The notes below the pieces were generated by a model. The model worked only from the letters and a program-made list of their open reading frames with translations, ran no database searches and was not told the DNA's origin. From Ruegeria sp. 6PALISEP08 (GTDB taxonomy: Bacteria; Pseudomonadota; Alphaproteobacteria; Rhodobacterales; Rhodobacteraceae), in assembly GCF_001238295.1 (NCBI RefSeq), contig NZ_LGXZ01000005.1, positions 248,001-312,000 of the forward strand: a stretch of DNA of 64,000 bases, written 5' to 3'. Shown here piece by piece: positions 1 to 64,000 of this stretch. How positions within the stretch are numbered: the stretch's first letter is position 1; every line of letters starts with the position of its first letter. Made by a program: the position numbers and the translations under genes.

Positions 1-1
1 G

Positions 2-889
2 CCACTGAACTATCATCACCTTCGATATTTCTGGGCCGTCGCGCATGACGGGAACCTGACACGGACGGCGCAGCGTCTGAATCTGTCCCAGTCAGCGTTG
101 TCCGTGCAGATCAAGGAATTGGAAGACCGCCTTGGTCATCCGCTGTTCGAACGCAGAGGTCGCAAGCTGCACCTCACCGAAGCCGGACATATCGCGTTGG
201 ACCATGCCGATGCGATTTTTGCGACAGGTCAGGAACTTGTGGCAACCTTGCAAGATGCCGGGAATGCGCGGCAGGCCCTCAGGGTAGGGGCGCAATCCAC
301 CCTGTCTCGGAACTTTCAGATTCGCTTTTTGCGGCCCATTTTGTCGCGTGTTGATGTCGAGGTCATCTTAAGGTCTGGCAATCCAAGTGAGTTGCTGGAA
401 GGTCTTAAGACGCTCAATTTCGATCTGGTCCTCATGAATCATGAACCGGCAAGCGACAGCTTGACCAATTTCGTCACCCATCATCTGGCGGAACAACCGG
501 TAAGCATCGTGGGCACTCCGGATCGTCTGGATCCGAAACGTTCCTTACGGGACCTTTTGGAAGAACAACCTTTCATCCTGCCTACAAAGAACAACACTGT
601 CCGCACGGCCTTTGACGCCATGGCCAGCCGCATGTCGGTGCGCCCTCAGGTGGCCGCTGAGGTGGACGACATGGCCATGATGCGGCTGCTGGCGCGGGAA
701 GACATCGGCCTGGCTCTGGTGGCGCCGATCGTGGTTCAGGATGAGTTGAACTCGGGTCGGCTGGTCGAGGCGCAGGAGCACCCGAAAATCAAGGAAAACT
801 TCCACGCGATCACATTCAAACGCCGGTTCCCGAACCCTTTGGTGCAAGAGCTTTTATCCCACGAAACAAATAGCTGGGCCAATGGCTGA
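2..889 (+). CDS. LysR-family regulator, NhaR-like (5' truncated)
   Basis: The reading frame is open from the window edge, so the true start lies upstream. The first visible residues read LNYHHLRYFWAVAHDGNLTR, followed by a winged helix-turn-helix with the recognition region LNLSQSALSVQIKELEDRLG. This is the NhaR type of LysR regulator; an internal TTG at 98 is not the start. The rest (about 240 residues) fits the LysR effector-binding fold. NhaR of enterobacteria responds to sodium and controls an antiporter, but no antiporter is visible here, so the target is unknown. It converges on the ABC permease gene, with only two bases between the stops. Confidence 0.85.
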   Translation, partial: PLNYHHLRYFWAVAHDGNLTRTAQRLNLSQSALSVQIKELEDRLGHPLFERRGRKLHLTEAGHIALDHADAIFATGQELVATLQDAGNARQALRVGAQSTLSRNFQIRFLRPILSRVDVEVILRSGNPSELLEGLKTLNFDLVLMNHEPASDSLTNFVTHHLAEQPVSIVGTPDRLDPKRSLRDLLEEQPFILPTKNNTVRTAFDAMASRMSVRPQVAAEVDDMAMMRLLAREDIGLALVAPIVVQDELNSGRLVEAQEHPKIKENFHAITFKRRFPNPLVQELLSHETNSWANG

Positions 890-891
890 GC

Positions 892-1902
892 TTAGTCACC
901 GCGCGACGATTTGAACAGATACAAGAATACAAAAAGCGAGCCGATTGACGTTGTCACAATGCCCACGGGCAGTTCCTGGGGGGCCAGAAGGAGGCGCGAC
1001 AGAATATCCGACAGCGTCAGCAAGATCGCCCCCACAATGGCTGAAGTGACCAACAGATTCCGGTGCAGCGTGCCAGCAATGCCGCGCGCGATATGAGGCA
1101 CCATCAGGCCCACAAAGCCGATGACACCAGCCACGGACACAAAGCTGGCCGTGGCCAAAGCGGCGACAAAGAACATGCGAAAACGTAAGCCCTGAACCGG
1201 GATACCAAGTGAAGAGGCTGTGAAATCACCGGTCAGCAACGCATCTAGCCAGCGGCTGCGATAAAGGGCGTAGCTAAGGATCAATCCCAGGCCGATCACG
1301 ACCAGGGGGAATGTCTGCCACCGGGCAAGTCCCAAGCCGCCCAGCATCCAGAATATGACCGAATGCGCCGCGCGATTGTCGCCAGAGAAAATCAAGTAGT
1401 TCGTGATTGCGGAAAACAGAAAGGAGACGGCTAATCCGGCCAGAATCAGCTTTTCCGGCGCACTTGTGCGCAAACCCTGGACCAATGCCAGAACGATGGC
1501 CGATGCGATCAGACCCCCGCAAAACGCCGCCAAAGGTAAAGTCCATATGCCCAGTACATCCCCGGTGACAGTGATCACCAGAACCGCACCTGCAGCCGCA
1601 CCCGAGGATAGGCCAAACAGAAAAGGGTCGGCCAGATCGTTGCGCGTAGTGGTTTGCAGTACCACACCTACAACCCCAAGACCCGCGCCAATCACCGCAG
1701 CGAACAAAGCTCGGGGCAGACGCAAGTCAAACACGATCCGGTGCATGGGGGACATGTCACCTTCGACAAGACCCGTGCCCAGGCCAATCGCCGAGATCAC
1801 GTCGCGCACCGGAATTTGCGTCGTTCCATAAACGATGGACAGCAGCAAAAGGGCGATCAAAACGATCGCCCCCAGCAATATCGAACGGCCCAAATGGACC
1901 AT
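892..1902 (-). CDS. FecCD/BtuC-family ABC transporter permease (probable corrinoid uptake)
   Basis: Hydrophobic protein of 336 residues with about ten membrane segments, typical of inner-membrane permeases for siderophores, haem or cobalamin. The FecCD signature regions are present: LRLPRALFAAVIGAGLGVVG near the N-terminus and a GVIGFVGLMVPHIAR segment in the last third, which contacts the ATPase. I chose the ATG at 1902 because it lies directly after the stop of the binding-protein gene; the longer frame would overlap that gene by 50 bases. It is the last gene of an operon headed by a cobalamin riboswitch, so vitamin B12 or another corrinoid is the favoured substrate. Ferric siderophore cannot be excluded from this protein alone. 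Confidence 0.85.
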   Translation of the reverse strand: MVHLGRSILLGAIVLIALLLLSIVYGTTQIPVRDVISAIGLGTGLVEGDMSPMHRIVFDLRLPRALFAAVIGAGLGVVGVVLQTTTRNDLADPFLFGLSSGAAAGAVLVITVTGDVLGIWTLPLAAFCGGLIASAIVLALVQGLRTSAPEKLILAGLAVSFLFSAITNYLIFSGDNRAAHSVIFWMLGGLGLARWQTFPLVVIGLGLILSYALYRSRWLDALLTGDFTASSLGIPVQGLRFRMFFVAALATASFVSVAGVIGFVGLMVPHIARGIAGTLHRNLLVTSAIVGAILLTLSDILSRLLLAPQELPVGIVTTSIGSLFVFLYLFKSSRGD

Positions 1903-1903
1903 A

Positions 1904-2854
1904 TTAGTTGATCTCCGGATGCATCGCTTTGGCCATCTTCTCAATGGCTTCAATGTTCGCCGGTCCAGGTGTCAGTTCTTCGTAACGCAGGCCAATCCAG
2001 CGTTCGTTCTTGACGGCATCGGTTTGTGACATAACTGGATGATCTTTCAGAAACTGGAACGTATCTTCTGCACCGTTTCCGGTCTGATAGTCCAGCAATA
2101 CCAGGAACTCAGGGTTGGCAGCAGCCACGGCCTCCCACGAGGTGCGGCCCCAGCTTGTGTCCAGATCATGGGTCACGCTTTCGCCACCGGCCGCTGCAAT
2201 CATTGCGTCGGGAATTGCGAATTTGCCGGCTGTGAAAGGCGCATCTGCTGGCCCATCCAAGAGGAAGACGCGCGTTTTCGCCAAGTCGACAGTTTTCGCT
2301 TCGATGGCGGTCAGTTGGTCCTTCCAACCCGCGACCAGTGCCTCGGCCTTATCTTCAACCTGCATGACCTGACCAAGACGCAACACGTCGTTGAACAACA
2401 GATCCATGCTGGCTGTGGGGCGATCCTTGTCCAAATGGATACAGCTTTCGGTCAGAACCATGGTCTTGATGCCGAAGGGTTCCAAAGTGTCCGGGGTCAC
2501 GTCGCCACCCGGCTTCATGCCATAATACCAGCCTGCAAAGAACAGGTCCGGCTCGACCGAGACGAGGTTTTCGATGGTTGGGTATTTGGGCGCAAGCTCA
2601 GGAATTTCGCCGCGTTGCGCGTCAAAATCAGGGCTTGTCTTGTACCATCCGGTGATGCCGGTCAGGCCCACGATCTGGTCTTGCAGGCCAAGGGCGAAAG
2701 CCATGTCTGTCATGTTCATGTCATGCACGACAAGACGTTCTGGTGCGGTTTCAAACACCAACGTTTCACCGCAATTGTCCACTGTTATGGCATCTGCAGC
2801 CGCGCCGCTGGCCAGACCGGTGAACAAAGCCACGGGCCAGAGTTTGTGCATCAT
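1904..2854 (-). CDS. Periplasmic binding protein of B12/siderophore ABC transporter (BtuF/FepB type)
   Basis: 316 residues with an N-terminal signal peptide ending near SGAAADA. The mature part is a class III (helical-backbone) binding protein: PERLVVHDMNMTDMAFALGL and the later VEPDLFFAGW segment are typical of BtuF/FepB/FecB proteins. It would capture the ligand in the periplasm and deliver it to the FecCD-type permease encoded directly downstream. An AGGAG ribosome site six bases before the ATG supports the start. Because a cobalamin riboswitch controls the operon, corrinoid is the likeliest ligand. Roseobacters often salvage B12, which fits. Confidence 0.82.
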   Translation of the reverse strand: MMHKLWPVALFTGLASGAAADAITVDNCGETLVFETAPERLVVHDMNMTDMAFALGLQDQIVGLTGITGWYKTSPDFDAQRGEIPELAPKYPTIENLVSVEPDLFFAGWYYGMKPGGDVTPDTLEPFGIKTMVLTESCIHLDKDRPTASMDLLFNDVLRLGQVMQVEDKAEALVAGWKDQLTAIEAKTVDLAKTRVFLLDGPADAPFTAGKFAIPDAMIAAAGGESVTHDLDTSWGRTSWEAVAAANPEFLVLLDYQTGNGAEDTFQFLKDHPVMSQTDAVKNERWIGLRYEELTPGPANIEAIEKMAKAMHPEIN

Positions 2855-2866
2855 TGTAAGCTCCTG

Positions 2867-3643
2867 TTATGATGACAGTTTTCTTTTTCGGATATCCAAG
2901 GCAGGGATCATGCGGCCTTCATGCTGAAAGCACAGGTAATCCACGCCAAAGGTGTCGCGCACCCGGTCGGGGGTCAGTACGTCGCTAACAGGTCCGAACC
3001 CTGTCAGGCGTGTGGATTTCATCAACGCAACATGGGTGGCGAATTCCGGAATCATGACCAGATCATGCACGATCATGACCACCGTTACGCCCAACTCGGC
3101 AACCAGGGACAGCATGTGCCCCTTGGCATCCGGGTCCAGGTGGTTGGTCGGTTCGTCCAAAAACAGTAAAGACGGGTTTTGTGCCAGCGCCCGCGCGATA
3201 TGCGCCCGCTGGCGTTCGCCTCCCGATAGTTGGCCTATGGGTTTTCCGGCAAGATGCAACAGACCGGCCGTCGCCAGAACCCGATCAAGATCCTCTCTAT
3301 GTTCTCCTGCCGATCGATCAGCTTTAATCGGGATTTGCCCCAGAGCAACATAGTCGCGCAGACGCAATCGGGCATCTGGCATTTCCTGCTGGCCAACCAC
3401 TGCAATGGTTCGAGCGCGTTCATGAGCGGTAAGAGTACGGAGGCTTTGATTTCGGACTCGAACGTCCCCCAGAACCAGCCTTTCAATTCCGCACAGCAAG
3501 TTCAGCAGAGTGGTTTTTCCGGCACCATTTGGTCCAGCGATTGCGAGAATTGAGCCTTCGTCGAGACTGAAGGACACATCCTGAAGCAGCACATCGCCAT
3601 TCAGGGCATAGTACTCCAGATCTTCGACAACCAGAAAACTCAT
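2867..3643 (-). CDS. ABC transporter ATP-binding protein (BtuD/FecE type)
   Basis: 258-residue cytoplasmic ATPase subunit. Walker A is GPNGAGKTT (about residues 35-43), the signature is LSGGERQRAHIARALAQ, Walker B is LLFLDEPTNHLD, and the switch histidine lies in VMIVHD. This matches the single-domain ATPases that pair with FecCD permeases. Its start overlaps the stop of the preceding DUF1636 gene by four bases (ATGA), and the binding-protein gene begins 12 bases after its stop, so the genes are translationally linked. Substrate assignment rests on the riboswitch upstream, not on this protein. Confidence 0.88.
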   Translation of the reverse strand: MSFLVVEDLEYYALNGDVLLQDVSFSLDEGSILAIAGPNGAGKTTLLNLLCGIERLVLGDVRVRNQSLRTLTAHERARTIAVVGQQEMPDARLRLRDYVALGQIPIKADRSAGEHREDLDRVLATAGLLHLAGKPIGQLSGGERQRAHIARALAQNPSLLFLDEPTNHLDPDAKGHMLSLVAELGVTVVMIVHDLVMIPEFATHVALMKSTRLTGFGPVSDVLTPDRVRDTFGVDYLCFQHEGRMIPALDIRKRKLSS

Positions 3644-3996
3644 GAAGCCCCCTGCGATGGCATGGCAGGAATCCGCGACAAGGTTTTGGCAAAAAGGGCA
3701 GGGGGGCGATCTGAAGCGCTGGTCCAGCCGTCCTTGCTGTCGCCAAACTGGGTTGCAAATTCAACCAGAGCGGTCAGATCGTTGGCCGTCTCAATATCGC
3801 CAAACAGGTACTGCGCTTTTCCCGTAGCCTGAAAACCAACGGTCATGGCCCGTTCACAACCTGCCATGCAGGCAATCAACCGGATTTCAAAACCGTCTGG
3901 CAACCGATCGTCCAATGCGGTTTGCACGGCTTCCGCCGTCATCCTTCCTTGACATGTGGAACAGATCAGAACGAAATGCTCAGGATAGGTGGTCAT
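3640..3996 (-). CDS. DUF1636 family protein, probable metal/Fe-S binding, B12-regulated
   Basis: Small protein (118 residues) with the cysteine pattern ICSTCQG near the N-terminus and ACMAGCERAMT in the middle, as in thioredoxin-like 2Fe-2S ferredoxins and DUF1636 proteins. The start at 3996 is chosen because it is preceded by a GGAGA ribosome site and because the upstream extension runs into the riboswitch leader. It is the first gene after a cobalamin riboswitch and overlaps the transporter ATPase gene. Function is not established; a role in corrinoid or cobalt handling is inferred from its regulation and neighbours. Confidence 0.78.
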   Translation of the reverse strand: MTTYPEHFVLICSTCQGRMTAEAVQTALDDRLPDGFEIRLIACMAGCERAMTVGFQATGKAQYLFGDIETANDLTALVEFATQFGDSKDGWTSASDRPPALFAKTLSRIPAMPSQGAS

Positions 3997-4108
3997 TGCC
4001 GTCTCCGTCTTTTGTCGGACACAGACAGGGGGACCATACCGGGTTTTCACGCAAACGCGCCATCGAGCCTCCTTCCAGGACGCCCCGCCCCGGGTTGGTT
4101 TAACATGC

Positions 4109-4277
4109 GATGGCAGGTCTCCTGACTTGCGGGTCAAGGCTCGGCCAACCTTCCCAACCCCTCGAGGTCAGTGGTGAAGTGGCGTCGCTCTCCGCTTACA
4201 GTTGCGGGGGCAGTCACGGACTTGGCGCAAGGGTGCGCCGTACCGTATTCCCATTTTCATCCCTTGCGGAACCATCA
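4109..4277 (-). promoter_or_regulatory. Cobalamin (B12) riboswitch
   Basis: On the minus strand the conserved pieces occur in order: a GGGAAT...CGGT segment, CCGCAACTGTAAGCGG, GCCACT, TTGGGAAGG, and the B12 box AGTCAGGAGACCTGCC (4112-4127). The ends GATGG and CCATC can pair as P1. It lies in the leader of the DUF1636-ABC transporter operon, whose first ATG is about 110 bases downstream. High cobalamin is expected to switch the operon off. Confidence 0.93.
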
Positions 4278-4390
4278 AGATCAGCTAGTCCGGCAATGCA
4301 AGACTTGTCAAGCGGTAGGAAACTGGGGCTGGCACGAAAAACAAGTGTTGCGCCCGCTATTCCTTTTGCACAGGCTCAACTGGATCAACC

Positions 4391-5056
4391 TTAGTAGTCT
4401 GAAACAAGAAGGAAATCCGGTTCGGCATCTTCCTCGATTTTCGAGAACCTCGGGATAGGGTCTTCGAACACATTATCGGTGCGGTCGTCATTCACGGTCG
4501 AAACCTCGCCAATCAGGCAATCGCCGCGTTCTGCCCAGAAAGCGTGCCAGACGCCTGGCATCAAGGTCACGCTTTGCCCCGGTTTCAGGCACAGATGCTC
4601 GCCTTGTTTTAGGGTAACCGGGCAGGCATCGCTTGGCACAGTAACAGGCGTGTCCCGGTCGATGCCTCCCTCAGGGTCTGACGCGTAAATCTCCAGCACC
4701 AGATCGCCGCCGCCCCGGTTGATGATGTCTTCAGCCTTTACGATGTGACGATGCATTGGGGATAGCTGTTTATCTTTCGAGATCAATAGCTTTTCTGCGT
4801 ACAGCATCCCACGACCGGATTTCAAATCGTTCACTTCACCATTGCGCAGGGTAAAAAGAAAAAGGCCCAACTCGTCAAACCGGCCTTGGGCGTAATCGGT
4901 AATGTCCCACCCCAAGCCCCGGTCTCGGATCGTCTGCGCCTCAGGGCTGCGCAGCTGCTCGGGCGACCAATATGCGAAAGGCGGCAACACTGCTCCGAAG
5001 GATTGGATGAAAGTCTGCGCTTCAGACTTGATGCTGTTTATTTCGGATCGCTTCAT
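4391..5056 (-). CDS. D-lyxose ketol-isomerase-like cupin
   Basis: 221 residues of the D-lyxose isomerase family: a cupin beta-barrel with the metal site MHRHIVKAEDIINRGGG and a second histidine in MPGVWHAFWAE. Characterised relatives interconvert D-lyxose and D-xylulose or D-mannose and D-fructose using a divalent metal. It is the last gene of the minus-strand operon regulator, GH1-glucokinase, PfkB kinase, isomerase. In that setting mannose/fructose interconversion feeding the neighbouring PfkB kinase is plausible, but the substrate is inferred. It starts 16 bases after the kinase stop. Confidence 0.8.
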   Translation of the reverse strand: MKRSEINSIKSEAQTFIQSFGAVLPPFAYWSPEQLRSPEAQTIRDRGLGWDITDYAQGRFDELGLFLFTLRNGEVNDLKSGRGMLYAEKLLISKDKQLSPMHRHIVKAEDIINRGGGDLVLEIYASDPEGGIDRDTPVTVPSDACPVTLKQGEHLCLKPGQSVTLMPGVWHAFWAERGDCLIGEVSTVNDDRTDNVFEDPIPRFSKIEEDAEPDFLLVSDY

Positions 5057-5072
5057 TGGCCAACCTCAATGA

Positions 5073-5999
5073 TCAAAGCTCATGTGCCCAAGGCGGCTCT
5101 GCCCCGGCACGGGAAACGGTTACAGCTGCAACCTCAGCGCCCAAGGCCATTGCCGCGCGCAAAGCGTCGGGGGTTAGGTTTCGCACCCCCGGTTTTGTCA
5201 GATGACCCGCTCGGTGGAGTTCGGTCAACACGCCTGCATTGAACGTATCTCCGGCACCGATTGTATCGACGACCTGCACCGGTTTCACTGGCACGGATAC
5301 CTGTGACCCATCCGCCAAATATCCGTTCGCGCCGTCGCGGCCCCGGGTCACGATCAGGGCCGATGGTCCGGTCTGCAACAGCAAGGCGGCCTTTGCCGCC
5401 TCGGGTTCACTGCCGGGAATGATCCAGTCCAGATCCTCGTCCGATACTTTGACGATATCCGATTGGGCGATCATCCGGTTCAGGCGTGTTCGATACCGGG
5501 TTTGATCTGCGATGAAACCCGGACGGATATTGGGGTCCAGCATCACTGCCCGATCGCCTCCGTGCTGGTTCAGCAATGACGCGTAGGCATCGGCACAGGG
5601 CTCGCACGCTAGGCTGATCCCCCCAAGATACAAGGCTGTGACAGCCGGAAGCTGATCCGGCATATCTTCGGGAAGCAACATGCGCCCGGCCGTGTTTTCA
5701 TCGACAAAATTGTAGGTTGCGTGCCCGTCCGTAAGCTGAACGAAGGCAAGCGTTGTGGGTCTATCCGAGACGACCATGTGCGATGTATCTACGTGGCTTG
5801 CATTTAGCGCGTCGGTCAGTTGCTTGCCAAACATATCGCTGGACATTCCGGTCAGCATTCCAACGGGCACACCCAATCGCCCCATGGCCACCGCGGTGTT
5901 CAGGATCGCACCTCCGGTGTGCGGCACGAAACCTTGCGCCCCCGAAGCTGTTGGCTCGGCAATCATGTCGATCAGAGCCTCGCCGCAACACAAGATCAT
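5073..5999 (-). CDS. PfkB-family carbohydrate kinase, probable fructokinase
   Basis: 308-residue ribokinase-fold sugar kinase. The N-terminal substrate motif GEALIDMI and the PHTGGAILNTAVAMGRLG glycine region are present. The C-terminal ATP/anion-hole motif DTIGAGDTFNAG spans residues 245-256, with D251 as expected catalytic base. The length and the GEALID start fit fructokinases. Fructose from sucrose split by the adjacent AglA enzyme, or from the lyxose isomerase-like protein, is a sensible substrate; 2-keto-3-deoxygluconate is an alternative in this family. It lies between the GH1-glucokinase fusion and the isomerase. Confidence 0.83.
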   Translation of the reverse strand: MILCCGEALIDMIAEPTASGAQGFVPHTGGAILNTAVAMGRLGVPVGMLTGMSSDMFGKQLTDALNASHVDTSHMVVSDRPTTLAFVQLTDGHATYNFVDENTAGRMLLPEDMPDQLPAVTALYLGGISLACEPCADAYASLLNQHGGDRAVMLDPNIRPGFIADQTRYRTRLNRMIAQSDIVKVSDEDLDWIIPGSEPEAAKAALLLQTGPSALIVTRGRDGANGYLADGSQVSVPVKPVQVVDTIGAGDTFNAGVLTELHRAGHLTKPGVRNLTPDALRAAMALGAEVAAVTVSRAGAEPPWAHEL

Positions 6000-6038
6000 T
6001 CCACGGTCCTTTCCCGGTTTGTCGAAGAAGTTTTTCGC

Positions 6039-8366
6039 CTAGCGTTTCAGGGCGTTCTTGCAGAAATTGTTGGCCCCGATAATACCAAACTCAGCTTGTT
6101 CAGAAACGTAGAGGTTCAAAGACTGGCGCAGTTCACTGAAACGCCCACCTCCATTGAAGGCTTCCATGAAGTCCTGTCCAAAAAGCCAGCGGTTTTTCTC
6201 GGCAACGCCACCGACAAGAAACACACCGCCCGCAGGCATCAAGGTTACGGCCATATCGCCCATCAGTGCACCCAGATGAGTGGTGAACATCTGCGCCGTT
6301 TTCACTGCGATAGGATCGGAAGCATCTCGCGCGTCCTGCAAGATGCCCTTTGCAGCTTGCGCCGGGATCTGAGCGTGCCCTGCCGCCATTCCAACGGCCT
6401 GATACAAGATTGGTAAGCCCGTTCCGCTCAGGAACATTTCCGCCTCCAGGGCGAGGCTGTCTCCAAAGAAACACGCGGGTGCTATGCGACGCGCGGCTTC
6501 AAAAATCTCAACCTCGTCGCGGTGGCGGGGATAAAGGCCGACGTGACCACCTTCGCCGGACACTGTATGATAATGTCCTTCTGAATACAGCAGCGCCCCG
6601 ACGCCGAGCCCCGTTCCGGGACCGACCACCAATCGCGTGCCGATAGGTGGATTTGCCTCTCCTTGCAGAACAGAGACATCATCCTGTGTCACGTCAGAGA
6701 CCGACCATGCCGCAGCCGTAAAGTCGTTGATGACAAACGTTTGTTCCGCACCGGTGGCCCGAGCCAGTTCGGTCTCGGACAAATCCAGATTGGCATTTGT
6801 CAAACGTATGACGCCATTCCGAACAGGACCGGCGCCAGCAGCCACAACTGCCTGCGGATTTGTACCTACTTCATCACGCAGATCGTGAAAGGCGTTCAGC
6901 AAATCTTTTAAAGTTCCCGTTGGATGCTTGCGCAGTCCTGTCAAATCGCCATTTGTCACTACCCCCAGACGGGTATTCGTACCACCAATATCCGCAACAA
7001 GGTTCCAGTGCTCATGCACGGAACCCAATGGTTGCGCTAACGGCTGAGAGACGTTCTGCCCATTGGACAAGGCAGATTTCAGTGCCATGAACGAAGCTTT
7101 GGGTGTTCTTTCCAGAGTTTCAAAATCCACGTCCACCAGTCCAAACCTTTTCTCGTACCCGAAGGCCCATTCATAGTTATCCAGCAGAGACCAGACGAAA
7201 TAGCCCTTCACGGGAACATCTTGCGCCAGAGCGCTTTGCACGGCTGCCAGATGCGTGTCGAGATATTCGATACGGTCCTTATCCTGCCCACGCTCTGCGC
7301 TGGCCATACCGTTTTCGGTGATATAGATTGGCAGCGCGCCCGTATAGTCCTTCTGTGTTCGAACTAGAAAACGGGTCAGGGCAGAAGGGTCGATTTCCCA
7401 ACCCATCTGCGTTTTTGGCAAAGGACCCGGAACATCCGTCAAACTGGGCCATGTGTCATCGTTCGCGGCAATCAACTTTCGCGTGTAGTAGTTCAATCCA
7501 CACCAATCGACCGGCGCGCCAATCGTGCCAAAATCATCGTGCCATCCAGACGGCAAGTGCGGCTCTAAACCGTCCAGCACCAGCTGAGGGTATTCTTTCT
7601 TGAATACACCGCCAAGAAAAAAACGATTGTAGATCGCATCATACCGGTCCGCTGCGTGCTGCGCTGCGACGCTGTCATCTGCTGGTTCTGCCCATTCCAG
7701 GTTGAACACTGCGCCCAAGTTGCTCATACCAAGGCTGCGCATGGCCTGAATGGCCCGTCCATGAGCCAGCAACACGTGGTGCATCGCGCGGGCCGTGGCG
7801 CGAATATCGCGAAGCCCGGGGGCATGATGACCCTCGAAATGGCTTAGCCAGCTGACACACCATGGCTCGTTGATCGGGGCCGCGCTGTACATCCTGTCAC
7901 CGATGCGGCCCATGATGATCTCGGTGAAGTCAGCGAACCATCCAGCAATGTCACGGTTGCACCAGCCGCCCAGATCCGCCAGAGCCGAAGGCAGTTCCCA
8001 GTGATACAGCGTCACGCAAGGTCGGAGTCCACGGGCCAGCAACGCGTCTGCAAGACGGTCGTAGTAGTCCATGCCCGCCTGATTGATCCGTCCGCGACCT
8101 TCGGGCATGACGCGCGCCCAACTGGTGGAAAACCGATAACAGTCAAACCCCGCCTCGCGCACCAGATCGAAATCCTGCTCAAACCGGTGCAGATGGTCAC
8201 AGGCCAGATCGCCGTTTTCCCTGCGCACCACGTTGTCTGGTGAGGCGGCAAACGTATCCCAATGGGTTTGCCCAGCACCCCCCTGTGCATGACCTTCGAT
8301 CTGATAAGCTGAGGTAGCGACTCCGAAAAGGAAATCTATGGGAAAGTCAGCGCGAGAGTGTTTCAT
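6039..8366 (-). CDS. Fused GH1 beta-glucosidase and glucokinase
   Basis: One uninterrupted 775-residue frame with two enzymes. Residues 1 to about 435 are a complete GH1 barrel: acid/base E167 in INEP, nucleophile E351 in YITENG, and the YEWAFGYEKRFGLV substrate segment. After a linker of about 20 residues, positions 455-775 are a complete bacterial glucokinase: DIGGTNTRLG (459-468), INDFTAAAW with catalytic D548, GPGTGLGVG (582-590) and SGEGGHVG. The protein could hydrolyse a beta-glucoside and phosphorylate the glucose in the cytoplasm. There is no signal peptide. Its start overlaps the regulator's stop by four bases. Both active sites appear intact. Confidence 0.92.
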   Translation of the reverse strand: MKHSRADFPIDFLFGVATSAYQIEGHAQGGAGQTHWDTFAASPDNVVRRENGDLACDHLHRFEQDFDLVREAGFDCYRFSTSWARVMPEGRGRINQAGMDYYDRLADALLARGLRPCVTLYHWELPSALADLGGWCNRDIAGWFADFTEIIMGRIGDRMYSAAPINEPWCVSWLSHFEGHHAPGLRDIRATARAMHHVLLAHGRAIQAMRSLGMSNLGAVFNLEWAEPADDSVAAQHAADRYDAIYNRFFLGGVFKKEYPQLVLDGLEPHLPSGWHDDFGTIGAPVDWCGLNYYTRKLIAANDDTWPSLTDVPGPLPKTQMGWEIDPSALTRFLVRTQKDYTGALPIYITENGMASAERGQDKDRIEYLDTHLAAVQSALAQDVPVKGYFVWSLLDNYEWAFGYEKRFGLVDVDFETLERTPKASFMALKSALSNGQNVSQPLAQPLGSVHEHWNLVADIGGTNTRLGVVTNGDLTGLRKHPTGTLKDLLNAFHDLRDEVGTNPQAVVAAGAGPVRNGVIRLTNANLDLSETELARATGAEQTFVINDFTAAAWSVSDVTQDDVSVLQGEANPPIGTRLVVGPGTGLGVGALLYSEGHYHTVSGEGGHVGLYPRHRDEVEIFEAARRIAPACFFGDSLALEAEMFLSGTGLPILYQAVGMAAGHAQIPAQAAKGILQDARDASDPIAVKTAQMFTTHLGALMGDMAVTLMPAGGVFLVGGVAEKNRWLFGQDFMEAFNGGGRFSELRQSLNLYVSEQAEFGIIGANNFCKNALKR

Positions 8367-9400
8367 TTCGACGTCCTGTTGGGGACAGGGCCGGTCGAGC
8401 GGCCGACCACCAGTTCGGCCTCCAGCAGTCTGGTGTTGGTCGGAGCAGACGGGGATTTGATCCGTTCAATCAGCATCTCAGCCGCCATTTCCCCCGCTTG
8501 CCGGACGGAAGAGCGTGTTGCGGTGAAAATTGGAACGTCTTGCCCGTTCTTCAGATAAGACAAGTCGTCATCATGGGCGATAACAGAAACATCCTGCCCC
8601 ATCTTCAACCCCGCTTCATCCAGCGCACGCCTGACCCCAATGGCGGATATCATGGAAGATGCCAGAATGGCTGTCGGCGGATCATCAAGTTGCAACATGC
8701 CATGCGTTTCCCGATGTCCGAAAACCTCGGTCATCTCGGCGCTACGCATCAGGTCGGGATCAGCGGCTATTCCAGCTTGCTCTAGCGCCTCCAGATACCC
8801 CGCGCGTCTACGCTGTGCAAAATCCATCTCCTCCAACCCGTTGATAAGGGCAATCCTTCGATGTCCAAGATCAATCAAAAACCGCGTCGCCCTCAAAAAC
8901 GAGCTTTTGTTGTTTACATCTATCCAGTCATAAGGCGTATCCGTGCCCGTTGAACGCCCATGCACAATGAACGGCACGCTCATACGTTTAAGAACTGCAA
9001 TCCGAGCTTCGTTCACTTTAGGACCCTGCAGCACGACGCCATCAACGGCCCCACGCTGAAAAAGGCTGCGATACGCATCCTCGATCGAGGTGTCATCAGC
9101 GTTGGTGAACATCATGTCGTACCCGTATTCGGCATATTTCTTTGCGGCTCCGGCGACAAAGTCTCCAAAGATGGGGTTAACCATTTCATGCTGCGAAGAA
9201 CTGGGAATCACGTGTCCGATCACCATGGACCGACCAGTCGCCAGCCCCTTGGCCCTGCTGTTGGGTCTGTACCCATATTTTTGCGCGGCAGCTTGCACAC
9301 GCACGCGCGTTCCTTCGCTGACCTCGGGAAAGCCGTTCAGCGCACGGCTCACCGTTGTTTGCGAAAGACCTAAGATTTCCGAGAGCTGCTTTAGGTTCAT
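8363..9400 (-). CDS. aglR: LacI-family transcriptional regulator of alpha-glucoside genes (AglR-like)
   Basis: 345 residues. The N-terminal LacI helix-turn-helix reads MNLKQLSEILGLSQTTVSRA, followed by the hinge and a periplasmic-binding-protein-like sensor domain. The ATG at 9400 is chosen because it begins exactly at this domain; 100 more codons are open upstream but contain no domain. It is divergent from aglE, as in rhizobial agl loci, and heads its own operon with the GH1-glucokinase, fructokinase and isomerase genes. Palindromic sites CAAAGCGCTTTG (9565) and CAAAGCGCCTTC (9410) flank the intergenic promoter and are probable operators. The symbol follows synteny. Confidence 0.85.
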   Translation of the reverse strand: MNLKQLSEILGLSQTTVSRALNGFPEVSEGTRVRVQAAAQKYGYRPNSRAKGLATGRSMVIGHVIPSSSQHEMVNPIFGDFVAGAAKKYAEYGYDMMFTNADDTSIEDAYRSLFQRGAVDGVVLQGPKVNEARIAVLKRMSVPFIVHGRSTGTDTPYDWIDVNNKSSFLRATRFLIDLGHRRIALINGLEEMDFAQRRRAGYLEALEQAGIAADPDLMRSAEMTEVFGHRETHGMLQLDDPPTAILASSMISAIGVRRALDEAGLKMGQDVSVIAHDDDLSYLKNGQDVPIFTATRSSVRQAGEMAAEMLIERIKSPSAPTNTRLLEAELVVGRSTGPVPNRTSK

Positions 9401-9409
9401 TGTGGTATT

Positions 9410-9421
9410 CAAAGCGCCTTC
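9410..9421. promoter_or_regulatory. Candidate auxiliary LacI-type operator
   Basis: CAAAGCGCCTTC lies 9 bases upstream of the aglR start codon and matches 10 of 12 positions of the perfect palindrome at 9565. It suggests autoregulation of aglR and possible looping between the two sites. Confidence 0.45.
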
Positions 9422-9525
9422 AATTGCGTACTCACACTTGTTGTGTGGGCAATTTAGGTGCCCGTCAACTTGTTTTGCTGCGATGGCAATATTTATTAAT
9501 ACTGCTGGGTCGAGAAAGCAAATTA

Positions 9526-9554
9526 TTGACAGAGTGAAATTGTTAGCGGATAAC
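9526..9554 (+). promoter_or_regulatory. Sigma-70 type promoter for aglE, with lac-operator-like core
   Basis: TTGACA at 9526-9531 is a perfect -35 hexamer; 17 bases later GATAAC at 9549-9554 matches 4 of 6 positions of the -10 consensus. The segment 9538-9554, AATTGTTAGCGGATAAC, matches the left part of the E. coli lac operator at 16 of 17 positions. The palindrome at 9565-9576 lies at the expected start of transcription. Confidence 0.6.
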
Positions 9555-9564
9555 TCATCATATC

Positions 9565-9576
9565 CAAAGCGCTTTG
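9565..9576. promoter_or_regulatory. LacI-type operator upstream of aglE
   Basis: CAAAGCGCTTTG is a perfect 12-base palindrome with the central CG typical of LacI-family operators. It lies just after the predicted -10 element and 43 bases before the aglE start, where bound AglR would block transcription. Confidence 0.65.
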
Positions 9577-9619
9577 AAACTGAGTCCGCGAGCGCGTGAA
9601 AACTTGGGAGGAGAATTAG

Positions 9620-10978
9620 ATGAAACACTCGCTTTACGCAGGTGCGGCGATGTTTGCCCTGATGGCTGGGTCTGTTCAGGCTGAGGGTGAATTGATCCAC
9701 GCCGTAGGGGAGGGCAGTTTTGATTGGGAAGGGTTTCAGGCCTTTGCCGATGCGACGGACCTATCCGGTGAAAGTCTAACGATTTTCGGCCCTTGGTTGG
9801 CGGGTGAAGGGAAATCCTTTGAGAACCTCGTTGCGTATTTTGACAAAGCAACCGGCGCAAGTTCCAGCTATGTGGGCTCAGACTCGCTGGAACAGCAAAT
9901 CCTTATCGATGCTGCGGCAGGTTCGGCACCAAACCTAACGGTGTTCCCGCAACCCGGTCTTGCGGCAAATCTTGCAAAGCAAGGTTATCTGACACCGTTG
10001 GCAGAAGGGTCGGCGGACTGGATCAAAGACAACTTTGCTGCGGGTCAGTCCTGGGTTGACTTGGGGACATTCGAAAACGCCGAAGGAACAGACGGTTTCT
10101 ATGGCTTCTTCTTCAACGTGAACGTGAAATCCTTGGTCTGGTACATACCAGAGAACTTTGAAGATTTCGGATACGAAGTACCGCAGACCATGGAAGAGTT
10201 CAAAGCTCTGATGGATCAGATGGTCGAAGATGGCGAAACCCCGCTCTGCGTTGGCCTGGCCTCGGGTGGCGCAACCGGATGGCCTGCAACCGACTGGGTT
10301 GAAGACCTGATGCTGCGCACCCAACCCCCGGAAGTTTATGACCAATGGGTATCGAACGAGATGAAGTTCGATGATCCAAAGGTGATCGCTGCAATCGAAG
10401 AATATGGCAGCTTTACTCGCAATGACGATTATGTCGTAGGCAACGCAAATGATACTGCCGCGATCGACTTCCGCGACAGCCCTAAAGGCCTGTTCGACAG
10501 CCCGCCAGCCTGCATGATGCACCGCCAGGCCTCGTTTATCCCTGCGTATTTCCCTGAGGGAACCGAACTGGGTGCAGACGCGGATTTCTTCTATTTCCCG
10601 GCTTATGCCGAAAAGGATCTGGGAACACCGGTACTGGGGGCGGGGACGCTGTTCACCGTCACCAACCCGAACCCTGCGTCCGAAGCGTTCATGGAGTTCC
10701 TCAAGACGCCCTTCGCGCATGAGATCATGATGGCGCAAGACGGCTTCCTGACACCTCACCTGGGTGCGAACCCCGAAAACTATTCAAATGACACCCAGCG
10801 CGGGCAGGGCGAAATCCTGACCAATGCAACGACATTCCGCTTTGACGGCTCTGACCTGATGCCCGGCACGGTCGGGGCGGGCACCTTCTGGACCGGGATG
10901 GTCGATTACTCGTCGGGTGCGAAAGATGCAGCCACCGTGGCCAGCGAAATCCAGTCGTCCTGGGATGCAGCCAAGTGA
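9620..10978 (+). CDS. aglE: Alpha-glucoside ABC transporter substrate-binding protein AglE
   Basis: 452 residues with a signal peptide ending near SVQAEG and a family-1 extracellular solute-binding fold. It captures alpha-glucosides such as sucrose, maltose or trehalose in the periplasm. The strong ribosome site GGGAGGAG precedes the ATG. It is the first gene of aglE-aglF-aglG-aglA-aglK, whose order matches characterised rhizobial agl operons. A stable hairpin follows in the gap before aglF, which would let the binding protein be made in excess over the permeases. Confidence 0.9.
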   Translation: MKHSLYAGAAMFALMAGSVQAEGELIHAVGEGSFDWEGFQAFADATDLSGESLTIFGPWLAGEGKSFENLVAYFDKATGASSSYVGSDSLEQQILIDAAAGSAPNLTVFPQPGLAANLAKQGYLTPLAEGSADWIKDNFAAGQSWVDLGTFENAEGTDGFYGFFFNVNVKSLVWYIPENFEDFGYEVPQTMEEFKALMDQMVEDGETPLCVGLASGGATGWPATDWVEDLMLRTQPPEVYDQWVSNEMKFDDPKVIAAIEEYGSFTRNDDYVVGNANDTAAIDFRDSPKGLFDSPPACMMHRQASFIPAYFPEGTELGADADFFYFPAYAEKDLGTPVLGAGTLFTVTNPNPASEAFMEFLKTPFAHEIMMAQDGFLTPHLGANPENYSNDTQRGQGEILTNATTFRFDGSDLMPGTVGAGTFWTGMVDYSSGAKDAATVASEIQSSWDAAK

Positions 10979-10987
10979 TCAACGCCT

Positions 10988-11009
10988 GGGGCGGTCTTAG
11001 GATCGCCCC
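10988..11009 (+). repeat. Intercistronic hairpin aglE-aglF
   Basis: GGGGCG (10988-10993) pairs with CGCCCC (11004-11009), extended inward to a TTAG loop. There is no T tract, so it is more likely an mRNA 3'-end stabiliser or partial attenuator than a full terminator. Confidence 0.55.
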
Positions 11010-11033
11010 GCTTGCCAAACGGATGAGCGCCCC

Positions 11034-12041
11034 ATGACACCGGCACTTCAAGGCCTGCTGACGATCGCCATCGGCGTGTCGGGTTGCGTGGGCTATTTCT
11101 ATCTCTCCAATCAGTTTCTGGACACAGTCCTGTTCCCACCGCGTGGGCCAAACGCGGGCCGCAACATTAACCGGGCCAACATGATCCGCCCATGGTTGTT
11201 CCTGTTCCCGGCGCTTGCTGCGCTGGGGCTGTATCTGGCCTATCCAGTGGTTGAAACACTGCGCCTATCACTCACGGAGCGCGTGCCTGGCGGCGGATAC
11301 AAATGGGTCGGCTTGGACAATTATTCTCAAATGGTGGCAGAGCCAAAGTTTTGGGAAGCCATGCGCAACAACATGTTCTGGCTAATCGTTGTGCCCGCCA
11401 TGTCCACGGGTTTTGGTCTGCTTGTGGCGCAACTGACAGATCGCATCCGTTGGGGCAATTTCGCCAAGTCTCTGATCTTCATGCCGATGGCGATATCTTT
11501 CGTTGGTGCCTCGGTGATCTGGAAACTGGTCTATGATGCGCGCCCCGCAGAACAGGACCAGATCGGGATCCTGAACGCGCTCTATATCTTCTTCGGAGGG
11601 GCCGAGCCGCAAACATGGCTGACGGTCCCGTTCTGGAACAGCTTTTTCCTGATGATCGTTTTGGTCTGGATTCAGACCGGTTTTGCGATGGTCATCCTTT
11701 CTGCAGCATTGCGAGGCATTCCCGAAGAAACCATCGAAGCCGCTATTCTGGACGGCGCAAATCCGTTTCAGATTTTCTTCAAGATCAAAGTACCTCAGAT
11801 CAAGACAACAATCCTTGTTGTTTGGACGACGATCACAATCACCGTGCTCAAGGTCTTCGACATCGTCTTTGCCATGACCAATGGCCAGTGGGAGACGCAG
11901 GTGCTGGCCAACTACATGTACGACAAGCTCTTCCGGGCCAACGACTGGGGCGTCGGGTCAGCCTCGGCCATGGTGATCATGCTGCTGGTTGCTCCGATTC
12001 TTGTCTGGAACGTGCGCAACGCGCGCAAGGAAATGGAGTAG
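11034..12041 (+). CDS. aglF: Alpha-glucoside ABC transporter permease AglF
   Basis: 335-residue MalF-type inner-membrane permease. It has about seven membrane segments, the first of them (residues 8-30) preceding the usual six, and the EAA loop PEETIEAAILDGANPFQIFF that docks on the ATPase. The family shows this extra N-terminal segment, so the start at 11034 is kept although its ribosome site is weak; an in-frame ATG at 11181 is the alternative. It forms the translocation pore with AglG, whose gene starts four bases after the stop. Confidence 0.9.
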   Translation: MTPALQGLLTIAIGVSGCVGYFYLSNQFLDTVLFPPRGPNAGRNINRANMIRPWLFLFPALAALGLYLAYPVVETLRLSLTERVPGGGYKWVGLDNYSQMVAEPKFWEAMRNNMFWLIVVPAMSTGFGLLVAQLTDRIRWGNFAKSLIFMPMAISFVGASVIWKLVYDARPAEQDQIGILNALYIFFGGAEPQTWLTVPFWNSFFLMIVLVWIQTGFAMVILSAALRGIPEETIEAAILDGANPFQIFFKIKVPQIKTTILVVWTTITITVLKVFDIVFAMTNGQWETQVLANYMYDKLFRANDWGVGSASAMVIMLLVAPILVWNVRNARKEME

Positions 12042-12044
12042 GCC

Positions 12045-13193
12045 ATGAGCGATATTGCAGGAACCAAACCGGCGCTCAGATGGGTTGTACACCTTTCGGT
12101 CATCTTTCTTGTCGTGCTTTGGGTCATTCCAACCTTGGGTCTGCTGGTATCATCCTTTCGAACCGCAGATCAGATTTCATCCAGCGGATGGTGGAGATCG
12201 CTGTTTCCGTCCGAGCAAAACCTGACGCTTCGCAGCGCTGAGCCTGAAACACAGGTGCTTGAAAACGGAGTTTATGTGATTGAGGGCGCGCTGTTCAGCG
12301 CGGACGAGCAAGCCACCATTTCCAGATGGGGTATCAGCTCGCGTGATGTGGATGCCTTTGAACCCGGTGAAACGACCGAACTGCGGAGGGGCGGCACGAT
12401 CACCGTGGATGCGGTCGGCAATTACCGGATGGAAAACACCGAAGAGTTCACCGGAAACCGCGGCGCGCGCATCTTTGTGACAGCCGAGTTGCCACCCGAG
12501 TTCACCTTGGGCAATTACCAGAAAGTTCTTCTGGATCAGAGCAGTACGGACAGCATGGCCAAGGCCTTTTTCAACACGCTAACTGTGACCATCCCGGCGA
12601 CGATCATCCCCATTCTGGTGGCCGCGTTTGCGGCCTATGCGCTGGCGTGGATGGATTTTCCCGGTCGGGCGTTGTTGATCGCGGCTGTTGTCGGCCTCTT
12701 GGTGGTTCCACTGCAACTAGCCTTGATTCCCTTGCTGAAGTTTCACCTGAACATCGGGATCGGCAAAGGCTATCTGGGCGTCTGGCTGGCACATACCGGT
12801 TTCGGGATGCCCTTGGCGATTTACCTGCTCCGCAACTACATGGCCGGATTGCCGCGTGATCTGATCGAGAACGCGCGCGTGGACGGCGCCACCGAGTTCC
12901 AGATTTTCACCAAGCTGATCCTGCCACTCAGCTTCCCGGCGCTGGCGTCATTCGCGATCTTCCAGTTTCTTTGGACATGGAACGACCTTCTGGTTGCCAA
13001 GGTTTTCCTGATCGACGCGACAGGCCAGACAACCGTGATGACCAACCGCATCGTCGAGCTTTTGGGTACGCGTGGCGGTAACTGGGAAATCCTTGCGACC
13101 GCTGCCTTTGTCTCGATCTTTGTGCCGCTGGTCGTTTTTTTCGCAATGCAAAAATATCTGGTCCGGGGCCTTCTGGCCGGATCAGTCAAATAG
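12045..13193 (+). CDS. aglG: Alpha-glucoside ABC transporter permease AglG
   Basis: 382-residue MalG-type permease. After the first membrane segment (about residues 18-38) comes a periplasmic insertion of some 130 residues, as in AglG proteins, which makes it longer than the usual 280-residue MalG relatives. The remaining five segments and the EAA loop PRDLIENARVDGATEFQIF follow. It partners AglF and the AglK ATPase. Short spacing on both sides indicates co-translation within the agl operon. Confidence 0.9.
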   Translation: MSDIAGTKPALRWVVHLSVIFLVVLWVIPTLGLLVSSFRTADQISSSGWWRSLFPSEQNLTLRSAEPETQVLENGVYVIEGALFSADEQATISRWGISSRDVDAFEPGETTELRRGGTITVDAVGNYRMENTEEFTGNRGARIFVTAELPPEFTLGNYQKVLLDQSSTDSMAKAFFNTLTVTIPATIIPILVAAFAAYALAWMDFPGRALLIAAVVGLLVVPLQLALIPLLKFHLNIGIGKGYLGVWLAHTGFGMPLAIYLLRNYMAGLPRDLIENARVDGATEFQIFTKLILPLSFPALASFAIFQFLWTWNDLLVAKVFLIDATGQTTVMTNRIVELLGTRGGNWEILATAAFVSIFVPLVVFFAMQKYLVRGLLAGSVK

Positions 13194-13202
13194 AGGCGCC
13201 TA

Positions 13203-14858
13203 ATGAACGTGCACAACAACCTTGAACGCAGCAAAGCAACGAAACTGTCTTCGGATTGGTGGCATGGAGGGGTGATCTATCAGATCTACCCGCGCAGCTT
13301 TCAGGACAGCAACGGCGACGGAATTGGCGATCTGAAGGGCATCAGCGCGCGATTGGACTATATCGCGTCTCTGGGCGTCGATGCGATCTGGATCTCACCG
13401 TTTTTCAAATCCCCAATGAAGGATTTCGGCTACGACGTCAGCGATTATCGCGATGTCGATCCCATGTTTGGGTCGCTCGAGGACTTCAAAGAGCTTCTGG
13501 ATCAGGCCCATGCCAAAGGATTGAAGATCATGATCGATCTGGTTCTGTCGCACACGTCAGACCAGCATCCGTGGTTCAGCGAAAGCCGCAGCAGCCGTGA
13601 AAACCCGAAATCCGACTGGTATGTCTGGGCAGATCCTAAGTCGGACGGAACACCGCCAAACAACTGGCTTTCGATCTTTGGCGGCTCGGCGTGGCAATGG
13701 GATGCCCGGCGCCTGCAATACTATCTGCATAACTTCCTGACATCGCAGCCGGATCTGAATTTCCATTGCCCGGATGTTCAGGATGCGTTGCTGGACGTGG
13801 CGCGGTTCTGGTTGGATCTGGGTGTAGATGGCTTTCGGCTGGATACCATCAACTTTTACTTCCACGACAAAGAACTGCGCGACAACCCGGCCTTGCCGAT
13901 GGATCAGCGGAATGCCTCGATCGCACCTGCGGTCAACCCCTACAACCATCAGGACCACCTGTTCTCGAAAAGCCAGCCCGAGAATATCCCATTCCTTGAA
14001 CGCCTGCGGGCGCTGACGGACGAATACGAAGGTCGTGCTTGTCTGGGAGAGGTCGGCGATGCGCAGCGTGGGCTCGAGATCATGGGTGAATACACCTCGG
14101 GCGATAAGCGGATGCATATGTGCTATGCGTTCGAGTTCCTCGAGAAACGTGCGCTGACAGCCAGTTACACAAAGCATGTCTTTGACCAGTTACAGACCAA
14201 GGCGGGTGATGCATGGCCCTGTTGGGCGTTTTCGAACCACGATGTGCAACGCCACGCCTCTCGCTGGAATTTGGATGATGCGGCGACCCGACAGCACGCG
14301 GTTCTGATGATGTGCCTGCGCGGCTCTGCCTGTTTGTATCAGGGTGAAGAACTGGGCCTGCGCGAAGCAGAAGTGCCGTTTGAGAAGCTGCAAGACCCCT
14401 ATGGCATCGAGTTCTGGCCCGAGTTCAAAGGCCGCGACGGTTGCCGCACACCGATGGTTTGGGCAGTTCAGGATGAACAATCGGGGTTCAGCACCGCAGA
14501 ACCTTGGCTACCGGTCAGCGCCCAGCAGGCCGAACATGCAGTAGACCGGGCCGAGGCGGACCCGCAATCGATGCTGAACCACTATCGCCGCGCCATCGCG
14601 CTGCGTCATGCACACCCGGCTTTATCATCAGGTCGTCTGTCCGAAATGAATGAAATGGGCCCGGTTTTGACTTTCCTGCGTGAAGACAGTTCCGAGGAAA
14701 TTTTCTGTGCGTTCAACCTCGGTTCAGACACCACCGAAGTGACGGTACCAGACGGCAGTTGGCAGACCATTGGTCAGGAACTGGGTGGCATTGAAGGTGG
14801 ACATACAATCACTCTGACGGCTTCGCAGTTCTGCCTGATGATTCGGAAAAAGGGGTAA
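13203..14858 (+). CDS. aglA: GH13 alpha-glucosidase AglA
   Basis: 551-residue cytoplasmic alpha-amylase-family enzyme. The start WWHGGVIYQIYPRSFQDSNG is typical of oligo-1,6-glucosidase and alpha-glucosidase types. The catalytic triad is visible: nucleophile D214 in GFRLD, acid/base E283 in LGEVGD, and D347 in FSNHD. It would split imported alpha-glucosides into glucose and, for sucrose, fructose. Glucose can then go to the glucokinase half of the divergent fusion protein and fructose to the PfkB kinase. No signal peptide is present. It sits between the permease and ATPase genes, as in other agl operons. Confidence 0.92.
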   Translation: MNVHNNLERSKATKLSSDWWHGGVIYQIYPRSFQDSNGDGIGDLKGISARLDYIASLGVDAIWISPFFKSPMKDFGYDVSDYRDVDPMFGSLEDFKELLDQAHAKGLKIMIDLVLSHTSDQHPWFSESRSSRENPKSDWYVWADPKSDGTPPNNWLSIFGGSAWQWDARRLQYYLHNFLTSQPDLNFHCPDVQDALLDVARFWLDLGVDGFRLDTINFYFHDKELRDNPALPMDQRNASIAPAVNPYNHQDHLFSKSQPENIPFLERLRALTDEYEGRACLGEVGDAQRGLEIMGEYTSGDKRMHMCYAFEFLEKRALTASYTKHVFDQLQTKAGDAWPCWAFSNHDVQRHASRWNLDDAATRQHAVLMMCLRGSACLYQGEELGLREAEVPFEKLQDPYGIEFWPEFKGRDGCRTPMVWAVQDEQSGFSTAEPWLPVSAQQAEHAVDRAEADPQSMLNHYRRAIALRHAHPALSSGRLSEMNEMGPVLTFLREDSSEEIFCAFNLGSDTTEVTVPDGSWQTIGQELGGIEGGHTITLTASQFCLMIRKKG

Positions 14859-14861
14859 GGC

Positions 14862-15944
14862 ATGTCTGAACTCAACCTAACAGATGTCGCGAAATCCTAT
14901 GGTCCTGTTGACGTTCTGAAGAACATCAATCTCGACATTAAACAGGGCGAACTGATCGTTTTTGTCGGTCCTTCCGGATGTGGGAAGTCCACCTTGCTTC
15001 GGATGATCGCAGGGTTGGAGAAGATCACAGGCGGGACGCTGGAGATTGAAGGGCAGGTCATGAACGATGTTCCGCCCGCGCAGCGCGGCATCGCGATGGT
15101 GTTTCAAAGCTACGCCTTGTATCCCCACATGACCGTGCGCGAGAACATGGCCTTTGCCCTGAAAATCGCCAAGATGCCTGCGCGTGAAATAGATGCTGCG
15201 GTAGAGCGAGCCGCCCAGATTCTGCAACTGGAACCCTTTCTCGACCGTTTGCCCAAAGCGTTGTCCGGCGGTCAGCGACAACGCGTTGCCATCGGCCGTG
15301 CAATTGTGCGCGATCCAAAGGTATATCTGTTTGATGAACCTCTGTCGAACCTTGACGCCGCTCTTCGGGTGGCGACACGGATCGAAATCGCGCGCCTGAA
15401 AGAGGCCATGCCGGACAGCACCATGATCTACGTCACCCACGATCAGGTCGAGGCGATGACACTGGCCAGCCGTATCGTAGTCTTGGCCGATAAAGGTATC
15501 GCGCAGGTTGGCTCGCCGCTTGAGTTGTATGAGACGCCCGATAATGAGTTTGTGGCACAATTCATTGGCTCGCCGTCGATGAACCTTCTTCCCGGCACGA
15601 TCACGGGGACGGGGGCAACAACAACTGTGGAGCTTGCCTCGGGCGGCACCGCCATTTCTGCGATCCCGACTGAAGACAGTGATCAGGGTAAGAAGGTCAA
15701 AATCGGGGTTCGCCCCGAAGATTTTGTCATGACAGACGATACCGCGATCCTGACCGGAACGGTCGATTTCACCGAGGCTTTGGGCGAGGTCACACTGTTG
15801 TACTTTGAAAAAACTAAGGACGCTGAAGGTCCGATTGCCAAACTGCCCGGAGTTCAAAAGAACATGCGTGGACAGACAGTTTCCGTGACCGCAGCCCCGG
15901 AAAAAATACACTTGTTCCACAACGGTTTTTCGATGCGAAAGTGA
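14862..15944 (+). CDS. aglK: Alpha-glucoside ABC transporter ATP-binding protein AglK
   Basis: 360-residue MalK/UgpC-type ATPase. Walker A is GPSGCGKST, the Q-loop is in [12 protein letters not shown], the signature is [16 protein letters not shown], Walker B is [11 protein letters not shown] and the switch is YVTHDQ. The C-terminal 120 residues form the TOBE/regulatory domain of this group. It powers AglEFG. A GGGGTAAGG ribosome site precedes the ATG, three bases after the aglA stop. No clear terminator was found before the next operator at 16001. Confidence 0.92.
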
Positions 15945-16000
15945 GAGTAAGGGGCGTTCAACGCAACGCTTGACAACGCTACAGCTCGTAATCCACCATA

Positions 16001-16016
16001 ATTGAAACGTTTCAAT
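16001..16016. promoter_or_regulatory. LacI-type operator, perfect 16-base palindrome
   Basis: ATTGAAACGTTTCAAT is a perfect palindrome with the central CG of LacI-family sites, 9 bases before the start codon at 16025. A TTGACA lies at 15970-15975 but no convincing -10 hexamer at normal spacing. The regulator is probably the LacI protein encoded second in this operon. Confidence 0.75.
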
Positions 16017-16024
16017 GGTGGGGA

Positions 16025-16774
16025 ATGAGAGTTTCAGCCCAGCTCTATACGGTGCGGCAATGCGGTGATCTGACAGATCAGCTGCGTCTGGTTGCCGCTT
16101 GCGGATTTACAGATATCGAAACCACTGGTCTGCACGAGCTAAGCCCGCAGCAGATGGCGGGCATCATTCAACAATCAGGTCTTAACGTTCAGTCTGCACA
16201 TTTTGACTGGGAAGAGTTCGACACTCGTTTCGATGAGATTGTCGAAGTTCTGAGGCTTCTGGAATGCCAGGTGGCCGTCATGCCTTGGCTGGCGCCCCGG
16301 GCGCGGCCCGACACTGCCCGGGGATGGATGGCAGTGTCGGGCCGGTTGGCCGAATGGGCAGATCGGCTGGGCGAACACGGAAATCGTCTGGCCTATCACA
16401 ATCACGATTTTGATTTGGTGGGTAGCTCTGGTGAAACGCCTTTGGACCAAATACTTGCGCAAAGGAATATCTATTGGCAGCCTGACATCGGCTGGCTGCA
16501 AGCGACCGGCCTGGACCCAGCAGCAGCAATCACCCGCCACGCGGATCGCATCCTGTCGATCCACGCAAAGGACGTAGATCCCAAAGGGGGGACAGGTGAC
16601 GAACGCTGGCGCGATCTGGGGGAGGGCGTCGTAGATTGGGGCGCTACATTGAAGGCCCTCGCGGACAGCAAGTGTGCCGATCTGTTTATCGAACATGACG
16701 AAAGTTCAGATCGCAGGCGCACGTTGAACACGGGGCGGATGTTCCTGACCGAACGCCTGACCGGGGTCACCTGA
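16025..16774 (+). CDS. Sugar phosphate isomerase/epimerase-like TIM-barrel protein
   Basis: 249 residues of the AP-endonuclease-2/xylose-isomerase-like barrel (IolE/Hyi type). Likely metal-binding residues are seen in YHNHDFD, QPDIGWLQATG, SIHAKD and FIEHDES. Members isomerise or epimerise keto-sugars, inosose or hydroxypyruvate, so the substrate cannot be named. A GGTGGGGA ribosome site precedes the ATG directly after the operator palindrome. It is the first gene of the operon and its stop overlaps the start of the LacI gene by one base (TGATG). Confidence 0.78.
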   Translation: MRVSAQLYTVRQCGDLTDQLRLVAACGFTDIETTGLHELSPQQMAGIIQQSGLNVQSAHFDWEEFDTRFDEIVEVLRLLECQVAVMPWLAPRARPDTARGWMAVSGRLAEWADRLGEHGNRLAYHNHDFDLVGSSGETPLDQILAQRNIYWQPDIGWLQATGLDPAAAITRHADRILSIHAKDVDPKGGTGDERWRDLGEGVVDWGATLKALADSKCADLFIEHDESSDRRRTLNTGRMFLTERLTGVT

Positions 16775-17820
16775 TGGCGCGGGCAACGATCAAATCGATT
16801 GCCAGGAAGACGGGATACTCCGTTGGAACGGTCTCGAACGCCTTGCGTGACGCCCCATCAGTGAAACAAGAAACACGAGACGAGATTCACAAGGCTGCAA
16901 CTGCTCTGGGCTATCGTGTGAACCTCGATGGGCTGAAGCTGCGCACCAATAAATCTTATCGGATCGCGGTGCTGGTGAGCGTGTCGGAAGATGCCGCTGA
17001 GGAATGGGAAGGCGTGGAATTCACGCGCATTCTGGCCGGGGTCTCAAAAGCGGTTCAAGGGTCGCGCTATCAGCTTAGTGTTTTCAGCATAAGCGACGGT
17101 GACGCCGCGCTAGAGACCCTACGATCGATTGTCCAAGAGGGGTTGGCCGATGGCGTGATCTTTTCGGGCACCCGTGTGAACGACCCACGTATCGCGTATT
17201 TGCAGGTTGAGGGGTTTCCCTTCGTCACATACGGCATGAGTGACAGCGATCAGCCACACGCCTATGTGGACCTCGATAGTCAGACTGCGGCGTTGGAAGC
17301 AACGGCCCGATTGATCAGACTTGGCCATCGCCGGATCGCGTTGATCAACCCACCAGATGATCTGATCTATGCCCAGCAGCGCCGCCAGGGCTATGCCGAT
17401 GCTCTTTCGGAGGGCGGGCTGAGCTTCGACCCGGCGCTGATTGCCACCGGTCCGACCACCGCAAAAACCGGTCAACTGGCCTTTACCGCGCTTATGCAGT
17501 CACCGAACCCGCCTAGCGCCATCATTTGTGCCAACGAGGCGATGACCCTTGGGGCCTTGTCGGCTGCTGCCAAAACAGGAGTGAAAGTGGGACAGGACGT
17601 GGTGGCCATTTCAAACGACGACCTGAAACTCAGCCAGTATTTCGTGCCTCCGCCCAGCACCTATTACCTGCCAATTGGTGAAACCAGCCGCCTGCTGGGT
17701 GAATTCATGCTGAAAGCACTGGGCGGTGCCGACCCGAAAGAGATTCAAAAGAAGATCAGGGCCACATTGATCGAGCGGCAACCTGACACGCCTGCGTCCG
17801 GTAGGGCGCGAATAACCTAA
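16774..17820 (+). CDS. LacI-family transcriptional regulator
   Basis: 348 residues. The N-terminal helix-turn-helix reads IKSIARKTGYSVGTVSNALR, followed by the sugar-sensing domain. Coupling to the first gene and the perfect palindrome at 16001 suggest it regulates its own operon. It is a different protein from the AglR-like regulator. The inducer may be a galactoside, because a GH42 beta-galactosidase is encoded downstream; this is inferred. Confidence 0.87.
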   Translation: MARATIKSIARKTGYSVGTVSNALRDAPSVKQETRDEIHKAATALGYRVNLDGLKLRTNKSYRIAVLVSVSEDAAEEWEGVEFTRILAGVSKAVQGSRYQLSVFSISDGDAALETLRSIVQEGLADGVIFSGTRVNDPRIAYLQVEGFPFVTYGMSDSDQPHAYVDLDSQTAALEATARLIRLGHRRIALINPPDDLIYAQQRRQGYADALSEGGLSFDPALIATGPTTAKTGQLAFTALMQSPNPPSAIICANEAMTLGALSAAAKTGVKVGQDVVAISNDDLKLSQYFVPPPSTYYLPIGETSRLLGEFMLKALGGADPKEIQKKIRATLIERQPDTPASGRARIT

Positions 17821-17842
17821 ACCAACAGAGGAGAAACCAAGT

Positions 17843-18592
17843 ATGTTCAAACATCTACTTGCCGCGGCAACCCTTGCCGCGATGACCGCGCCAGCCGCTT
17901 TTGCAGCCGATCTGGAGGGCCGCGTCCTCAAGATCGGCACGGATGCGACTTATCCACCGATGGAAACCGTTGATGAAGCAACAGGTGAAATTGTGGGTTT
18001 CGATGTCGACGTCATGAACGCGATTTGCGAGCGCGTGAATTGCGTTCCGAACTTCGTCAACACTGCGTGGGACGGCATCTTTGCCGCGCTTCAACAGGGT
18101 GAGTTCGATCTGGTGATCTCAGGCGTGTCCATCACGCCAGAGCGGGAAGAGACCATGGATTTCTCGGACCCCTACATCGTGGTCAGCCAGGCCATCCTAC
18201 TCCAGGTCGACAATGCCGACATGACGCTGGACGACTTTAAAGCCGGGGGCCAAAAGCTTGCCGCACAGACCGGCACGACCAACGCACAGCTCGCTGAAGA
18301 GCTGGTAGGCCGCGAGAATGTCAGCCTCTACGACAACTTCTCAGCCGCCATTCTTGCCCTGCAAAACGCGGACGTTCAGGGGGTGATCATCGATGGCACC
18401 TCGGCGTCGGCCTATGAGCAAGAGTTTGCAGGCGAGTTGACCGTTGGCATCACCGGCCTGCAATCCGACCCGCTGGGCATCGTCTTTCAGGAGGGCGACC
18501 CAACCGTTGATGCCATCAACGCAGGGCTGGCCGAGATTCAGGAAAACGGTACGCTGGATAAGCTGAAAGCCAAATACTGGGGCACCAACTGA
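17843..18592 (+). CDS. Amino-acid-type ABC transporter substrate-binding protein (SBP_bac_3)
   Basis: 249 residues with a signal peptide cut near AAFAAD, then a family-3 solute-binding fold: LKIGTDATYPPMETVDEATG at the start and the SGVSITPEREETMDFSDPY segment are typical of lysine/arginine/ornithine, glutamine or cystine binding proteins. The ribosome site AGAGGAGA supports the start. It lies in a LacI-regulated operon with a GH42 enzyme, an unusual partner for an amino-acid transporter. A strong hairpin separates it from the permease gene. Confidence 0.85.
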   Translation: MFKHLLAAATLAAMTAPAAFAADLEGRVLKIGTDATYPPMETVDEATGEIVGFDVDVMNAICERVNCVPNFVNTAWDGIFAALQQGEFDLVISGVSITPEREETMDFSDPYIVVSQAILLQVDNADMTLDDFKAGGQKLAAQTGTTNAQLAEELVGRENVSLYDNFSAAILALQNADVQGVIIDGTSASAYEQEFAGELTVGITGLQSDPLGIVFQEGDPTVDAINAGLAEIQENGTLDKLKAKYWGTN

Positions 18593-18611
18593 TCCCATAA
18601 AACTCAATCGA

Positions 18612-18635
18612 CCCCGGCGGAATACTTCGCCGGGG
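18612..18635 (+). repeat. Intercistronic hairpin binding protein-permease
   Basis: CCCCGGCG (18612-18619) pairs perfectly with CGCCGGGG (18628-18635) around an 8-base loop and is followed by CTTTG. It could be a weak terminator or mRNA stabiliser that lowers permease expression relative to the binding protein. Confidence 0.65.
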
Positions 18636-18657
18636 CTTTGAACCAGCGGAGAACCCC

Positions 18658-20304
18658 ATGTCGCGCCTCAGCTCGATCCGCCCGAGCAACCTTGTGTTGC
18701 TCGCAGCAGCGCCGTTCATCATTTATCTGTTTGCCACCTCGTCCAAATACTTGCGATCTCTGGTCGCCATTCTGGGGATCGGCAACAACGCGGTGCCGAT
18801 TTTTGTCGGGTTCCTTCTGATCCTGACGACGGCGATTTTGGGCTATCTCTGCGCCCGCCATTTGCGCTTCCAGTCGCAGGCACCAGCCTGGTTGCGCGCG
18901 GCGGCATTGGCTGCGTTTCCGGCGGCGGTCGGGCTATCGATACTTGCTGTTGTTGCACCTCAGATTCTCATGCCCTTCGCCGAGTCGGTGTTCTTTCATG
19001 CGCTCAGCGAAAACACATCAACGCTTATTGACCGGTCCAACCAAACCTGGGTTTTGTTCCCAGAGGTGGTGGTACAGGTTCAGACCGGGCTGCAAATCCT
19101 GCTGGTGATCTACGCGGTGGTCATCGCACTGTGCTTGGTATCCGGCCGTCTGAACAACCCGTCGCGCGGCTATGCTCAAATCGGGTTTGAGGTCCTGACC
19201 GGAGCCACTTTGTTCTATTTGATGTTCATGGCGCATTGGCAGTTTGCCACCGGCGTTGCCATTACATTCCGCGCCGCGATCTTTGCGTATATCTTCGCAG
19301 CGATCCTCGGGCTGATCTGGGTGGGGTTGCAATCGTTCAAACCCAAGGCACGCACCACGATGGTGTATGGCGCGATTAGCCTGGCCTTGTTGGGCGTCTC
19401 AGCCTTCTTTTTCATGCAGCCACAGGTGCATTATGTCCTCGTCGGCAGCACCGAAGCCCGAATTGCCGTCGTGCGCGGTACCCCACAGGCGCAGGCTGAC
19501 ATCATCCGTTTCGGCGAATTCAAAGGTGGCGGAGAACAACAATATCGCATCCGCAGTGCGACGGATGCCGCTTCGGCCCTTGACCAAATCGAAACCGTCG
19601 ACAGCGTCTCTGGCGCGTTTGTCCCAATTGAGGCGCACACGCAGGGCTATCCTGTGCTCTGGCAAACCAGCTTTTTGCCCGACAAATTTCGCAATCCTGC
19701 GCTGGCCTTTGCAGTCTTTGGCCTTTTGCTATTGACGCTGACCATTGGTGGCGCACAGCACAAACTGCACCCCCTGGCGGTCGGGGCAGAGTTCTTTGTA
19801 GATACGATCCGCGGCATCCCGATGCTGGTGATCATCCTTTATATCGGCCTGCCTCTGGCTGGTGCGGTCAAGGACGCCACAGGCGGCGGCATCGACATGA
19901 CCAATATGACGCGCGGCATCATCGCCATCTCGGTCGGATATTCCGCCTATATGGCCGAAATCTTCCGATCCGGGATCGAAGCCATACCCAAAGGGCAGTT
20001 GGAGGCGGGCAGCTCTTTGGGCTTGTCTCGATGGCAGACTGCTCGGCTAATCGTCTTGCCGCAAGCATTGCGGATCGTGACCCCCCCCTTGGGCAACGAA
20101 TTCATAGCAATGATCAAGGATACCTCGTTGTTATCGATCCTGTCCGTCCGTGACATGACCCAAAGGATGCGAGAGTTTCAGGCAGCAAGTTTCCTGCCTT
20201 TCGCCCCCTTCAATACGGCGGCCATACTTTATGTCGTGATTACGTTGGGTTGCGCCAGCTTCCTGAAGTGGATCGAACGCCGTGCCGCAAAGGACACCAG
20301 ATGA
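18658..20304 (+). CDS. Enlarged HisM-type amino-acid ABC transporter permease
   Basis: 548 residues, more than twice the usual 220-250. The C-terminal 200 residues are a normal HisM/GlnP permease with the EAA loop KGQLEAGSSLGLSRWQTARL (445-464). The N-terminal 250 residues contain about seven additional membrane segments, and residues 253-344 form a soluble segment, probably extracytoplasmic. No ATPase gene lies nearby, so one must be supplied from elsewhere. The stop overlaps the GH42 start by four bases. Extended permeases exist in this superfamily, but the role of this N-terminal part is unknown. Confidence 0.83.
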   Translation: MSRLSSIRPSNLVLLAAAPFIIYLFATSSKYLRSLVAILGIGNNAVPIFVGFLLILTTAILGYLCARHLRFQSQAPAWLRAAALAAFPAAVGLSILAVVAPQILMPFAESVFFHALSENTSTLIDRSNQTWVLFPEVVVQVQTGLQILLVIYAVVIALCLVSGRLNNPSRGYAQIGFEVLTGATLFYLMFMAHWQFATGVAITFRAAIFAYIFAAILGLIWVGLQSFKPKARTTMVYGAISLALLGVSAFFFMQPQVHYVLVGSTEARIAVVRGTPQAQADIIRFGEFKGGGEQQYRIRSATDAASALDQIETVDSVSGAFVPIEAHTQGYPVLWQTSFLPDKFRNPALAFAVFGLLLLTLTIGGAQHKLHPLAVGAEFFVDTIRGIPMLVIILYIGLPLAGAVKDATGGGIDMTNMTRGIIAISVGYSAYMAEIFRSGIEAIPKGQLEAGSSLGLSRWQTARLIVLPQALRIVTPPLGNEFIAMIKDTSLLSILSVRDMTQRMREFQAASFLPFAPFNTAAILYVVITLGCASFLKWIERRAAKDTR

Positions 20305-22277
20305 GCAAGCTTGAGTTGGGGGTTTGCTATTACCCTGAACAATGGGACCCGTCCGAATGGCGCGATGACGCCAAACGCATGGTCGAGATGGGGCTGGATT
20401 GGGTGCGCATTGCCGAATTCACCTGGGGCTTGATCGAACCCGCGCGCGGGCAATTCCACTGGGATTGGCTTGATGAGGTGATCGAGGTTCTGGGGCAAGC
20501 CGGGCTAAAGATCATGATGTCGACTCCGACGGCAGCCCCGCCAAAGTGGCTGATCGATGAGCATCCTGAAATCCTGCCGGTCGGACCGGATGGTCGGGTC
20601 AGGGGATATGGCTCGCGCAGACATTATTGCTTTTCCAGCCAGATTTATCTGGCCGAGGCCCAAAGAATTGCCACCGAGTATGCCCGCAGATATGGGAAGA
20701 ACCCTCATGTCCATGCGTGGCAGATCGACAATGAATACAACGATCACGATACGGTGCTCAGCTATTCAGATGCAGCATGCAGCGGCTTTCGACACTGGCT
20801 GGAACAGCGATACGGAACAATCGACGCACTGAACCAAGCGTGGGGAACTGTGTTCTGGGGATCGCTTTATTCCGGATTTGACCAGATCGAACTGCCCAAC
20901 GGTCTGGTCGCGGCCCCGAACCCAACCCATGCGTTGGACTTCATGCGCTATTCATCGGACAGGGTGCGTCTATTCAACAGGGCGCAGGTCGACATTCTGC
21001 GGATCCATGCTCCGGGTCGCGACATCACGCACAACTTCATGGCAGGCAGTTTCGAGTTCGACCATCACGCCGTTGCCGCCGATTTGGATGTTGTTGGCTT
21101 TGACAGTTACCCGCTGGGCAACCTGATGGGCTCGACCATGCCCGACGACGAAAAGCGTCGCTATTTGCGGACAGGTGCACCGGATTACCAAGGCTTTCAC
21201 TGCGATCTCTACCGCAGTCAGGGACGCGGACGGATGTGGATTCTAGAACAGCAGCCGGGTCCAGTGGACTGGGCGGCCTCGAACCCTTCTCCGGCAGAGG
21301 GAATGGTGCGGCTCTGGACTTGGGCGGCTTATGCGCATGGTGCGCAAGCGGTGATGTTTTTTCGATGGCGACAGGCAAAATACGCACAGGAGCAATACCA
21401 TTCGGCTTTGCTGCGTTCGGATAACAACCTGGATCAAGCGGCCGTTGAATTGGCACAGATCGTCAAGGATCGCGAAACTTTGCCACCTGCGGCGCGACGA
21501 AAGGCCAAGGTGGCGATGCTTCTGGATTACAGTTCGATCTGGGCGGCAGACATCCTGCCTCATGATGATGACTTCCCGAACAGTCACATTTTCCGCGAAT
21601 GGTATGCCAGTTTGCGTCAACTCGGCGTAGACGTCGATTTCCTAGGCCCAGAAGATGATCCAGACGGCTATGCGCTGATCCTTCTGCCGCAGAGCATGAT
21701 TATGAGTACAGATCTCGCCGCCAAACTCACAGCTTCGGGCGCGAAACTTGTGATTGGGGCTCGGTCCGGCAGCAAAACACCACAGATGCACACACCCGAT
21801 AATCTGGCGCCCGGCGCGTTGGCTGCGCTGACCGGAGTACGTGTCACGCGCGTCGAGTCGCTGCCCGCTCTGGCACAAGAGTACGTGCAACTGACCAACG
21901 GCCAGCGGTACACTTTCACAGGTTGGCGCGAAATTGTTGAAACAAAGGAAGGCATCCTGGCACGCTTTGACAGCAGCTATTGCGATGGAAGTCCTGCAAT
22001 TGTCAGATCGGACCGCGCAACTTATCTGGCCATGCTACCGCGCGGTACGTTTTTACAGTCCATTTTGAAACAGGCTTTGGATTGGGCAGGGTTGAAAACT
22101 CTGGAGTGTGACCCCGACATGCGCATTGCCCGACGCGGCACATTGCATTTTGCGTTTAATTTTGGTGACATTCCTAAATCTCTGCCTGCCGGGGATCATC
22201 GTACATTCTTGATAGGAACTGACCCTGTAAATGTTGGGGATTTGGCAGTTTGGCAAGAAAATGGGCCACCCAAATAG
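20301..22277 (+). CDS. GH42 beta-galactosidase
   Basis: 658-residue GH42 enzyme. The N-terminal barrel begins LGVCYYPEQW, carries acid/base E145 in WQIDNEYN and nucleophile E316 in WILEQQPG, and is followed by the trimerisation and C-terminal beta domains. It has no signal peptide, so it would act on imported short beta-galactosides. The ATG at 20301 overlaps the permease stop (ATGA); the longer open frame would begin deep in that gene. A clear paralog lies at 27008-28924 on the other strand. Confidence 0.9.
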   Translation: MSKLELGVCYYPEQWDPSEWRDDAKRMVEMGLDWVRIAEFTWGLIEPARGQFHWDWLDEVIEVLGQAGLKIMMSTPTAAPPKWLIDEHPEILPVGPDGRVRGYGSRRHYCFSSQIYLAEAQRIATEYARRYGKNPHVHAWQIDNEYNDHDTVLSYSDAACSGFRHWLEQRYGTIDALNQAWGTVFWGSLYSGFDQIELPNGLVAAPNPTHALDFMRYSSDRVRLFNRAQVDILRIHAPGRDITHNFMAGSFEFDHHAVAADLDVVGFDSYPLGNLMGSTMPDDEKRRYLRTGAPDYQGFHCDLYRSQGRGRMWILEQQPGPVDWAASNPSPAEGMVRLWTWAAYAHGAQAVMFFRWRQAKYAQEQYHSALLRSDNNLDQAAVELAQIVKDRETLPPAARRKAKVAMLLDYSSIWAADILPHDDDFPNSHIFREWYASLRQLGVDVDFLGPEDDPDGYALILLPQSMIMSTDLAAKLTASGAKLVIGARSGSKTPQMHTPDNLAPGALAALTGVRVTRVESLPALAQEYVQLTNGQRYTFTGWREIVETKEGILARFDSSYCDGSPAIVRSDRATYLAMLPRGTFLQSILKQALDWAGLKTLECDPDMRIARRGTLHFAFNFGDIPKSLPAGDHRTFLIGTDPVNVGDLAVWQENGPPK

Positions 22278-22411
22278 GCTATCTGAATGGGCTCTTACTA
22301 AGAACTGGACTTAAGGTTTTTGGAAACTGTCACTTTTGGACTGCCGAACTGACAAAGAAAGTCCTATAAATAAAAAACAAAAACAAAACAGTCCATCATG
22401 GGAGAATACTA

Positions 22412-23536
22412 ATGACTGATAAATCAACTCTTTCCAGACGCACGGTGCTAAAGGGCGCGGGTGCTGCTGCTTTGGCGGCGCCGCTTTACAGCAAAAGCGC
22501 GCTGGCATCGTCGGGTGAGATCAACATTCTGATGTGGTCGGATTATCTTCCGCCCAGCTTCATCGAAGAGTTCGAGACTCTGACCGGCATCAAGGTAAAC
22601 TACACCGGCATCGGTTCGAACGAAGAAATCATCAACAAGATGAAGGCCACCAAGGGCCAGGGTTTTGACATCGTTTCGCCAACCAACAACCGCTCTTTGC
22701 AGTGGGAACCGCTGGAGCTGCTTCAGCCATTTGACATGAACAAGGTTCCGATTGATCTGGTGAACCCTGCCATGGCCAAAATCGGCACCGACGCCTGGGA
22801 CTTTGGTGGATCCGGTGCGCATTGGCTGCCGCATATCTGGGGCACCGAGGGCATTGCATACCGCACCGACTTGTGGCTGCCGGAAGGTGATGCGCCGTCT
22901 TATGGCGACGTTTGGGCGGAAGCAAACGCGGGCAAGACAATGGGCCGCGCGCATTCGATGATGCTGGGCGCAGGTCTGTACATGGAACGCGCAGGCGAAA
23001 TGGAGCCGGGCTCGGTCTGGGCCGCATACGGTGATGAAGACACCATGCGCAAGGTTTGGGGCCAGATCACCGACTGGTGTGTCGCGCGCAAGGATCGTAT
23101 CAAGCTGATCTGGAACGACGCTGACACACAGAAAAACGGTCTGCTGAACGAAGGTGTCGTTGTTGGTCAAACCTGGGACGGCCCGCCACTGGCGCTTAAG
23201 TCCGCCGGTGAACCGGTGCACTATCAGGCACCCGTCGAAGGAGCGATGGCTTGGGTTGACGGTATGTCGATTCCGAGCGGCGCGGCGAACATCGACCAGA
23301 TCTACGCCTTCGTCGACTTCGCCTATCAGGCCAAGCCTGCCGGTGTTGCCATCGACAGCCACGGGTATAACTCGCCAGTTCTGGGTGCAGACCAGTATTC
23401 AGGCGACACCTACAAAAAGAACTTTGCCGAGGCCTATCCGGGCGACTCGCTGGCCAACCTTAACCCGTGGCCGGCCGAAGCACCTTGGTATGCTGAAACA
23501 CGGACCGAGTTCGTCAACAAGTTCAAGAGCGCTTAA
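22412..23536 (+). CDS. Polyamine-type ABC transporter substrate-binding protein (PotD/PotF family)
   Basis: 374 residues with a twin-arginine signal (SRRTVLKGAGAAALAAP) ending near ALASSG, so export in folded form is likely. The mature part is a PotD/PotF-type binding fold starting EINILMWSDYLPPSFIEEFE. It is the first gene of a four-gene operon with PotA-, PotB- and PotC-like partners. Putrescine or spermidine is the family default, but roseobacter relatives include transporters for other small amines, so the ligand is open. A GGGAGA ribosome site precedes the ATG. Confidence 0.85.
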   Translation: MTDKSTLSRRTVLKGAGAAALAAPLYSKSALASSGEINILMWSDYLPPSFIEEFETLTGIKVNYTGIGSNEEIINKMKATKGQGFDIVSPTNNRSLQWEPLELLQPFDMNKVPIDLVNPAMAKIGTDAWDFGGSGAHWLPHIWGTEGIAYRTDLWLPEGDAPSYGDVWAEANAGKTMGRAHSMMLGAGLYMERAGEMEPGSVWAAYGDEDTMRKVWGQITDWCVARKDRIKLIWNDADTQKNGLLNEGVVVGQTWDGPPLALKSAGEPVHYQAPVEGAMAWVDGMSIPSGAANIDQIYAFVDFAYQAKPAGVAIDSHGYNSPVLGADQYSGDTYKKNFAEAYPGDSLANLNPWPAEAPWYAETRTEFVNKFKSA

Positions 23537-23549
23537 GCGTTTCGAAACC

Positions 23550-23576
23550 TTGCCCTTCGCGATCTGCGGGGGGCAA
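23550..23576 (+). repeat. Intercistronic hairpin potD-like/potA-like
   Basis: TTGCCC (23550-23555) can pair with GGGCAA (23571-23576), with an inner CGC/GCG pairing. It has no T tract. It lies directly after the binding-protein gene and may stabilise that part of the mRNA. Confidence 0.45.
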
Positions 23577-23653
23577 TCATCTGTGCGCCGCTCCGGCGTA
23601 ACGGACAGTTATGTGGTGCGGTGATAATACGCGCCTCAGGGGAGATACCAAAA

Positions 23654-24766
23654 ATGAGTGCAGGGGTCGGAGTCGATCTGGAAAACCTGTGGATCCGTTT
23701 CGGTGACTTCGTCGCCGTGCGCGATGCAAACGTCAACATAAACGGGGGCGATTTCTTTTCGTTCCTCGGACCGTCTGGCTGCGGTAAAACAACCATCTTA
23801 AGGGCTGTTTCAGGTTTTCTTGAGCCCAGCGAAGGCAACGTTCTGATCGGTGGCAAAAACATGCGAGGTATTGGGCCAAACAAGAGGCCCACCGCACTGA
23901 TCTTTCAAAACCTTGCGCTGTTCCCATTGATGAAGGTCTGGGAAAACATCACGTTTTCGATGGAAATCAAAGGTGCCAGCAGCGCCGAGCGCCGCAAGCG
24001 CGCTGATGAGCTTCTGGACATGATCGCGCTGCCAGAGCAGGGCGACAAACTGCCCAGCGAATTGTCAGGCGGTCAGCGCCAACGTGTTGCTATAGCCCGT
24101 GCTTTGTGCGCCGAGCCTGACGTTCTGTTGCTGGATGAACCGCTGTCGGCACTTGACCTAAAACTGCGCCAACACATGCGGACCGAGCTACGTGAAATTC
24201 AAAAGCGCGTCGGCATCACATTTATTTATATCACCCATGACCAGGGCGAAGCGCTGACCATGTCGGACAATATCGCTGTTATGCGCGCGGGTGTAATCGA
24301 TCAGATTGCCAATGGTAAGACCATCTACAATGACCCCAACACGGCTTTTGCGGCCTCTTTTGTCGGCGAAAACAACGTGTTTCGCGGCAAAGTTAAACAA
24401 GTCATGGGCAATGAGGCTCTGATTGCGACCAATCGCTCGGGCGATCTGGTGGCGCGGATTTCGACAACCAATCAAGGCAAGATGAAGGAAGGCGACGACG
24501 CAATGATGTTCGTACGCCCCGAAGCCTTTGCTATTGCACCCGATGGCGCCTCAGGCGATCATTTCGTCACGGCGCGTGTCAACCACGAAGAGTTCGAAGG
24601 CAACGCCTTTAACATCTTTACCGAAGGTGAAGGTGGGAAAGAGATCAAAGTGTCGATCCCGAATCACGGACAGTCTTTCGACGATCACACCGGACAGAAC
24701 ATCACGTTGGAATACGAGACGCATAACGCCGTCATCGTCCCGGCGGGTGAACTGGCCGCAGAATAA
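23654..24766 (+). CDS. Polyamine-type ABC transporter ATP-binding protein (PotA family)
   Basis: 370 residues. Walker A GPSGCGKTT, Q-loop in IFQNLALFPLMK, signature [16 protein letters not shown], Walker B VLLLDEPLSALD and switch ITHDQGEA are all intact, followed by a TOBE domain of about 130 residues. I chose the ATG at 23654, preceded by GGGGAG, over the upstream in-frame start at 23621. It energises the permease pair encoded directly downstream. Confidence 0.88.
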   Translation: MSAGVGVDLENLWIRFGDFVAVRDANVNINGGDFFSFLGPSGCGKTTILRAVSGFLEPSEGNVLIGGKNMRGIGPNKRPTALIFQNLALFPLMKVWENITFSMEIKGASSAERRKRADELLDMIALPEQGDKLPSELSGGQRQRVAIARALCAEPDVLLLDEPLSALDLKLRQHMRTELREIQKRVGITFIYITHDQGEALTMSDNIAVMRAGVIDQIANGKTIYNDPNTAFAASFVGENNVFRGKVKQVMGNEALIATNRSGDLVARISTTNQGKMKEGDDAMMFVRPEAFAIAPDGASGDHFVTARVNHEEFEGNAFNIFTEGEGGKEIKVSIPNHGQSFDDHTGQNITLEYETHNAVIVPAGELAAE

Positions 24767-24778
24767 GGGGACCAACTC

Positions 24779-25699
24779 ATGCCCCAGTTTTTGAAAGATT
24801 TCTTCAATCGCAACGGTACCGGTATGGGGTTGGCGATCCTGGGCCTAGTCCTGTTCTGGACAATCGGCCTGATCATCCTGCCGCAGTTGTCGATGCTGGA
24901 CTTTTCGTTCCGTCCGAACCTGCCACCGCCAGAGATTGGCGGTCCCAAGGACGTCTATACTCTGGAAAACTATAAATACCTGATTTACGGCCCCGAGGGC
25001 GGCAGTCAGGACTATAACACAGTCGACCTGAGGGTGTTCTTCCGCACCCTCGTGGCGGCCGTGTGCGTCACGATTTTCAACCTGATCATCTGCTATCCGA
25101 TTGCCTACTACTTGGGACAATCCGAAGGCAGCCATATCCGCATCTTTGCGATCATGCTGATCATTCCCTATTGGATCAACGAAATCCTGCGCGCCTTTGC
25201 GCTTCGCATAATCTTCGGTGAAACCGGCGTTCTGAATACGTTGTTCATGGGCTTGGGGATATGGGATACACCGTTCGACTTCATCCGCAACGATATCGCG
25301 CTCTATGCGGGTCTGGGCTATGCCTACATCCTGCTGATGATCTTCCCGATGTATAACGTCATTGAAAGTCTGGACAAAAACCAGATCGAGGCTGCCCGCG
25401 ACTTGGGCGCACCGTGGTGGCGGATACATTGGCGCGTGGTCATACCTTATGCCAAGCCGGGCATCAGTTCGGGCTGCACCATGGTGTTCATGCTGAGCGC
25501 CGGTGCGTTGGCCGCGCCGCAGATTTTGGGCGGACCGTCGAGCCTGTGGTTCACGCAGCTGATCTATCAACAGTTCAACGACAACAATGACTGGCCACAA
25601 GGTGCCGCCTACGCGATCGTTCTGCTGGTCACCTGTATCCTGTTCGTGCTGGCAATGATGCGCCTGTTCAAGGTGAACATGGGGGATATCGGGAAATGA
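24779..25699 (+). CDS. Polyamine-type ABC transporter permease (PotB family)
   Basis: 306-residue inner-membrane permease with six predicted membrane segments and the EAA loop DKNQIEAARDLGAPWWRIHW. AAGGGGA serves as ribosome site. The last bases overlap the next permease gene (ATGA), so the two half-pores should be made in equal amounts. A soluble insertion at about residues 50-90 (PEIGGPKDVYTLENY region) lies after the first segment, as in PotB/PotH relatives. Confidence 0.87.
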   Translation: MPQFLKDFFNRNGTGMGLAILGLVLFWTIGLIILPQLSMLDFSFRPNLPPPEIGGPKDVYTLENYKYLIYGPEGGSQDYNTVDLRVFFRTLVAAVCVTIFNLIICYPIAYYLGQSEGSHIRIFAIMLIIPYWINEILRAFALRIIFGETGVLNTLFMGLGIWDTPFDFIRNDIALYAGLGYAYILLMIFPMYNVIESLDKNQIEAARDLGAPWWRIHWRVVIPYAKPGISSGCTMVFMLSAGALAAPQILGGPSSLWFTQLIYQQFNDNNDWPQGAAYAIVLLVTCILFVLAMMRLFKVNMGDIGK

Positions 25700-26967
25700 A
25701 TAATTCCTTCCTCCGCATAAGCATCTGGGTCTATCTGGTGCTCTTCTTCCTGTATCTGCTGGGACCGCTTGTGATCATGTCGATCACCGCGTTCAACTCG
25801 TCGGGTTTCCCACGGATGAGCCCTTGGGAGTGTCTGACCTTCCAGTGGTTTGGTGAACTGTTTCAGGATCAGCGTATCCTGAACGGTATCAAGAACTCGC
25901 TGATCATCGGGCTCGGTACGGTGGTCTTGTCCGTGGCCATGGGACTGGCAGGTGCGCTGATGCTGACGCAGATCTGGCCTAAACTGCGCGCGACCTACTA
26001 TACGGTCATCATCGCACCGATCCTGATCCCGGGCGTGGTTTTGGGTATCTCGACGCTGGTGTTTTGGGATCGGATCAACCGGATGCTGGGACTGGGCGCG
26101 GATAGCTTCCTGTCGAACGGCATCTTCCTGACGGTGATCGGCCAGTCCACCTTTATCGCCAGCTATTGCATGCTGGTTCTGGTGGCGCGATTGCAGCGCT
26201 ATGACATGGCTCTGACAGAAGCAGCCTTGGATCTGGGCGCCACGCATGCACAGGCGTTCCGCAAGATTCTGCTGCCGTTCATGCGCCCGGCGATTGCCTC
26301 AGCGGCGGTATTGGCGTTCCTTGCATCGTTCGAGAACTACAACACCACCACCTTCACTTTTGGTGAGTACCCAACACTGACGATCGAGCTGGCCCAGAAG
26401 GTCCGCTATGGTATCACACCCGCGATCTCGGCGCTGGCATTCATCATCGTGGCGCTGACGGTGTTCTTTGCCTTGCTGAACGAGGCGAAGCTCAAGCGTC
26501 AGGAACTGGTGGCAGCGGCGCGCAAGAACGCGACGGTTGAGGAACTGGCAGGCAAGATCAAACTGCCCAGCTTCTTTGCCGGTAACATGGCAGCGGTTCT
26601 GCTGGTCGTATTCGCTATTGCAACGATCACGGTTGTCGGCACTGCTACGGCCTACGACCCTGGTCAGTGTATCGCCGACGTGCGCGAGCAGAAGCAACTG
26701 GAGGCCGAACAGCGCATTCAGGAACTGCGCAAGCAGCGTGAAGAACGTCGCGAGCAACGCGAAGCTGAAGAAGCTGAACAGGGTGGGGCGCAATCCACGC
26801 CTAAGCCCTCAAACAACAGTGGTTTTGGAAACGTGTTTGCCCCGAACTCTCTAGGTGGAGACGAAGGCGAAAGCGACGATGGTTCGTCCGACGCAGACCC
26901 AGCCCCGTCGAACAACAGCGGGTTCGGAAACGTCTTCGACCCCAACAGCCTGCAAAACGACGAGTAG
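25696..26967 (+). CDS. Polyamine-type ABC transporter permease (PotC family) with C-terminal extension
   Basis: 423 residues; PotC proteins are normally 260-280. Residues 1-265 are a standard permease with six membrane segments and the EAA-like loop LTEAALDLGATHAQAFRKIL. Then come an additional membrane segment (about 294-316), a charged coiled coil rich in Arg, Glu and Gln (328-362), and a low-complexity tail with two copies of PSNNSGFGNVF(A/D)PNSL at 371-386 and 404-419. A seventh membrane segment would place the tail in the periplasm. There is no frameshift or change in strand. The extension's role is unknown. Confidence 0.87.
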   Translation: MNNSFLRISIWVYLVLFFLYLLGPLVIMSITAFNSSGFPRMSPWECLTFQWFGELFQDQRILNGIKNSLIIGLGTVVLSVAMGLAGALMLTQIWPKLRATYYTVIIAPILIPGVVLGISTLVFWDRINRMLGLGADSFLSNGIFLTVIGQSTFIASYCMLVLVARLQRYDMALTEAALDLGATHAQAFRKILLPFMRPAIASAAVLAFLASFENYNTTTFTFGEYPTLTIELAQKVRYGITPAISALAFIIVALTVFFALLNEAKLKRQELVAAARKNATVEELAGKIKLPSFFAGNMAAVLLVVFAIATITVVGTATAYDPGQCIADVREQKQLEAEQRIQELRKQREERREQREAEEAEQGGAQSTPKPSNNSGFGNVFAPNSLGGDEGESDDGSSDADPAPSNNSGFGNVFDPNSLQNDE

Positions 26968-26990
26968 CGTCGTAGGTTGATAGCCAAGGC

Positions 26991-27027
26991 ATCCGCCCGG
27001 ATCAGGATCAAATCTGTCCGGGCGGAT
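26991..27027. terminator. Inverted repeat between convergent operons
   Basis: ATCCGCCCGGA (26991-27001) and TCCGGGCGGAT (27017-27027) form an 11-base perfect stem between the converging Pot and galactoside operons, overlapping the last codons of the GH42 gene. Neither side has a T tract, so it may act as a processing or bidirectional stop structure. Confidence 0.5.
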
Positions 27028-28924
27028 TGCGTTTCAGGATGGCGACATCGCAACCCGGAACGGTTTTCCTGTCCCAGATCACCGGGTCCGCGTTATAGTT
27101 GATCAGGAAAACATGATCAGCAGTCTCGCGCATCCGCAGCCCCGGCGGCATAGTTTGCACACGCAACCCTGTTTGCTCTGCCGCCATCAGTATGATCCGG
27201 TCCCAGAGCGTCTCGTCGGGGAAACCTGCCAGATACCAAAGCCCAGAATTTCCCTTAAGCGCAGGCGTTCCGTCTTCAAAGCTCAATAAATCGGCGGCCG
27301 ATCCTGACAGGCGATCCACCCAATGCAGGGCCGCACCGCCCCCTTGAACGGGTCGTTCAACCGTCGGAGGTAGCGTTTCAACCAGATCGACCTCACAGTC
27401 CAAGGCGCCCAACCCGGGACGGCCCGTATCGGGAATTTGGAAATCATGCGTAATGGCTCCACTGCGGGGGCCAAGGATCGCGAGTTTACATGCCTCTTGC
27501 AGACGGCGCTCCAAATCCTGGTCGATTGTCGCAAGGCCCGGCGCAAGGATCAGATCGTATTGTCCTGAAATGTCATGTTTCGATACGATATCCACCGACA
27601 ACCCCGCGCGCCGCAACGCGCGATAGGCGGAAAAGACCAGTCGAAAGTAATCAAACCCAGCCCCCTGCGGCTGAGCAGCCCATGCCCAGTCCGACGCATA
27701 ATCAAACAAAATGGCCACTCTGGCTTGCACCTGCAGAACTTCACCCAACTCGGACAGTATGTCAGCGGTTTGACGTGCCTCACTCAAAGCAGGCGTGGGG
27801 CGGTTATTCGGAGTTAACAATCCTGCGTGCATCTGTTCTTGGGCGAAGGGGGCCTGACGCCAGCGGAAATAGCTGACCACCTCAGCCCCATGGGCAACAG
27901 CTTCAAGCGACCAGAGGCGCACCATTCCCGGCAGGGGGGCTGGATTGAACGGTGCCCAGTTCACGGGACCGGGTTGCTGTTCCATCACCCACCATCGTCC
28001 ATATCCGACGGCCCGGTACAGATCATGGTGAAACGCCTGCATATCCGGGTCGCCCTGCTGAAGAAATGCGATCTTATGCGCGTCATCATCTTCCAGCCGG
28101 TCCGACAAAAACCCAATCGGATAGCTGTCCCAGGTGGCAATATCCAGATTAGCGCCGACCTCGAAGTGATCGAAATTCAGAACACGACCCATGTAGTTGT
28201 GCAGCAGTGGCGCATCAGTCAACTGCCTCAAGACGTTAACCTGAGCCTTGTTGAACGCCGCAACCTGATCCGAGCTGAACCGCCGGAACGCCAATACGTG
28301 GGCCGGGTTCGGTTCGGTCACGGTTTGATTGGGCAGATCGATCTCATCAAAACTGGCGTATTCCATCGACCAGAACACATTGCCCCATGCAGTGTTGAGC
28401 GCTTCGACGGATCCGTATTGATCCGCCAGCCAATGCCGAAAGGCTTGGAGGGAAGGGACGCTGTAGCTGACCGTTGTGTCGTGGCACCCGTATTCGTTGT
28501 CGATCTGCCAAGCGGCCACATGCGGATTGCGGCCATACCGCTCTGCCATGATGCGGGCTATGCGTGAGCATTCGTCGATATAGCCTTTGTGGCTAAAGCA
28601 ATAATGCCGCCGCGATCCAAACTTGCGCGGGTGCCCATGTTCATCCACAGCCAACATGTCGGCGTGTTTGTCGATCATCCAGCGCGGCGGCGTTGCCGTT
28701 GGCGTGCCCAGTACGACCTTCAATCCTGCGGAACCAAGTGTTTCGATCGCGCGGTCCAGCCAATCGAGCTGCAGATTACCCGGCTGTGGTTCCATACGGC
28801 TCCACGCAAACTCACCGATACGGACCCAGGTCAAGCCGGTGGCGATCATGCGCGCGGCATCCTCTGCCCACATCGCCTCGGGCCAGTGCTCGGGATAGTA
28901 GCAAGCGCCAAGTTCCGGCTTCAT
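27008..28924 (-). CDS. GH42 beta-galactosidase (second copy)
   Basis: 638 residues, paralog of the enzyme at 20301. It starts LGACYYPEHW, with acid/base E144 in WQIDNEYG and nucleophile E315 in WVMEQQPG. It is the last gene of the long galactoside operon and overlaps the lactonase stop by four bases. No signal peptide is seen, so it would act in the cytoplasm, releasing galactose that enters the dehydrogenase-lactonase-dehydratase-kinase-aldolase route encoded upstream. Confidence 0.9.
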   Translation of the reverse strand: MKPELGACYYPEHWPEAMWAEDAARMIATGLTWVRIGEFAWSRMEPQPGNLQLDWLDRAIETLGSAGLKVVLGTPTATPPRWMIDKHADMLAVDEHGHPRKFGSRRHYCFSHKGYIDECSRIARIMAERYGRNPHVAAWQIDNEYGCHDTTVSYSVPSLQAFRHWLADQYGSVEALNTAWGNVFWSMEYASFDEIDLPNQTVTEPNPAHVLAFRRFSSDQVAAFNKAQVNVLRQLTDAPLLHNYMGRVLNFDHFEVGANLDIATWDSYPIGFLSDRLEDDDAHKIAFLQQGDPDMQAFHHDLYRAVGYGRWWVMEQQPGPVNWAPFNPAPLPGMVRLWSLEAVAHGAEVVSYFRWRQAPFAQEQMHAGLLTPNNRPTPALSEARQTADILSELGEVLQVQARVAILFDYASDWAWAAQPQGAGFDYFRLVFSAYRALRRAGLSVDIVSKHDISGQYDLILAPGLATIDQDLERRLQEACKLAILGPRSGAITHDFQIPDTGRPGLGALDCEVDLVETLPPTVERPVQGGGAALHWVDRLSGSAADLLSFEDGTPALKGNSGLWYLAGFPDETLWDRIILMAAEQTGLRVQTMPPGLRMRETADHVFLINYNADPVIWDRKTVPGCDVAILKRNPPGQI

Positions 28925-29781
28925 AAGATGACCTTGTGTTCTGCCTGACCCCGCCCGGCATTCAACGCGGCAAAGGTCATTCCGTTGTTTGGTTGCGCTT
29001 CGATTTCGTCGGCGCTCAACCCCTGACGCGCTGTAGTACAGAACAGCGTGCTCAAGTCACTGCCACCAAAGGCCGGGCAGGACGTGTGTGCCGCATCGAA
29101 AGACACGGCGCTCAGGAATTGTCCATCAGGTGTGTAACAGGCAACCCGGCTGGCACCCCATTGTGCAATCCAGATGTTTCCAGCGGCATCAACCACAGCG
29201 CCGTCAGGGTTCAGCCCCTCATCCCTAAGATCCAAAAAGACCGAATGGTACCCTTCAGGCCACCCGGTTTCTGCATTCAGCTTCCAACACCGAACCTGCC
29301 CTGTCACGGTATCGCAAAAATAGGCAACGGACCGATCCGGTCCAAAACAGATCGCGTTCGAGATTGTCACATCCGCAACCAGACGCCTCAGCTCGCCTTT
29401 CCAGAACCGATAGATCGATCCGGCCGCTGGTTCGGCCTGCTTTCCCATCGTTCCAATCCAGAACCCACCCCAAGGGTCGGCGCGGCCATCATTGGAGCGG
29501 GTCACAGGGTTGTCTGGCTCTAAAGGGACGATCAAGCTGCGGTCCGCAGTGGTCAGATCAAACCGCCAGAGTCCGGATTCTGACGCCAGAAACAGCCTAT
29601 CTCGGTCGACCCACCCTGCGGCAGAGACATGTTCGCCAAATGCCCAGCTATTTGACCCTTGTCCATCACGGGTCATCAGACGTTTGCCGATGATGTCGAA
29701 CCAAAACAACTGTTGCCGTTCGGGGTGCCACAAAGGCCCTTCGCCCAACTCACACGGGCGGTCGTCAAAAACAGTGCTCAT
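28921..29781 (-). CDS. SMP-30/gluconolactonase-family lactonase
   Basis: 286-residue six-bladed propeller of the SMP-30/regucalcin type, with ELGEGPLWH near the N-terminus (metal-binding Glu), SNDGRADPWGGFWIG and LNPDGAVVDAAGNIWIAQWG. These enzymes open sugar lactones with a divalent metal. Between a sugar dehydrogenase, a dehydratase and a 2-keto-3-deoxy-sugar kinase/aldolase pair, galactono-1,4-lactone is the likely substrate. Arabinono- or fuconolactone is possible. ATGA overlaps join it to the genes on both sides. Confidence 0.85.
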   Translation of the reverse strand: MSTVFDDRPCELGEGPLWHPERQQLFWFDIIGKRLMTRDGQGSNSWAFGEHVSAAGWVDRDRLFLASESGLWRFDLTTADRSLIVPLEPDNPVTRSNDGRADPWGGFWIGTMGKQAEPAAGSIYRFWKGELRRLVADVTISNAICFGPDRSVAYFCDTVTGQVRCWKLNAETGWPEGYHSVFLDLRDEGLNPDGAVVDAAGNIWIAQWGASRVACYTPDGQFLSAVSFDAAHTSCPAFGGSDLSTLFCTTARQGLSADEIEAQPNNGMTFAALNAGRGQAEHKVIL

Positions 29782-30383
29782 CCCGCCGCCTTGTCATAGG
29801 CCGCAACGACGCGGTGGGCACGATCTGCTATTTCGGTTACGTCCATGCCAGGTTGAAAAAGCGCCGATCCGATTCCGAACCCGTCTGCACCGGCCTTGAT
29901 CCACTGATCGAAATTCTCAGGGCCCGCACCACCTACGGCAAAGACCAGCGCGCCTTCAGGCAGAACCGGGCGCAAAGCGGCCAGCCCGGTCGGCCCTGCC
30001 ATCACACCGGGAAACAGCTTCAGTCCTGTGGCCCCAGCCTTTAGGGCTGCAAAAGCTTCGGTCGGGGTGTAGACACCCGGCCAGCTTTGCATCCCCAGAG
30101 CGACCGATCGTCCGATGACGTCGGCATCATAGTTTGGCGATACGATCAGTTTGCCCCCGGTGTCCGAGACCGTTTCGACCTGATCGACGGACAAAACCGT
30201 GCCCGCGCCAATCAGCGCCTGATCCCCAAACGCCTTGGCCAAAACGGCGATACTGTTCAGCGGGTCGGGTGAATTGAGCGGCACTTCGATCCGGTCAATC
30301 CCCGCGTCAAGAATTGCGCGCCCAACGGCTTCGGCCTCTGTCGGGTTTAGTCCACGCAGAATGGCGATGATTGGACGGCTCAT
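29778..30383 (-). CDS. dgoA: 2-dehydro-3-deoxy-6-phosphogalactonate aldolase
   Basis: 201-residue class I KDPG/KDPGal aldolase. The Schiff-base lysine is K122 in GLKLFPG, and E33 lies in RIEVPLNSP. The RIEVPLNSP and GLKLFPG motifs fit the phosphogalactonate branch (DgoA) rather than Eda. It would split KDPGal into pyruvate and glyceraldehyde-3-phosphate. I chose the ATG at 30383, overlapping the DgoK stop; about 50 upstream codons in frame lie inside that gene. The upstream partner DgoK provides its substrate. Confidence 0.87.
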   Translation of the reverse strand: MSRPIIAILRGLNPTEAEAVGRAILDAGIDRIEVPLNSPDPLNSIAVLAKAFGDQALIGAGTVLSVDQVETVSDTGGKLIVSPNYDADVIGRSVALGMQSWPGVYTPTEAFAALKAGATGLKLFPGVMAGPTGLAALRPVLPEGALVFAVGGAGPENFDQWIKAGADGFGIGSALFQPGMDVTEIADRAHRVVAAYDKAAG

Positions 30384-31267
30384 GAATTCACCTTGTCTTT
30401 GGCCAGAGCAAGCCCTGCCAGCGTCGCCGCAGTGGAGTTTACAGTTTCGGCAAATGCGCCTTGCTGCTTTAGCGCGGCGGTATAGATCTGCGACACACCG
30501 TCGGCGCCAATGACAGCCAGCTGTTGTCCCAACCAATAGGGCCGGGTGGCGGCCAGTTCAGCACCGATCAGCAAACCCGAAAGCTGCGCCCGAGCGGTGC
30601 CCTTGTCCTGACCCTGCAGCAAATCTGCCGCGCGCAGGCCGAAGAGACGTGCAGCAAGTTGTTCGGGCTTGGACAAGGTATCTGCAACGGCGTCCGCAAA
30701 GGCATTGTCGTCCCAACCTTCGCAAACCGAGTGCCGCAGCACCGATTGCCCGGACAACAAGTCAAACATCTCTCCCGTCATAAACGTCCGAAAGCTGACA
30801 ACTTCGCCTGCGCTGACCTGAACCCATTTTGTATGTGTTCCGGGCAAACAGATCACCCCATCCCAGTTCTGATGTGCGGCAAGAAATCCTGCGATCTGCG
30901 TTTCTTCGCCGCGCATTACGTCCGGCGGTGTCACCTGTTTCAGACCCGGCACCACAAAGGCGCGGATACGTGGGTCGGTGCCGGGAACACGGATCGGCGC
31001 GTCTGGCAGCGGTTGGCTCGGCACCGCGCAATAGGGTGCCTCGACCCAGCCTTGCCGCGCCCCAACCATACCGCAAGCAATCACGTTCACCGGGGTATCT
31101 ACGAGCCAGGACTCAATCAGGCCCAACAATGCGACTTGGAACCCATGCTGACCGACACGGGCCATACCGGCGTCGGACTGCGCCTGATCGAGCACCGTGT
31201 GCCCCTGCATAGCCCACGCCCGCAGATGGGAGGTACCCCAATCAACAGCGATCCAGTCTGTCTTCAT
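30380..31267 (-). CDS. dgoK: 2-dehydro-3-deoxygalactonokinase
   Basis: 295 residues of the DgoK family (ASKHA fold). It begins WIAVDWGTSHLRAWAM (phosphate-1 loop) and contains FRTFMTGEMFDLLSGQSVLR and the LPGTHTKWV motif. It phosphorylates 2-keto-3-deoxygalactonate at C6. I use the ATG at 31267, four bases after the stop of the dehydrogenase gene; an in-frame start at 31300 would overlap that gene. It is coupled to dgoA by an ATGA overlap. Confidence 0.88.
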   Translation of the reverse strand: MKTDWIAVDWGTSHLRAWAMQGHTVLDQAQSDAGMARVGQHGFQVALLGLIESWLVDTPVNVIACGMVGARQGWVEAPYCAVPSQPLPDAPIRVPGTDPRIRAFVVPGLKQVTPPDVMRGEETQIAGFLAAHQNWDGVICLPGTHTKWVQVSAGEVVSFRTFMTGEMFDLLSGQSVLRHSVCEGWDDNAFADAVADTLSKPEQLAARLFGLRAADLLQGQDKGTARAQLSGLLIGAELAATRPYWLGQQLAVIGADGVSQIYTAALKQQGAFAETVNSTAATLAGLALAKDKVNS

Positions 31268-31271
31268 CACG

Positions 31272-32036
31272 TTACCCCGTAACCACAACGCCACCGTCAA
31301 CGACCATGCATTGACCGGTCATCGCGCGGCTGGCCTTAGACGCCAGAAACAAGGTGGGCGCAATCATGTCTTCGGGTGTCAGATGCTCTTTCAGGCATTG
31401 CCGATCCAGATGTGCAGCCAAATCTTCGGGCGTTGCCCACATGTCCAGCTGTTTCTGCGTCAGCACCCAGCCGGGGGCCAGAGCGTTCACCCGGATGTTC
31501 TGCGGACCAAGCTCACGTGCTAATGAACGCGTCATGCCTGTAATTCCGGCATTTGACGTTGTGTAGATCGGATACCCCGCGTTGCCCATCATGTAGCTGA
31601 TCGAACTGAAATTGATGATCGCACCCCCGTCTTTCATTTGCCGGGCCGCTTCCTGACAAGCGAAATAGTAGGCTTTCAGGTTGACCTCTATCATCCAGTC
31701 CCAGAACTCTTGAGTGGTTTCGTCCAATGCGTGTCGTTGGTCATTGGCCGCATTATTTACCAATACGTGCAAGGGACCATGCGCCTCGGCGGCTTGGCGC
31801 ATGGTGGCGTGCAGCAACTCGGTGTCGGTCATGTCACCCTGCATGAAAAGCGGCGCGCGGCCATGCTTGTCACGCATTTCCTCGACGAACCCGCTGGCGT
31901 CTGAGCGACCGATGAAAGCCACGTTGCCCCCCTGAGCCATAAATCCATCGGTTAGTGCTGCGCCGACGCCCGAGCCGCCACCAGTGATATAGACAGACGC
32001 CCCGTTCAGGTCATGGAATGTTGCTGTTTGATCCAT
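31272..32036 (-). CDS. SDR-family oxidoreductase, probable sugar dehydrogenase, with altered YxxxK motif
   Basis: 254 residues with a Rossmann fold: TGGGSGVG (18-25), VNNAAN (93-98), catalytic S145 and Y158. By operon position it should oxidise D-galactose (or a related aldose) to the lactone in the first step of the De Ley-Doudoroff route. The position that normally holds the catalytic Lys of YxxxK is Asn162 (IYTTSNAG; codon AAT). Family members without this lysine are usually impaired or use another mechanism, so activity is uncertain. The start overlaps the dehydratase stop by one base. Confidence 0.83.
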   Translation of the reverse strand: MDQTATFHDLNGASVYITGGGSGVGAALTDGFMAQGGNVAFIGRSDASGFVEEMRDKHGRAPLFMQGDMTDTELLHATMRQAAEAHGPLHVLVNNAANDQRHALDETTQEFWDWMIEVNLKAYYFACQEAARQMKDGGAIINFSSISYMMGNAGYPIYTTSNAGITGMTRSLARELGPQNIRVNALAPGWVLTQKQLDMWATPEDLAAHLDRQCLKEHLTPEDMIAPTLFLASKASRAMTGQCMVVDGGVVVTG

Positions 32037-33742
32037 CAGTGGCTCTCTCTGGTTACAAGGCGGGTGTCTTTGCCCACTAGGAAATCAAGGTCAGCGCCTC
32101 GATCGGCTTGCAGCACGTGGTCGATGTAAAGCTTCGCGTATCCGCGGGTGTAGTGAGGATCGTCCGGTTGCCACGCAGCACGGCGGGCTTCCAGTTCTTT
32201 TTCATCCACCAGAAGTTCCAGTTCGCCCTTTTGGGCAGAGACGCGGATACGGTCACCAGTTTTGACCAAAGCCAGCGTGCCGCCTGCCTGCGCCTCGGGG
32301 CTGACATGCAGGATGACGGTCCCATAAGCCGTCCCCGACATGCGCGCGTCCGAGATACGGATCATGTCGCGCACGCCCTCTTTCACCAGCTTGGCCGGGA
32401 TCGGCATGTTGCCAACTTCTGGCATTCCCGGATAACCCTTGGGGCCACAGCCTTTCAGAACCAGAATGGTATCGGGTGTGACAGGCAAGTCATCTCGGTC
32501 GATATTGGCTTTCAGGTCTTCGATATTCTCAAAAACGTATGCTTCGGCTTCGGTTTCCAGCAGTTCGTCCGTCGCCGCCGAAGGCTTAACGATGGCTCCG
32601 TCCGGCGCTAGGTTGCCGCGCAACACACGCAAACCGGCAGCGGATTTCACCGGGTCGTTGAAGGGGCGGATAACGTCCGTATTGAAGCATTCGGCTCCTT
32701 CGTAATGGGCCGATATGTCCTTGTTCAACACCGTTATTGCCGGGCGAAGGAAGGGTTTAAGCTCGTTCAGCACGACCGGCACACCGCCCGCGTAGCAGAA
32801 ATCCTCCATCAGATATTTGCCCGAGGGCATACAGTTTACCAGCAGGGGGATCTCCGACCCGATCTCAAAATCCTTGAGTGTCAGATCAACTCCCACCCGG
32901 CCCGCCAAAGCCAACAGGTGAACAACGGCATTGGTCGAGCCACCCACCGCAGCATTGGCCAGGATGGCATTCTCAAATGCCTCTTTGGTCAGAATGTCAG
33001 AGGGTTTGAGGTCCTCGTCCACCATCTCGACAATCCGTTTGCCGGTCAGATGCGCCAGCGCCATACGGCGGGCATCCACGGCGGGCAGGGCAGCATTGGT
33101 AGGCAGGCTCATCCCCATCGCCTCGACCAGCGAGGCCATTGTGCTGGCAGTCCCCATTGTCATACAAACACCGGCGCTGCGCGACATCCCGGATTCAGCG
33201 TTCATGAAATCCTGCAGCGTCATCTCTCCGGCGCGGACGGCCTCGGAGAATTTCCACACATCCGTGCCCGAGCCGATATCCTGCCCACGATATTTGCCGT
33301 TCAGCATCGGGCCGGAACTGACAACGATCGAAGGCAGGTCGACCGAGGCCGCGCCCATCAATTGCCCCGGCGTGGTCTTGTCGCAACCGCCCAGCAGGAC
33401 CACGCCGTCAATGCCATAGGCACGGATTGACTCCTCGACATCCATCGCCAGCAAATTGCGGAACAACATCGCTGTGGGCTTCATCTGCGTCTCGCCCAAC
33501 GACATGACGGGGAATTCGACCGGAAAGCCGCCTGCCTCCCACACACCGCGTTTGACGCCTTCGGCTAGATCGCGCAGGCCCGAGTTGCAAGGGGTCAGTT
33601 CCGACCACGTGTTGCAGATGCCAATGATCGGCCGCCCATCAAAAGCGTGATCAGGGAAACCCTGGTTCTTCATCCAGGACCGGTGGATGAACCCGTCCTT
33701 GTCGAGTTTTCCGTACCAATGCTGTGAGCGGCGTTTTGTCAT
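32036..33742 (-). CDS. IlvD/Edd-family sugar-acid dehydratase (galactonate/arabinonate type)
   Basis: 568-residue Fe-S dehydratase. Cluster cysteines are expected at C52 (TPCN), C120 (GGCDKTTPG) and C193 (GVCMTMGTAST). The N-terminal RRSQHWYGKLDKDGFIHRSW stretch is characteristic of the L-arabinonate/D-xylonate/D-galactonate dehydratase branch rather than of IlvD or Edd. In this operon it probably converts D-galactonate to 2-keto-3-deoxygalactonate for DgoK. It follows the GH4 gene by 57 bases and is joined to the SDR gene by a TGATG overlap. Confidence 0.88.
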   Translation of the reverse strand: MTKRRSQHWYGKLDKDGFIHRSWMKNQGFPDHAFDGRPIIGICNTWSELTPCNSGLRDLAEGVKRGVWEAGGFPVEFPVMSLGETQMKPTAMLFRNLLAMDVEESIRAYGIDGVVLLGGCDKTTPGQLMGAASVDLPSIVVSSGPMLNGKYRGQDIGSGTDVWKFSEAVRAGEMTLQDFMNAESGMSRSAGVCMTMGTASTMASLVEAMGMSLPTNAALPAVDARRMALAHLTGKRIVEMVDEDLKPSDILTKEAFENAILANAAVGGSTNAVVHLLALAGRVGVDLTLKDFEIGSEIPLLVNCMPSGKYLMEDFCYAGGVPVVLNELKPFLRPAITVLNKDISAHYEGAECFNTDVIRPFNDPVKSAAGLRVLRGNLAPDGAIVKPSAATDELLETEAEAYVFENIEDLKANIDRDDLPVTPDTILVLKGCGPKGYPGMPEVGNMPIPAKLVKEGVRDMIRISDARMSGTAYGTVILHVSPEAQAGGTLALVKTGDRIRVSAQKGELELLVDEKELEARRAAWQPDDPHYTRGYAKLYIDHVLQADRGADLDFLVGKDTRLVTRESH

Positions 33743-33799
33743 TTTTGCGGGGCTTTTCTTGGCTGCGGTTGGAATTGAGTATTGTTGAGAAGATGAAGA

Positions 33800-35140
33800 T
33801 CAGGCGGCCCGAGCAGGGCGGCACCAATCGGGCAGCCAGTCGGCATGAGCCGTCAGCAGGTCGCTCACCAGATTGCGGATCTGGCGCAGGTCGAGTTCGG
33901 CTGCAGTGTGCGGATCCATCATGGCTGCGTGATATACATATTCCGGGTTCTGGTCGACCAGAGCGCGAACGGTAAGTTCCTGCACGTTGATCTGCGTGCG
34001 CATCAGGGCAATCAGTTGAGGCGGGATGTCGGTGACACCCGAAGGCTGCACACCATTGCTATCCACCAGACAAGGCGTTTCGACCGCTGCACCCAGTGGA
34101 AGTTGCGGAATTTGGCCTGTGTTCGGCAAGTTACCATAGGCTGTATATGGGGTATCCATGACGATGGCGTTCATCAGATCGGCGGCAAATTCGTGGCTGC
34201 GGACGACTTCAATGTCGCGACCGTCGGTCAGCGTTTTGGCTTGCTCTTTCCAGTTGGCAACCTGTTCGACACAGCGTGTCGGGTACTCGTCCAGTGGGAT
34301 GGAAAACTGCTCGATCAGATCCTGGCGCCCGTTCTTGATGAACCAGGGGACGTATTCGGCTAGGTGTTCCGAGCTTTCGGTACAGAAATAGCCCAGATGG
34401 TCCATGACTTCGTAACGCACTTTGTTGGGGCAGCGCGGCATCAGCAGGGGCGGTTTTGGGATTTGACCACTGGCATAGCCTCTCCGCAAAGCGGGGTAGA
34501 GATCGCGGTTCTGATGTTCAAGCTTCAGGAAGAAGGCCACATGATTGACGCCCGCGACCTTGTAGCGGATGTCCTCTTTGCGCAGGTCCAGATCGTGGGC
34601 CAGCTCTTCGACCGTATTTTGCACCGAATGGCACAAACCAACATGCTTTAGGCCGGGGAATCGCTCGGCCAATGCCCAGGTGTTGATCGCCATCGGATTT
34701 ACATATTGGAGCAGCGTCGCGTTCGGGCAGAGCTGCATCATATCGTGCGCTACATCCCATAACACCGGAACCGTACGCAAGCCGCGCATGATGCCACCGA
34801 CGCCCAGCGTATCGGCAATGGTCTGGCGCAAACCATATTGCTTGGGAATTTCGAAATCCGTGACAGTGCAAGGTTCATACCCCCCGACCTGAAAGGCAGT
34901 GATGACGAAATCTGCGCCATCCAACGCAGCACGGCGGTCGGTATAGGTTGCAACCGTTGCACCCGTGCCGGTCGATCGGATCATGGCGCGCGCCACTGCT
35001 TCGGTTTCGGCAAGGCGCTCGGAATCAATATCCATCAGTGCAAACTGACTGTTCGCCAATGCTGGGGTCAGCAGGGCATCACCCACGATGTTCTGCATGA
35101 AGATCGTGGAACCGGCCCCGATAAAGGTGATCTTTGTCAT
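33800..35140 (-). CDS. GH4 alpha-galactosidase (MelA type)
   Basis: 446 residues of glycoside hydrolase family 4, which uses NAD+, Mn2+ and a redox elimination mechanism. The NAD-binding loop is FIGAGSTIF (6-14); metal residues are C170/H171 in LCHSVQ and H200 in GVNH. The QVGGYEPCTVTDFEIPKQYG segment is typical of MelA alpha-galactosidases rather than 6-phospho-glucosidases. It is cytoplasmic and lies directly after the transporter genes, so imported melibiose- or raffinose-type sugars are likely substrates, yielding galactose for the downstream route. Confidence 0.88.
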   Translation of the reverse strand: MTKITFIGAGSTIFMQNIVGDALLTPALANSQFALMDIDSERLAETEAVARAMIRSTGTGATVATYTDRRAALDGADFVITAFQVGGYEPCTVTDFEIPKQYGLRQTIADTLGVGGIMRGLRTVPVLWDVAHDMMQLCPNATLLQYVNPMAINTWALAERFPGLKHVGLCHSVQNTVEELAHDLDLRKEDIRYKVAGVNHVAFFLKLEHQNRDLYPALRRGYASGQIPKPPLLMPRCPNKVRYEVMDHLGYFCTESSEHLAEYVPWFIKNGRQDLIEQFSIPLDEYPTRCVEQVANWKEQAKTLTDGRDIEVVRSHEFAADLMNAIVMDTPYTAYGNLPNTGQIPQLPLGAAVETPCLVDSNGVQPSGVTDIPPQLIALMRTQINVQELTVRALVDQNPEYVYHAAMMDPHTAAELDLRQIRNLVSDLLTAHADWLPDWCRPARAA

Positions 35141-35162
35141 CTTACAAACTCTTGGTTTGACG

Positions 35163-36011
35163 TTATTTTACAGCACCGAGGGTCAGACCCGCGATAAAGT
35201 GTTTCTGCATCAGAAAGAACATGGCAACGGGCGGTAAGGCCGCGACGATGGAACCCGCACTCATTAGCTGATAGGCGGCCCTGAACTGAGCGTTAAAGCT
35301 GGTGATACCAGCGGTGACAGGTTGGCTTTCCGCGCCCTGAGTCAGCACGACGGCCCAGAAATAGTCGTTCCAGATAAAGGTGAAGATCAGTACGCTAAGC
35401 GCGGCAATTGCCGGCTTCATCAAGGGCAAGACTACATACCAGAAGATACGGATTTCGCTGATACCCTCGACCCGGGCGGCTTCGATCAGTTCAAACGGCA
35501 GGGCGCGGATGAAGTTGCGCATGAAGAGGGTGCAAAACCCAGTCTGGAAGGCAATGTGGAAAAGTACAAGGCCGGTTTTGGTGTTGTAGAGACCGAGTTC
35601 AAGCGTGAGATCGCGTACAGGCACCATCAGGATCTGGAAGGGCACGAAGTTGCCCGCGACAAACATGAAGAAGATCCAGAGGTTCGATTTGAACTTGTAG
35701 ATTCCCAGAGCAAAGCCGGTCATGCAGCTCAGCGCGACAGCTCCGATCACTGTTGGGATGGTGATCATGAACGAATTCAACAGATAGCGCGGCATGTCCG
35801 AGTTGAAGAAGACCTGTCCATAGTTGAACGCTCCCTCAAAGCTGGACGGCAATCCCCAGTAGTTGGCGTTGGTGAAATCTGCGGCGGGTTTGACCGAGAA
35901 AAGGGCAACGGCCAGCAAGGGCCCCAGCCATAGCAACAGGGCCAGAGGCAGCATCGCCTGATAGGTTATCTGCGCCGCCCGCGGTTGTTTTTCGATAGGT
36001 TTGGGAAACAT
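35163..36011 (-). CDS. Carbohydrate ABC transporter permease (MalG type)
   Basis: 282-residue permease with six membrane segments and the EAA loop PFELIEAARVEGISEIRIF. It is the second half-pore of the galactoside importer. Its start is one base from the stop of the partner permease, and the GH4 gene begins 22 bases after its stop. The ATPase is encoded on the opposite strand beyond the IclR gene. Confidence 0.88.
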   Translation of the reverse strand: MFPKPIEKQPRAAQITYQAMLPLALLLWLGPLLAVALFSVKPAADFTNANYWGLPSSFEGAFNYGQVFFNSDMPRYLLNSFMITIPTVIGAVALSCMTGFALGIYKFKSNLWIFFMFVAGNFVPFQILMVPVRDLTLELGLYNTKTGLVLFHIAFQTGFCTLFMRNFIRALPFELIEAARVEGISEIRIFWYVVLPLMKPAIAALSVLIFTFIWNDYFWAVVLTQGAESQPVTAGITSFNAQFRAAYQLMSAGSIVAALPPVAMFFLMQKHFIAGLTLGAVK

Positions 36012-36012
36012 C

Positions 36013-36939
36013 TCAGTGCCCCTTTTCTTCGCGGTACATCGACCACAGGAAGTAGGCGATGAAGCAGAGCATGATCAGGAACAGAATCACCGCAATGGCA
36101 GCGCCGTAGCCCATGCGGAATCCGTACTCGGACAGGGCGACTTCAAACATGTAATAGGCCAGCACGCGAGATGATCCGAAAGGTCCGCCCTGGGTCATGA
36201 TCGAGATCAGGTCGAAGCTGCGCAACGCGCCGATGATTGTTACAACGAAGGCGATGAAGGTGGCCGGACGCAATTGCGGCAAGATTATATGCCACAGCAT
36301 TCTCCAGCTTTTTGCGCCATCCAGACGCCCGGCCTCAATCTGTTCCGGATCCACGGCGTTGAGGCCAGTCAGATACAGGATCATGCAATAGGCTGTTTGC
36401 GGCCAGAGCCCGGCGAAGATGATACCGTAGGTCACGAAACGTTCATCCCCCAGTACATTGAGAGGGCCAAGTCCAAAGAGGTCGAGGAATTCGTTCAGCA
36501 GGCCGAAAGTCGGATCATAAAACCACGTGAACACAAGACCGACGACCACCTGAGAGATCACGAACGGGAAGAAAAATAATGATTTATAGAGTCGAATGCC
36601 CCAAACAGTTTGGTTCAGGAATAACGCGATGAACAGACCCGCCGGAATCGCGAGCAAGTACATGACCAGCCAGATCAGATTGTTTTTCAGCGAGATGTAA
36701 AAGGCATCTCGGTCGACCCATTCCCAATACAGGTCTTCATAATTGCGAAAGCCCACATATTCCGCCGCGCCCAGACCGTCCCATTCGTAAAAGGACAGGT
36801 TTATGGACTCGAACAACGGGATGATCACATAAACAGAAAAGAACAGAAGGCCGGGAGTCAGAAACAACCAAGGAGCTATGCGCTGTTGGTTGCGGTGGAA
36901 CCAGCTTTCCTGTTCGGGGACGTCTACTGCAACTGTCAT
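36013..36939 (-). CDS. Carbohydrate ABC transporter permease (MalF type)
   Basis: 308-residue permease with a short cytoplasmic N-terminus, six membrane segments and the EAA loop DPEQIEAGRLDGAKSWRML. It pairs with the MalG-type permease directly downstream. The gap to the upstream binding-protein gene (92 bases) holds two REP-like hairpins, an arrangement like the E. coli malE-malF junction. Confidence 0.88.
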   Translation of the reverse strand: MTVAVDVPEQESWFHRNQQRIAPWLFLTPGLLFFSVYVIIPLFESINLSFYEWDGLGAAEYVGFRNYEDLYWEWVDRDAFYISLKNNLIWLVMYLLAIPAGLFIALFLNQTVWGIRLYKSLFFFPFVISQVVVGLVFTWFYDPTFGLLNEFLDLFGLGPLNVLGDERFVTYGIIFAGLWPQTAYCMILYLTGLNAVDPEQIEAGRLDGAKSWRMLWHIILPQLRPATFIAFVVTIIGALRSFDLISIMTQGGPFGSSRVLAYYMFEVALSEYGFRMGYGAAIAVILFLIMLCFIAYFLWSMYREEKGH

Positions 36940-36966
36940 GGGGGCTCTCGGGTCTGTTTGGGTGAA

Positions 36967-37023
36967 GGCGGGACCAAGCCCGCCTACAATTGCGCAGGGT
37001 GTAGGCCGGGTTTCAGCCCGGCC
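36967..37023. repeat. Head-to-head pair of REP-like hairpins
   Basis: Hairpin one is GGCGGG/CCCGCC (36967-36984) followed by TACA. Hairpin two is GGCCGGG/CCCGGCC (37004-37023) preceded by TGTA. Read outward from the centre, both have the form TGTA-GGC(C)GGG-6 base loop-CCCG(G)CC, so they are two inverted copies of one element, like a bacterial interspersed mosaic element. They lie between the binding-protein and first permease genes. Confidence 0.75.
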
Positions 37024-37031
37024 ATTCCCAT

Positions 37032-38291
37032 TCAGTTGTCGTAGATGCGCCCGCGAGCGCGTTCAATTTTGGCAAGAATCCGGTCCAGTTCGTCTGGTTT
37101 GACCATGAATTCCTGGAAGCCTTCCATAGAGACTTTGGCCATTTCCGCAGGCGCATCGCGATCCCAGAACTGTGCGATTCCACCAGGGCTGTTGGTAGAA
37201 AGCATTTCAAAGCCCTGCTGCAGGAATTTGTCGTTATCTACCGACGATTGAGCGTTAACCGGTAACTGACCAAGGTTCGCGCCATTGTTGATCTCGGTCT
37301 GCTCCTCAGCAGAAACCACATGGCGCAAGAACTCGCGAGCGGCTTCTTTGTTCGAGGCATTCGCCGGGATGTGGAACGTGTCCGTCGGCGCATCTTCGGC
37401 CAGCTCAACGTCAGGATTAATCGCGACGAATTGATAAAAGTCCAGTTTGTCGTCTGTTAAACCAGCTTCGCGTAGCGGAGCAACGGCGAAATTACCCAGC
37501 AAGATGGCCGCCGCGTCGCCCTGAACTATAAGAGGAAGCGATTCCTGCCAGCTGCGTGCCGTGTGGTCATCTGGGAACGCTCCCATGTCAAGAAGCTGTT
37601 TCCAGTTCGCGAAGGTCTGTTTTACGCGATCATCTTCCCAGCTGACTTCGCCATTTGCCAGCTGGTTATGGAAGTCGAACCCGTTTGTACGCATGTTCAG
37701 GTAGTCAAACCAGCCACCGGCTGTCCAGTAATTTCGTGTCCCGATGGTGTAGCACTTACGCCCTGAATCCACGATCTTCTGACAGTTAGAAAGCTCCTCT
37801 TCCCACGTGGTCGGCTCGGTCAGGCCAAGTTCGTCAAAGATGTCTTTGCGATAGTAAACACCCCATTGGTAATAGGTATAGGGCACGCCCCATTGCTTAC
37901 CATCGAGGGTCATCGCGCCTTTGGTCGAGGCCAGATTTTCGGCGATCTCAGGTTCGGCCCAAAGGTCCGACACATCCTCAAACAATCCCGCCTCGACATA
38001 GGGTTTCATTCGGTTGGCCGCATACCAGTTTGCAATGTCCGGGGTATCGGCCGTCAGGAAATTGCGGATCTGCGTTTTGTAGGCTTCGCGGTCGATCACG
38101 GTGGTTTCGATTTCCAACCCTGGATGCTGTTCCGCAAACCGCTCGATCATCGCTTCCATCGTCGCACGCGGCGCCGGGTTTGATGTGTCCAGGAAAATGC
38201 GCAGCTCTCCGGTCAGTTCCGCAGCTGCAGGTGCCGCCATCGCGACACCAAGCGCCAGCGCAGCTGTTGTGCGCTTGAAAGTGGAATACAT
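37032..38291 (-). CDS. Carbohydrate ABC transporter substrate-binding protein, galactoside operon
   Basis: 419 residues with a signal peptide ending near APAAAE and a family-1 extracellular solute-binding fold (LRIFLDTSNPAPRATMEAMI at the start). GGGAGG precedes the ATG. It is the first gene of the operon that continues with two permeases, a GH4 alpha-galactosidase, the galactose-oxidation genes and GH42, so alpha- or beta-galactosides are the expected ligands. The exact sugar cannot be read from the sequence. Confidence 0.87.
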   Translation of the reverse strand: MYSTFKRTTAALALGVAMAAPAAAELTGELRIFLDTSNPAPRATMEAMIERFAEQHPGLEIETTVIDREAYKTQIRNFLTADTPDIANWYAANRMKPYVEAGLFEDVSDLWAEPEIAENLASTKGAMTLDGKQWGVPYTYYQWGVYYRKDIFDELGLTEPTTWEEELSNCQKIVDSGRKCYTIGTRNYWTAGGWFDYLNMRTNGFDFHNQLANGEVSWEDDRVKQTFANWKQLLDMGAFPDDHTARSWQESLPLIVQGDAAAILLGNFAVAPLREAGLTDDKLDFYQFVAINPDVELAEDAPTDTFHIPANASNKEAAREFLRHVVSAEEQTEINNGANLGQLPVNAQSSVDNDKFLQQGFEMLSTNSPGGIAQFWDRDAPAEMAKVSMEGFQEFMVKPDELDRILAKIERARGRIYDN

Positions 38292-38326
38292 GGTTTCCTC
38301 CCTATTTCTCCCATGTGCGGTTCCAA

Positions 38327-38355
38327 ATATTGAAACCTAGTTTTATATATTGAAA
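38327..38355. promoter_or_regulatory. Candidate IclR operator: two ATATTGAAA repeats 20 bases apart
   Basis: ATATTGAAA occurs at 38327-38335 and 38347-38355, exactly two helical turns apart. Each sits in an imperfect palindrome (TTCCAAATATTGAAA; TTTTATATATTGAAAA). They lie in the A+T-rich gap between the divergent binding-protein and IclR genes, a natural place for a regulator dimer pair. Confidence 0.5.
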
Positions 38356-38433
38356 ACTACACATCGACTCGGTTAGTCTTGTCAAGACCCATCGAAAGGA
38401 TGGCGGTCGGCAATTGGAGGAGAACACGCACCC

Positions 38434-39240
38434 GTGTCAGGTGATGGAACCATAGGCAAAGCATGTGATGTGCTGGATCATGTAGCGGCGTTTCAGCGCC
38501 CTGTGCGGTTTTCGGAGCTGCTGGACAGCAGTGCCTTTCCAAAGGCAACGCTCTACCGATTCCTTCAATCCCTGACGAATCAAGGAATGCTGTCGTACGA
38601 CCCGGACCGGCAGACCTATGCCCCAGGGATGCGCCTTGTCCGACTTGCCCATGCCGCTTGGACACAAAGCTCTCTGGCCCCAATCGCGCGCCCGTTTCTG
38701 GACGCGCTGAGTCGGGAAACGGGTGAAACCGTGCATTTGGCACAGCTCGACTCAGGTCAGGTGCTGTATGTCGATAAACGCAACGCTGCGCAGCCCATCG
38801 AGATGTATTCACAAGCTGGCAAGGTTGGCCCTGCTTACTGCACCGGGGTCGGTAAGGCGATGATGGCGTTTTTAGAGGAAGAGACGCTGAATAGAGTCAT
38901 TTCTCAGCAAAGTTATCACCGCTTCACCGAAAGGACCCTTACCTCGGAACAGGCGCTGCGCGAAGATCTTGATCGGATACGCAGCCGGGGATTCGCTATC
39001 GATGATGAAGAGCACGAGCCTGGAATCATCTGTATCGCCTGCCCGGTTCTGACGTCGAACAGTCGAATGCTGGGTGCGATTTCCGTGACAGGTTCGACGG
39101 AACGGATGAACTTCAAACAACTCGAAGCCTGGGTGCCGCGTGTCCGCCGCGTGGCCGATCAGATCGGGGCCGAGGCGCAGGCATGGCGCTTTCCCGAAAC
39201 AGGCCCAAACCTTAGCGATGACAGGATGCAAGTGACATGA
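38434..39240 (+). CDS. IclR-family transcriptional regulator
   Basis: 268 residues. An N-terminal winged helix (ACDVLDHVAAFQRPVRFSEL; FPKATLYRFLQSL) precedes the IclR effector domain, with SGQVLYVDKR and GPAYCTGVGKAMMAFL as typical segments. It starts with GTG, 11 bases after GGAGGAG. It is divergent from the galactoside operon and its stop overlaps the transporter ATPase gene (ATGA), so it probably controls both. Confidence 0.87.
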   Translation: MSGDGTIGKACDVLDHVAAFQRPVRFSELLDSSAFPKATLYRFLQSLTNQGMLSYDPDRQTYAPGMRLVRLAHAAWTQSSLAPIARPFLDALSRETGETVHLAQLDSGQVLYVDKRNAAQPIEMYSQAGKVGPAYCTGVGKAMMAFLEEETLNRVISQQSYHRFTERTLTSEQALREDLDRIRSRGFAIDDEEHEPGIICIACPVLTSNSRMLGAISVTGSTERMNFKQLEAWVPRVRRVADQIGAEAQAWRFPETGPNLSDDRMQVT

Positions 39241-40295
39241 CAGGAGTAACTCTGAACCAGGCAATCAAGCGGTACGGTCAGACGCAGGTCATTCACGGGA
39301 TCGATCTGCAGATCGAGGATGGCGAATTCTGCGTCTTTGTTGGCCCCTCTGGATGTGGCAAATCCACTTTGCTGCGCATGATTGCAGGGCTTGAAGAGAC
39401 CTCGGAAGGCGAGATTCACATTGGCGCGCGGGAAGTTACGCATGTGGACCCGGCAAAGCGTGGTGTTGCGATGGTGTTCCAGACCTATGCGCTTTACCCA
39501 CACATGACGGTGGCCGAGAACATGGGATTCGGTCTGCGCATGAACGGTGTTGCAAAAGCCGATATTGATCAGAAAGTTCAGGAAGCATCGAACATCCTGA
39601 AGCTTGATCCCTATCTCAAACGCAAACCCAAGGCCTTGTCGGGTGGGCAACGGCAACGGGTTGCGATTGGCCGTGCTATCGTCCGCGGGCCCGAGGTTTT
39701 TCTGTTCGACGAACCTTTGTCGAACCTGGACGCCGAATTGCGCGTCGAAATGCGGGTCGAGATCGCGCGTCTACATCAGGAAATCGGCGCGACGATGATC
39801 TATGTGACCCATGATCAGGTCGAAGCGATGACTATGGCCGACAAGATTGTCGTGCTTCGCGATGGCCGAATTGAACAAGTGGGGGCTCCGATGGATCTGT
39901 ACCGCGACCCCGACAACCGTTTTGTTGCAGGTTTCATTGGTTCACCCGCAATGAACTTTTTGGATTGCGACTATGCCGACGGCCAAATCACTCATCCTGT
40001 GTTGGCGCAACCTCTGCCGGTCTCTGAAGAGATTCCTGCCGGGCAGAGCAAGGTGACTTTGGGGATGCGCCCAGAGCATATCCAGATCGATCGCTCGGCG
40101 GATACTTGCACCGTGGACCTGACCGAGGCGCTAGGGGGTGTTTCCTATTCTTACCTGCTCACCCCAAATGGCGACAAGCTGATTGTTGAAGAACGGGATG
40201 ACCAACGCAGCAAAACAGGCGAAAGGATTGGCATCTCGATCCAACCCGACCGCGCCATGGTGTTCGACCCTGAAACAGGGCAGAGATTTCGGTAA
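39237..40295 (+). CDS. Carbohydrate ABC transporter ATP-binding protein (UgpC/MsmK type)
   Basis: 352-residue ATPase: Walker [11 protein letters not shown]-loop in [12 protein letters not shown], signature [16 protein letters not shown], Walker [13 protein letters not shown], switch YVTHDQ, plus a C-terminal TOBE/regulatory domain. It resembles AglK of this window but is a separate gene. Coupling to the IclR gene and divergence from the galactoside binding protein and permeases make it the likely energy subunit of that importer. Confidence 0.87.
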   Translation: MTGVTLNQAIKRYGQTQVIHGIDLQIEDGEFCVFVGPSGCGKSTLLRMIAGLEETSEGEIHIGAREVTHVDPAKRGVAMVFQTYALYPHMTVAENMGFGLRMNGVAKADIDQKVQEASNILKLDPYLKRKPKALSGGQRQRVAIGRAIVRGPEVFLFDEPLSNLDAELRVEMRVEIARLHQEIGATMIYVTHDQVEAMTMADKIVVLRDGRIEQVGAPMDLYRDPDNRFVAGFIGSPAMNFLDCDYADGQITHPVLAQPLPVSEEIPAGQSKVTLGMRPEHIQIDRSADTCTVDLTEALGGVSYSYLLTPNGDKLIVEERDDQRSKTGERIGISIQPDRAMVFDPETGQRFR

Positions 40296-40383
40296 CGGTT
40301 CAGCGTCTGACAGATTATTGGCGCTTGTTTTGCCCCCCTAGAATAACTACCTAAAGTAGAAACACACTTGTTTTGAGGGTACT

Positions 40384-41511
40384 ATGGGCATTCGCCTCGC
40401 CGCGTTGATCGTCGTTTGCACGGCACTTTTACTGTCGTTTAACACGCCTTCGAAAGCTGAAAGGGAATACGCCAGGCTGCGCGCGGCCTGTGGAATGGGC
40501 TGTGGATCGGAAATGGCTATCCCGGCTTGCACTGCGCTGCTTGATCTGAATGACGAGCCGTTGGAGGCACGTCAGGATTACTACGCCAAACGGGCGCAGG
40601 CTTTGCATAGTCGCAGGCACTACCAGCAAGCCATCGAGGACGCAGATCGCGCGCTGTCCTTGAACCCTCAAGATGCAGTTACACTCATCTGGCGCGGCTA
40701 TTCCAAGAACGCACTGGAGGACAAGGACGGTGCCCGGGCCGATTTGGAACGGGCACAAAAGATCAGCCCCAACAGTACATATGTTTTGTTCAACGTGGCA
40801 AAGAAGATGCGAACATGGGGTGAAGTTCCCCTTGCGTTGGAAGGCTATGAAAAAGTCCTGGAACTTGATCCGAGTTTTGAAGATGCCGGCACCCGGTACT
40901 TGACGTTGCTTTATGACACGATGCCAACCGAGGCGTTTGAACGTCATCTGGCACAAGCTGAAGCGAAATGGCCGGATCAACCATGGGCACACGATGCGCG
41001 CGTCACATATGAACTGCGCTACAGTTATGATCTGGAAAAAGCCTTGAACGCGATCGAGAAAAGAATATCGATTGCGCCCAATCCATCAGCAGACTTGTTG
41101 CTTTTTGCCTTGATCCACATGAAAATCGGCGATGAGAAAAAGGGGATTGAGTACGCCGAGGCCTATGCGAAAGCAGAGAACAAAATTCAGTGGAGAGACA
41201 AAGGTTCTGTCAGAAAAACGATTGATCTTTTACTTGGATACGTAATCCATGGGCAAGGTACTGAGTGGATAATGCGAAGCCATACCTTCGCAGCTTTGGG
41301 TGCAGCAGATCTCGCCCGTGCGGAATACCTCACTTTCCTGGAAAATGGTGGCCCCTACTCCCCAAAACTCCTTCTTGATATTATAGAGCGAGCCGGCGTG
41401 CCCGTTGACCCGCAGGCCCGTGCGGGATCGACTGCACATATCAACAAAGCGATTGATGACCATATCCACCACTTGGAACAGAAAGTGGGCTTTTCAAACC
41501 TTGGTCCATAA
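40384..41511 (+). CDS. Secreted or periplasmic TPR-repeat protein
   Basis: 375 residues with a signal peptide (MGIRLAALIVVCTALLL..., cut near PSKAE). TPR units are visible from about residue 66 to 175: YAKRAQALHSRRHYQQAIED with ALSLNP, TLIWRGYSKNALEDKDGARA with AQKISP, and a third with VLELDPSF. The remainder is helical with no recognised domain. A Cys-rich AACGMGCGSE segment follows the signal. It stands alone between the galactoside locus and isocitrate dehydrogenase; the partner it scaffolds is unknown. Confidence 0.78.
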   Translation: MGIRLAALIVVCTALLLSFNTPSKAEREYARLRAACGMGCGSEMAIPACTALLDLNDEPLEARQDYYAKRAQALHSRRHYQQAIEDADRALSLNPQDAVTLIWRGYSKNALEDKDGARADLERAQKISPNSTYVLFNVAKKMRTWGEVPLALEGYEKVLELDPSFEDAGTRYLTLLYDTMPTEAFERHLAQAEAKWPDQPWAHDARVTYELRYSYDLEKALNAIEKRISIAPNPSADLLLFALIHMKIGDEKKGIEYAEAYAKAENKIQWRDKGSVRKTIDLLLGYVIHGQGTEWIMRSHTFAALGAADLARAEYLTFLENGGPYSPKLLLDIIERAGVPVDPQARAGSTAHINKAIDDHIHHLEQKVGFSNLGP

Positions 41512-41632
41512 TCCGGTTAATCCCTCCCACAAGGAAGCAAAACCTCCTGCCCGTGGCAAAACGCGCGTCTAGATACGATTGATTCCCAGCCCAACGTGAT
41601 TTAAGGGAAGCCCTGTCAAAACAGAGTCACCC

Positions 41633-41658
41633 AGGGGCGGTATCGTGATCGCGCCCCT
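41633..41658 (+). other. Hairpin in the leader of isocitrate dehydrogenase
   Basis: AGGGGCG (41633-41639) pairs with CGCCCCT (41652-41658) about 70 bases before the start codon. It has no T tract; it could be a leader structure or the end of the upstream transcript. Confidence 0.35.
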
Positions 41659-41729
41659 CCCGCGCCGCGCAAATGTGGCCTTAACTCTTGGAACGCACGC
41701 CCCGAAAGGCTTAAAAAAGGTAAAAGAAT

Positions 41730-43943
<2,214 letters not shown>

Positions 43944-43989
43944 TCGTCAACGGGACATCGGGGCACATTGCACCCGTTGCAAATCAGGA

Positions 43990-44021
43990 AGGGACCGACG
44001 CATTGCGCGGTCCCTTTTTTT
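43990..44021 (+). terminator. Rho-independent terminator after isocitrate dehydrogenase
   Basis: AGGGACCG (43990-43997) and CGGTCCCT (44008-44015) form an 8-base stem followed by a run of T, 47 bases after the stop codon. Confidence 0.9.
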
Positions 44022-44260
44022 GTTGCGTTTGTGATGATTGACGGTGTGATGGTTCAAAAAGGGATCGTTGCGGCTAATAGCAAACTCATTCAAGCAAACT
44101 AGGAAACCTGTCTCAACATTTTTCCATTTTTTCTGAGCTTAAAGAGAAATTTCTCAAACCTACGGGATTCCCCCAATAGCGGTTAAATGCAAGCCAAGGT
44201 AATCCTGTGGTAACACGGAATTTCACTGGTGAGGCCCTCGGGCTATATCACTCACTCAGA
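44022..44260 (+). other. Non-coding stretch, possible small RNA
   Basis: No credible gene is seen. This A+T-rich stretch lies between one + strand terminator and a second, stronger + strand hairpin with T tract at 44261. A terminator with no gene before it suggests an unannotated transcript, but no promoter could be assigned with confidence. Confidence 0.35.
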
Positions 44261-44298
44261 AAATGACCAGCATTTGGGGTGCTGGTCATTTGCTTTTT
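44261..44298 (+). terminator. Strong Rho-independent terminator with no gene upstream
   Basis: AAATGACCAGCA (44261-44272) pairs perfectly with TGCTGGTCATTT (44280-44291), then GCTTTTTT. The 12-base stem and T run are typical on the plus strand. In the other orientation the tail is poorer, although it may also stop the minus-strand glycosyltransferase transcript. Confidence 0.85.
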
Positions 44299-44411
44299 TG
44301 AGATCGCCAATTCTGATGGTAGCCCCATGTTATGGCGCACAACGCACGCCTACCTCGACGGCGACGGAACATCGCCAGCTTTCATCCGCGGGGATTGAAA
44401 ATCTCAGTCGT

Positions 44412-45446
44412 TCAGCCGAACCGGCGTCTTTCGGCCTTCACGGCAGATGACATAGTTCGGCCAACACCAGAAGCCGCCACACCTTCATATCGCAAGTAAG
44501 ACAGGCGGCGCGCTTCTCTTCGCGCTAGGGCAAGAGATTGCAAGATGAGTGCGCATACAATCGACAACATCGTGGCAACGAATCCAGACACAGCGACGAC
44601 CAAAGACGGGATTCGTTCAACAAGCCCGGTTTCCAGGAACTCGCGGAAAACGGACACAAAGACGAAGAGGGAAGGCAGGAAGACCAACAAAGCCAAAGAC
44701 AAGAAAAACGGAACAGGTTTTTCGTCTTTGATCAGCAGGCCGATCATCTTGAGAATACGCCAACCATCAGAGAAGGTGGCCAATTTGGAGTTTGACTCCG
44801 GCAATCGTGAAAAGTACCGGGTCTTTACCTCTCCAATCGGCATACGCATCTGCATTGCGTGGACCGTGAGCTCGGTTTCAATCTCAAATCCGTTCGAAAC
44901 CGCAGGGAAACTTTTGACAAAACGTTTGCTGAAAACGCGATAGCCCGAGAGCAGATCGTTGATTTTGCTCTTAAAGAAAAACTTCACTAGGCCGCTGAAC
45001 AATGCGTTTCCGAATTTGTGGCCTCTCCGATACGCTTCGATCTCGTCATTCACACGCGCACCGTTAACCATATCCAGATTCCGTGACACGAGAAGGTTGA
45101 TCAACTCTGGTGCTGCTGAACTGTCATAGGTCGCATCCCCGTCGGCCATAACGTAGACGTCAGCATCCACATCGGCAAACATCCTGCGCACCACATTGCC
45201 TTTGCCTTGATAGGGTTCGGAAAAGACCAAGGCGCCCGCTTCTTCAGCTATTCTGACAGACTCATCCGAGGAATTATTGTCGAAGACGTAAATGACCGCG
45301 TCCGGCAGGGCCGCCCGGAATTGCTTGACGGTTTCGCCGATGGCAACCGCCTCGTTATAACAGGGCAATATAACAGCGATGTCCAAGCCCGGCCTATTGA
45401 CCGGAGTCGCCGACCTTTTCCTGAGATCCAATGCACCTTCTATCAT
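44412..45446 (-). CDS. Family 2 glycosyltransferase, polyprenyl-phosphate sugar transferase-like
   Basis: About 344 residues. The GT2 domain shows VILPCYNEAVAIGETV, VFDNNSSDES and the metal-binding MADGDATYD (DxD type); two membrane segments follow near residues 240-260 and 285-310. This layout resembles dolichyl/undecaprenyl-phosphate sugar transferases. The ATG at 45446 is used; a TTG at 45476 would add ten residues and neither has a clear ribosome site. It stands alone, divided from the next operon by a terminator, so its acceptor is unknown. Confidence 0.8.
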   Translation of the reverse strand: MIEGALDLRKRSATPVNRPGLDIAVILPCYNEAVAIGETVKQFRAALPDAVIYVFDNNSSDESVRIAEEAGALVFSEPYQGKGNVVRRMFADVDADVYVMADGDATYDSSAAPELINLLVSRNLDMVNGARVNDEIEAYRRGHKFGNALFSGLVKFFFKSKINDLLSGYRVFSKRFVKSFPAVSNGFEIETELTVHAMQMRMPIGEVKTRYFSRLPESNSKLATFSDGWRILKMIGLLIKDEKPVPFFLSLALLVFLPSLFVFVSVFREFLETGLVERIPSLVVAVSGFVATMLSIVCALILQSLALARREARRLSYLRYEGVAASGVGRTMSSAVKAERRRFG

Positions 45447-45584
45447 GCGTGGCTCATGCTGTTTAAGTCCCACCAAGGGAAAGATGATTGCGCTTCGGAT
45501 TCAGAGTGAAGCGCGTATTCGACCGTTATGAAGCAGATAAACGGCAAAATTTTGTCATTCTGAGAGAACTGTTGCTTCAGCAAA

Positions 45585-45614
45585 CAAAAAAAGGGCCGGT
45601 TCAAGCACCGGCCC
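45585..45614 (-). terminator. Rho-independent terminator of the kinase/LysM operon
   Basis: On the minus strand GGGCCGGT (45614-45607) pairs with ACCGGCCC (45600-45593), followed by a run of seven T. It lies 25 bases after the stop of the last LysM gene. Confidence 0.92.
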
Positions 45615-45638
45615 CAGAGTTTCAGCTGAACCGAGGGA

Positions 45639-46748
45639 TCAGTTCGAAGCTGCCATCAGTTTCTCGTTATGCTCGCGCAGCGTGTCGGAAACGACCGCAT
45701 ACCATTCACCGGATTCGCGCATTTCGTTCAGGCCCTTGTTCAACATCGCCAGATATTGTTTGCCAAACGGATTGCTGCGATGGCTGATAAAGCGCAGCGA
45801 AGACAGCGAAGTCACGAATGGGTTTTCGACCAGGTCGTTCTGGTTCAGACCCATTTCAACCATAGTGTCCGAGAACAGCTGAACCTCGAAGGTTGCAACA
45901 TCCGCAGTGCCTGTCAGTACCGCATCGAGACATTCCCGCGCGGTGATCGGTTGCATCAGAGTTATGGATTCACCATTGTGCAAACCTTCTTGTTCCAGGT
46001 CATGAATGAACCATCCATCCATACGGCAGATCGTGGCGCCTTTCAGCTCTTCAAAGGTTGTTGCGCCAGCAAAGTCGCTTTCGGGGATGGTGTAGAAACC
46101 GACCACGATGTCATAGACTGGTACGGACGAGTCGAACTGAGTGCAGCGCACTTCGGTTTCCCACGACCATTCATAAGTGCGATTGGTGCAGTCCGGCATG
46201 TTCCATGCCATGGAAACGTCGAAGGCACCAAGCGGCAGAAGGGTTTCAAGGTGCGAGTTCCAGTCATCCACAAAGCTGACAGAATAATCACGCGCGTTTC
46301 CGCCACGCTGCAACGCTGTGGTGCCCAAGCGTGTAATCGCACCGCCACCGTTCAGCGATTCATCCGCAAAAGGGGCCCAGCCGTTGCCGGTTACCAGCTT
46401 GATTGGCGGCTGGTAAACGCTCGAACGCTTGACGCTGGCCGCGCGCTGTTCTTCAGCCGCGATGATTTCCTGTGCGGTCTGACCATTCGGCAGGCTTCCG
46501 TCTTCACAAGGCAGGGCCAGAACCAAACCCGGTTCAAGAGCGTTGGGGTTCGTAATTTCGTTCCGGTTCGCGTTGAAGATCGGCTGATAGTTCGATGTTC
46601 CATAAGCCGCGATGGCAATGGTCGCCATTGTGTCACCGTCTTGTACGGTATAGTTGGTACAAGCTTCCTGTGCCGCCGCGGCACCCGCGCTCAGAGCGGT
46701 AATAGCGGTTGCTGAAAGCGCTACCTTCTTCATCTTCTCGTTAAACAT
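45639..46748 (-). CDS. LysM domain plus family-3 solute-binding domain, secreted
   Basis: 369 residues. A signal peptide ends near GAAAAQE. A LysM domain (YTVQDGDTMATIAIAAYG to LVLALPC) covers about residues 33-86. A bacterial solute-binding domain follows from about 115, starting IKLVTGNGWAPFADESLNGG. I start at the ATG at 46748, eight bases after GGAGG. No permease or ATPase is linked, so it may be a peptidoglycan-anchored receptor rather than a transporter part. It is the last gene of the unit and a paralog of the next upstream gene. Confidence 0.83.
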   Translation of the reverse strand: MFNEKMKKVALSATAITALSAGAAAAQEACTNYTVQDGDTMATIAIAAYGTSNYQPIFNANRNEITNPNALEPGLVLALPCEDGSLPNGQTAQEIIAAEEQRAASVKRSSVYQPPIKLVTGNGWAPFADESLNGGGAITRLGTTALQRGGNARDYSVSFVDDWNSHLETLLPLGAFDVSMAWNMPDCTNRTYEWSWETEVRCTQFDSSVPVYDIVVGFYTIPESDFAGATTFEELKGATICRMDGWFIHDLEQEGLHNGESITLMQPITARECLDAVLTGTADVATFEVQLFSDTMVEMGLNQNDLVENPFVTSLSSLRFISHRSNPFGKQYLAMLNKGLNEMRESGEWYAVVSDTLREHNEKLMAASN

Positions 46749-46792
46749 GTCCACTTCCTCCAGACTTTAGTTTGTCAGGCCAGATCGGGGCC

Positions 46793-48055
46793 TTATCCAT
46801 TTTCCATTTGATGACGCAGGGCAGTTGACACGATGTCGCGCCATTCGCCCGATTGCTGCATGATTGCCAGACCCTGATTCAGCGTCTCAAGGATCGCTTC
46901 CCCGTCAGGATTATCTTTGTGGGTCATGACGTTAAGCGACTTGATGGCCGCCAGGTTGGGGTTTTCGATAATCCGGTGTTGATATCCGAGCCGATCGATG
47001 GCTTCGGCCGCCAGATGCGCTTCGATTGCTACGATATCGACAGTGCCCTCCATTAGGGCGTGGAAGCAATCATCCGGCGAAGTCGGGCGTAGCAGTTTGA
47101 TAACCGGCTCGTATAGGTTCACCACGTCCATATGAGACAGTGACCAGCCTTCCGGGCGGCAGATCGTCGTTCCGGCAAAGTCGGCATAGGTCAACGTCTG
47201 CTCGTATCCTGATCCCTCACGAGCAAAGAACGTGTCCACGACCTCATAGAATGGGTTTGAGAAGTTGTAGGTTTCGCACCGGTTACGGTCGCTTTCCGAC
47301 AGTGCCGCGGCTTCCTCACAATTGGGGCGCGACCACGGGAAGGTGCCGTCAAAGGCCAGTGTCGGCATCAACAAGTCCAGATGCGATGACCAGTCGTTCA
47401 CGAACTGAATCTTGTAGGCTTGCTCTGGTGCGGCGCGAAACATGGCTGTCTCAACCAGATGCGTATACAGACCCCGGTTCGGCAGCGATTCATCGGTAAA
47501 CGGAGCGTAGTTACTGCCAGTGATCAGCAGCAACTGACGATCACGAATTTCGGGGCGTTCTCCCGTTCCGGCGTTTCGGATCAAAGCTGCGGCTTCCGAC
47601 CGGGCAGCCTCAATTTCTTCCTTCGCTGCAACCCGTGCTGCAACAACGGCCTCTTCACTCGCCTTCTTTGCTTCGGCCTCCGCAGCCGCAACGCGGGCTT
47701 CAGCTTCGGCAACGGCCTTTTCCGCACGTTCCTCGGCGGCCTTCACCAGCTCTGCCGCCATTTCAGCTGCCAGCCGTTCTGCTTCGGTATCGGCTAGCAC
47801 CGGAGCACGTCCGACATCTTCGAGACAGGGCAGTTCCAGAAGATCGCCGACACGAATGATGTTGGGGTTAGAGCCGATGACATCGCGGTTCGCATCGAAA
47901 ATAATGCGAAAATCTTCGGTCGCATAAACCTCGATTGCCAACTCCCGCAGGCTATCGCCGCGTTGAATTTCATAGCTTGAACACGCCTCTTGCGCCGAAG
48001 CAGCTCCGGTGGCCGCTGCGAGGGCAAGGCTGGATATGATAAGATTTTTTCTCAT
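46793..48055 (-). CDS. LysM domain, coiled coil and family-3 solute-binding domain, secreted
   Basis: 420 residues. Signal peptide to about AASAQE; LysM domain at roughly 25-77 (YEIQRGDSLRELAIEVYA ... VGDLLELPC); an Ala/Glu-rich coiled coil at about 90-165; then a solute-binding domain beginning LLLITGSNYAPFTDESLPNR. It shares with its neighbour the pattern FVNDW-SHL-LLP---FD and the ATICR/TTICRP(E)GW segment, so the two arose by duplication; the coiled coil is the main difference. It lies 21 bases downstream of the PP2C gene. No transporter partner is nearby, so a sensory or wall-anchored role is inferred. Confidence 0.83.
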   Translation of the reverse strand: MRKNLIISSLALAAATGAASAQEACSSYEIQRGDSLRELAIEVYATEDFRIIFDANRDVIGSNPNIIRVGDLLELPCLEDVGRAPVLADTEAERLAAEMAAELVKAAEERAEKAVAEAEARVAAAEAEAKKASEEAVVAARVAAKEEIEAARSEAAALIRNAGTGERPEIRDRQLLLITGSNYAPFTDESLPNRGLYTHLVETAMFRAAPEQAYKIQFVNDWSSHLDLLMPTLAFDGTFPWSRPNCEEAAALSESDRNRCETYNFSNPFYEVVDTFFAREGSGYEQTLTYADFAGTTICRPEGWSLSHMDVVNLYEPVIKLLRPTSPDDCFHALMEGTVDIVAIEAHLAAEAIDRLGYQHRIIENPNLAAIKSLNVMTHKDNPDGEAILETLNQGLAIMQQSGEWRDIVSTALRHQMENG

Positions 48056-48076
48056 GGGTCCTGTTGCTTAGCCTGT

Positions 48077-48859
48077 TTAAGTTCTTGTGAGTTTCGCGAC
48101 GGCGATGGATAGGTTGTCCTGATCCGGATCGCCTTTGGCCAGGACCGCCGCAAGCAAAGCTTCGGCTATGTCCTGAGCAAGAGCCTGCCCGTGTTCCTTC
48201 AGAACTGACTGAATTTCGTTGTCGCCAAGATACTGCAATCCGTCACTGGCAAGGATCAGGATGTCAGACGGCGACACCAGCAACGGCTCTTCCGGGCAAT
48301 CCACCTTGGGGATGCCACCACCAATGATGACCGAGGTCAGCTGGTTTCGGTCCATATGCTTGGCTTCAGCTTCGGTGATCTCTCCGGCAGCCAGTTTTTC
48401 GTCGATCACGGGCGCCATCGAGTGATCTTCGTTTACCTGAGACAACGTCCCATCGCGGAACAGGAAAAGGGGGCTGTCCCCGATCGATATCCAGTAAACG
48501 CGATGCCCCAGCAACAGGATGCCCAAAAGGGTCGCGCCCATATTGAAGCTCTCGCCCTGTTCCTCGTTATGAGTGGCGATCGCGGCATTGGCCTGCATCG
48601 CGGCCAGGGGCAGCGCATCGATCGCGGATCTCTCATTTAGGATCTCGGCCTCAAGCTCGACGTCAAGCGCGTCACGCCAGGCTGCGACCACCATTTCTGA
48701 CGCGACCTCACCTGCGTCATGACCACCCATTCCGTCCGCGATTACGACGTAACCCGCAGCGGACGCATCAAACATGCGTGCAGCAATGGCGTCTTCCTGC
48801 GTCTCTCGCTGACCTTGGTTCAGGATCAGCGCAACATCATATGCCGGGGTCGCCAGCAT
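48077..48859 (-). CDS. PP2C-family Ser/Thr protein phosphatase
   Basis: 260 residues. Metal-binding motifs of the PP2C/PppA/Stp family are present: GQRETQEDA near the N-terminus, VIADGMGGHDAGEVAS, LILASDGLQYL and a terminal DPDQDNLSIAVAKL. It would remove phosphate from Ser/Thr residues placed by the kinase encoded two genes upstream. It begins three bases after the FHA gene stop, so the two are probably co-translated. Confidence 0.9.
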   Translation of the reverse strand: MLATPAYDVALILNQGQRETQEDAIAARMFDASAAGYVVIADGMGGHDAGEVASEMVVAAWRDALDVELEAEILNERSAIDALPLAAMQANAAIATHNEEQGESFNMGATLLGILLLGHRVYWISIGDSPLFLFRDGTLSQVNEDHSMAPVIDEKLAAGEITEAEAKHMDRNQLTSVIIGGGIPKVDCPEEPLLVSPSDILILASDGLQYLGDNEIQSVLKEHGQALAQDIAEALLAAVLAKGDPDQDNLSIAVAKLTRT

Positions 48860-48862
48860 CTA

Positions 48863-49906
48863 TTAAGAATCCCGCCAATCAAAACCTTCGTCGCAGAAGG
48901 CCATGAACCGAAGAGAGGATTCGCTGATACGGATCAGGTCACCATTTGACAGGGCAACAGTGCTGAGCACGGGTTTGCCGTTGAGGCGCACAAGGTTGGC
49001 CTTGCCGCCATGACCCAGATAACATTTGCGATCTTCAGGGTCGTAGGCAATGACGGCATGGTTCGATCGTGAAATGCCGGTGTCGCCGAAATCCAGCTGA
49101 ATAGCTTGGTCGTCGTTGCGACCGATCTGCATCAGACCTTCGGTCAGTGTGACGCTAGCACCCCGTCCGGGACCAGCAGTGACAACCAGCCAGCCAACGG
49201 GGAAAGTCTTTTGCGCGGTTTCCGTTTTTGCCACGGGTGCTGCGGTTTCGATCAGGTCTTGCACATGTGTATCGGCCCGCTCGAAACCCAGGAAGGTTGT
49301 CTTAACGCGCGAGCGGCGATCTTCTTCCGGAGCAGGGGCAGGTTGGGCAGTCTCAGCAACAGGCTCAACGATCTCTTCAACCAGTTCGGGTTCTTGAACC
49401 TGCAGGTCTTCCACCTCGGCTTCTACCGCTGGCTCGGCTGCCGTGTCTTGCATCTCGGCAACTTCAGGTTCGACCTGTTCCGTGGCTTCTTCTACCCGGG
49501 CCGAGACAGGTTCGTCAGCCACGTGCAGGGTGATAACCTGTTCGTCCTCAATCGGATCAGCCGTGTTTTCAACTGCCGAGTCCAGCGCCGGCGCGTCGTC
49601 TTCGTCGGTGGGCGCTTCGGCAAAGATGGACTCTTCAACGGGCTCTTCCGCCTCAGTGGCCTCAGCCTCATCGAACTCTGGCATTTTCTCTTCCGGGATC
49701 AGCTCATCCGTTTCTTCATACGGTTCGGATGTCGTGTTCCCTCCGGCCAATGCAGCGCGCAGCGCGTTGAAGTCCGCGATCGGCTCTTGCTTTTGTTCTT
49801 CAGACGCGGCGATTTCTGTCGCCTCCACCTTTTCAGACGTATCTTCTTCTTTGGTCTTGCCGGCACCTTCGAGAAGCCGGCTCAGAGGGCTTTTGTATTT
49901 AAACAT
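48863..49906 (-). CDS. FHA-domain protein with long acidic N-terminal region
   Basis: 347 residues. Residues 1 to about 235 are low-complexity and rich in Glu, Ala, Val and Pro, probably unstructured. A single FHA domain fills the C-terminus: LMQIGRNDDQAIQLDFG, GISRSNHAVIAYD and LNGKPVLSTVALSNGDLI carry the GR, S and H/N positions that bind phosphothreonine. It is a natural reader for the kinase encoded upstream. A T-rich motif for phosphorylation may lie in the disordered part, but this is inferred. Confidence 0.88.
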   Translation of the reverse strand: MFKYKSPLSRLLEGAGKTKEEDTSEKVEATEIAASEEQKQEPIADFNALRAALAGGNTTSEPYEETDELIPEEKMPEFDEAEATEAEEPVEESIFAEAPTDEDDAPALDSAVENTADPIEDEQVITLHVADEPVSARVEEATEQVEPEVAEMQDTAAEPAVEAEVEDLQVQEPELVEEIVEPVAETAQPAPAPEEDRRSRVKTTFLGFERADTHVQDLIETAAPVAKTETAQKTFPVGWLVVTAGPGRGASVTLTEGLMQIGRNDDQAIQLDFGDTGISRSNHAVIAYDPEDRKCYLGHGGKANLVRLNGKPVLSTVALSNGDLIRISESSLRFMAFCDEGFDWRDS

Positions 49907-50024
49907 GGTGTCGACACCTTCAATTTGGCGGCACGAACAACTTGTGCCGAGGGGCTGCTACTTATCCCCGCGCTCACGGCACAGAGATACTCGATGAATA
50001 CTCAAGAAAACTGGTACATTCTGC

Positions 50025-50067
50025 GGCGGGCCGGTTCCCGCCGGGGTGGCAGAATTGGGTGCCACCC
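50025..50067 (-). repeat. Two adjacent hairpins between kinase and FHA genes
   Basis: GGCGGG/CCCGCC (50025-50042) and GGGTGGCA/TGCCACCC (50044-50067) lie back to back in the 202-base gap. The first resembles the REP-like hairpin at 36967. They may process or attenuate the transcript between kinase and FHA. Confidence 0.5.
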
Positions 50068-50108
50068 TCAGCAAACACACACTGGCAGATCACAACGAAC
50101 CGGTCAGA

Positions 50109-52274
50109 TTACTCCTGTGCAAGCGGCATGGTTCCGTTCGTCTCGACCCCATTTCGCAGGACGGTCAGCTGGGCGACCGCACGGCCTTCTGAGACAAGCT
50201 CGACCAGCATTGCGTCAAGACTGTCTGAACCGTCCAGATTTGCTCCCGTCTGGCTTTCACTCAGTAGGATATCGCCTTGTTGCAAGCCGCCCGCGTAATC
50301 TCCCGGAACGGACGTGACTTCTGTCTGCCAACTTTCGTTACCCGAACTGCTCACTGAGAAGGCATAGCCGTTCTCCAACCCCACGGACCGCATCACCGGA
50401 AGGGCAAGCAGACCATTCTGAGCCCGGGTCTGTCCAAGCGGACGATAGCGGGCCGCCACTCGGGTATAGCCGTCGGGATCAATGCTCAGAGTGTCAAGAA
50501 CTTGCGCAGCGAAGGATACATCTTGGCGCACAGGTTTGCCGTTGAGGGTAAAGATTACAGCTCCACGCTGCACCCATTCGCCAACCACACTCATATCCTG
50601 ATTGGAGTTTATCCCGGTGATTGCAATTGTCGGACCCGTCGAGCCGCGACGTTGAGACGTCTGGAAAGGGATTTCCACATCCCAGTGGGCAAAGGACACC
50701 TGTTGGGCCGCAGGAACTGCGGAGTCTGCGACCACCGTGGGTTCCGCTTCGGTTTCTGGTGCTTCTGCCGTCTGCGCCACAACCGCCGACGTTTCTTCTG
50801 TTGTGGGTGTTGTTTCCACGGCAACGGGCTCTGCAGCGTCTTCTTGTGCCTGCTCGACAGGCTCTGACAGCACTGGGGCAGGATCCGAGACCACTACGGC
50901 CTCAGGCGCTTCAGTGGCGGAAGCCTCCTCCGCAACGGGTGCTTCCGTTTCGGCAGTTTGAACATCCACCACGGATTGCTCAACCGGGGTCTCGGCCTTT
51001 TCTTCTAGCTTGTCCCCTGAAATGACGAAAAACCCACCTGCCGCCAAGGCAACTGCGACGACGGCCGCTCCGGCGATCATTTTACCGCTTCCACCTGAGC
51101 CGCTTTGAACAACGGTATCGACAGCAACAGGAGCCTCTTCCTTTGCCGCAATCTTAGCGAGTTCTTCTTTCTTCTTCTGTTCGTCGTTTCCAACAACGAT
51201 ATCTGCATTGCCAGCCAGAAGGGCCGTCACAACCGCTTCGGCATTTTCGCTTTCAGCTTTGATGCGTGCTTTTTCTTGTTCCTTGTCCTTGCGGTCCATA
51301 CCGACGATCACCGAAACCGGACGATAGGCGAAGGTGTCGAACATCACACCCGGGCCACGGAACATGCGCAACCAGTCCAGCGCTGTCTGCAAACGGTCCG
51401 TGGCGTGAACCTCCATCGCCTTGTCAATCGCTTCAAGGAAACCTTCGGGGTATCCCTCGAAACGTCCCGTCAGCGGGGCATAGGGATCGTCCTGCCCGTT
51501 ATTGAAGGCGTTCAAACGGCTCTGCCCGTCTACGGGGCGTTCGCCACTGATGGCGTGGTAAAGAGTTGCTGCCAGAACATAGAGATCGCTGCTCGGTCCT
51601 TGTTCCGCGCCCCGGACATAAAACTCGTGCGGAGAGTAACCATCTTTGATGACACGCAGGGTTAGCAGAGCCGCAGATTTGTTGGCCGCCTGTTCACGCG
51701 CTGCGCCAAAGTCGATCAGGACCGGATCACCGTTCTCATCGATCAGAATATTGTCCGGTGAGATGTCCCGGTGCAGCATGCCGCTTTGGTGAATAAACGA
51801 AACCGCCGACAACATCTTTTCCGTGACCTGCACGATAAAGTCAGGGCCCGTGTCGTTTTCAGGGTTTTCAACGTAATCGAGCAGATCGCAACCACGGATC
51901 AGATCCATCGCGATATAGGCGGTGTCGTTGTCTTCAAACACCTGATGCACGTCGACGATGTTGGGGTGCACAAGGCGTGCGTGATTGCGGGCTTCCAGAA
52001 TGAACAGATCAATGATAGCCCGCAGATCTTCCTTGTAAGACAGGTCATTGGGCTCGACCAAATCACCGTTTCGGCGACACAAGGCACCGGGGAAACACTC
52101 CTTGATCACCACGTCGCGCTCCAGGCTGTCGCGCGCCAGGTAGGTAATTCCGAATCCACCGTTGCTTAGGAAGCGAAGGATTTCATACTGCCCGCGCAAC
52201 AATTTCGCGCCAGGTTGCAATCCTTCAATTTTTGGTTCGTCGTGCGTCGCACCGACAGCCTGGTTGTGGCTCAT
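50109..52274 (-). CDS. Transmembrane Ser/Thr protein kinase with periplasmic C-terminal domain
   Basis: 721 residues. The kinase domain (about 28-310) has the glycine loop NGGFGITY (38-45), ATP-binding K58 in VIKE, H168-R-D in LHRDISPDN and D188-F-G. The usual lysine of HRDLKP is Ser (HRDISP), as in some other bacterial kinases. A membrane segment lies at about 398-419. Outside is a long Ala/Glu/Thr/Val-rich linker (421-555) and a folded C-terminal domain with PDZ-like GLQQGDILLSES. It should transmit an envelope signal to cytoplasmic targets. It stands between the GTPase block and the FHA/PP2C genes. Confidence 0.9.
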   Translation of the reverse strand: MSHNQAVGATHDEPKIEGLQPGAKLLRGQYEILRFLSNGGFGITYLARDSLERDVVIKECFPGALCRRNGDLVEPNDLSYKEDLRAIIDLFILEARNHARLVHPNIVDVHQVFEDNDTAYIAMDLIRGCDLLDYVENPENDTGPDFIVQVTEKMLSAVSFIHQSGMLHRDISPDNILIDENGDPVLIDFGAAREQAANKSAALLTLRVIKDGYSPHEFYVRGAEQGPSSDLYVLAATLYHAISGERPVDGQSRLNAFNNGQDDPYAPLTGRFEGYPEGFLEAIDKAMEVHATDRLQTALDWLRMFRGPGVMFDTFAYRPVSVIVGMDRKDKEQEKARIKAESENAEAVVTALLAGNADIVVGNDEQKKKEELAKIAAKEEAPVAVDTVVQSGSGGSGKMIAGAAVVAVALAAGGFFVISGDKLEEKAETPVEQSVVDVQTAETEAPVAEEASATEAPEAVVVSDPAPVLSEPVEQAQEDAAEPVAVETTPTTEETSAVVAQTAEAPETEAEPTVVADSAVPAAQQVSFAHWDVEIPFQTSQRRGSTGPTIAITGINSNQDMSVVGEWVQRGAVIFTLNGKPVRQDVSFAAQVLDTLSIDPDGYTRVAARYRPLGQTRAQNGLLALPVMRSVGLENGYAFSVSSSGNESWQTEVTSVPGDYAGGLQQGDILLSESQTGANLDGSDSLDAMLVELVSEGRAVAQLTVLRNGVETNGTMPLAQE

Positions 52275-52555
52275 TTCAATCCGCCCGTTTTACTCGTTTT
52301 TTGCGGCTTAAATAAACAGGGCCGACAGCCCACGAACTCACAACCAAAACAACCGCAGGACACTTGAGAACGGTTAGACGGTTCAAATTTGACTTTATTG
52401 GGGCCGCCTCGTGGCTTCACTATGGACCGTTTTTTCAATTTTGGCTTATATTGTGCTTTGCGGTTGTAATGATACTATATATTGATCGACAAGACGGTAT
52501 CAGTGAAAACGTAAACCCCAAAATCCAGTGGTTGGTCTACGAATTCGAAACAATA
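52275..52555 (-). other. Intergenic region before the kinase gene
   Basis: No credible gene. The stretch is A+T-rich and should hold the promoter of the kinase gene, because a terminator for the GTPase block lies just upstream. A TTG-initiated frame on the plus strand with one hydrophobic segment was not accepted because it runs through that terminator. Confidence 0.4.
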
Positions 52556-52577
52556 AAGGGCCGATTCCTCGGCCCTT
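52556..52577 (-). terminator. Hairpin terminator after the GTPase block
   Basis: AAGGGCCGA (52556-52564) and TCGGCCCTT (52569-52577) form a perfect 9-base stem with a TTCC loop, followed on the minus strand by TATTGTTT. It lies about 40 bases after the stop of the last GTPase gene and separates it from the kinase unit, though read-through is possible. Confidence 0.7.
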
Positions 52578-52615
52578 CGAATCGCTGAGTCGCGCTCAAT
52601 CTTAACGAGAAATTA

Positions 52616-53902
52616 TTAAGTGCCGGTTTTGGATTGCGCTGCGGCAACTGTGCTGCCGGCCCAGGCAAGGTTGTCACCCAGCTGCGCAAGAATGCTGATC
52701 GCGTCATTCAAAGGCGCATCACCACTTTCAAATTGCAGCAGCAACAACAGGTCCGTTGCCTTCTCGAATTCCGCCGGAATCCAATCTGCGTCGGGGTCGA
52801 TCTCCCCCCCTTGTTCCAGCCTTTCAGCGAAGTCTTCCACGATCTCCTGGCAGCTATGCAAAAATGCTGCGGGTTCGATGTTGGACGACTCACGAAGGTC
52901 TTCATAAATGCTGGCAATTGCGGCCAGCCAATCTTCGAGGATGGGATTGTTCAATGGCGGCAGGGCCGAGCCCAGAGTCGCGTGCATCGCAGGTGTTTCA
53001 GAAACGGCCGGTTCAGGTTCGGGACCCTCAAGCTCTTCGAGGTACGGCAGGAACTCCTGCTGCAAATCCTTTCGAGCGGCATCCAGATCACTGCGCCTCC
53101 GATTGGACGCTGCATCCAGAACTTGTTCGGCAAGGTTCTGTCCGCCGCATGTCTCCCACAGAGCAAAGTCAGGTTCCGGCTCCTGAGCAATCGCTTTGAC
53201 CGCTACCGGGGTACCAATCGGCACAATCTCACGGAACATCCCATCTTTTTCCTTGTTGAGACGTGCCAGAACACGGTCCAGTGACCCTTGTACCGGCGGC
53301 AGGTCGGCATGAGTAACAGCCAACAGACTGTTCGCGCGAAGTTCAGGCGGCACCTTCGACCACAAGTGGCGCTCAGTCTCGCGCCATGCATTTGTACCGT
53401 TTGTGCACCAGATGGCGCAGTCGACGAACTTCAGCAGATCCAGAGTTTTTTTATACGTATCGTCCAAGGCACCCGACCCAGGAAGATCAAACAGCGAGAT
53501 TTCCTTGAGGGCAGGCGTGTTGATCCCCACCGAGATGAAATCCGGCTCATCCGCCGCCGCTTTTTCAAGCGCGATCCCGGAATAGGTCTTGGGTTCCTTG
53601 TTCCACCAGCCCACGGTCGTCTCAGGCACATCGGCATAAGCCACGATCACAAGCGGCAGTTTCAGATGCTGTGGGCCTGTGGGCAGAATATCTGCACCGG
53701 CCAGCATATTTGCCAGGCTCGACTTGCCCGCGCCAAATTCCCCGGCAAACCCGATATTGACCGCGTTGGACAGCCGCTCGGCATGGGCCAGAGCCCGTGC
53801 GCGCATGCCCTCCAACTTTGCATCCGATGACAGTTTTTCAGTCGCGGTCAGAAAACGCTCCAGCTGGCGCACTTCCTGTTCGGTTCCGGGAAATTCAATC
53901 AT
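52616..53902 (-). CDS. Short dynamin-like GTPase (copy B)
   Basis: 428 residues. P-loop GEFGAGKSS at 54-62; switch II is DLPG (139-142) instead of DTPG; the G4 position reads THAD (197-200). A WCTNGTNAWRETER segment (165-178) is nearly identical to WCTHATQAWRETER in the short GTPase at 57352, which shows the two are paralogs. The C-terminal half (about 275-428) is helical with acidic patches. It overlaps the long GTPase gene by four bases, so the two are likely made as partners. The changed motifs leave its GTP hydrolysis uncertain. Confidence 0.82.
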   Translation of the reverse strand: MIEFPGTEQEVRQLERFLTATEKLSSDAKLEGMRARALAHAERLSNAVNIGFAGEFGAGKSSLANMLAGADILPTGPQHLKLPLVIVAYADVPETTVGWWNKEPKTYSGIALEKAAADEPDFISVGINTPALKEISLFDLPGSGALDDTYKKTLDLLKFVDCAIWCTNGTNAWRETERHLWSKVPPELRANSLLAVTHADLPPVQGSLDRVLARLNKEKDGMFREIVPIGTPVAVKAIAQEPEPDFALWETCGGQNLAEQVLDAASNRRRSDLDAARKDLQQEFLPYLEELEGPEPEPAVSETPAMHATLGSALPPLNNPILEDWLAAIASIYEDLRESSNIEPAAFLHSCQEIVEDFAERLEQGGEIDPDADWIPAEFEKATDLLLLLQFESGDAPLNDAISILAQLGDNLAWAGSTVAAAQSKTGT

Positions 53903-55941
53903 TCCGCAGCCTCTGCTAGTCGTTCGTCCACACTGCCTGTTCCAAAGACACTTTCAAGATCCGTAGCAATGCGGCGCGCCCGGTCGAATGCAGTTTGTGC
54001 TTCGGCCTGAGCATTCAATTCACCCGCGCCAGAGCGGTGTTCGAAATGGCCCGCCAACAGGGCCACGTAGTGATCCAAAACTGTATTCAGCCGTTCCAGT
54101 AAGTTGTCGCGTGTCGTGTCGATCAGGTCGTCGCCGATCAGCTCGAACTCTTGCACGATCATCCGTTCTGCCCGCGTCACCACGCTGTTGCGCGAGATCA
54201 GGCGCGATAGCCAGTTTACACGCAACTCGACCGTAATTCCACGGGTGAGCGCAGTGGTATCGGGTCGGAACCAACGAACAGCGCTGGTGTTCATGCGACT
54301 ATCGACCGGTTCTTGCCAACCCGGCAATGCACGCAAAGCCGCATTGCATTGCATATCGATGGTATAGAGCTCGCTCAGCATACGCTGGCGCACCACTTGC
54401 GACGCGCCTTGCATTAGTTCCCGCATGTGTTCCCGCAGGGGGGTAAAGTTCAGTTCGGTCGCACCCCCTTTGGCCAGAAGAGGCGATTGACCATTCGGTC
54501 CACGTACTACGGCCGAGACGGATTCAGCGACTGTATCATCCATTACCCCGCGCAGATTGGACAGGACATCATCCATGTCCCGGGTAATGTCTTGTGTCTT
54601 ATCGGCAATCAGTTTGCGCAACTCACCAAGGGTCTTGTCGCTGTCATCTGCGCTACGTGCGTCGGAATTGTTTTCATCTTGCAGCGCCCGCAGATGAACC
54701 TGGGACCGCTCAAGCTCGCCTCGCGCGAAACTGTCAAGATGCTGCCACGCCATCCGAAGGTGTTCGTCAATAGGCCCGTCCGTCAGAGCTTTGGTAACAT
54801 GACGGCGCAAATCCGGTAGTCCCGAAGCGATCATTGCTGCAAAGCGCAACACGGCCTCACGGCTGATCGGCCCGGGGCCTTGCTTTATCTCGGCAACGCC
54901 GTTCAGGTATTGCTGCATCTGTTCCGGGTGCGCCCGCAGCCACGCCAGGACATGGTCATGGTTCACGCCGGTTTCGTCGCCGGTCAGCGCATAATGAGCC
55001 CATTGAGCGCTGCCCATCAGAACGTCGATGTCCGAATTGCCGAGCGCCTTCTCCAGCCCGTCTAAAACATCCAGACGCACTTTGGTCGCGTCTTCGGGCC
55101 CGCCACCCAGTTCATCGACACGGTTGATGAAAACAACGATCTGACCAAGCTCAAGCGCCTGCATAAGGCGGAACAGTTTGAGATCCGCGCGTGACAACGC
55201 CTGATGCGCGGATAGAACCACCACGAAGAAATCGGATTCCTTGAGGTACTGGCGCGAAATCTCTTCGCGGATCAACAGCGGATCGTTGACCCCCGGTGTG
55301 TCCGTGACGGTTAGTGGGAACGGGAAATGTCCAATGTCGAAATAGACTTCAGCCTTGCGGGTGATGTCGCTGTAAAGCCCACGATCACTGCCCGGATCGA
55401 CACCGCCATCTTCGGCAGGATCATCTCCGGCGCATACATAGCGCGCCAGATCGTCCGAGTTGAGTTGATCAAGATCGTGGTGTTGTCCCAACAGCTGTTC
55501 ATAGCTGTCGCCCAGACGCAGGCGTGCCCGGGTCTTCATGGCCTCGACCTGTTCTTCGATCATCTCGCGCTTATAGCTGTCCTCGTCATCGGGGAACATG
55601 TTGCGCAGTTCTTCACCTTCGGCGATCAGGGATTGCCACTGGTGATTGTCGAAAAAATGAAATTCAGCCCCATCGGTCCGACCAGAGGGATGCCCGAAAT
55701 GCATGTCGGTGATCACGGTGGTCCACGGGTTGACGTCTGACGGCAGGTATTCAGCCTGCCCGGTGAACCCGTTGATCAAACGTGATTTTCCTGCCTTGAT
55801 CTGCCCTACAAATGCGATTGACGGCTTTAGGTTTCCCAGATCTCCGATGATGCGCGAAATGAAATGCCGCGTTTCGTCATTGCTGGTTTCATTCATGTCT
55901 TCTGCGATGCGTATAAGCTCGCGGCGATGTGTATCACTCAT
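53899..55941 (-). CDS. Long dynamin-like GTPase (copy B)
   Basis: 680 residues. The N-terminal G domain has the P-loop GQIKAGKS (46-53), the G2 region PSDVNPWTTVIT (67-78), switch II DTPGVND (214-220) and G4 NRVD (273-276). A long helical region (about 380-680) follows, with a tryptophan/arginine-containing stretch (RVNWLSRLISRN) that may touch membranes. Dynamin-family proteins bind and remodel membranes as oligomers. It pairs with the short GTPase overlapping its stop, and is a paralog of the long GTPase at 59109 (shared PSDVNPWT, DTPGVND and NR(V/I)DEL). Confidence 0.87.
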   Translation of the reverse strand: MSDTHRRELIRIAEDMNETSNDETRHFISRIIGDLGNLKPSIAFVGQIKAGKSRLINGFTGQAEYLPSDVNPWTTVITDMHFGHPSGRTDGAEFHFFDNHQWQSLIAEGEELRNMFPDDEDSYKREMIEEQVEAMKTRARLRLGDSYEQLLGQHHDLDQLNSDDLARYVCAGDDPAEDGGVDPGSDRGLYSDITRKAEVYFDIGHFPFPLTVTDTPGVNDPLLIREEISRQYLKESDFFVVVLSAHQALSRADLKLFRLMQALELGQIVVFINRVDELGGGPEDATKVRLDVLDGLEKALGNSDIDVLMGSAQWAHYALTGDETGVNHDHVLAWLRAHPEQMQQYLNGVAEIKQGPGPISREAVLRFAAMIASGLPDLRRHVTKALTDGPIDEHLRMAWQHLDSFARGELERSQVHLRALQDENNSDARSADDSDKTLGELRKLIADKTQDITRDMDDVLSNLRGVMDDTVAESVSAVVRGPNGQSPLLAKGGATELNFTPLREHMRELMQGASQVVRQRMLSELYTIDMQCNAALRALPGWQEPVDSRMNTSAVRWFRPDTTALTRGITVELRVNWLSRLISRNSVVTRAERMIVQEFELIGDDLIDTTRDNLLERLNTVLDHYVALLAGHFEHRSGAGELNAQAEAQTAFDRARRIATDLESVFGTGSVDERLAEAAE

Positions 55942-56007
55942 TACTCACTACCTTGGTCACACTAAAACGGATTGAATTAATCGAAAATTTGAATGCTATG
56001 GAGGCAA

Positions 56008-56874
56008 TCATTCAGCTACCCCCTGTAAAGAGGTCCACAGATTGACGACCGCCCCCAACTTGCGCGCATCGTGGACAGCAACCGCTATCTGATCGCTGTC
56101 GCTCAGCACCGCCATTCCCGCGCCTTTTCCGCCGGATGGTCGCATGACAATGAGATGGGGGCTGTCAAACTCGTCCTGACTATCGTTCTCCCAACCTGCA
56201 AGATCAGCCACGAAACGTGCCAAAACCTCCTGATCGGGATGCATGTCTTGGGAAGGTTGACAGGAACCCTCGCAAGCCAAAGCGGCGTTGCTTGTCCCGT
56301 CGATCAACATACGGCCTGTGGCGAAGCGGCCCGCATGATCAAAGAACTTTTGGGCCAAGTTGGCTGGGCGATCTTCAACCGTGGACGGTTCATCCTCTTC
56401 CGGCGCGTCGATGTCTGGCACGACCGAAACAATCGGTTCAGCGGATATATCTATGGCAGCGCACGCGTTTTCGATTTCGCTGAACGTCAAACCCACATCG
56501 TCGGCCTCAAGGGCTGAATCCGGCTTACCCGACATCAGCTCAAGCGGGGCAGGGGCGTTTGCGATGTCTGACACCAGCTGCGCCAACTTTTCAACCAGTG
56601 CGTCACGCGTTTCGGTTTCGAAATCCGGCGTCGGCCCATCGGGCACTTGAAAGACGTCCGTGACCCGCGAGCTGTTCACTTCAAGTGCCAGACACGCCCC
56701 ATTGGCGGCTGTAAACTCTAACCGACGTGGCAGGACCGTACCGCGAATGGCGCGCAGGATTGCCGCGCGCCGGGACACAGCGGAGTCCCCCGTGATCATC
56801 ACAGCTGGCGACAACCGTGCCACCGAAGACCGCCCGATATCTTCGAGCATGCCCAGAATGTCAGTGTCCATCAT
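56008..56874 (-). CDS. Protein of unknown function between the two GTPase pairs
   Basis: 288 residues, not recognised. The first 115 residues look folded and include a TGDSAVSRRAAILRAIRGTV segment followed by beta strands. Residues 120-170 are acidic and probably flexible. The last 110 residues are again folded, with HLIVMRPSGGKGAGMAVLSD and IAVAVHDARKLGAVV. No signal peptide or membrane segment is seen. It lies 23 bases after the roadblock-like gene and 66 bases before the copy-B long GTPase gene, so it is probably a cytoplasmic part of the same machine. Confidence 0.7.
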   Translation of the reverse strand: MMDTDILGMLEDIGRSSVARLSPAVMITGDSAVSRRAAILRAIRGTVLPRRLEFTAANGACLALEVNSSRVTDVFQVPDGPTPDFETETRDALVEKLAQLVSDIANAPAPLELMSGKPDSALEADDVGLTFSEIENACAAIDISAEPIVSVVPDIDAPEEDEPSTVEDRPANLAQKFFDHAGRFATGRMLIDGTSNAALACEGSCQPSQDMHPDQEVLARFVADLAGWENDSQDEFDSPHLIVMRPSGGKGAGMAVLSDSDQIAVAVHDARKLGAVVNLWTSLQGVAE

Positions 56875-56897
56875 ACCGTGACCCCCTCTGGTCCCGT

Positions 56898-57299
56898 TCA
56901 GACTGCGGCCGCAACCGGCCCTAGACTGAGATGTGATTTTGTCAGCGCCAATCCCACATTTGCGCTGTTGCGGCAGATATAGCAGACCACATGATCAGGA
57001 TATTCCTTGGTCCGCAAAAAAATGTTCAGGCGATCTTTCGAGAACACAGCGATTTCCCCAAACCCTGTATTCTCCGCATCGTCGCGTCCAGTCTGACGCA
57101 TTAGCGCTTCAAACGCGGCAACCCCGCGCCCTTGAAAAAGATTGGCCACAGCGATTGCCAATATGTCCAAAGACTCGGCGCATTCCGGATCCGAGACGCA
57201 ACTCCCCAGAAGCATCCCTGTTTCCATATCGACATACCCGGCTGCAACGCAGTCGGGTATCTTTTCGATTGCCGTGCTCAATGCCTCCTGAATTGACAT
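56898..57299 (-). CDS. Small roadblock/LC7-like protein
   Basis: 133 residues. The predicted order of elements is an N-terminal helix, the beta hairpin AAGYVDMETGMLLGS, the helix DILAIAVANLFQG, then strands in FGEIAVFSKDRLNIFL and HVVCYICRNSANVGLAL. This fits the roadblock/LC7 fold, whose bacterial members such as MglB regulate small GTPases. Assignment is by pattern, not by a decisive motif. Its place between two dynamin-like GTPase pairs supports a role as GTPase regulator or scaffold. Confidence 0.6.
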   Translation of the reverse strand: MSIQEALSTAIEKIPDCVAAGYVDMETGMLLGSCVSDPECAESLDILAIAVANLFQGRGVAAFEALMRQTGRDDAENTGFGEIAVFSKDRLNIFLRTKEYPDHVVCYICRNSANVGLALTKSHLSLGPVAAAV

Positions 57300-57351
57300 C
57301 TAACTATTTGTTATCCCTATAGGTTTGACCATTTTCCTGATTCGACGATCT

Positions 57352-59100
57352 CTACAACACATGCCATTCCGCCGCACTACTTTCTTTTGCTTTTGGAATG
57401 GATTGCAGTACTTCCTTCGTCTGCTTCGCGCTGTGTTCGATTGCGATCTGATCAAACTCAGCCAAAAATGCCTTGAACACATTTTTTAAGCCATCTGCAT
57501 CTTCAGGCAAGTCTTCACTACTTGCTACTTCCCGCCACATTGCGGCTGCACTTAAAGGGGATCCAACGGCAACTTCCGGCAGATCTCCCAGCGCCGCGAC
57601 ATTTGAATCGACTGCATCCACCCGATCTGACAGAGCCGCTTCGATCAAACCACTGTTCTCGGGCTCCGGTTCATAGTCTTCAGCAGTGATGTTGGGCTGA
57701 GCCGCCATCAAAGCTGCGATAGAGGATACCGAAACCTCGATGCCGCGATCTTCGCGCTCGTCGATCTCTTCAGCCTTATCGTCCGAGACATCTGTGTCGA
57801 CCGGGACGTCTCGCAAAGTGCTGTGAAGCGAGGTCAGAACATCATCGGTATTGTCAATCTCGTCAGCTTGCGCCTCGATCACCTCTACGTCAGCCGCCTC
57901 TTCCGACAGATCATCAATCTCGTCATCAAGATCCGCTTCGTCTGACAGTTCGAACTCGTCGATTGCATCCTCAAGGCCGGCCACATTGGTCAGCTCCAAA
58001 GGATCATTCGACGTGTCCCTGAAGAAGGCGCGCAAATCATCGCTTGTATCCGGCTCTTCGGGCAGGGAGTCCGGTTCCGAAACCATTTCGGTCCGCATAC
58101 GTTCAGCTTCTTCAGCGTCGATCCGCACGCGTTCGGCCTCATCCGAGCGCCGCTCCACGCGCGCAGGCCGAACAGGAAAGCTGGTGACAATCGCGGTGTC
58201 GTTCTGCGCGGGCTGAGCGTCTGTTTCCAACGGGTTAACCAACCGCAAAGGCGCGGCTTCGACCTGCGCGTCACTGTCCGATGAGCGTGCAGGGCGCATG
58301 GGCTGCACCTTCGGGGCGTCTGACTGGCTTTTGTCAATCTGATACCGGGCCAGTTGATCGGCACGATTGTCCATGATCTGCTCTGTGATCTCCAGGAAAC
58401 TGTCGATCATCTTGCCACCACCGCTGCGCGACCACATCTCTGCGTCGCCGGTCTTGTCACGCGCGACAATTGCATCCCGAGCAGAAAACAGAATAGATCG
58501 ATTGAACAGATGCCCGGCCTCGCGGTTCACGCGGCGCAGAACCTTTTGACGGTCCTTGAGATTCAGAGCATCCGCGCGAGTGACCAATAGCAGCGAATTG
58601 TGCTGCAAACGTTCAGGCAGGGATACCCATGTTGCACGCTCTGTCTCGCGCCAGGCTTGGGTCGCGTGGGTACACCACAAAACGCCATTCGCCTGACCCA
58701 CGGCCCGCTGCCAGACATCCGTCGAGATTTTAGGATCCGAGATTCCGGGCGTGTCGATCAGATCCACCGCCTCAAGGATATCGGCCTCAAGGAATACGCG
58801 GATAAACTGCGCGTCATTGACACCAATAGATTCTAGATCGTCCAATTCTATAGTTTCGACAGAGCCATCATGACGCTTGATATAGGGTGCACGATCACCC
58901 CAGCTGAACCAGACCGGAGGCAGTTGTGTTGCAGTGACCTGCGTCGGCAAGGTCTGCGTTCGCAACAGAAAATTCATCAACGTAGACTTACCGGCGCTGA
59001 ATTCGCCCATCAGAGCGAAAACCGGTTTACGGCGGGACCACTGCTCGATACGTTCCCAAGCCTTCGGTGAAACAAAGCGTGATTGTGTATCTTTTGCCAT
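57352..59100 (-). CDS. Short dynamin-like GTPase with long acidic tail (copy A)
   Basis: 582 residues. G domain: P-loop GEFSAGKST (32-40), switch II DTPGISD (116-122), G4 TRAD (174-177). Residues from about 245 to 500 are strongly acidic, rich in Asp, Glu, Ser and Ala, and probably unstructured. A short helical C-terminus (about 505-582, including AAAMWREVA and FKAFLAEFDQI) follows. Copy B lacks this tail length. It begins eight bases after the stop of the long GTPase at 59109, giving the same long-then-short order as the other pair. Confidence 0.85.
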   Translation of the reverse strand: MAKDTQSRFVSPKAWERIEQWSRRKPVFALMGEFSAGKSTLMNFLLRTQTLPTQVTATQLPPVWFSWGDRAPYIKRHDGSVETIELDDLESIGVNDAQFIRVFLEADILEAVDLIDTPGISDPKISTDVWQRAVGQANGVLWCTHATQAWRETERATWVSLPERLQHNSLLLVTRADALNLKDRQKVLRRVNREAGHLFNRSILFSARDAIVARDKTGDAEMWSRSGGGKMIDSFLEITEQIMDNRADQLARYQIDKSQSDAPKVQPMRPARSSDSDAQVEAAPLRLVNPLETDAQPAQNDTAIVTSFPVRPARVERRSDEAERVRIDAEEAERMRTEMVSEPDSLPEEPDTSDDLRAFFRDTSNDPLELTNVAGLEDAIDEFELSDEADLDDEIDDLSEEAADVEVIEAQADEIDNTDDVLTSLHSTLRDVPVDTDVSDDKAEEIDEREDRGIEVSVSSIAALMAAQPNITAEDYEPEPENSGLIEAALSDRVDAVDSNVAALGDLPEVAVGSPLSAAAMWREVASSEDLPEDADGLKNVFKAFLAEFDQIAIEHSAKQTKEVLQSIPKAKESSAAEWHVL

Positions 59101-59108
59101 TTTTCTAC

Positions 59109-61121
59109 TTATGCCGCTTCGTTGCTTAGATCTTTTAGGATGTCACCCAGAATCTCGTCCTTGGATTTCTGGGGCTGTAAATCCGCCATCGCCGCCGCAG
59201 TCTGACCTGCGTTCTTATCAGCCGTCGACGAGATGCTCAGCAAGGTTTCTTTCTGTTCGCGCATAAAATCCGTCAGGATCGCGCGGACATTTTCCAACAC
59301 TGCTGCGACTTGGTTTTCTTCGATGTCCTTGGTGATCGAATTTGCCTCAGACGCGATCAAACGCGTGTAATCCGCAGCGTATGCTTCAAAGCCCTTGCGC
59401 TTTTGCCACCATCGCCGCCACCAGGTGCTTTGCAAGTCCAGAGCAATCGTCCGGCCAATGCCAAGTGGTGGAGGCACGCGAGGCACGATGGGCGCTTCTA
59501 TGCTGAATTCACCCAGGTGGTTGCCGAGTATCTTATGATATAGCGCCTCAACATCACCAGCAGCTGTGGTATAAAGAGCCCCGGCGTCTTTCCGCATAGC
59601 GCGGGCAAAGCTGAAATAGGCGGCCTTTTGTAGGGTACGCAGACCCGCCGGGTCATACTGCCAGGTGCCTTGTTCGCCATTCTTCTCAAGATGCGCGATC
59701 AAAGAGTCCGTAGCGCGTTTGACAAAGCTGGCTTCGGCCGAGTTCAGACGCTCCAACACCTTGTCGCGCAACGCATTTGTCAATTCGGCAGCTTTCTTAT
59801 CGTATTCCGCCGACATCGTGTTGATGGCCTCTTCGGGCGACACGCCGTCTAGGTCCCGAGCGACGCCTTCGCCGTCGGACAGGTTTTTGGCGACCGCTGT
59901 CGCGCGGATTTGGCTGGCGATGTTTCGGGCCCGGTGGCGCACACGGTTCATCAGTCGAGACCCAGCCCCTTCGGCAATACGTTCGTTGATGGCCAAAAGC
60001 AGATCGGGCAGGCCGGACAGTGCCCAGATTTTGTCCAGTGAGGCCGCCTGATCCCCAAACCCGGCCGCCAGGTAGAAGGTATTCAGGGCTTCACGCGACT
60101 CTTCGGTCAGAATATCCGGATTGCCGGTCAGGGCTGCTTCGGCCCAGATAGCACTGCCAAAGACGACGCTGGTGTTGGTATCGATATTGTTCTGTTTCAG
60201 CGTGTCCTGAATGCGGTCGCGGATTTCCGGCACCTGATTAACCGGATCCGAGAGTTCGTCGATGCGGTTGACGAACAGGACAATCTGACGGTTCTCGAAC
60301 TGCGCGATTATACGCATCAGGGCCATATCCATCGTAGTCAGCGCCTGACTTGCCGCCAGAACCACGACACAGACCTCAGAACCGCGCAAACTGCGCAGCG
60401 TGATCTGTTCACGCACCATGAATGTATCGTTAACGCCGGGTGTATCGCAAAGCTTGAGAGCGATCGGATATTGCGGGATATCCATATACAGCTCAGCCGA
60501 CTTGGTGACATCAGCAAAGCGACCGGTTTTCGGGTCGATATCCGGATCGTCTTCGTCGCCCAGGCACACATAGCGTTTGATCAGTTCTTCATCGAAGTGA
60601 TCGTATTGATGGCTTTGGCCGAGGATCAGGTCAAAATGCTTGCCAAGGCGTTCTTCGGATTTGGCTTTCATCTCACCGATCTGACGGCGGATGTCGTCCA
60701 TTTCATCATCTGCGCCAGCCCGGTTCGCCAGCTCCCCCAGACGACCGCCGCCGACCATCAGATTGTCCCATTCTTCCTGCTCAAAGAATGTAAACTTGGC
60801 TTTGGTATCGCCTGGCGGGCGTGTGTTGATATTCAGGGTCGTGACCACAGACGTCCACGGGTTGACATCCGACGGCAGCAGGGCAGGGCGCCCGGCCAGT
60901 ATGTTCACAATCGATGATTTGCCTGCCTTGACCTGACCCACCATCGTGATGCTGGCGGTGAAGTTTTCCATCCGCGTCTTGAGGGTGGCCAGCCGTGCCG
61001 AGGAGCGCGCATCAGCCACCTCAGTCAAGTGATCGATCTGCGTCGTCAGTGAAGACATGGCAGAGGTCATCGGGGCCAATGCTTCGTTGCCGACAGACAA
61101 AAGGTGATCGTTGCGCGCCAT
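59109..61121 (-). CDS. Long dynamin-like GTPase (copy A)
   Basis: 670 residues. P-loop GQVKAGKSS (62-70), G2 region PSDVNPWTSVVT (83-94), switch II DTPGVND (226-232), G4 NRID (285-288). The C-terminal 280 residues are mostly helical, with the aromatic/basic stretch TWWRRWWQKRKG near residue 575 as a candidate membrane-binding tip. It is collinear with the 680-residue copy B over its length. It is the second gene of the block, two bases after the small unknown gene, and is followed by its short partner. Confidence 0.88.
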   Translation of the reverse strand: MARNDHLLSVGNEALAPMTSAMSSLTTQIDHLTEVADARSSARLATLKTRMENFTASITMVGQVKAGKSSIVNILAGRPALLPSDVNPWTSVVTTLNINTRPPGDTKAKFTFFEQEEWDNLMVGGGRLGELANRAGADDEMDDIRRQIGEMKAKSEERLGKHFDLILGQSHQYDHFDEELIKRYVCLGDEDDPDIDPKTGRFADVTKSAELYMDIPQYPIALKLCDTPGVNDTFMVREQITLRSLRGSEVCVVVLAASQALTTMDMALMRIIAQFENRQIVLFVNRIDELSDPVNQVPEIRDRIQDTLKQNNIDTNTSVVFGSAIWAEAALTGNPDILTEESREALNTFYLAAGFGDQAASLDKIWALSGLPDLLLAINERIAEGAGSRLMNRVRHRARNIASQIRATAVAKNLSDGEGVARDLDGVSPEEAINTMSAEYDKKAAELTNALRDKVLERLNSAEASFVKRATDSLIAHLEKNGEQGTWQYDPAGLRTLQKAAYFSFARAMRKDAGALYTTAAGDVEALYHKILGNHLGEFSIEAPIVPRVPPPLGIGRTIALDLQSTWWRRWWQKRKGFEAYAADYTRLIASEANSITKDIEENQVAAVLENVRAILTDFMREQKETLLSISSTADKNAGQTAAAMADLQPQKSKDEILGDILKDLSNEAA

Positions 61122-61123
61122 GC

Positions 61124-61615
61124 TTAACCTCCGGTTCCCGTAGCAGCAATCTGGGGTTCGTGTGACACGCGCCCAGACGGGATGCTTGTCAGAGTGTCGA
61201 TACGTGCGATCAGATCCAGTGCGTTACCGAGGATCTCGGCCTCGGCACACGGAGAAATGGTTTCGTAGGCTTTGGAATCCGCCAGCACTTCAATCGAGCT
61301 GAAGCGGTCGCCGTTTTCAAGTCGCGCAACGCGGCGCCCGGTCGGGAAACCTTCGGATTTTACGGCAGGTAAAGGCATACGTGCATTGGCCAGCAGATAG
61401 TGTTCTCCGGAATGCGTGTGCAGAGAAATACCAAAGCCGGTATTCGGATGATCTCGGTTCAGGGTCTTGAGCTCGCCAAGAAAGCTCTCGCGAGCAAAGA
61501 AGACAGCTTCTTGCTCGGCGGCAACGGTAGGGTTCATATCGGTCACAGCAGAAAACCTTGTACTGGAGTTGAGCAGAAAACTCGTACCGGTGCCAAAGTG
61601 GCGAAAAAGACTCAT
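61124..61615 (-). CDS. Small protein of unknown function heading the GTPase operon
   Basis: 163 residues, not recognised. Central strands (TGFGISLHTHSGEHYLLANA) and the helix EAEILGNALDLIARIDTL suggest one compact cytoplasmic domain; no signal peptide. The ATG at 61615 has AGGAG three bases upstream; an internal ATG at 61537 lacks a ribosome site but would start closer to the predicted fold. It is separated from the long GTPase by two bases and is the first gene of the GTPase block, so a regulatory or adaptor role is plausible. Confidence 0.7.
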   Translation of the reverse strand: MSLFRHFGTGTSFLLNSSTRFSAVTDMNPTVAAEQEAVFFARESFLGELKTLNRDHPNTGFGISLHTHSGEHYLLANARMPLPAVKSEGFPTGRRVARLENGDRFSSIEVLADSKAYETISPCAEAEILGNALDLIARIDTLTSIPSGRVSHEPQIAATGTGG

Positions 61616-62304
61616 TAACTCCTATCAAACAAGAAGACCCTTCAAGGCGGTCTTATTTTGACGCGAATAAGATTTTTTGGCGGTTGAAATGTGGCGGCTT
61701 CATGGCGGCCCACCCATAAGAATGTCTCAACCCATACGAGTACCGTCGCTGGAAACATCACAGCTTGTGGGCACAGAAAATTCACAACAGCCGTTCAGTG
61801 CAATTTCCTTGAGAGCGGCGCGTATAGCCGGGAAAAGCTATAAAATGCATATTGTTATAGGAATAGTTAGTGACGAACCGCGAGCGGCAACGTCAGGTAC
61901 TGGACCTTAAGTCAAAGGTCTCCTTTTTATCGCCCATTCGCTTCGCCAATATTCATTTTTGACTAAATAATAGGCCATCACTCAACGTAAACGCGTCTTT
62001 CGAACTATCCCTGCCGATTTTCGCACAGGGCCCGTTTTCAGCAAAAAAGAAGAAAACATGTCAATCGATCGGATTCCCATAGTCGTGCAAGAACAGGGTC
62101 AGGGACCACCATTGCAGCCATATGCGAACACCACGACCCACTGCAGGATTTCTCACAGTTTCAGTGCCTTTTGGCGGCTCAAATTCAAAGATTCCTACAC
62201 TCAAAACCTGAGCAACAAAACTTCCTCAAATGCTCAATTTACCTCTCGCACTCGGACAGAAGCTTTGTTATGAGCGCATCATTCCGGCGCCGAGGCGCAT
62301 GGTT
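61616..62304. other. Long A+T-richer intergenic region before the GTPase block
   Basis: No credible gene in 689 bases. It should contain the promoter of the GTPase operon on the minus strand, but no convincing -35/-10 pair was found. On the plus strand it holds a hairpin with T tract (61903). Short frames here have no ribosome site or recognisable protein. Confidence 0.5.
61903..61928 (+). terminator. Candidate terminator without upstream gene
   Basis: GACCTT (61903-61908) and AAGGTC (61915-61920) form a 6-base stem followed by TCCTTTTT. It is modest in strength and has no annotated gene before it on the plus strand. Confidence 0.45.
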
Positions 62305-62389
62305 GCGGGTGTGGCGAAATTGGTAGACGCACCAGATTTAGGTTCTGGCGCCGCAAGGCGTGGGGGTTCAAGTCCCTCCACCCGCACCA
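62305..62389 (+). tRNA. tRNA-Leu (anticodon UAG)
   Basis: The acceptor stem GCGGGTG pairs with CACCCGC, and an encoded CCA follows the discriminator A. The anticodon stem CCAGA/TCTGG encloses the loop TTTAGGT with TAG at positions 34-36. The variable arm (GCGCCGCAAGGCGT region) is long, as in class II leucine tRNAs, and the T arm holds GGTTCAAGTCC. Confidence 0.97.
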
Positions 62390-62628
62390 ACAATATGTGT
62401 AAGCGTCTGATTTTAAAGGGTTGCAGAGTCGATCCTCTCGGACATTCTCCGATGCCTCTCTGCGCTGTCAATATTCCTCCGATCTAAGTAGACGCTTGTA
62501 ACGCTTCACTGGCAACCGCCTGCAATATGATGGCAAGGCCAACGTCAAAAGGTCACACAGCAGTCGTTGACGACCGCTAAGCGCAACAACGCTGCAATCC
62601 GGAACGATGGTACAACAGGCCGTTTCAG

Positions 62629-63939
62629 TCACGCGTTCACGAAATGCAGCCTGTTAAATTCATTGCGCCAGGCCGAAACCTCGGGCAGAGTGTTTTCGGC
62701 ACTCAGACCGCGCTTGATCAACTCGGCCAAGCGATCAGCATCACCCGTGGTCATGCCCCAACGGACCAGTTCCGGCGTGCCGATCCGAAGGCCGTTCATG
62801 TCACCGTCCACCGGGGCGACGGGCAAACCGATTCCACACGCCAGAAAGCCGTTCTGACGCAGTTGTTTGGAAGCTGCCTGGCCGCCACCGTAAGGCACTG
62901 CCAGAACGGCAAACTGGTGCGAGTCAGTGAATCCGTCTGCGCCGGAAAAAACCGGTACGCCCAATGCGTCCAACGCCTGAGCCAGTGTTTTTGACATATC
63001 GATCATCTCTTTGGCATAGGCCGCACCAAAATCCTTCCAATCCAGCATTGTGACTGCCAGTGCGGCGGTCTTGGCCGCATCGAAATTTGCCGTCATGCCG
63101 GGAAAGGCGATGGCATCCAGCGATTTAGCGATGTCAATATCATTTGATACGATCAGCCCCCCCGCAGGCCCGCCAAGGCTTTTGTAGGTGCTCATGGTCA
63201 TGAAATGCGCGCCTTCCTTCAGCGGGTTGGACCACGCCCGCCCGGCGATGATGCCGCATTGATGGGCAGCGTCGAACATGACCTTGGCCCCGACTTCATC
63301 CGCGATGGCACGCACCTGAGCCACGGGGTGTTCAAACAGATTTAGGCTGCCACCAATCGTGATCAATTTGGGACGCTCCGCCTTCGCAAGACTGCGTAAT
63401 TGATCCAGATCGACGGTATAACCGTCCGCGTTGACCGGAGCCTCGATACTGCGTAACCCGAAAAGCCCGGCGCAACCCGCCAGATGATGGGTCACGTGCC
63501 CGCCAATCGATGCGGGCGGTGCGATGATCGTGTCGCCTGGCCTGCAGGTCGCCATGAAGCCATAGAGGTTGGCAATTGCGCCCGACGGCACCCGCACCTC
63601 GGCAAACTTGGCATCAAACACCTCGGCACACAGCTCGGCTGCGATGACCTCGATCACTTCAATCGCCTCCAGTCCCATTTCATATTTGTCGCCCGGATAA
63701 CCCAGCGAGGGGCGCGACCCGATGCCCGAAGACAAAAGCGCCTCGGCCCTGGGATTCATCACATTTGTCGCCGGGTTCAGGTTAAAGCACTCGGCCTCAT
63801 GGATACGGCGGTTTTCTTCCGCCAGATGTGTGATCTGGGCCAACAGTTCCCCAGACGTTGCCGATGCAGCCTGTGCAACGATGTCCTGAACCCGGGCTTC
63901 GCAGTGAGCAGGCACCCAGTCTCTGTGTGCAAGTGTCAT
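62629..63939 (-). CDS. Serine hydroxymethyltransferase-like PLP enzyme
   Basis: 436 residues of the fold-type I PLP family closest in layout to SHMT: RPSLGYPGDKYEMGLEAIEV, PASIGGHVTHH, and DAAHQCGIIAGRAW before the PLP lysine K253 in MSTYKSLGGPAGG. Housekeeping GlyA has THKTLRGPRGG at this point, so this is a divergent paralog. Possible reactions include transfer to alpha-methyl amino acids or aldol cleavage of beta-hydroxy amino acids. I start at 63939, eight bases after AGGAGG. It is downstream of, and convergent with, the tRNA-Leu gene. Confidence 0.85.
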   Translation of the reverse strand: MTLAHRDWVPAHCEARVQDIVAQAASATSGELLAQITHLAEENRRIHEAECFNLNPATNVMNPRAEALLSSGIGSRPSLGYPGDKYEMGLEAIEVIEVIAAELCAEVFDAKFAEVRVPSGAIANLYGFMATCRPGDTIIAPPASIGGHVTHHLAGCAGLFGLRSIEAPVNADGYTVDLDQLRSLAKAERPKLITIGGSLNLFEHPVAQVRAIADEVGAKVMFDAAHQCGIIAGRAWSNPLKEGAHFMTMSTYKSLGGPAGGLIVSNDIDIAKSLDAIAFPGMTANFDAAKTAALAVTMLDWKDFGAAYAKEMIDMSKTLAQALDALGVPVFSGADGFTDSHQFAVLAVPYGGGQAASKQLRQNGFLACGIGLPVAPVDGDMNGLRIGTPELVRWGMTTGDADRLAELIKRGLSAENTLPEVSAWRNEFNRLHFVNA

Positions 63940-64000
63940 ATGAAATCCTCCTGTTTGCTTAAGTCTGACGACTGCCGCGTGACATCGCAAAGCAGAATTG

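Follow-up and report, generated by a model that had tools for sequence, protein, structure and literature searches.

The kinase, FHA and PP2C genes and the dynamin–roadblock genes found together in Ruegeria sp. 6PALISEP08 belong to one conserved system in part of the Rhodobacteraceae, a conclusion that is well supported by a neighbourhood kept across genera and gene orders. That all twelve genes of the locus constitute a single envelope-to-membrane signalling system is the reading preferred here, with a probability of roughly 0.55.

The role and the trigger of bacterial dynamins are largely open. The module supplies dynamin-family GTPases with two roadblock proteins as candidate regulators, and with a complete write-read-erase phosphorylation set that would end in a periplasmic sensor. 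Both points thereby become directly testable in culturable Ruegeria. No description of a system combining dynamin pairs and roadblock proteins with a Ser/Thr kinase–FHA–PP2C set was found in the open-access literature (subscription journals were outside the search), which agrees with the original prediction, whose author knew of no described system of such composition. The combination is judged to be new, even though each part comes from a known family; the claim of novelty would be weaker if a subscription journal holds such a description.

Layout and gene content of the locus

The window (the whole stretch of DNA analysed, 64,000 nucleotides in length) carries the module as twelve intact open reading frames between positions 45,639 and 61,615. 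All are on the minus strand and are transcribed in the order A-B-C-D-E-F-G-H-I-J-K-L, from 61,615 down to 45,639 (Table 1). The original prediction had placed every reading frame correctly, and all proved intact; its total of eleven genes is a miscount, as its own list names twelve.

Table 1. Genes and terminator-like hairpins of the module, in window coordinates
Feature	Coordinates	Strand	Description
A	61124..61615	-	163-aa protein, first gene of the GTPase block
B	59109..61121	-	long dynamin-family GTPase 1, 670 aa; Dynamin_N 2.9e-11
C	57352..59100	-	short dynamin-family GTPase 1, 582 aa; Dynamin_N 1.3e-9
D	56898..57299	-	predicted roadblock/LC7 protein, 133 aa; AlphaFold2, Foldseek and VIA
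E	56008..56874	-	288 aa; N-terminal alpha/beta domain and predicted C-terminal roadblock domain (residues 165-288)
F	53899..55941	-	long dynamin-family GTPase 2, 680 aa; Dynamin_N 1.2e-13
G	52616..53902	-	short dynamin-family GTPase 2, 428 aa; Dynamin_N 2.8e-9
Terminator-like hairpin	52555..52578	-	3' of G, within the 341-bp G-H gap
H	50109..52274	-	Ser/Thr kinase, 721 aa; Pkinase 8.7e-28
I	48863..49906	-	FHA protein, 347 aa; FHA 4.1e-8
J	48077..48859	-	PP2C phosphatase, 260 aa; PP2C_2 2e-13
K	46793..48055	-	secreted LysM and family-3 solute-binding-like protein, 420 aa
L	45639..46754	-	second secreted LysM and solute-binding-like protein, 371 aa
Terminator-like hairpin	45592..45615	-	3' of L, end of the module

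A gap of 341 bp separates the seven genes of the GTPase block (A–G) from the five of the kinase block (H–L). Because this gap also holds a terminator-like hairpin, the two blocks are probably two transcription units. The gap measures approximately 340 bp in most Ruegeria loci and, among 43 loci compared, the G–H hairpin is the same or nearly the same in the closest ones, with other hairpins in some more. Hairpins across the region are no commoner than expected by chance, and their function is therefore suggested by their position, not by their frequency. Promoter-like sites in the region were no more numerous than in shuffled sequence.

Two long/short pairs of dynamin-like GTPases had been proposed, and all four proteins do match Dynamin_N above the Pfam cut-off of 27 bits, with scores of 44.1, 38.7, 51.8 and 37.7 bits. 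Their P-loops are intact, and G1 and G3 (DxxG) motifs are present in each. B carries GQVKAGKS (G1), DTPG (G3) and a G4-like NRID, together with WWRRWW close to its C-terminus; a conserved WWxxWW-type segment is found in most of the long proteins. Profile searches of the PDB matched B to a Campylobacter DLP (5owv, 1.3e-14) and to BDLP (2j68, 3.1e-14). For the long GTPases, these PDB matches span the start of the G domain only, and sequence similarity to known dynamins is confined to the G domain. C consists of an N-terminal G domain followed by a long acidic tail, and both short proteins, C and G, are best regarded as dynamin-type G domains with a tail, a description that does not imply full-dynamin status. 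F, which overlaps G by 4 bp, is a deep paralogue of B (24% identity) and falls in a separate clade of the tree. The B–C and F–G pairs lie side by side in the window, and long and short pairs recur across genera. Across many genera, the short protein of G type has lost either its P-loop or its DxxG motif; thus, not every ‘GTPase’ need be active. The small protein A had no match in Pfam, NCBIfam or the PDB. Its gene keeps its place beside B at the Ruegeria loci that were examined, and likewise in Aliiroseovarius, Roseovarius albus, Pseudaestuariivita and Sulfitobacter algicola.

For D and E, Pfam and NCBIfam returned nothing useful and sequence profiles run against the PDB gave chance-level matches only, so AlphaFold2 models were used. 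The model of D (pLDDT 90.5, from an alignment of 20 homologues) matches 3kye in Foldseek (3.4e-7) and superposes on MglB (1j3w/6hjm) with a VIA Z of 15.9 and an rmsd of 1.9 A over 118 aligned residues (1j3w). That of E (pLDDT 85.3, 22 homologues) matches MglB through residues 165–288 (Foldseek 1.6e-4; VIA against 6hjm, Z 10.0, rmsd 3.5, 111 residues aligned). In its predicted structure, D thus has a roadblock/LC7 fold, and residues 165–288 of E have a roadblock fold. The original prediction had called D roadblock-like, a likeness invisible to Pfam and NCBIfam that the structural comparison bears out; it had listed E as an unknown protein, and by Foldseek and VIA the C-terminal half of E is predicted to be a second roadblock domain. 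Other genera carry a related roadblock family in place of D and E, 3' of the GTPase pair. At two loci from two genera (L089 and L055), the roadblock domain and the short GTPase are fused in a single open reading frame, and this provides good evidence for the roadblock acting together with the GTPase.

The kinase, FHA and PP2C identities hold, as each domain scores above its Pfam cut-off. H has one membrane helix at approximately residues 400–418, an ectodomain of 303 aa, and intact K, HRD and DFG catalytic motifs. These motifs are kept in all kinases examined, wherever the sequence is complete. The C-terminus of the ectodomain is weakly PDZ/DegP-like, with no better match. I combines an acidic N-terminal tail with a C-terminal FHA domain. 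Of the two LysM/solute-binding-like proteins K and L, L passes the Pfam cut-off for LysM (1.7e-4), while K reaches SBP_bac_3 below the cut-off (1.2e-4) and an NCBIfam LysM-protein profile weakly (2.5e-6). K has a signal-peptide-like N-terminus, and L is its paralogue at 34% identity.

Conservation and shuffling across the Rhodobacteraceae

Each of the 37 Ruegeria genomes in the first sample has both long GTPases, and 60 of 247 Rhodobacteraceae genera have a relative of F. A profile search found a match in 35 of the 101 genera of the order sample and in none of 285 genomes of the class outside the family. Within this single family of marine bacteria, the module reappears with its genes in varying order.

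Far from being rarely neighbours in related genomes, the two blocks are often found together: a kinase, FHA or PP2C gene adjoins the GTPase–roadblock block in 24 of 40 annotated loci from other genera, where the usual order is H-I-J-G-B-C-D-E. The GTPase block occurs without the kinase block in 16 of the 40; since GTPase pairs and roadblocks exist without kinase, FHA and PP2C, the kinase is not obligatory. In arrangements of the H-I-J-G-B-C-D-E type, a 4-bp overlap joins the PP2C gene to the short GTPase-like gene at 21 of 32 loci. Such apparent translational coupling fits a possible control of the GTPases by the kinase.

The clade that includes Ruegeria also contains Roseovarius albus, Aliiroseovarius, Actibacterium, Defluviimonas, Frigidibacter and Roseovarius aestuarii. 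Throughout this clade, the blocks neighbour each other wherever the contig permits a check, the single exception being L149, a MAG locus where a kinase block was not seen. They do so in at least five different relative orders and orientations: ABCDEFGHIJKL in Ruegeria, BCDEG-HIJK in Frigidibacter, HIJKK-ABCDEG in Roseovarius aestuarii, divergent blocks in Actibacterium and convergent blocks in Defluviimonas. The LysM-type group is recovered by the tree of the H kinase domain (support 100/98) and by the tree of B (100/99), the latter with one extra row for which no kinase block was seen. As the two trees recover the same clade, the blocks have been inherited together while being shuffled, and the proposal that they act as one system is strongly supported.

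The binding proteins follow a different component. Twenty kinases combine a membrane helix with an ectodomain of at least 270 aa. Genes for LysM-solute-binding proteins (LysM-SBPs), PBP-OmpA or PilJ adjoin ectodomain kinases in 18 of 19 assessable cases and cytosolic kinases in 0 of 25 (Fisher p 4e-11, a value that overstates the number of independent events, since the ectodomain kinases form one clade in the kinase-domain tree and the association reflects few such events). At one locus (L207), an ectodomain kinase has no SBP neighbour. Two protein types join periplasmic binding and peptidoglycan-binding domains, one in each ectodomain-kinase subclade. Furthermore, four genomes carry a separate locus with an ectodomain kinase, two LysM-SBP genes and no other module gene; the module kinase of these genomes is cytosolic in three and was not captured in the fourth (G251). 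The LysM-SBPs therefore go with the kinase ectodomain and not with the GTPases. Sensing of the envelope by the kinase or LysM proteins, as originally proposed, gains support from this association with peptidoglycan-linked binding proteins.

Proposed mechanism and competing explanations

The purpose of the pathway and its steps are inferred: the LysM-SBPs would receive the signal, the FHA protein and the GTPases would be phosphorylated, the roadblock proteins would govern GTP cycling, and the GTPases would act at the membrane. K and L would reside in the periplasm, tethered to peptidoglycan via LysM, and would report a small ligand or the state of the wall to the ectodomain of H. H might then phosphorylate I, or threonines in the GTPases and in their acidic tails, or both. 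Docking of the FHA domain of I on phosphothreonine would bring kinase and GTPases together, and J would reset the phosphorylation state. D and E may provide a roadblock platform that controls GTP cycling in the long/short pairs, the role MglB has towards MglA. B and F, the long GTPases, would assemble on the cytoplasmic membrane, perhaps via the WWxxWW segment, and remodel or tether it. Such membrane action is suggested by the dynamin-family G domains, the conserved tryptophan-rich segment and a Campylobacter dynamin pair that tethers liposomes (PMC6104087).

In a stricter version, membrane remodelling by the dynamin family would be under the direct control of a receptor-kinase pathway: binding proteins anchored in the wall would gate H, the FHA protein would read and the PP2C phosphatase erase its marks, and roadblock-regulated dynamin pairs would be switched. 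This version is tentative, at slightly less than even odds. If true, its receptor-kinase/dynamin layout would be unlike any described bacterial signalling system, and roadblock control would extend from Ras-like GTPases to dynamins.

The module might instead be a polarity switch, in which an MglA/MglB-like core places an envelope-spanning machine such as the flagellar motor or the rod complex, and the dynamins are positional markers, not remodellers. The MglB fold predicted for D and E would suit this explanation, and in four loci a variant of the module is found immediately upstream of motB-flgE-flgK, while others adjoin mreB-mreC-PBP2 in a Silicimonas/Boseongicola-like group. However, the mreB-neighbour loci are close relatives (kinase branches of 0.006–0.03) and probably represent one event, and the module has no Ras-like MglA. 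A flagellar function was rejected on a negative co-occurrence test, as flagellar genes are present in 44 of 55 genomes with the long GTPase and 54 of 64 without it (Fisher p 0.63). A polarity switch is thus rather unlikely. It is also improbable that the two blocks are unconnected, one being a receptor kinase system and the other a dynamin system that just happens to be its neighbour. The stand-alone cassettes of ectodomain kinase and LysM-SBPs in four genomes, the loci with a GTPase block alone, and the gap and hairpin between the blocks in the window speak for independence; against it, adjacency survives the five or more rearrangements within one clade, which makes chance adjacency very unlikely, and the PP2C gene is coupled to the short GTPase-like gene.

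Anti-phage defence is possible but not favoured, and has a low probability. Here, envelope damage by phage would trigger the kinase, and the dynamins would seal or sacrifice the membrane. PADLOC gives LeoA/LeoBC matches for the GTPases and PD-T4-6/mad6 matches for the kinase, and the module is located on plasmids in Leisingera and on extrachromosomal replicons of 389–811 kb in Ruegeria. Yet the GTPase matches are weak, at no more than 36 bits over part of the protein, and with no confident LeoA/LeoBC match, membership of LeoABC was rejected. The kinase matches fit any Hanks-type kinase, and even the strong PD-T4-6 match (1.3e-42) over the kinase domain is as expected of any related one. Unlike a variable defence island, the module is constant in Ruegeria: every genome of the first sample has both long GTPases, and the IDH/ugpC neighbours are retained in Ruegeria sp. 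THAF33; all 18 plasmid matches were typed as non-mobilizable. A single envelope-to-membrane signalling system remains the preferred reading.

Several known systems resemble parts of this module. Ser/Thr kinase–FHA–PP2C trios occur in type VI secretion loci, and H, I and J are likewise encoded together. None of the neighbours of the loci examined was recognised as a type VI secretion gene; the trio instead lies next to dynamins and roadblocks. Paired bacterial dynamins include Cj-DLP1/2 and DynA/DynB of Streptomyces (PMC6104087), and other bacterial dynamins are treated elsewhere (PMC7016017). With two dynamin-family GTPase genes side by side in an operon, the dynamin pairs of the module belong to this known class, but they differ in joining a long protein to a very short partner, in forming two unrelated pairs per locus, and in having dedicated roadblock and phosphorylation genes.

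Conservons and MglA/MglB are the nearest analogues. In the conservons, or actinobacterial G protein systems, the CvnA-CvnB-CvnC-CvnD operon links a histidine kinase in the membrane to a roadblock protein and a small GTPase (PMC13343842). Both operons combine a GTPase with a roadblock protein of MglB type and a sensor kinase of the membrane, and in both the sensory domain of the kinase and the accessory sensors vary together. Conservons have a histidine kinase, a DUF-containing CvnC and a small Ras-like GTPase, whereas in the alphaproteobacterial module a Ser/Thr kinase is accompanied by FHA and PP2C proteins, the GTPases are pairs of dynamin-family proteins, and there are two roadblock proteins. 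The module is therefore not a conservon, its kinase being Hanks-type and its GTPases dynamin-family proteins of 428–680 aa. MglA/MglB is the polarity module of Myxococcus and Thermus (PMC9481161). It shares the roadblock fold predicted for D and the C-terminus of E, and in both systems the roadblock likely acts on a GTPase. The module is not itself an Mgl module, as its genes include no small Ras-like GTPase; its GTPases are of dynamin type, and they are encoded in the neighbourhood of a kinase, FHA and PP2C set and putative periplasmic sensors.

Short GTPase-like proteins and variants of the module

The P-loop is gone in several genera from the G-type short protein, the counterpart of the window's short GTPase G, and outside the window's group its DxxG motif is usually missing as well. 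Judged from these sequence losses, the protein is apparently a pseudo-GTPase in loci L058, L060, L065, L073, L077, L083, L084 and L085 from other genomes, where its gene lies 3' of that for PP2C.

A variant consisting of a GTPase pair and one or two roadblock proteins, with nothing more, occurs in L163, L165, L167, L168 and L095. The same variant is present in L089 and L055, with the roadblock protein joined to the short GTPase. Another variant, without kinase or PP2C (L050, L052, L054 and L159), combines D and E with a DSP-type protein phosphatase, an ABC-type ATPase and either a single GTPase gene or a pair; a ferredoxin-reductase/globin protein is encoded close by.

Coordinates of module variants, fusions and flanking genes
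Feature	Locus	Position	Placement
Variant without kinase or PP2C	L050	5624-12290	
Variant without kinase or PP2C	L052	5567-14906	
Variant without kinase or PP2C	L054	5698-13912	
Variant without kinase or PP2C	L159	1195-7662	
Short GTPase-roadblock fusion	L089	7461-8723	
Short GTPase-roadblock fusion	L055	7221-8642	
Family-2 glycosyltransferase	window	44412-45476	after module
tRNA-Leu gene	window	62305-62389	upstream of module, opposite strand

Partners of the ectodomain kinases

Beside the ectodomain kinases of L059, L064, L177, L178 and L181, the LysM-SBPs are replaced by a secreted PBP-OmpA fusion and/or PilJ-domain proteins, whose genes lie 3' of E. In L196, L197, L198 and L199, an ectodomain Ser/Thr kinase and two LysM-SBP genes stand alone as a three-gene cassette, and no FHA, PP2C or GTPase genes were found close to it.

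Genomic surroundings

Genes for mreB, mreC and a PBP2-like protein adjoin the module in close relatives of Silicimonas/Boseongicola (L074, L081, L086, L175 and L176). The flagellar genes motB-flgE-flgK lie immediately 3' of the module in L068, L079, L155 and L156, which represent two distinct module types. The glycosyltransferase gene that flanks the window's module also adjoins it in several close Ruegeria. In Ruegeria sp. THAF33 (L210) the module is carried by a replicon of 811 kb, and in Leisingera aquaemixtae (L211) by a plasmid of 106 kb.
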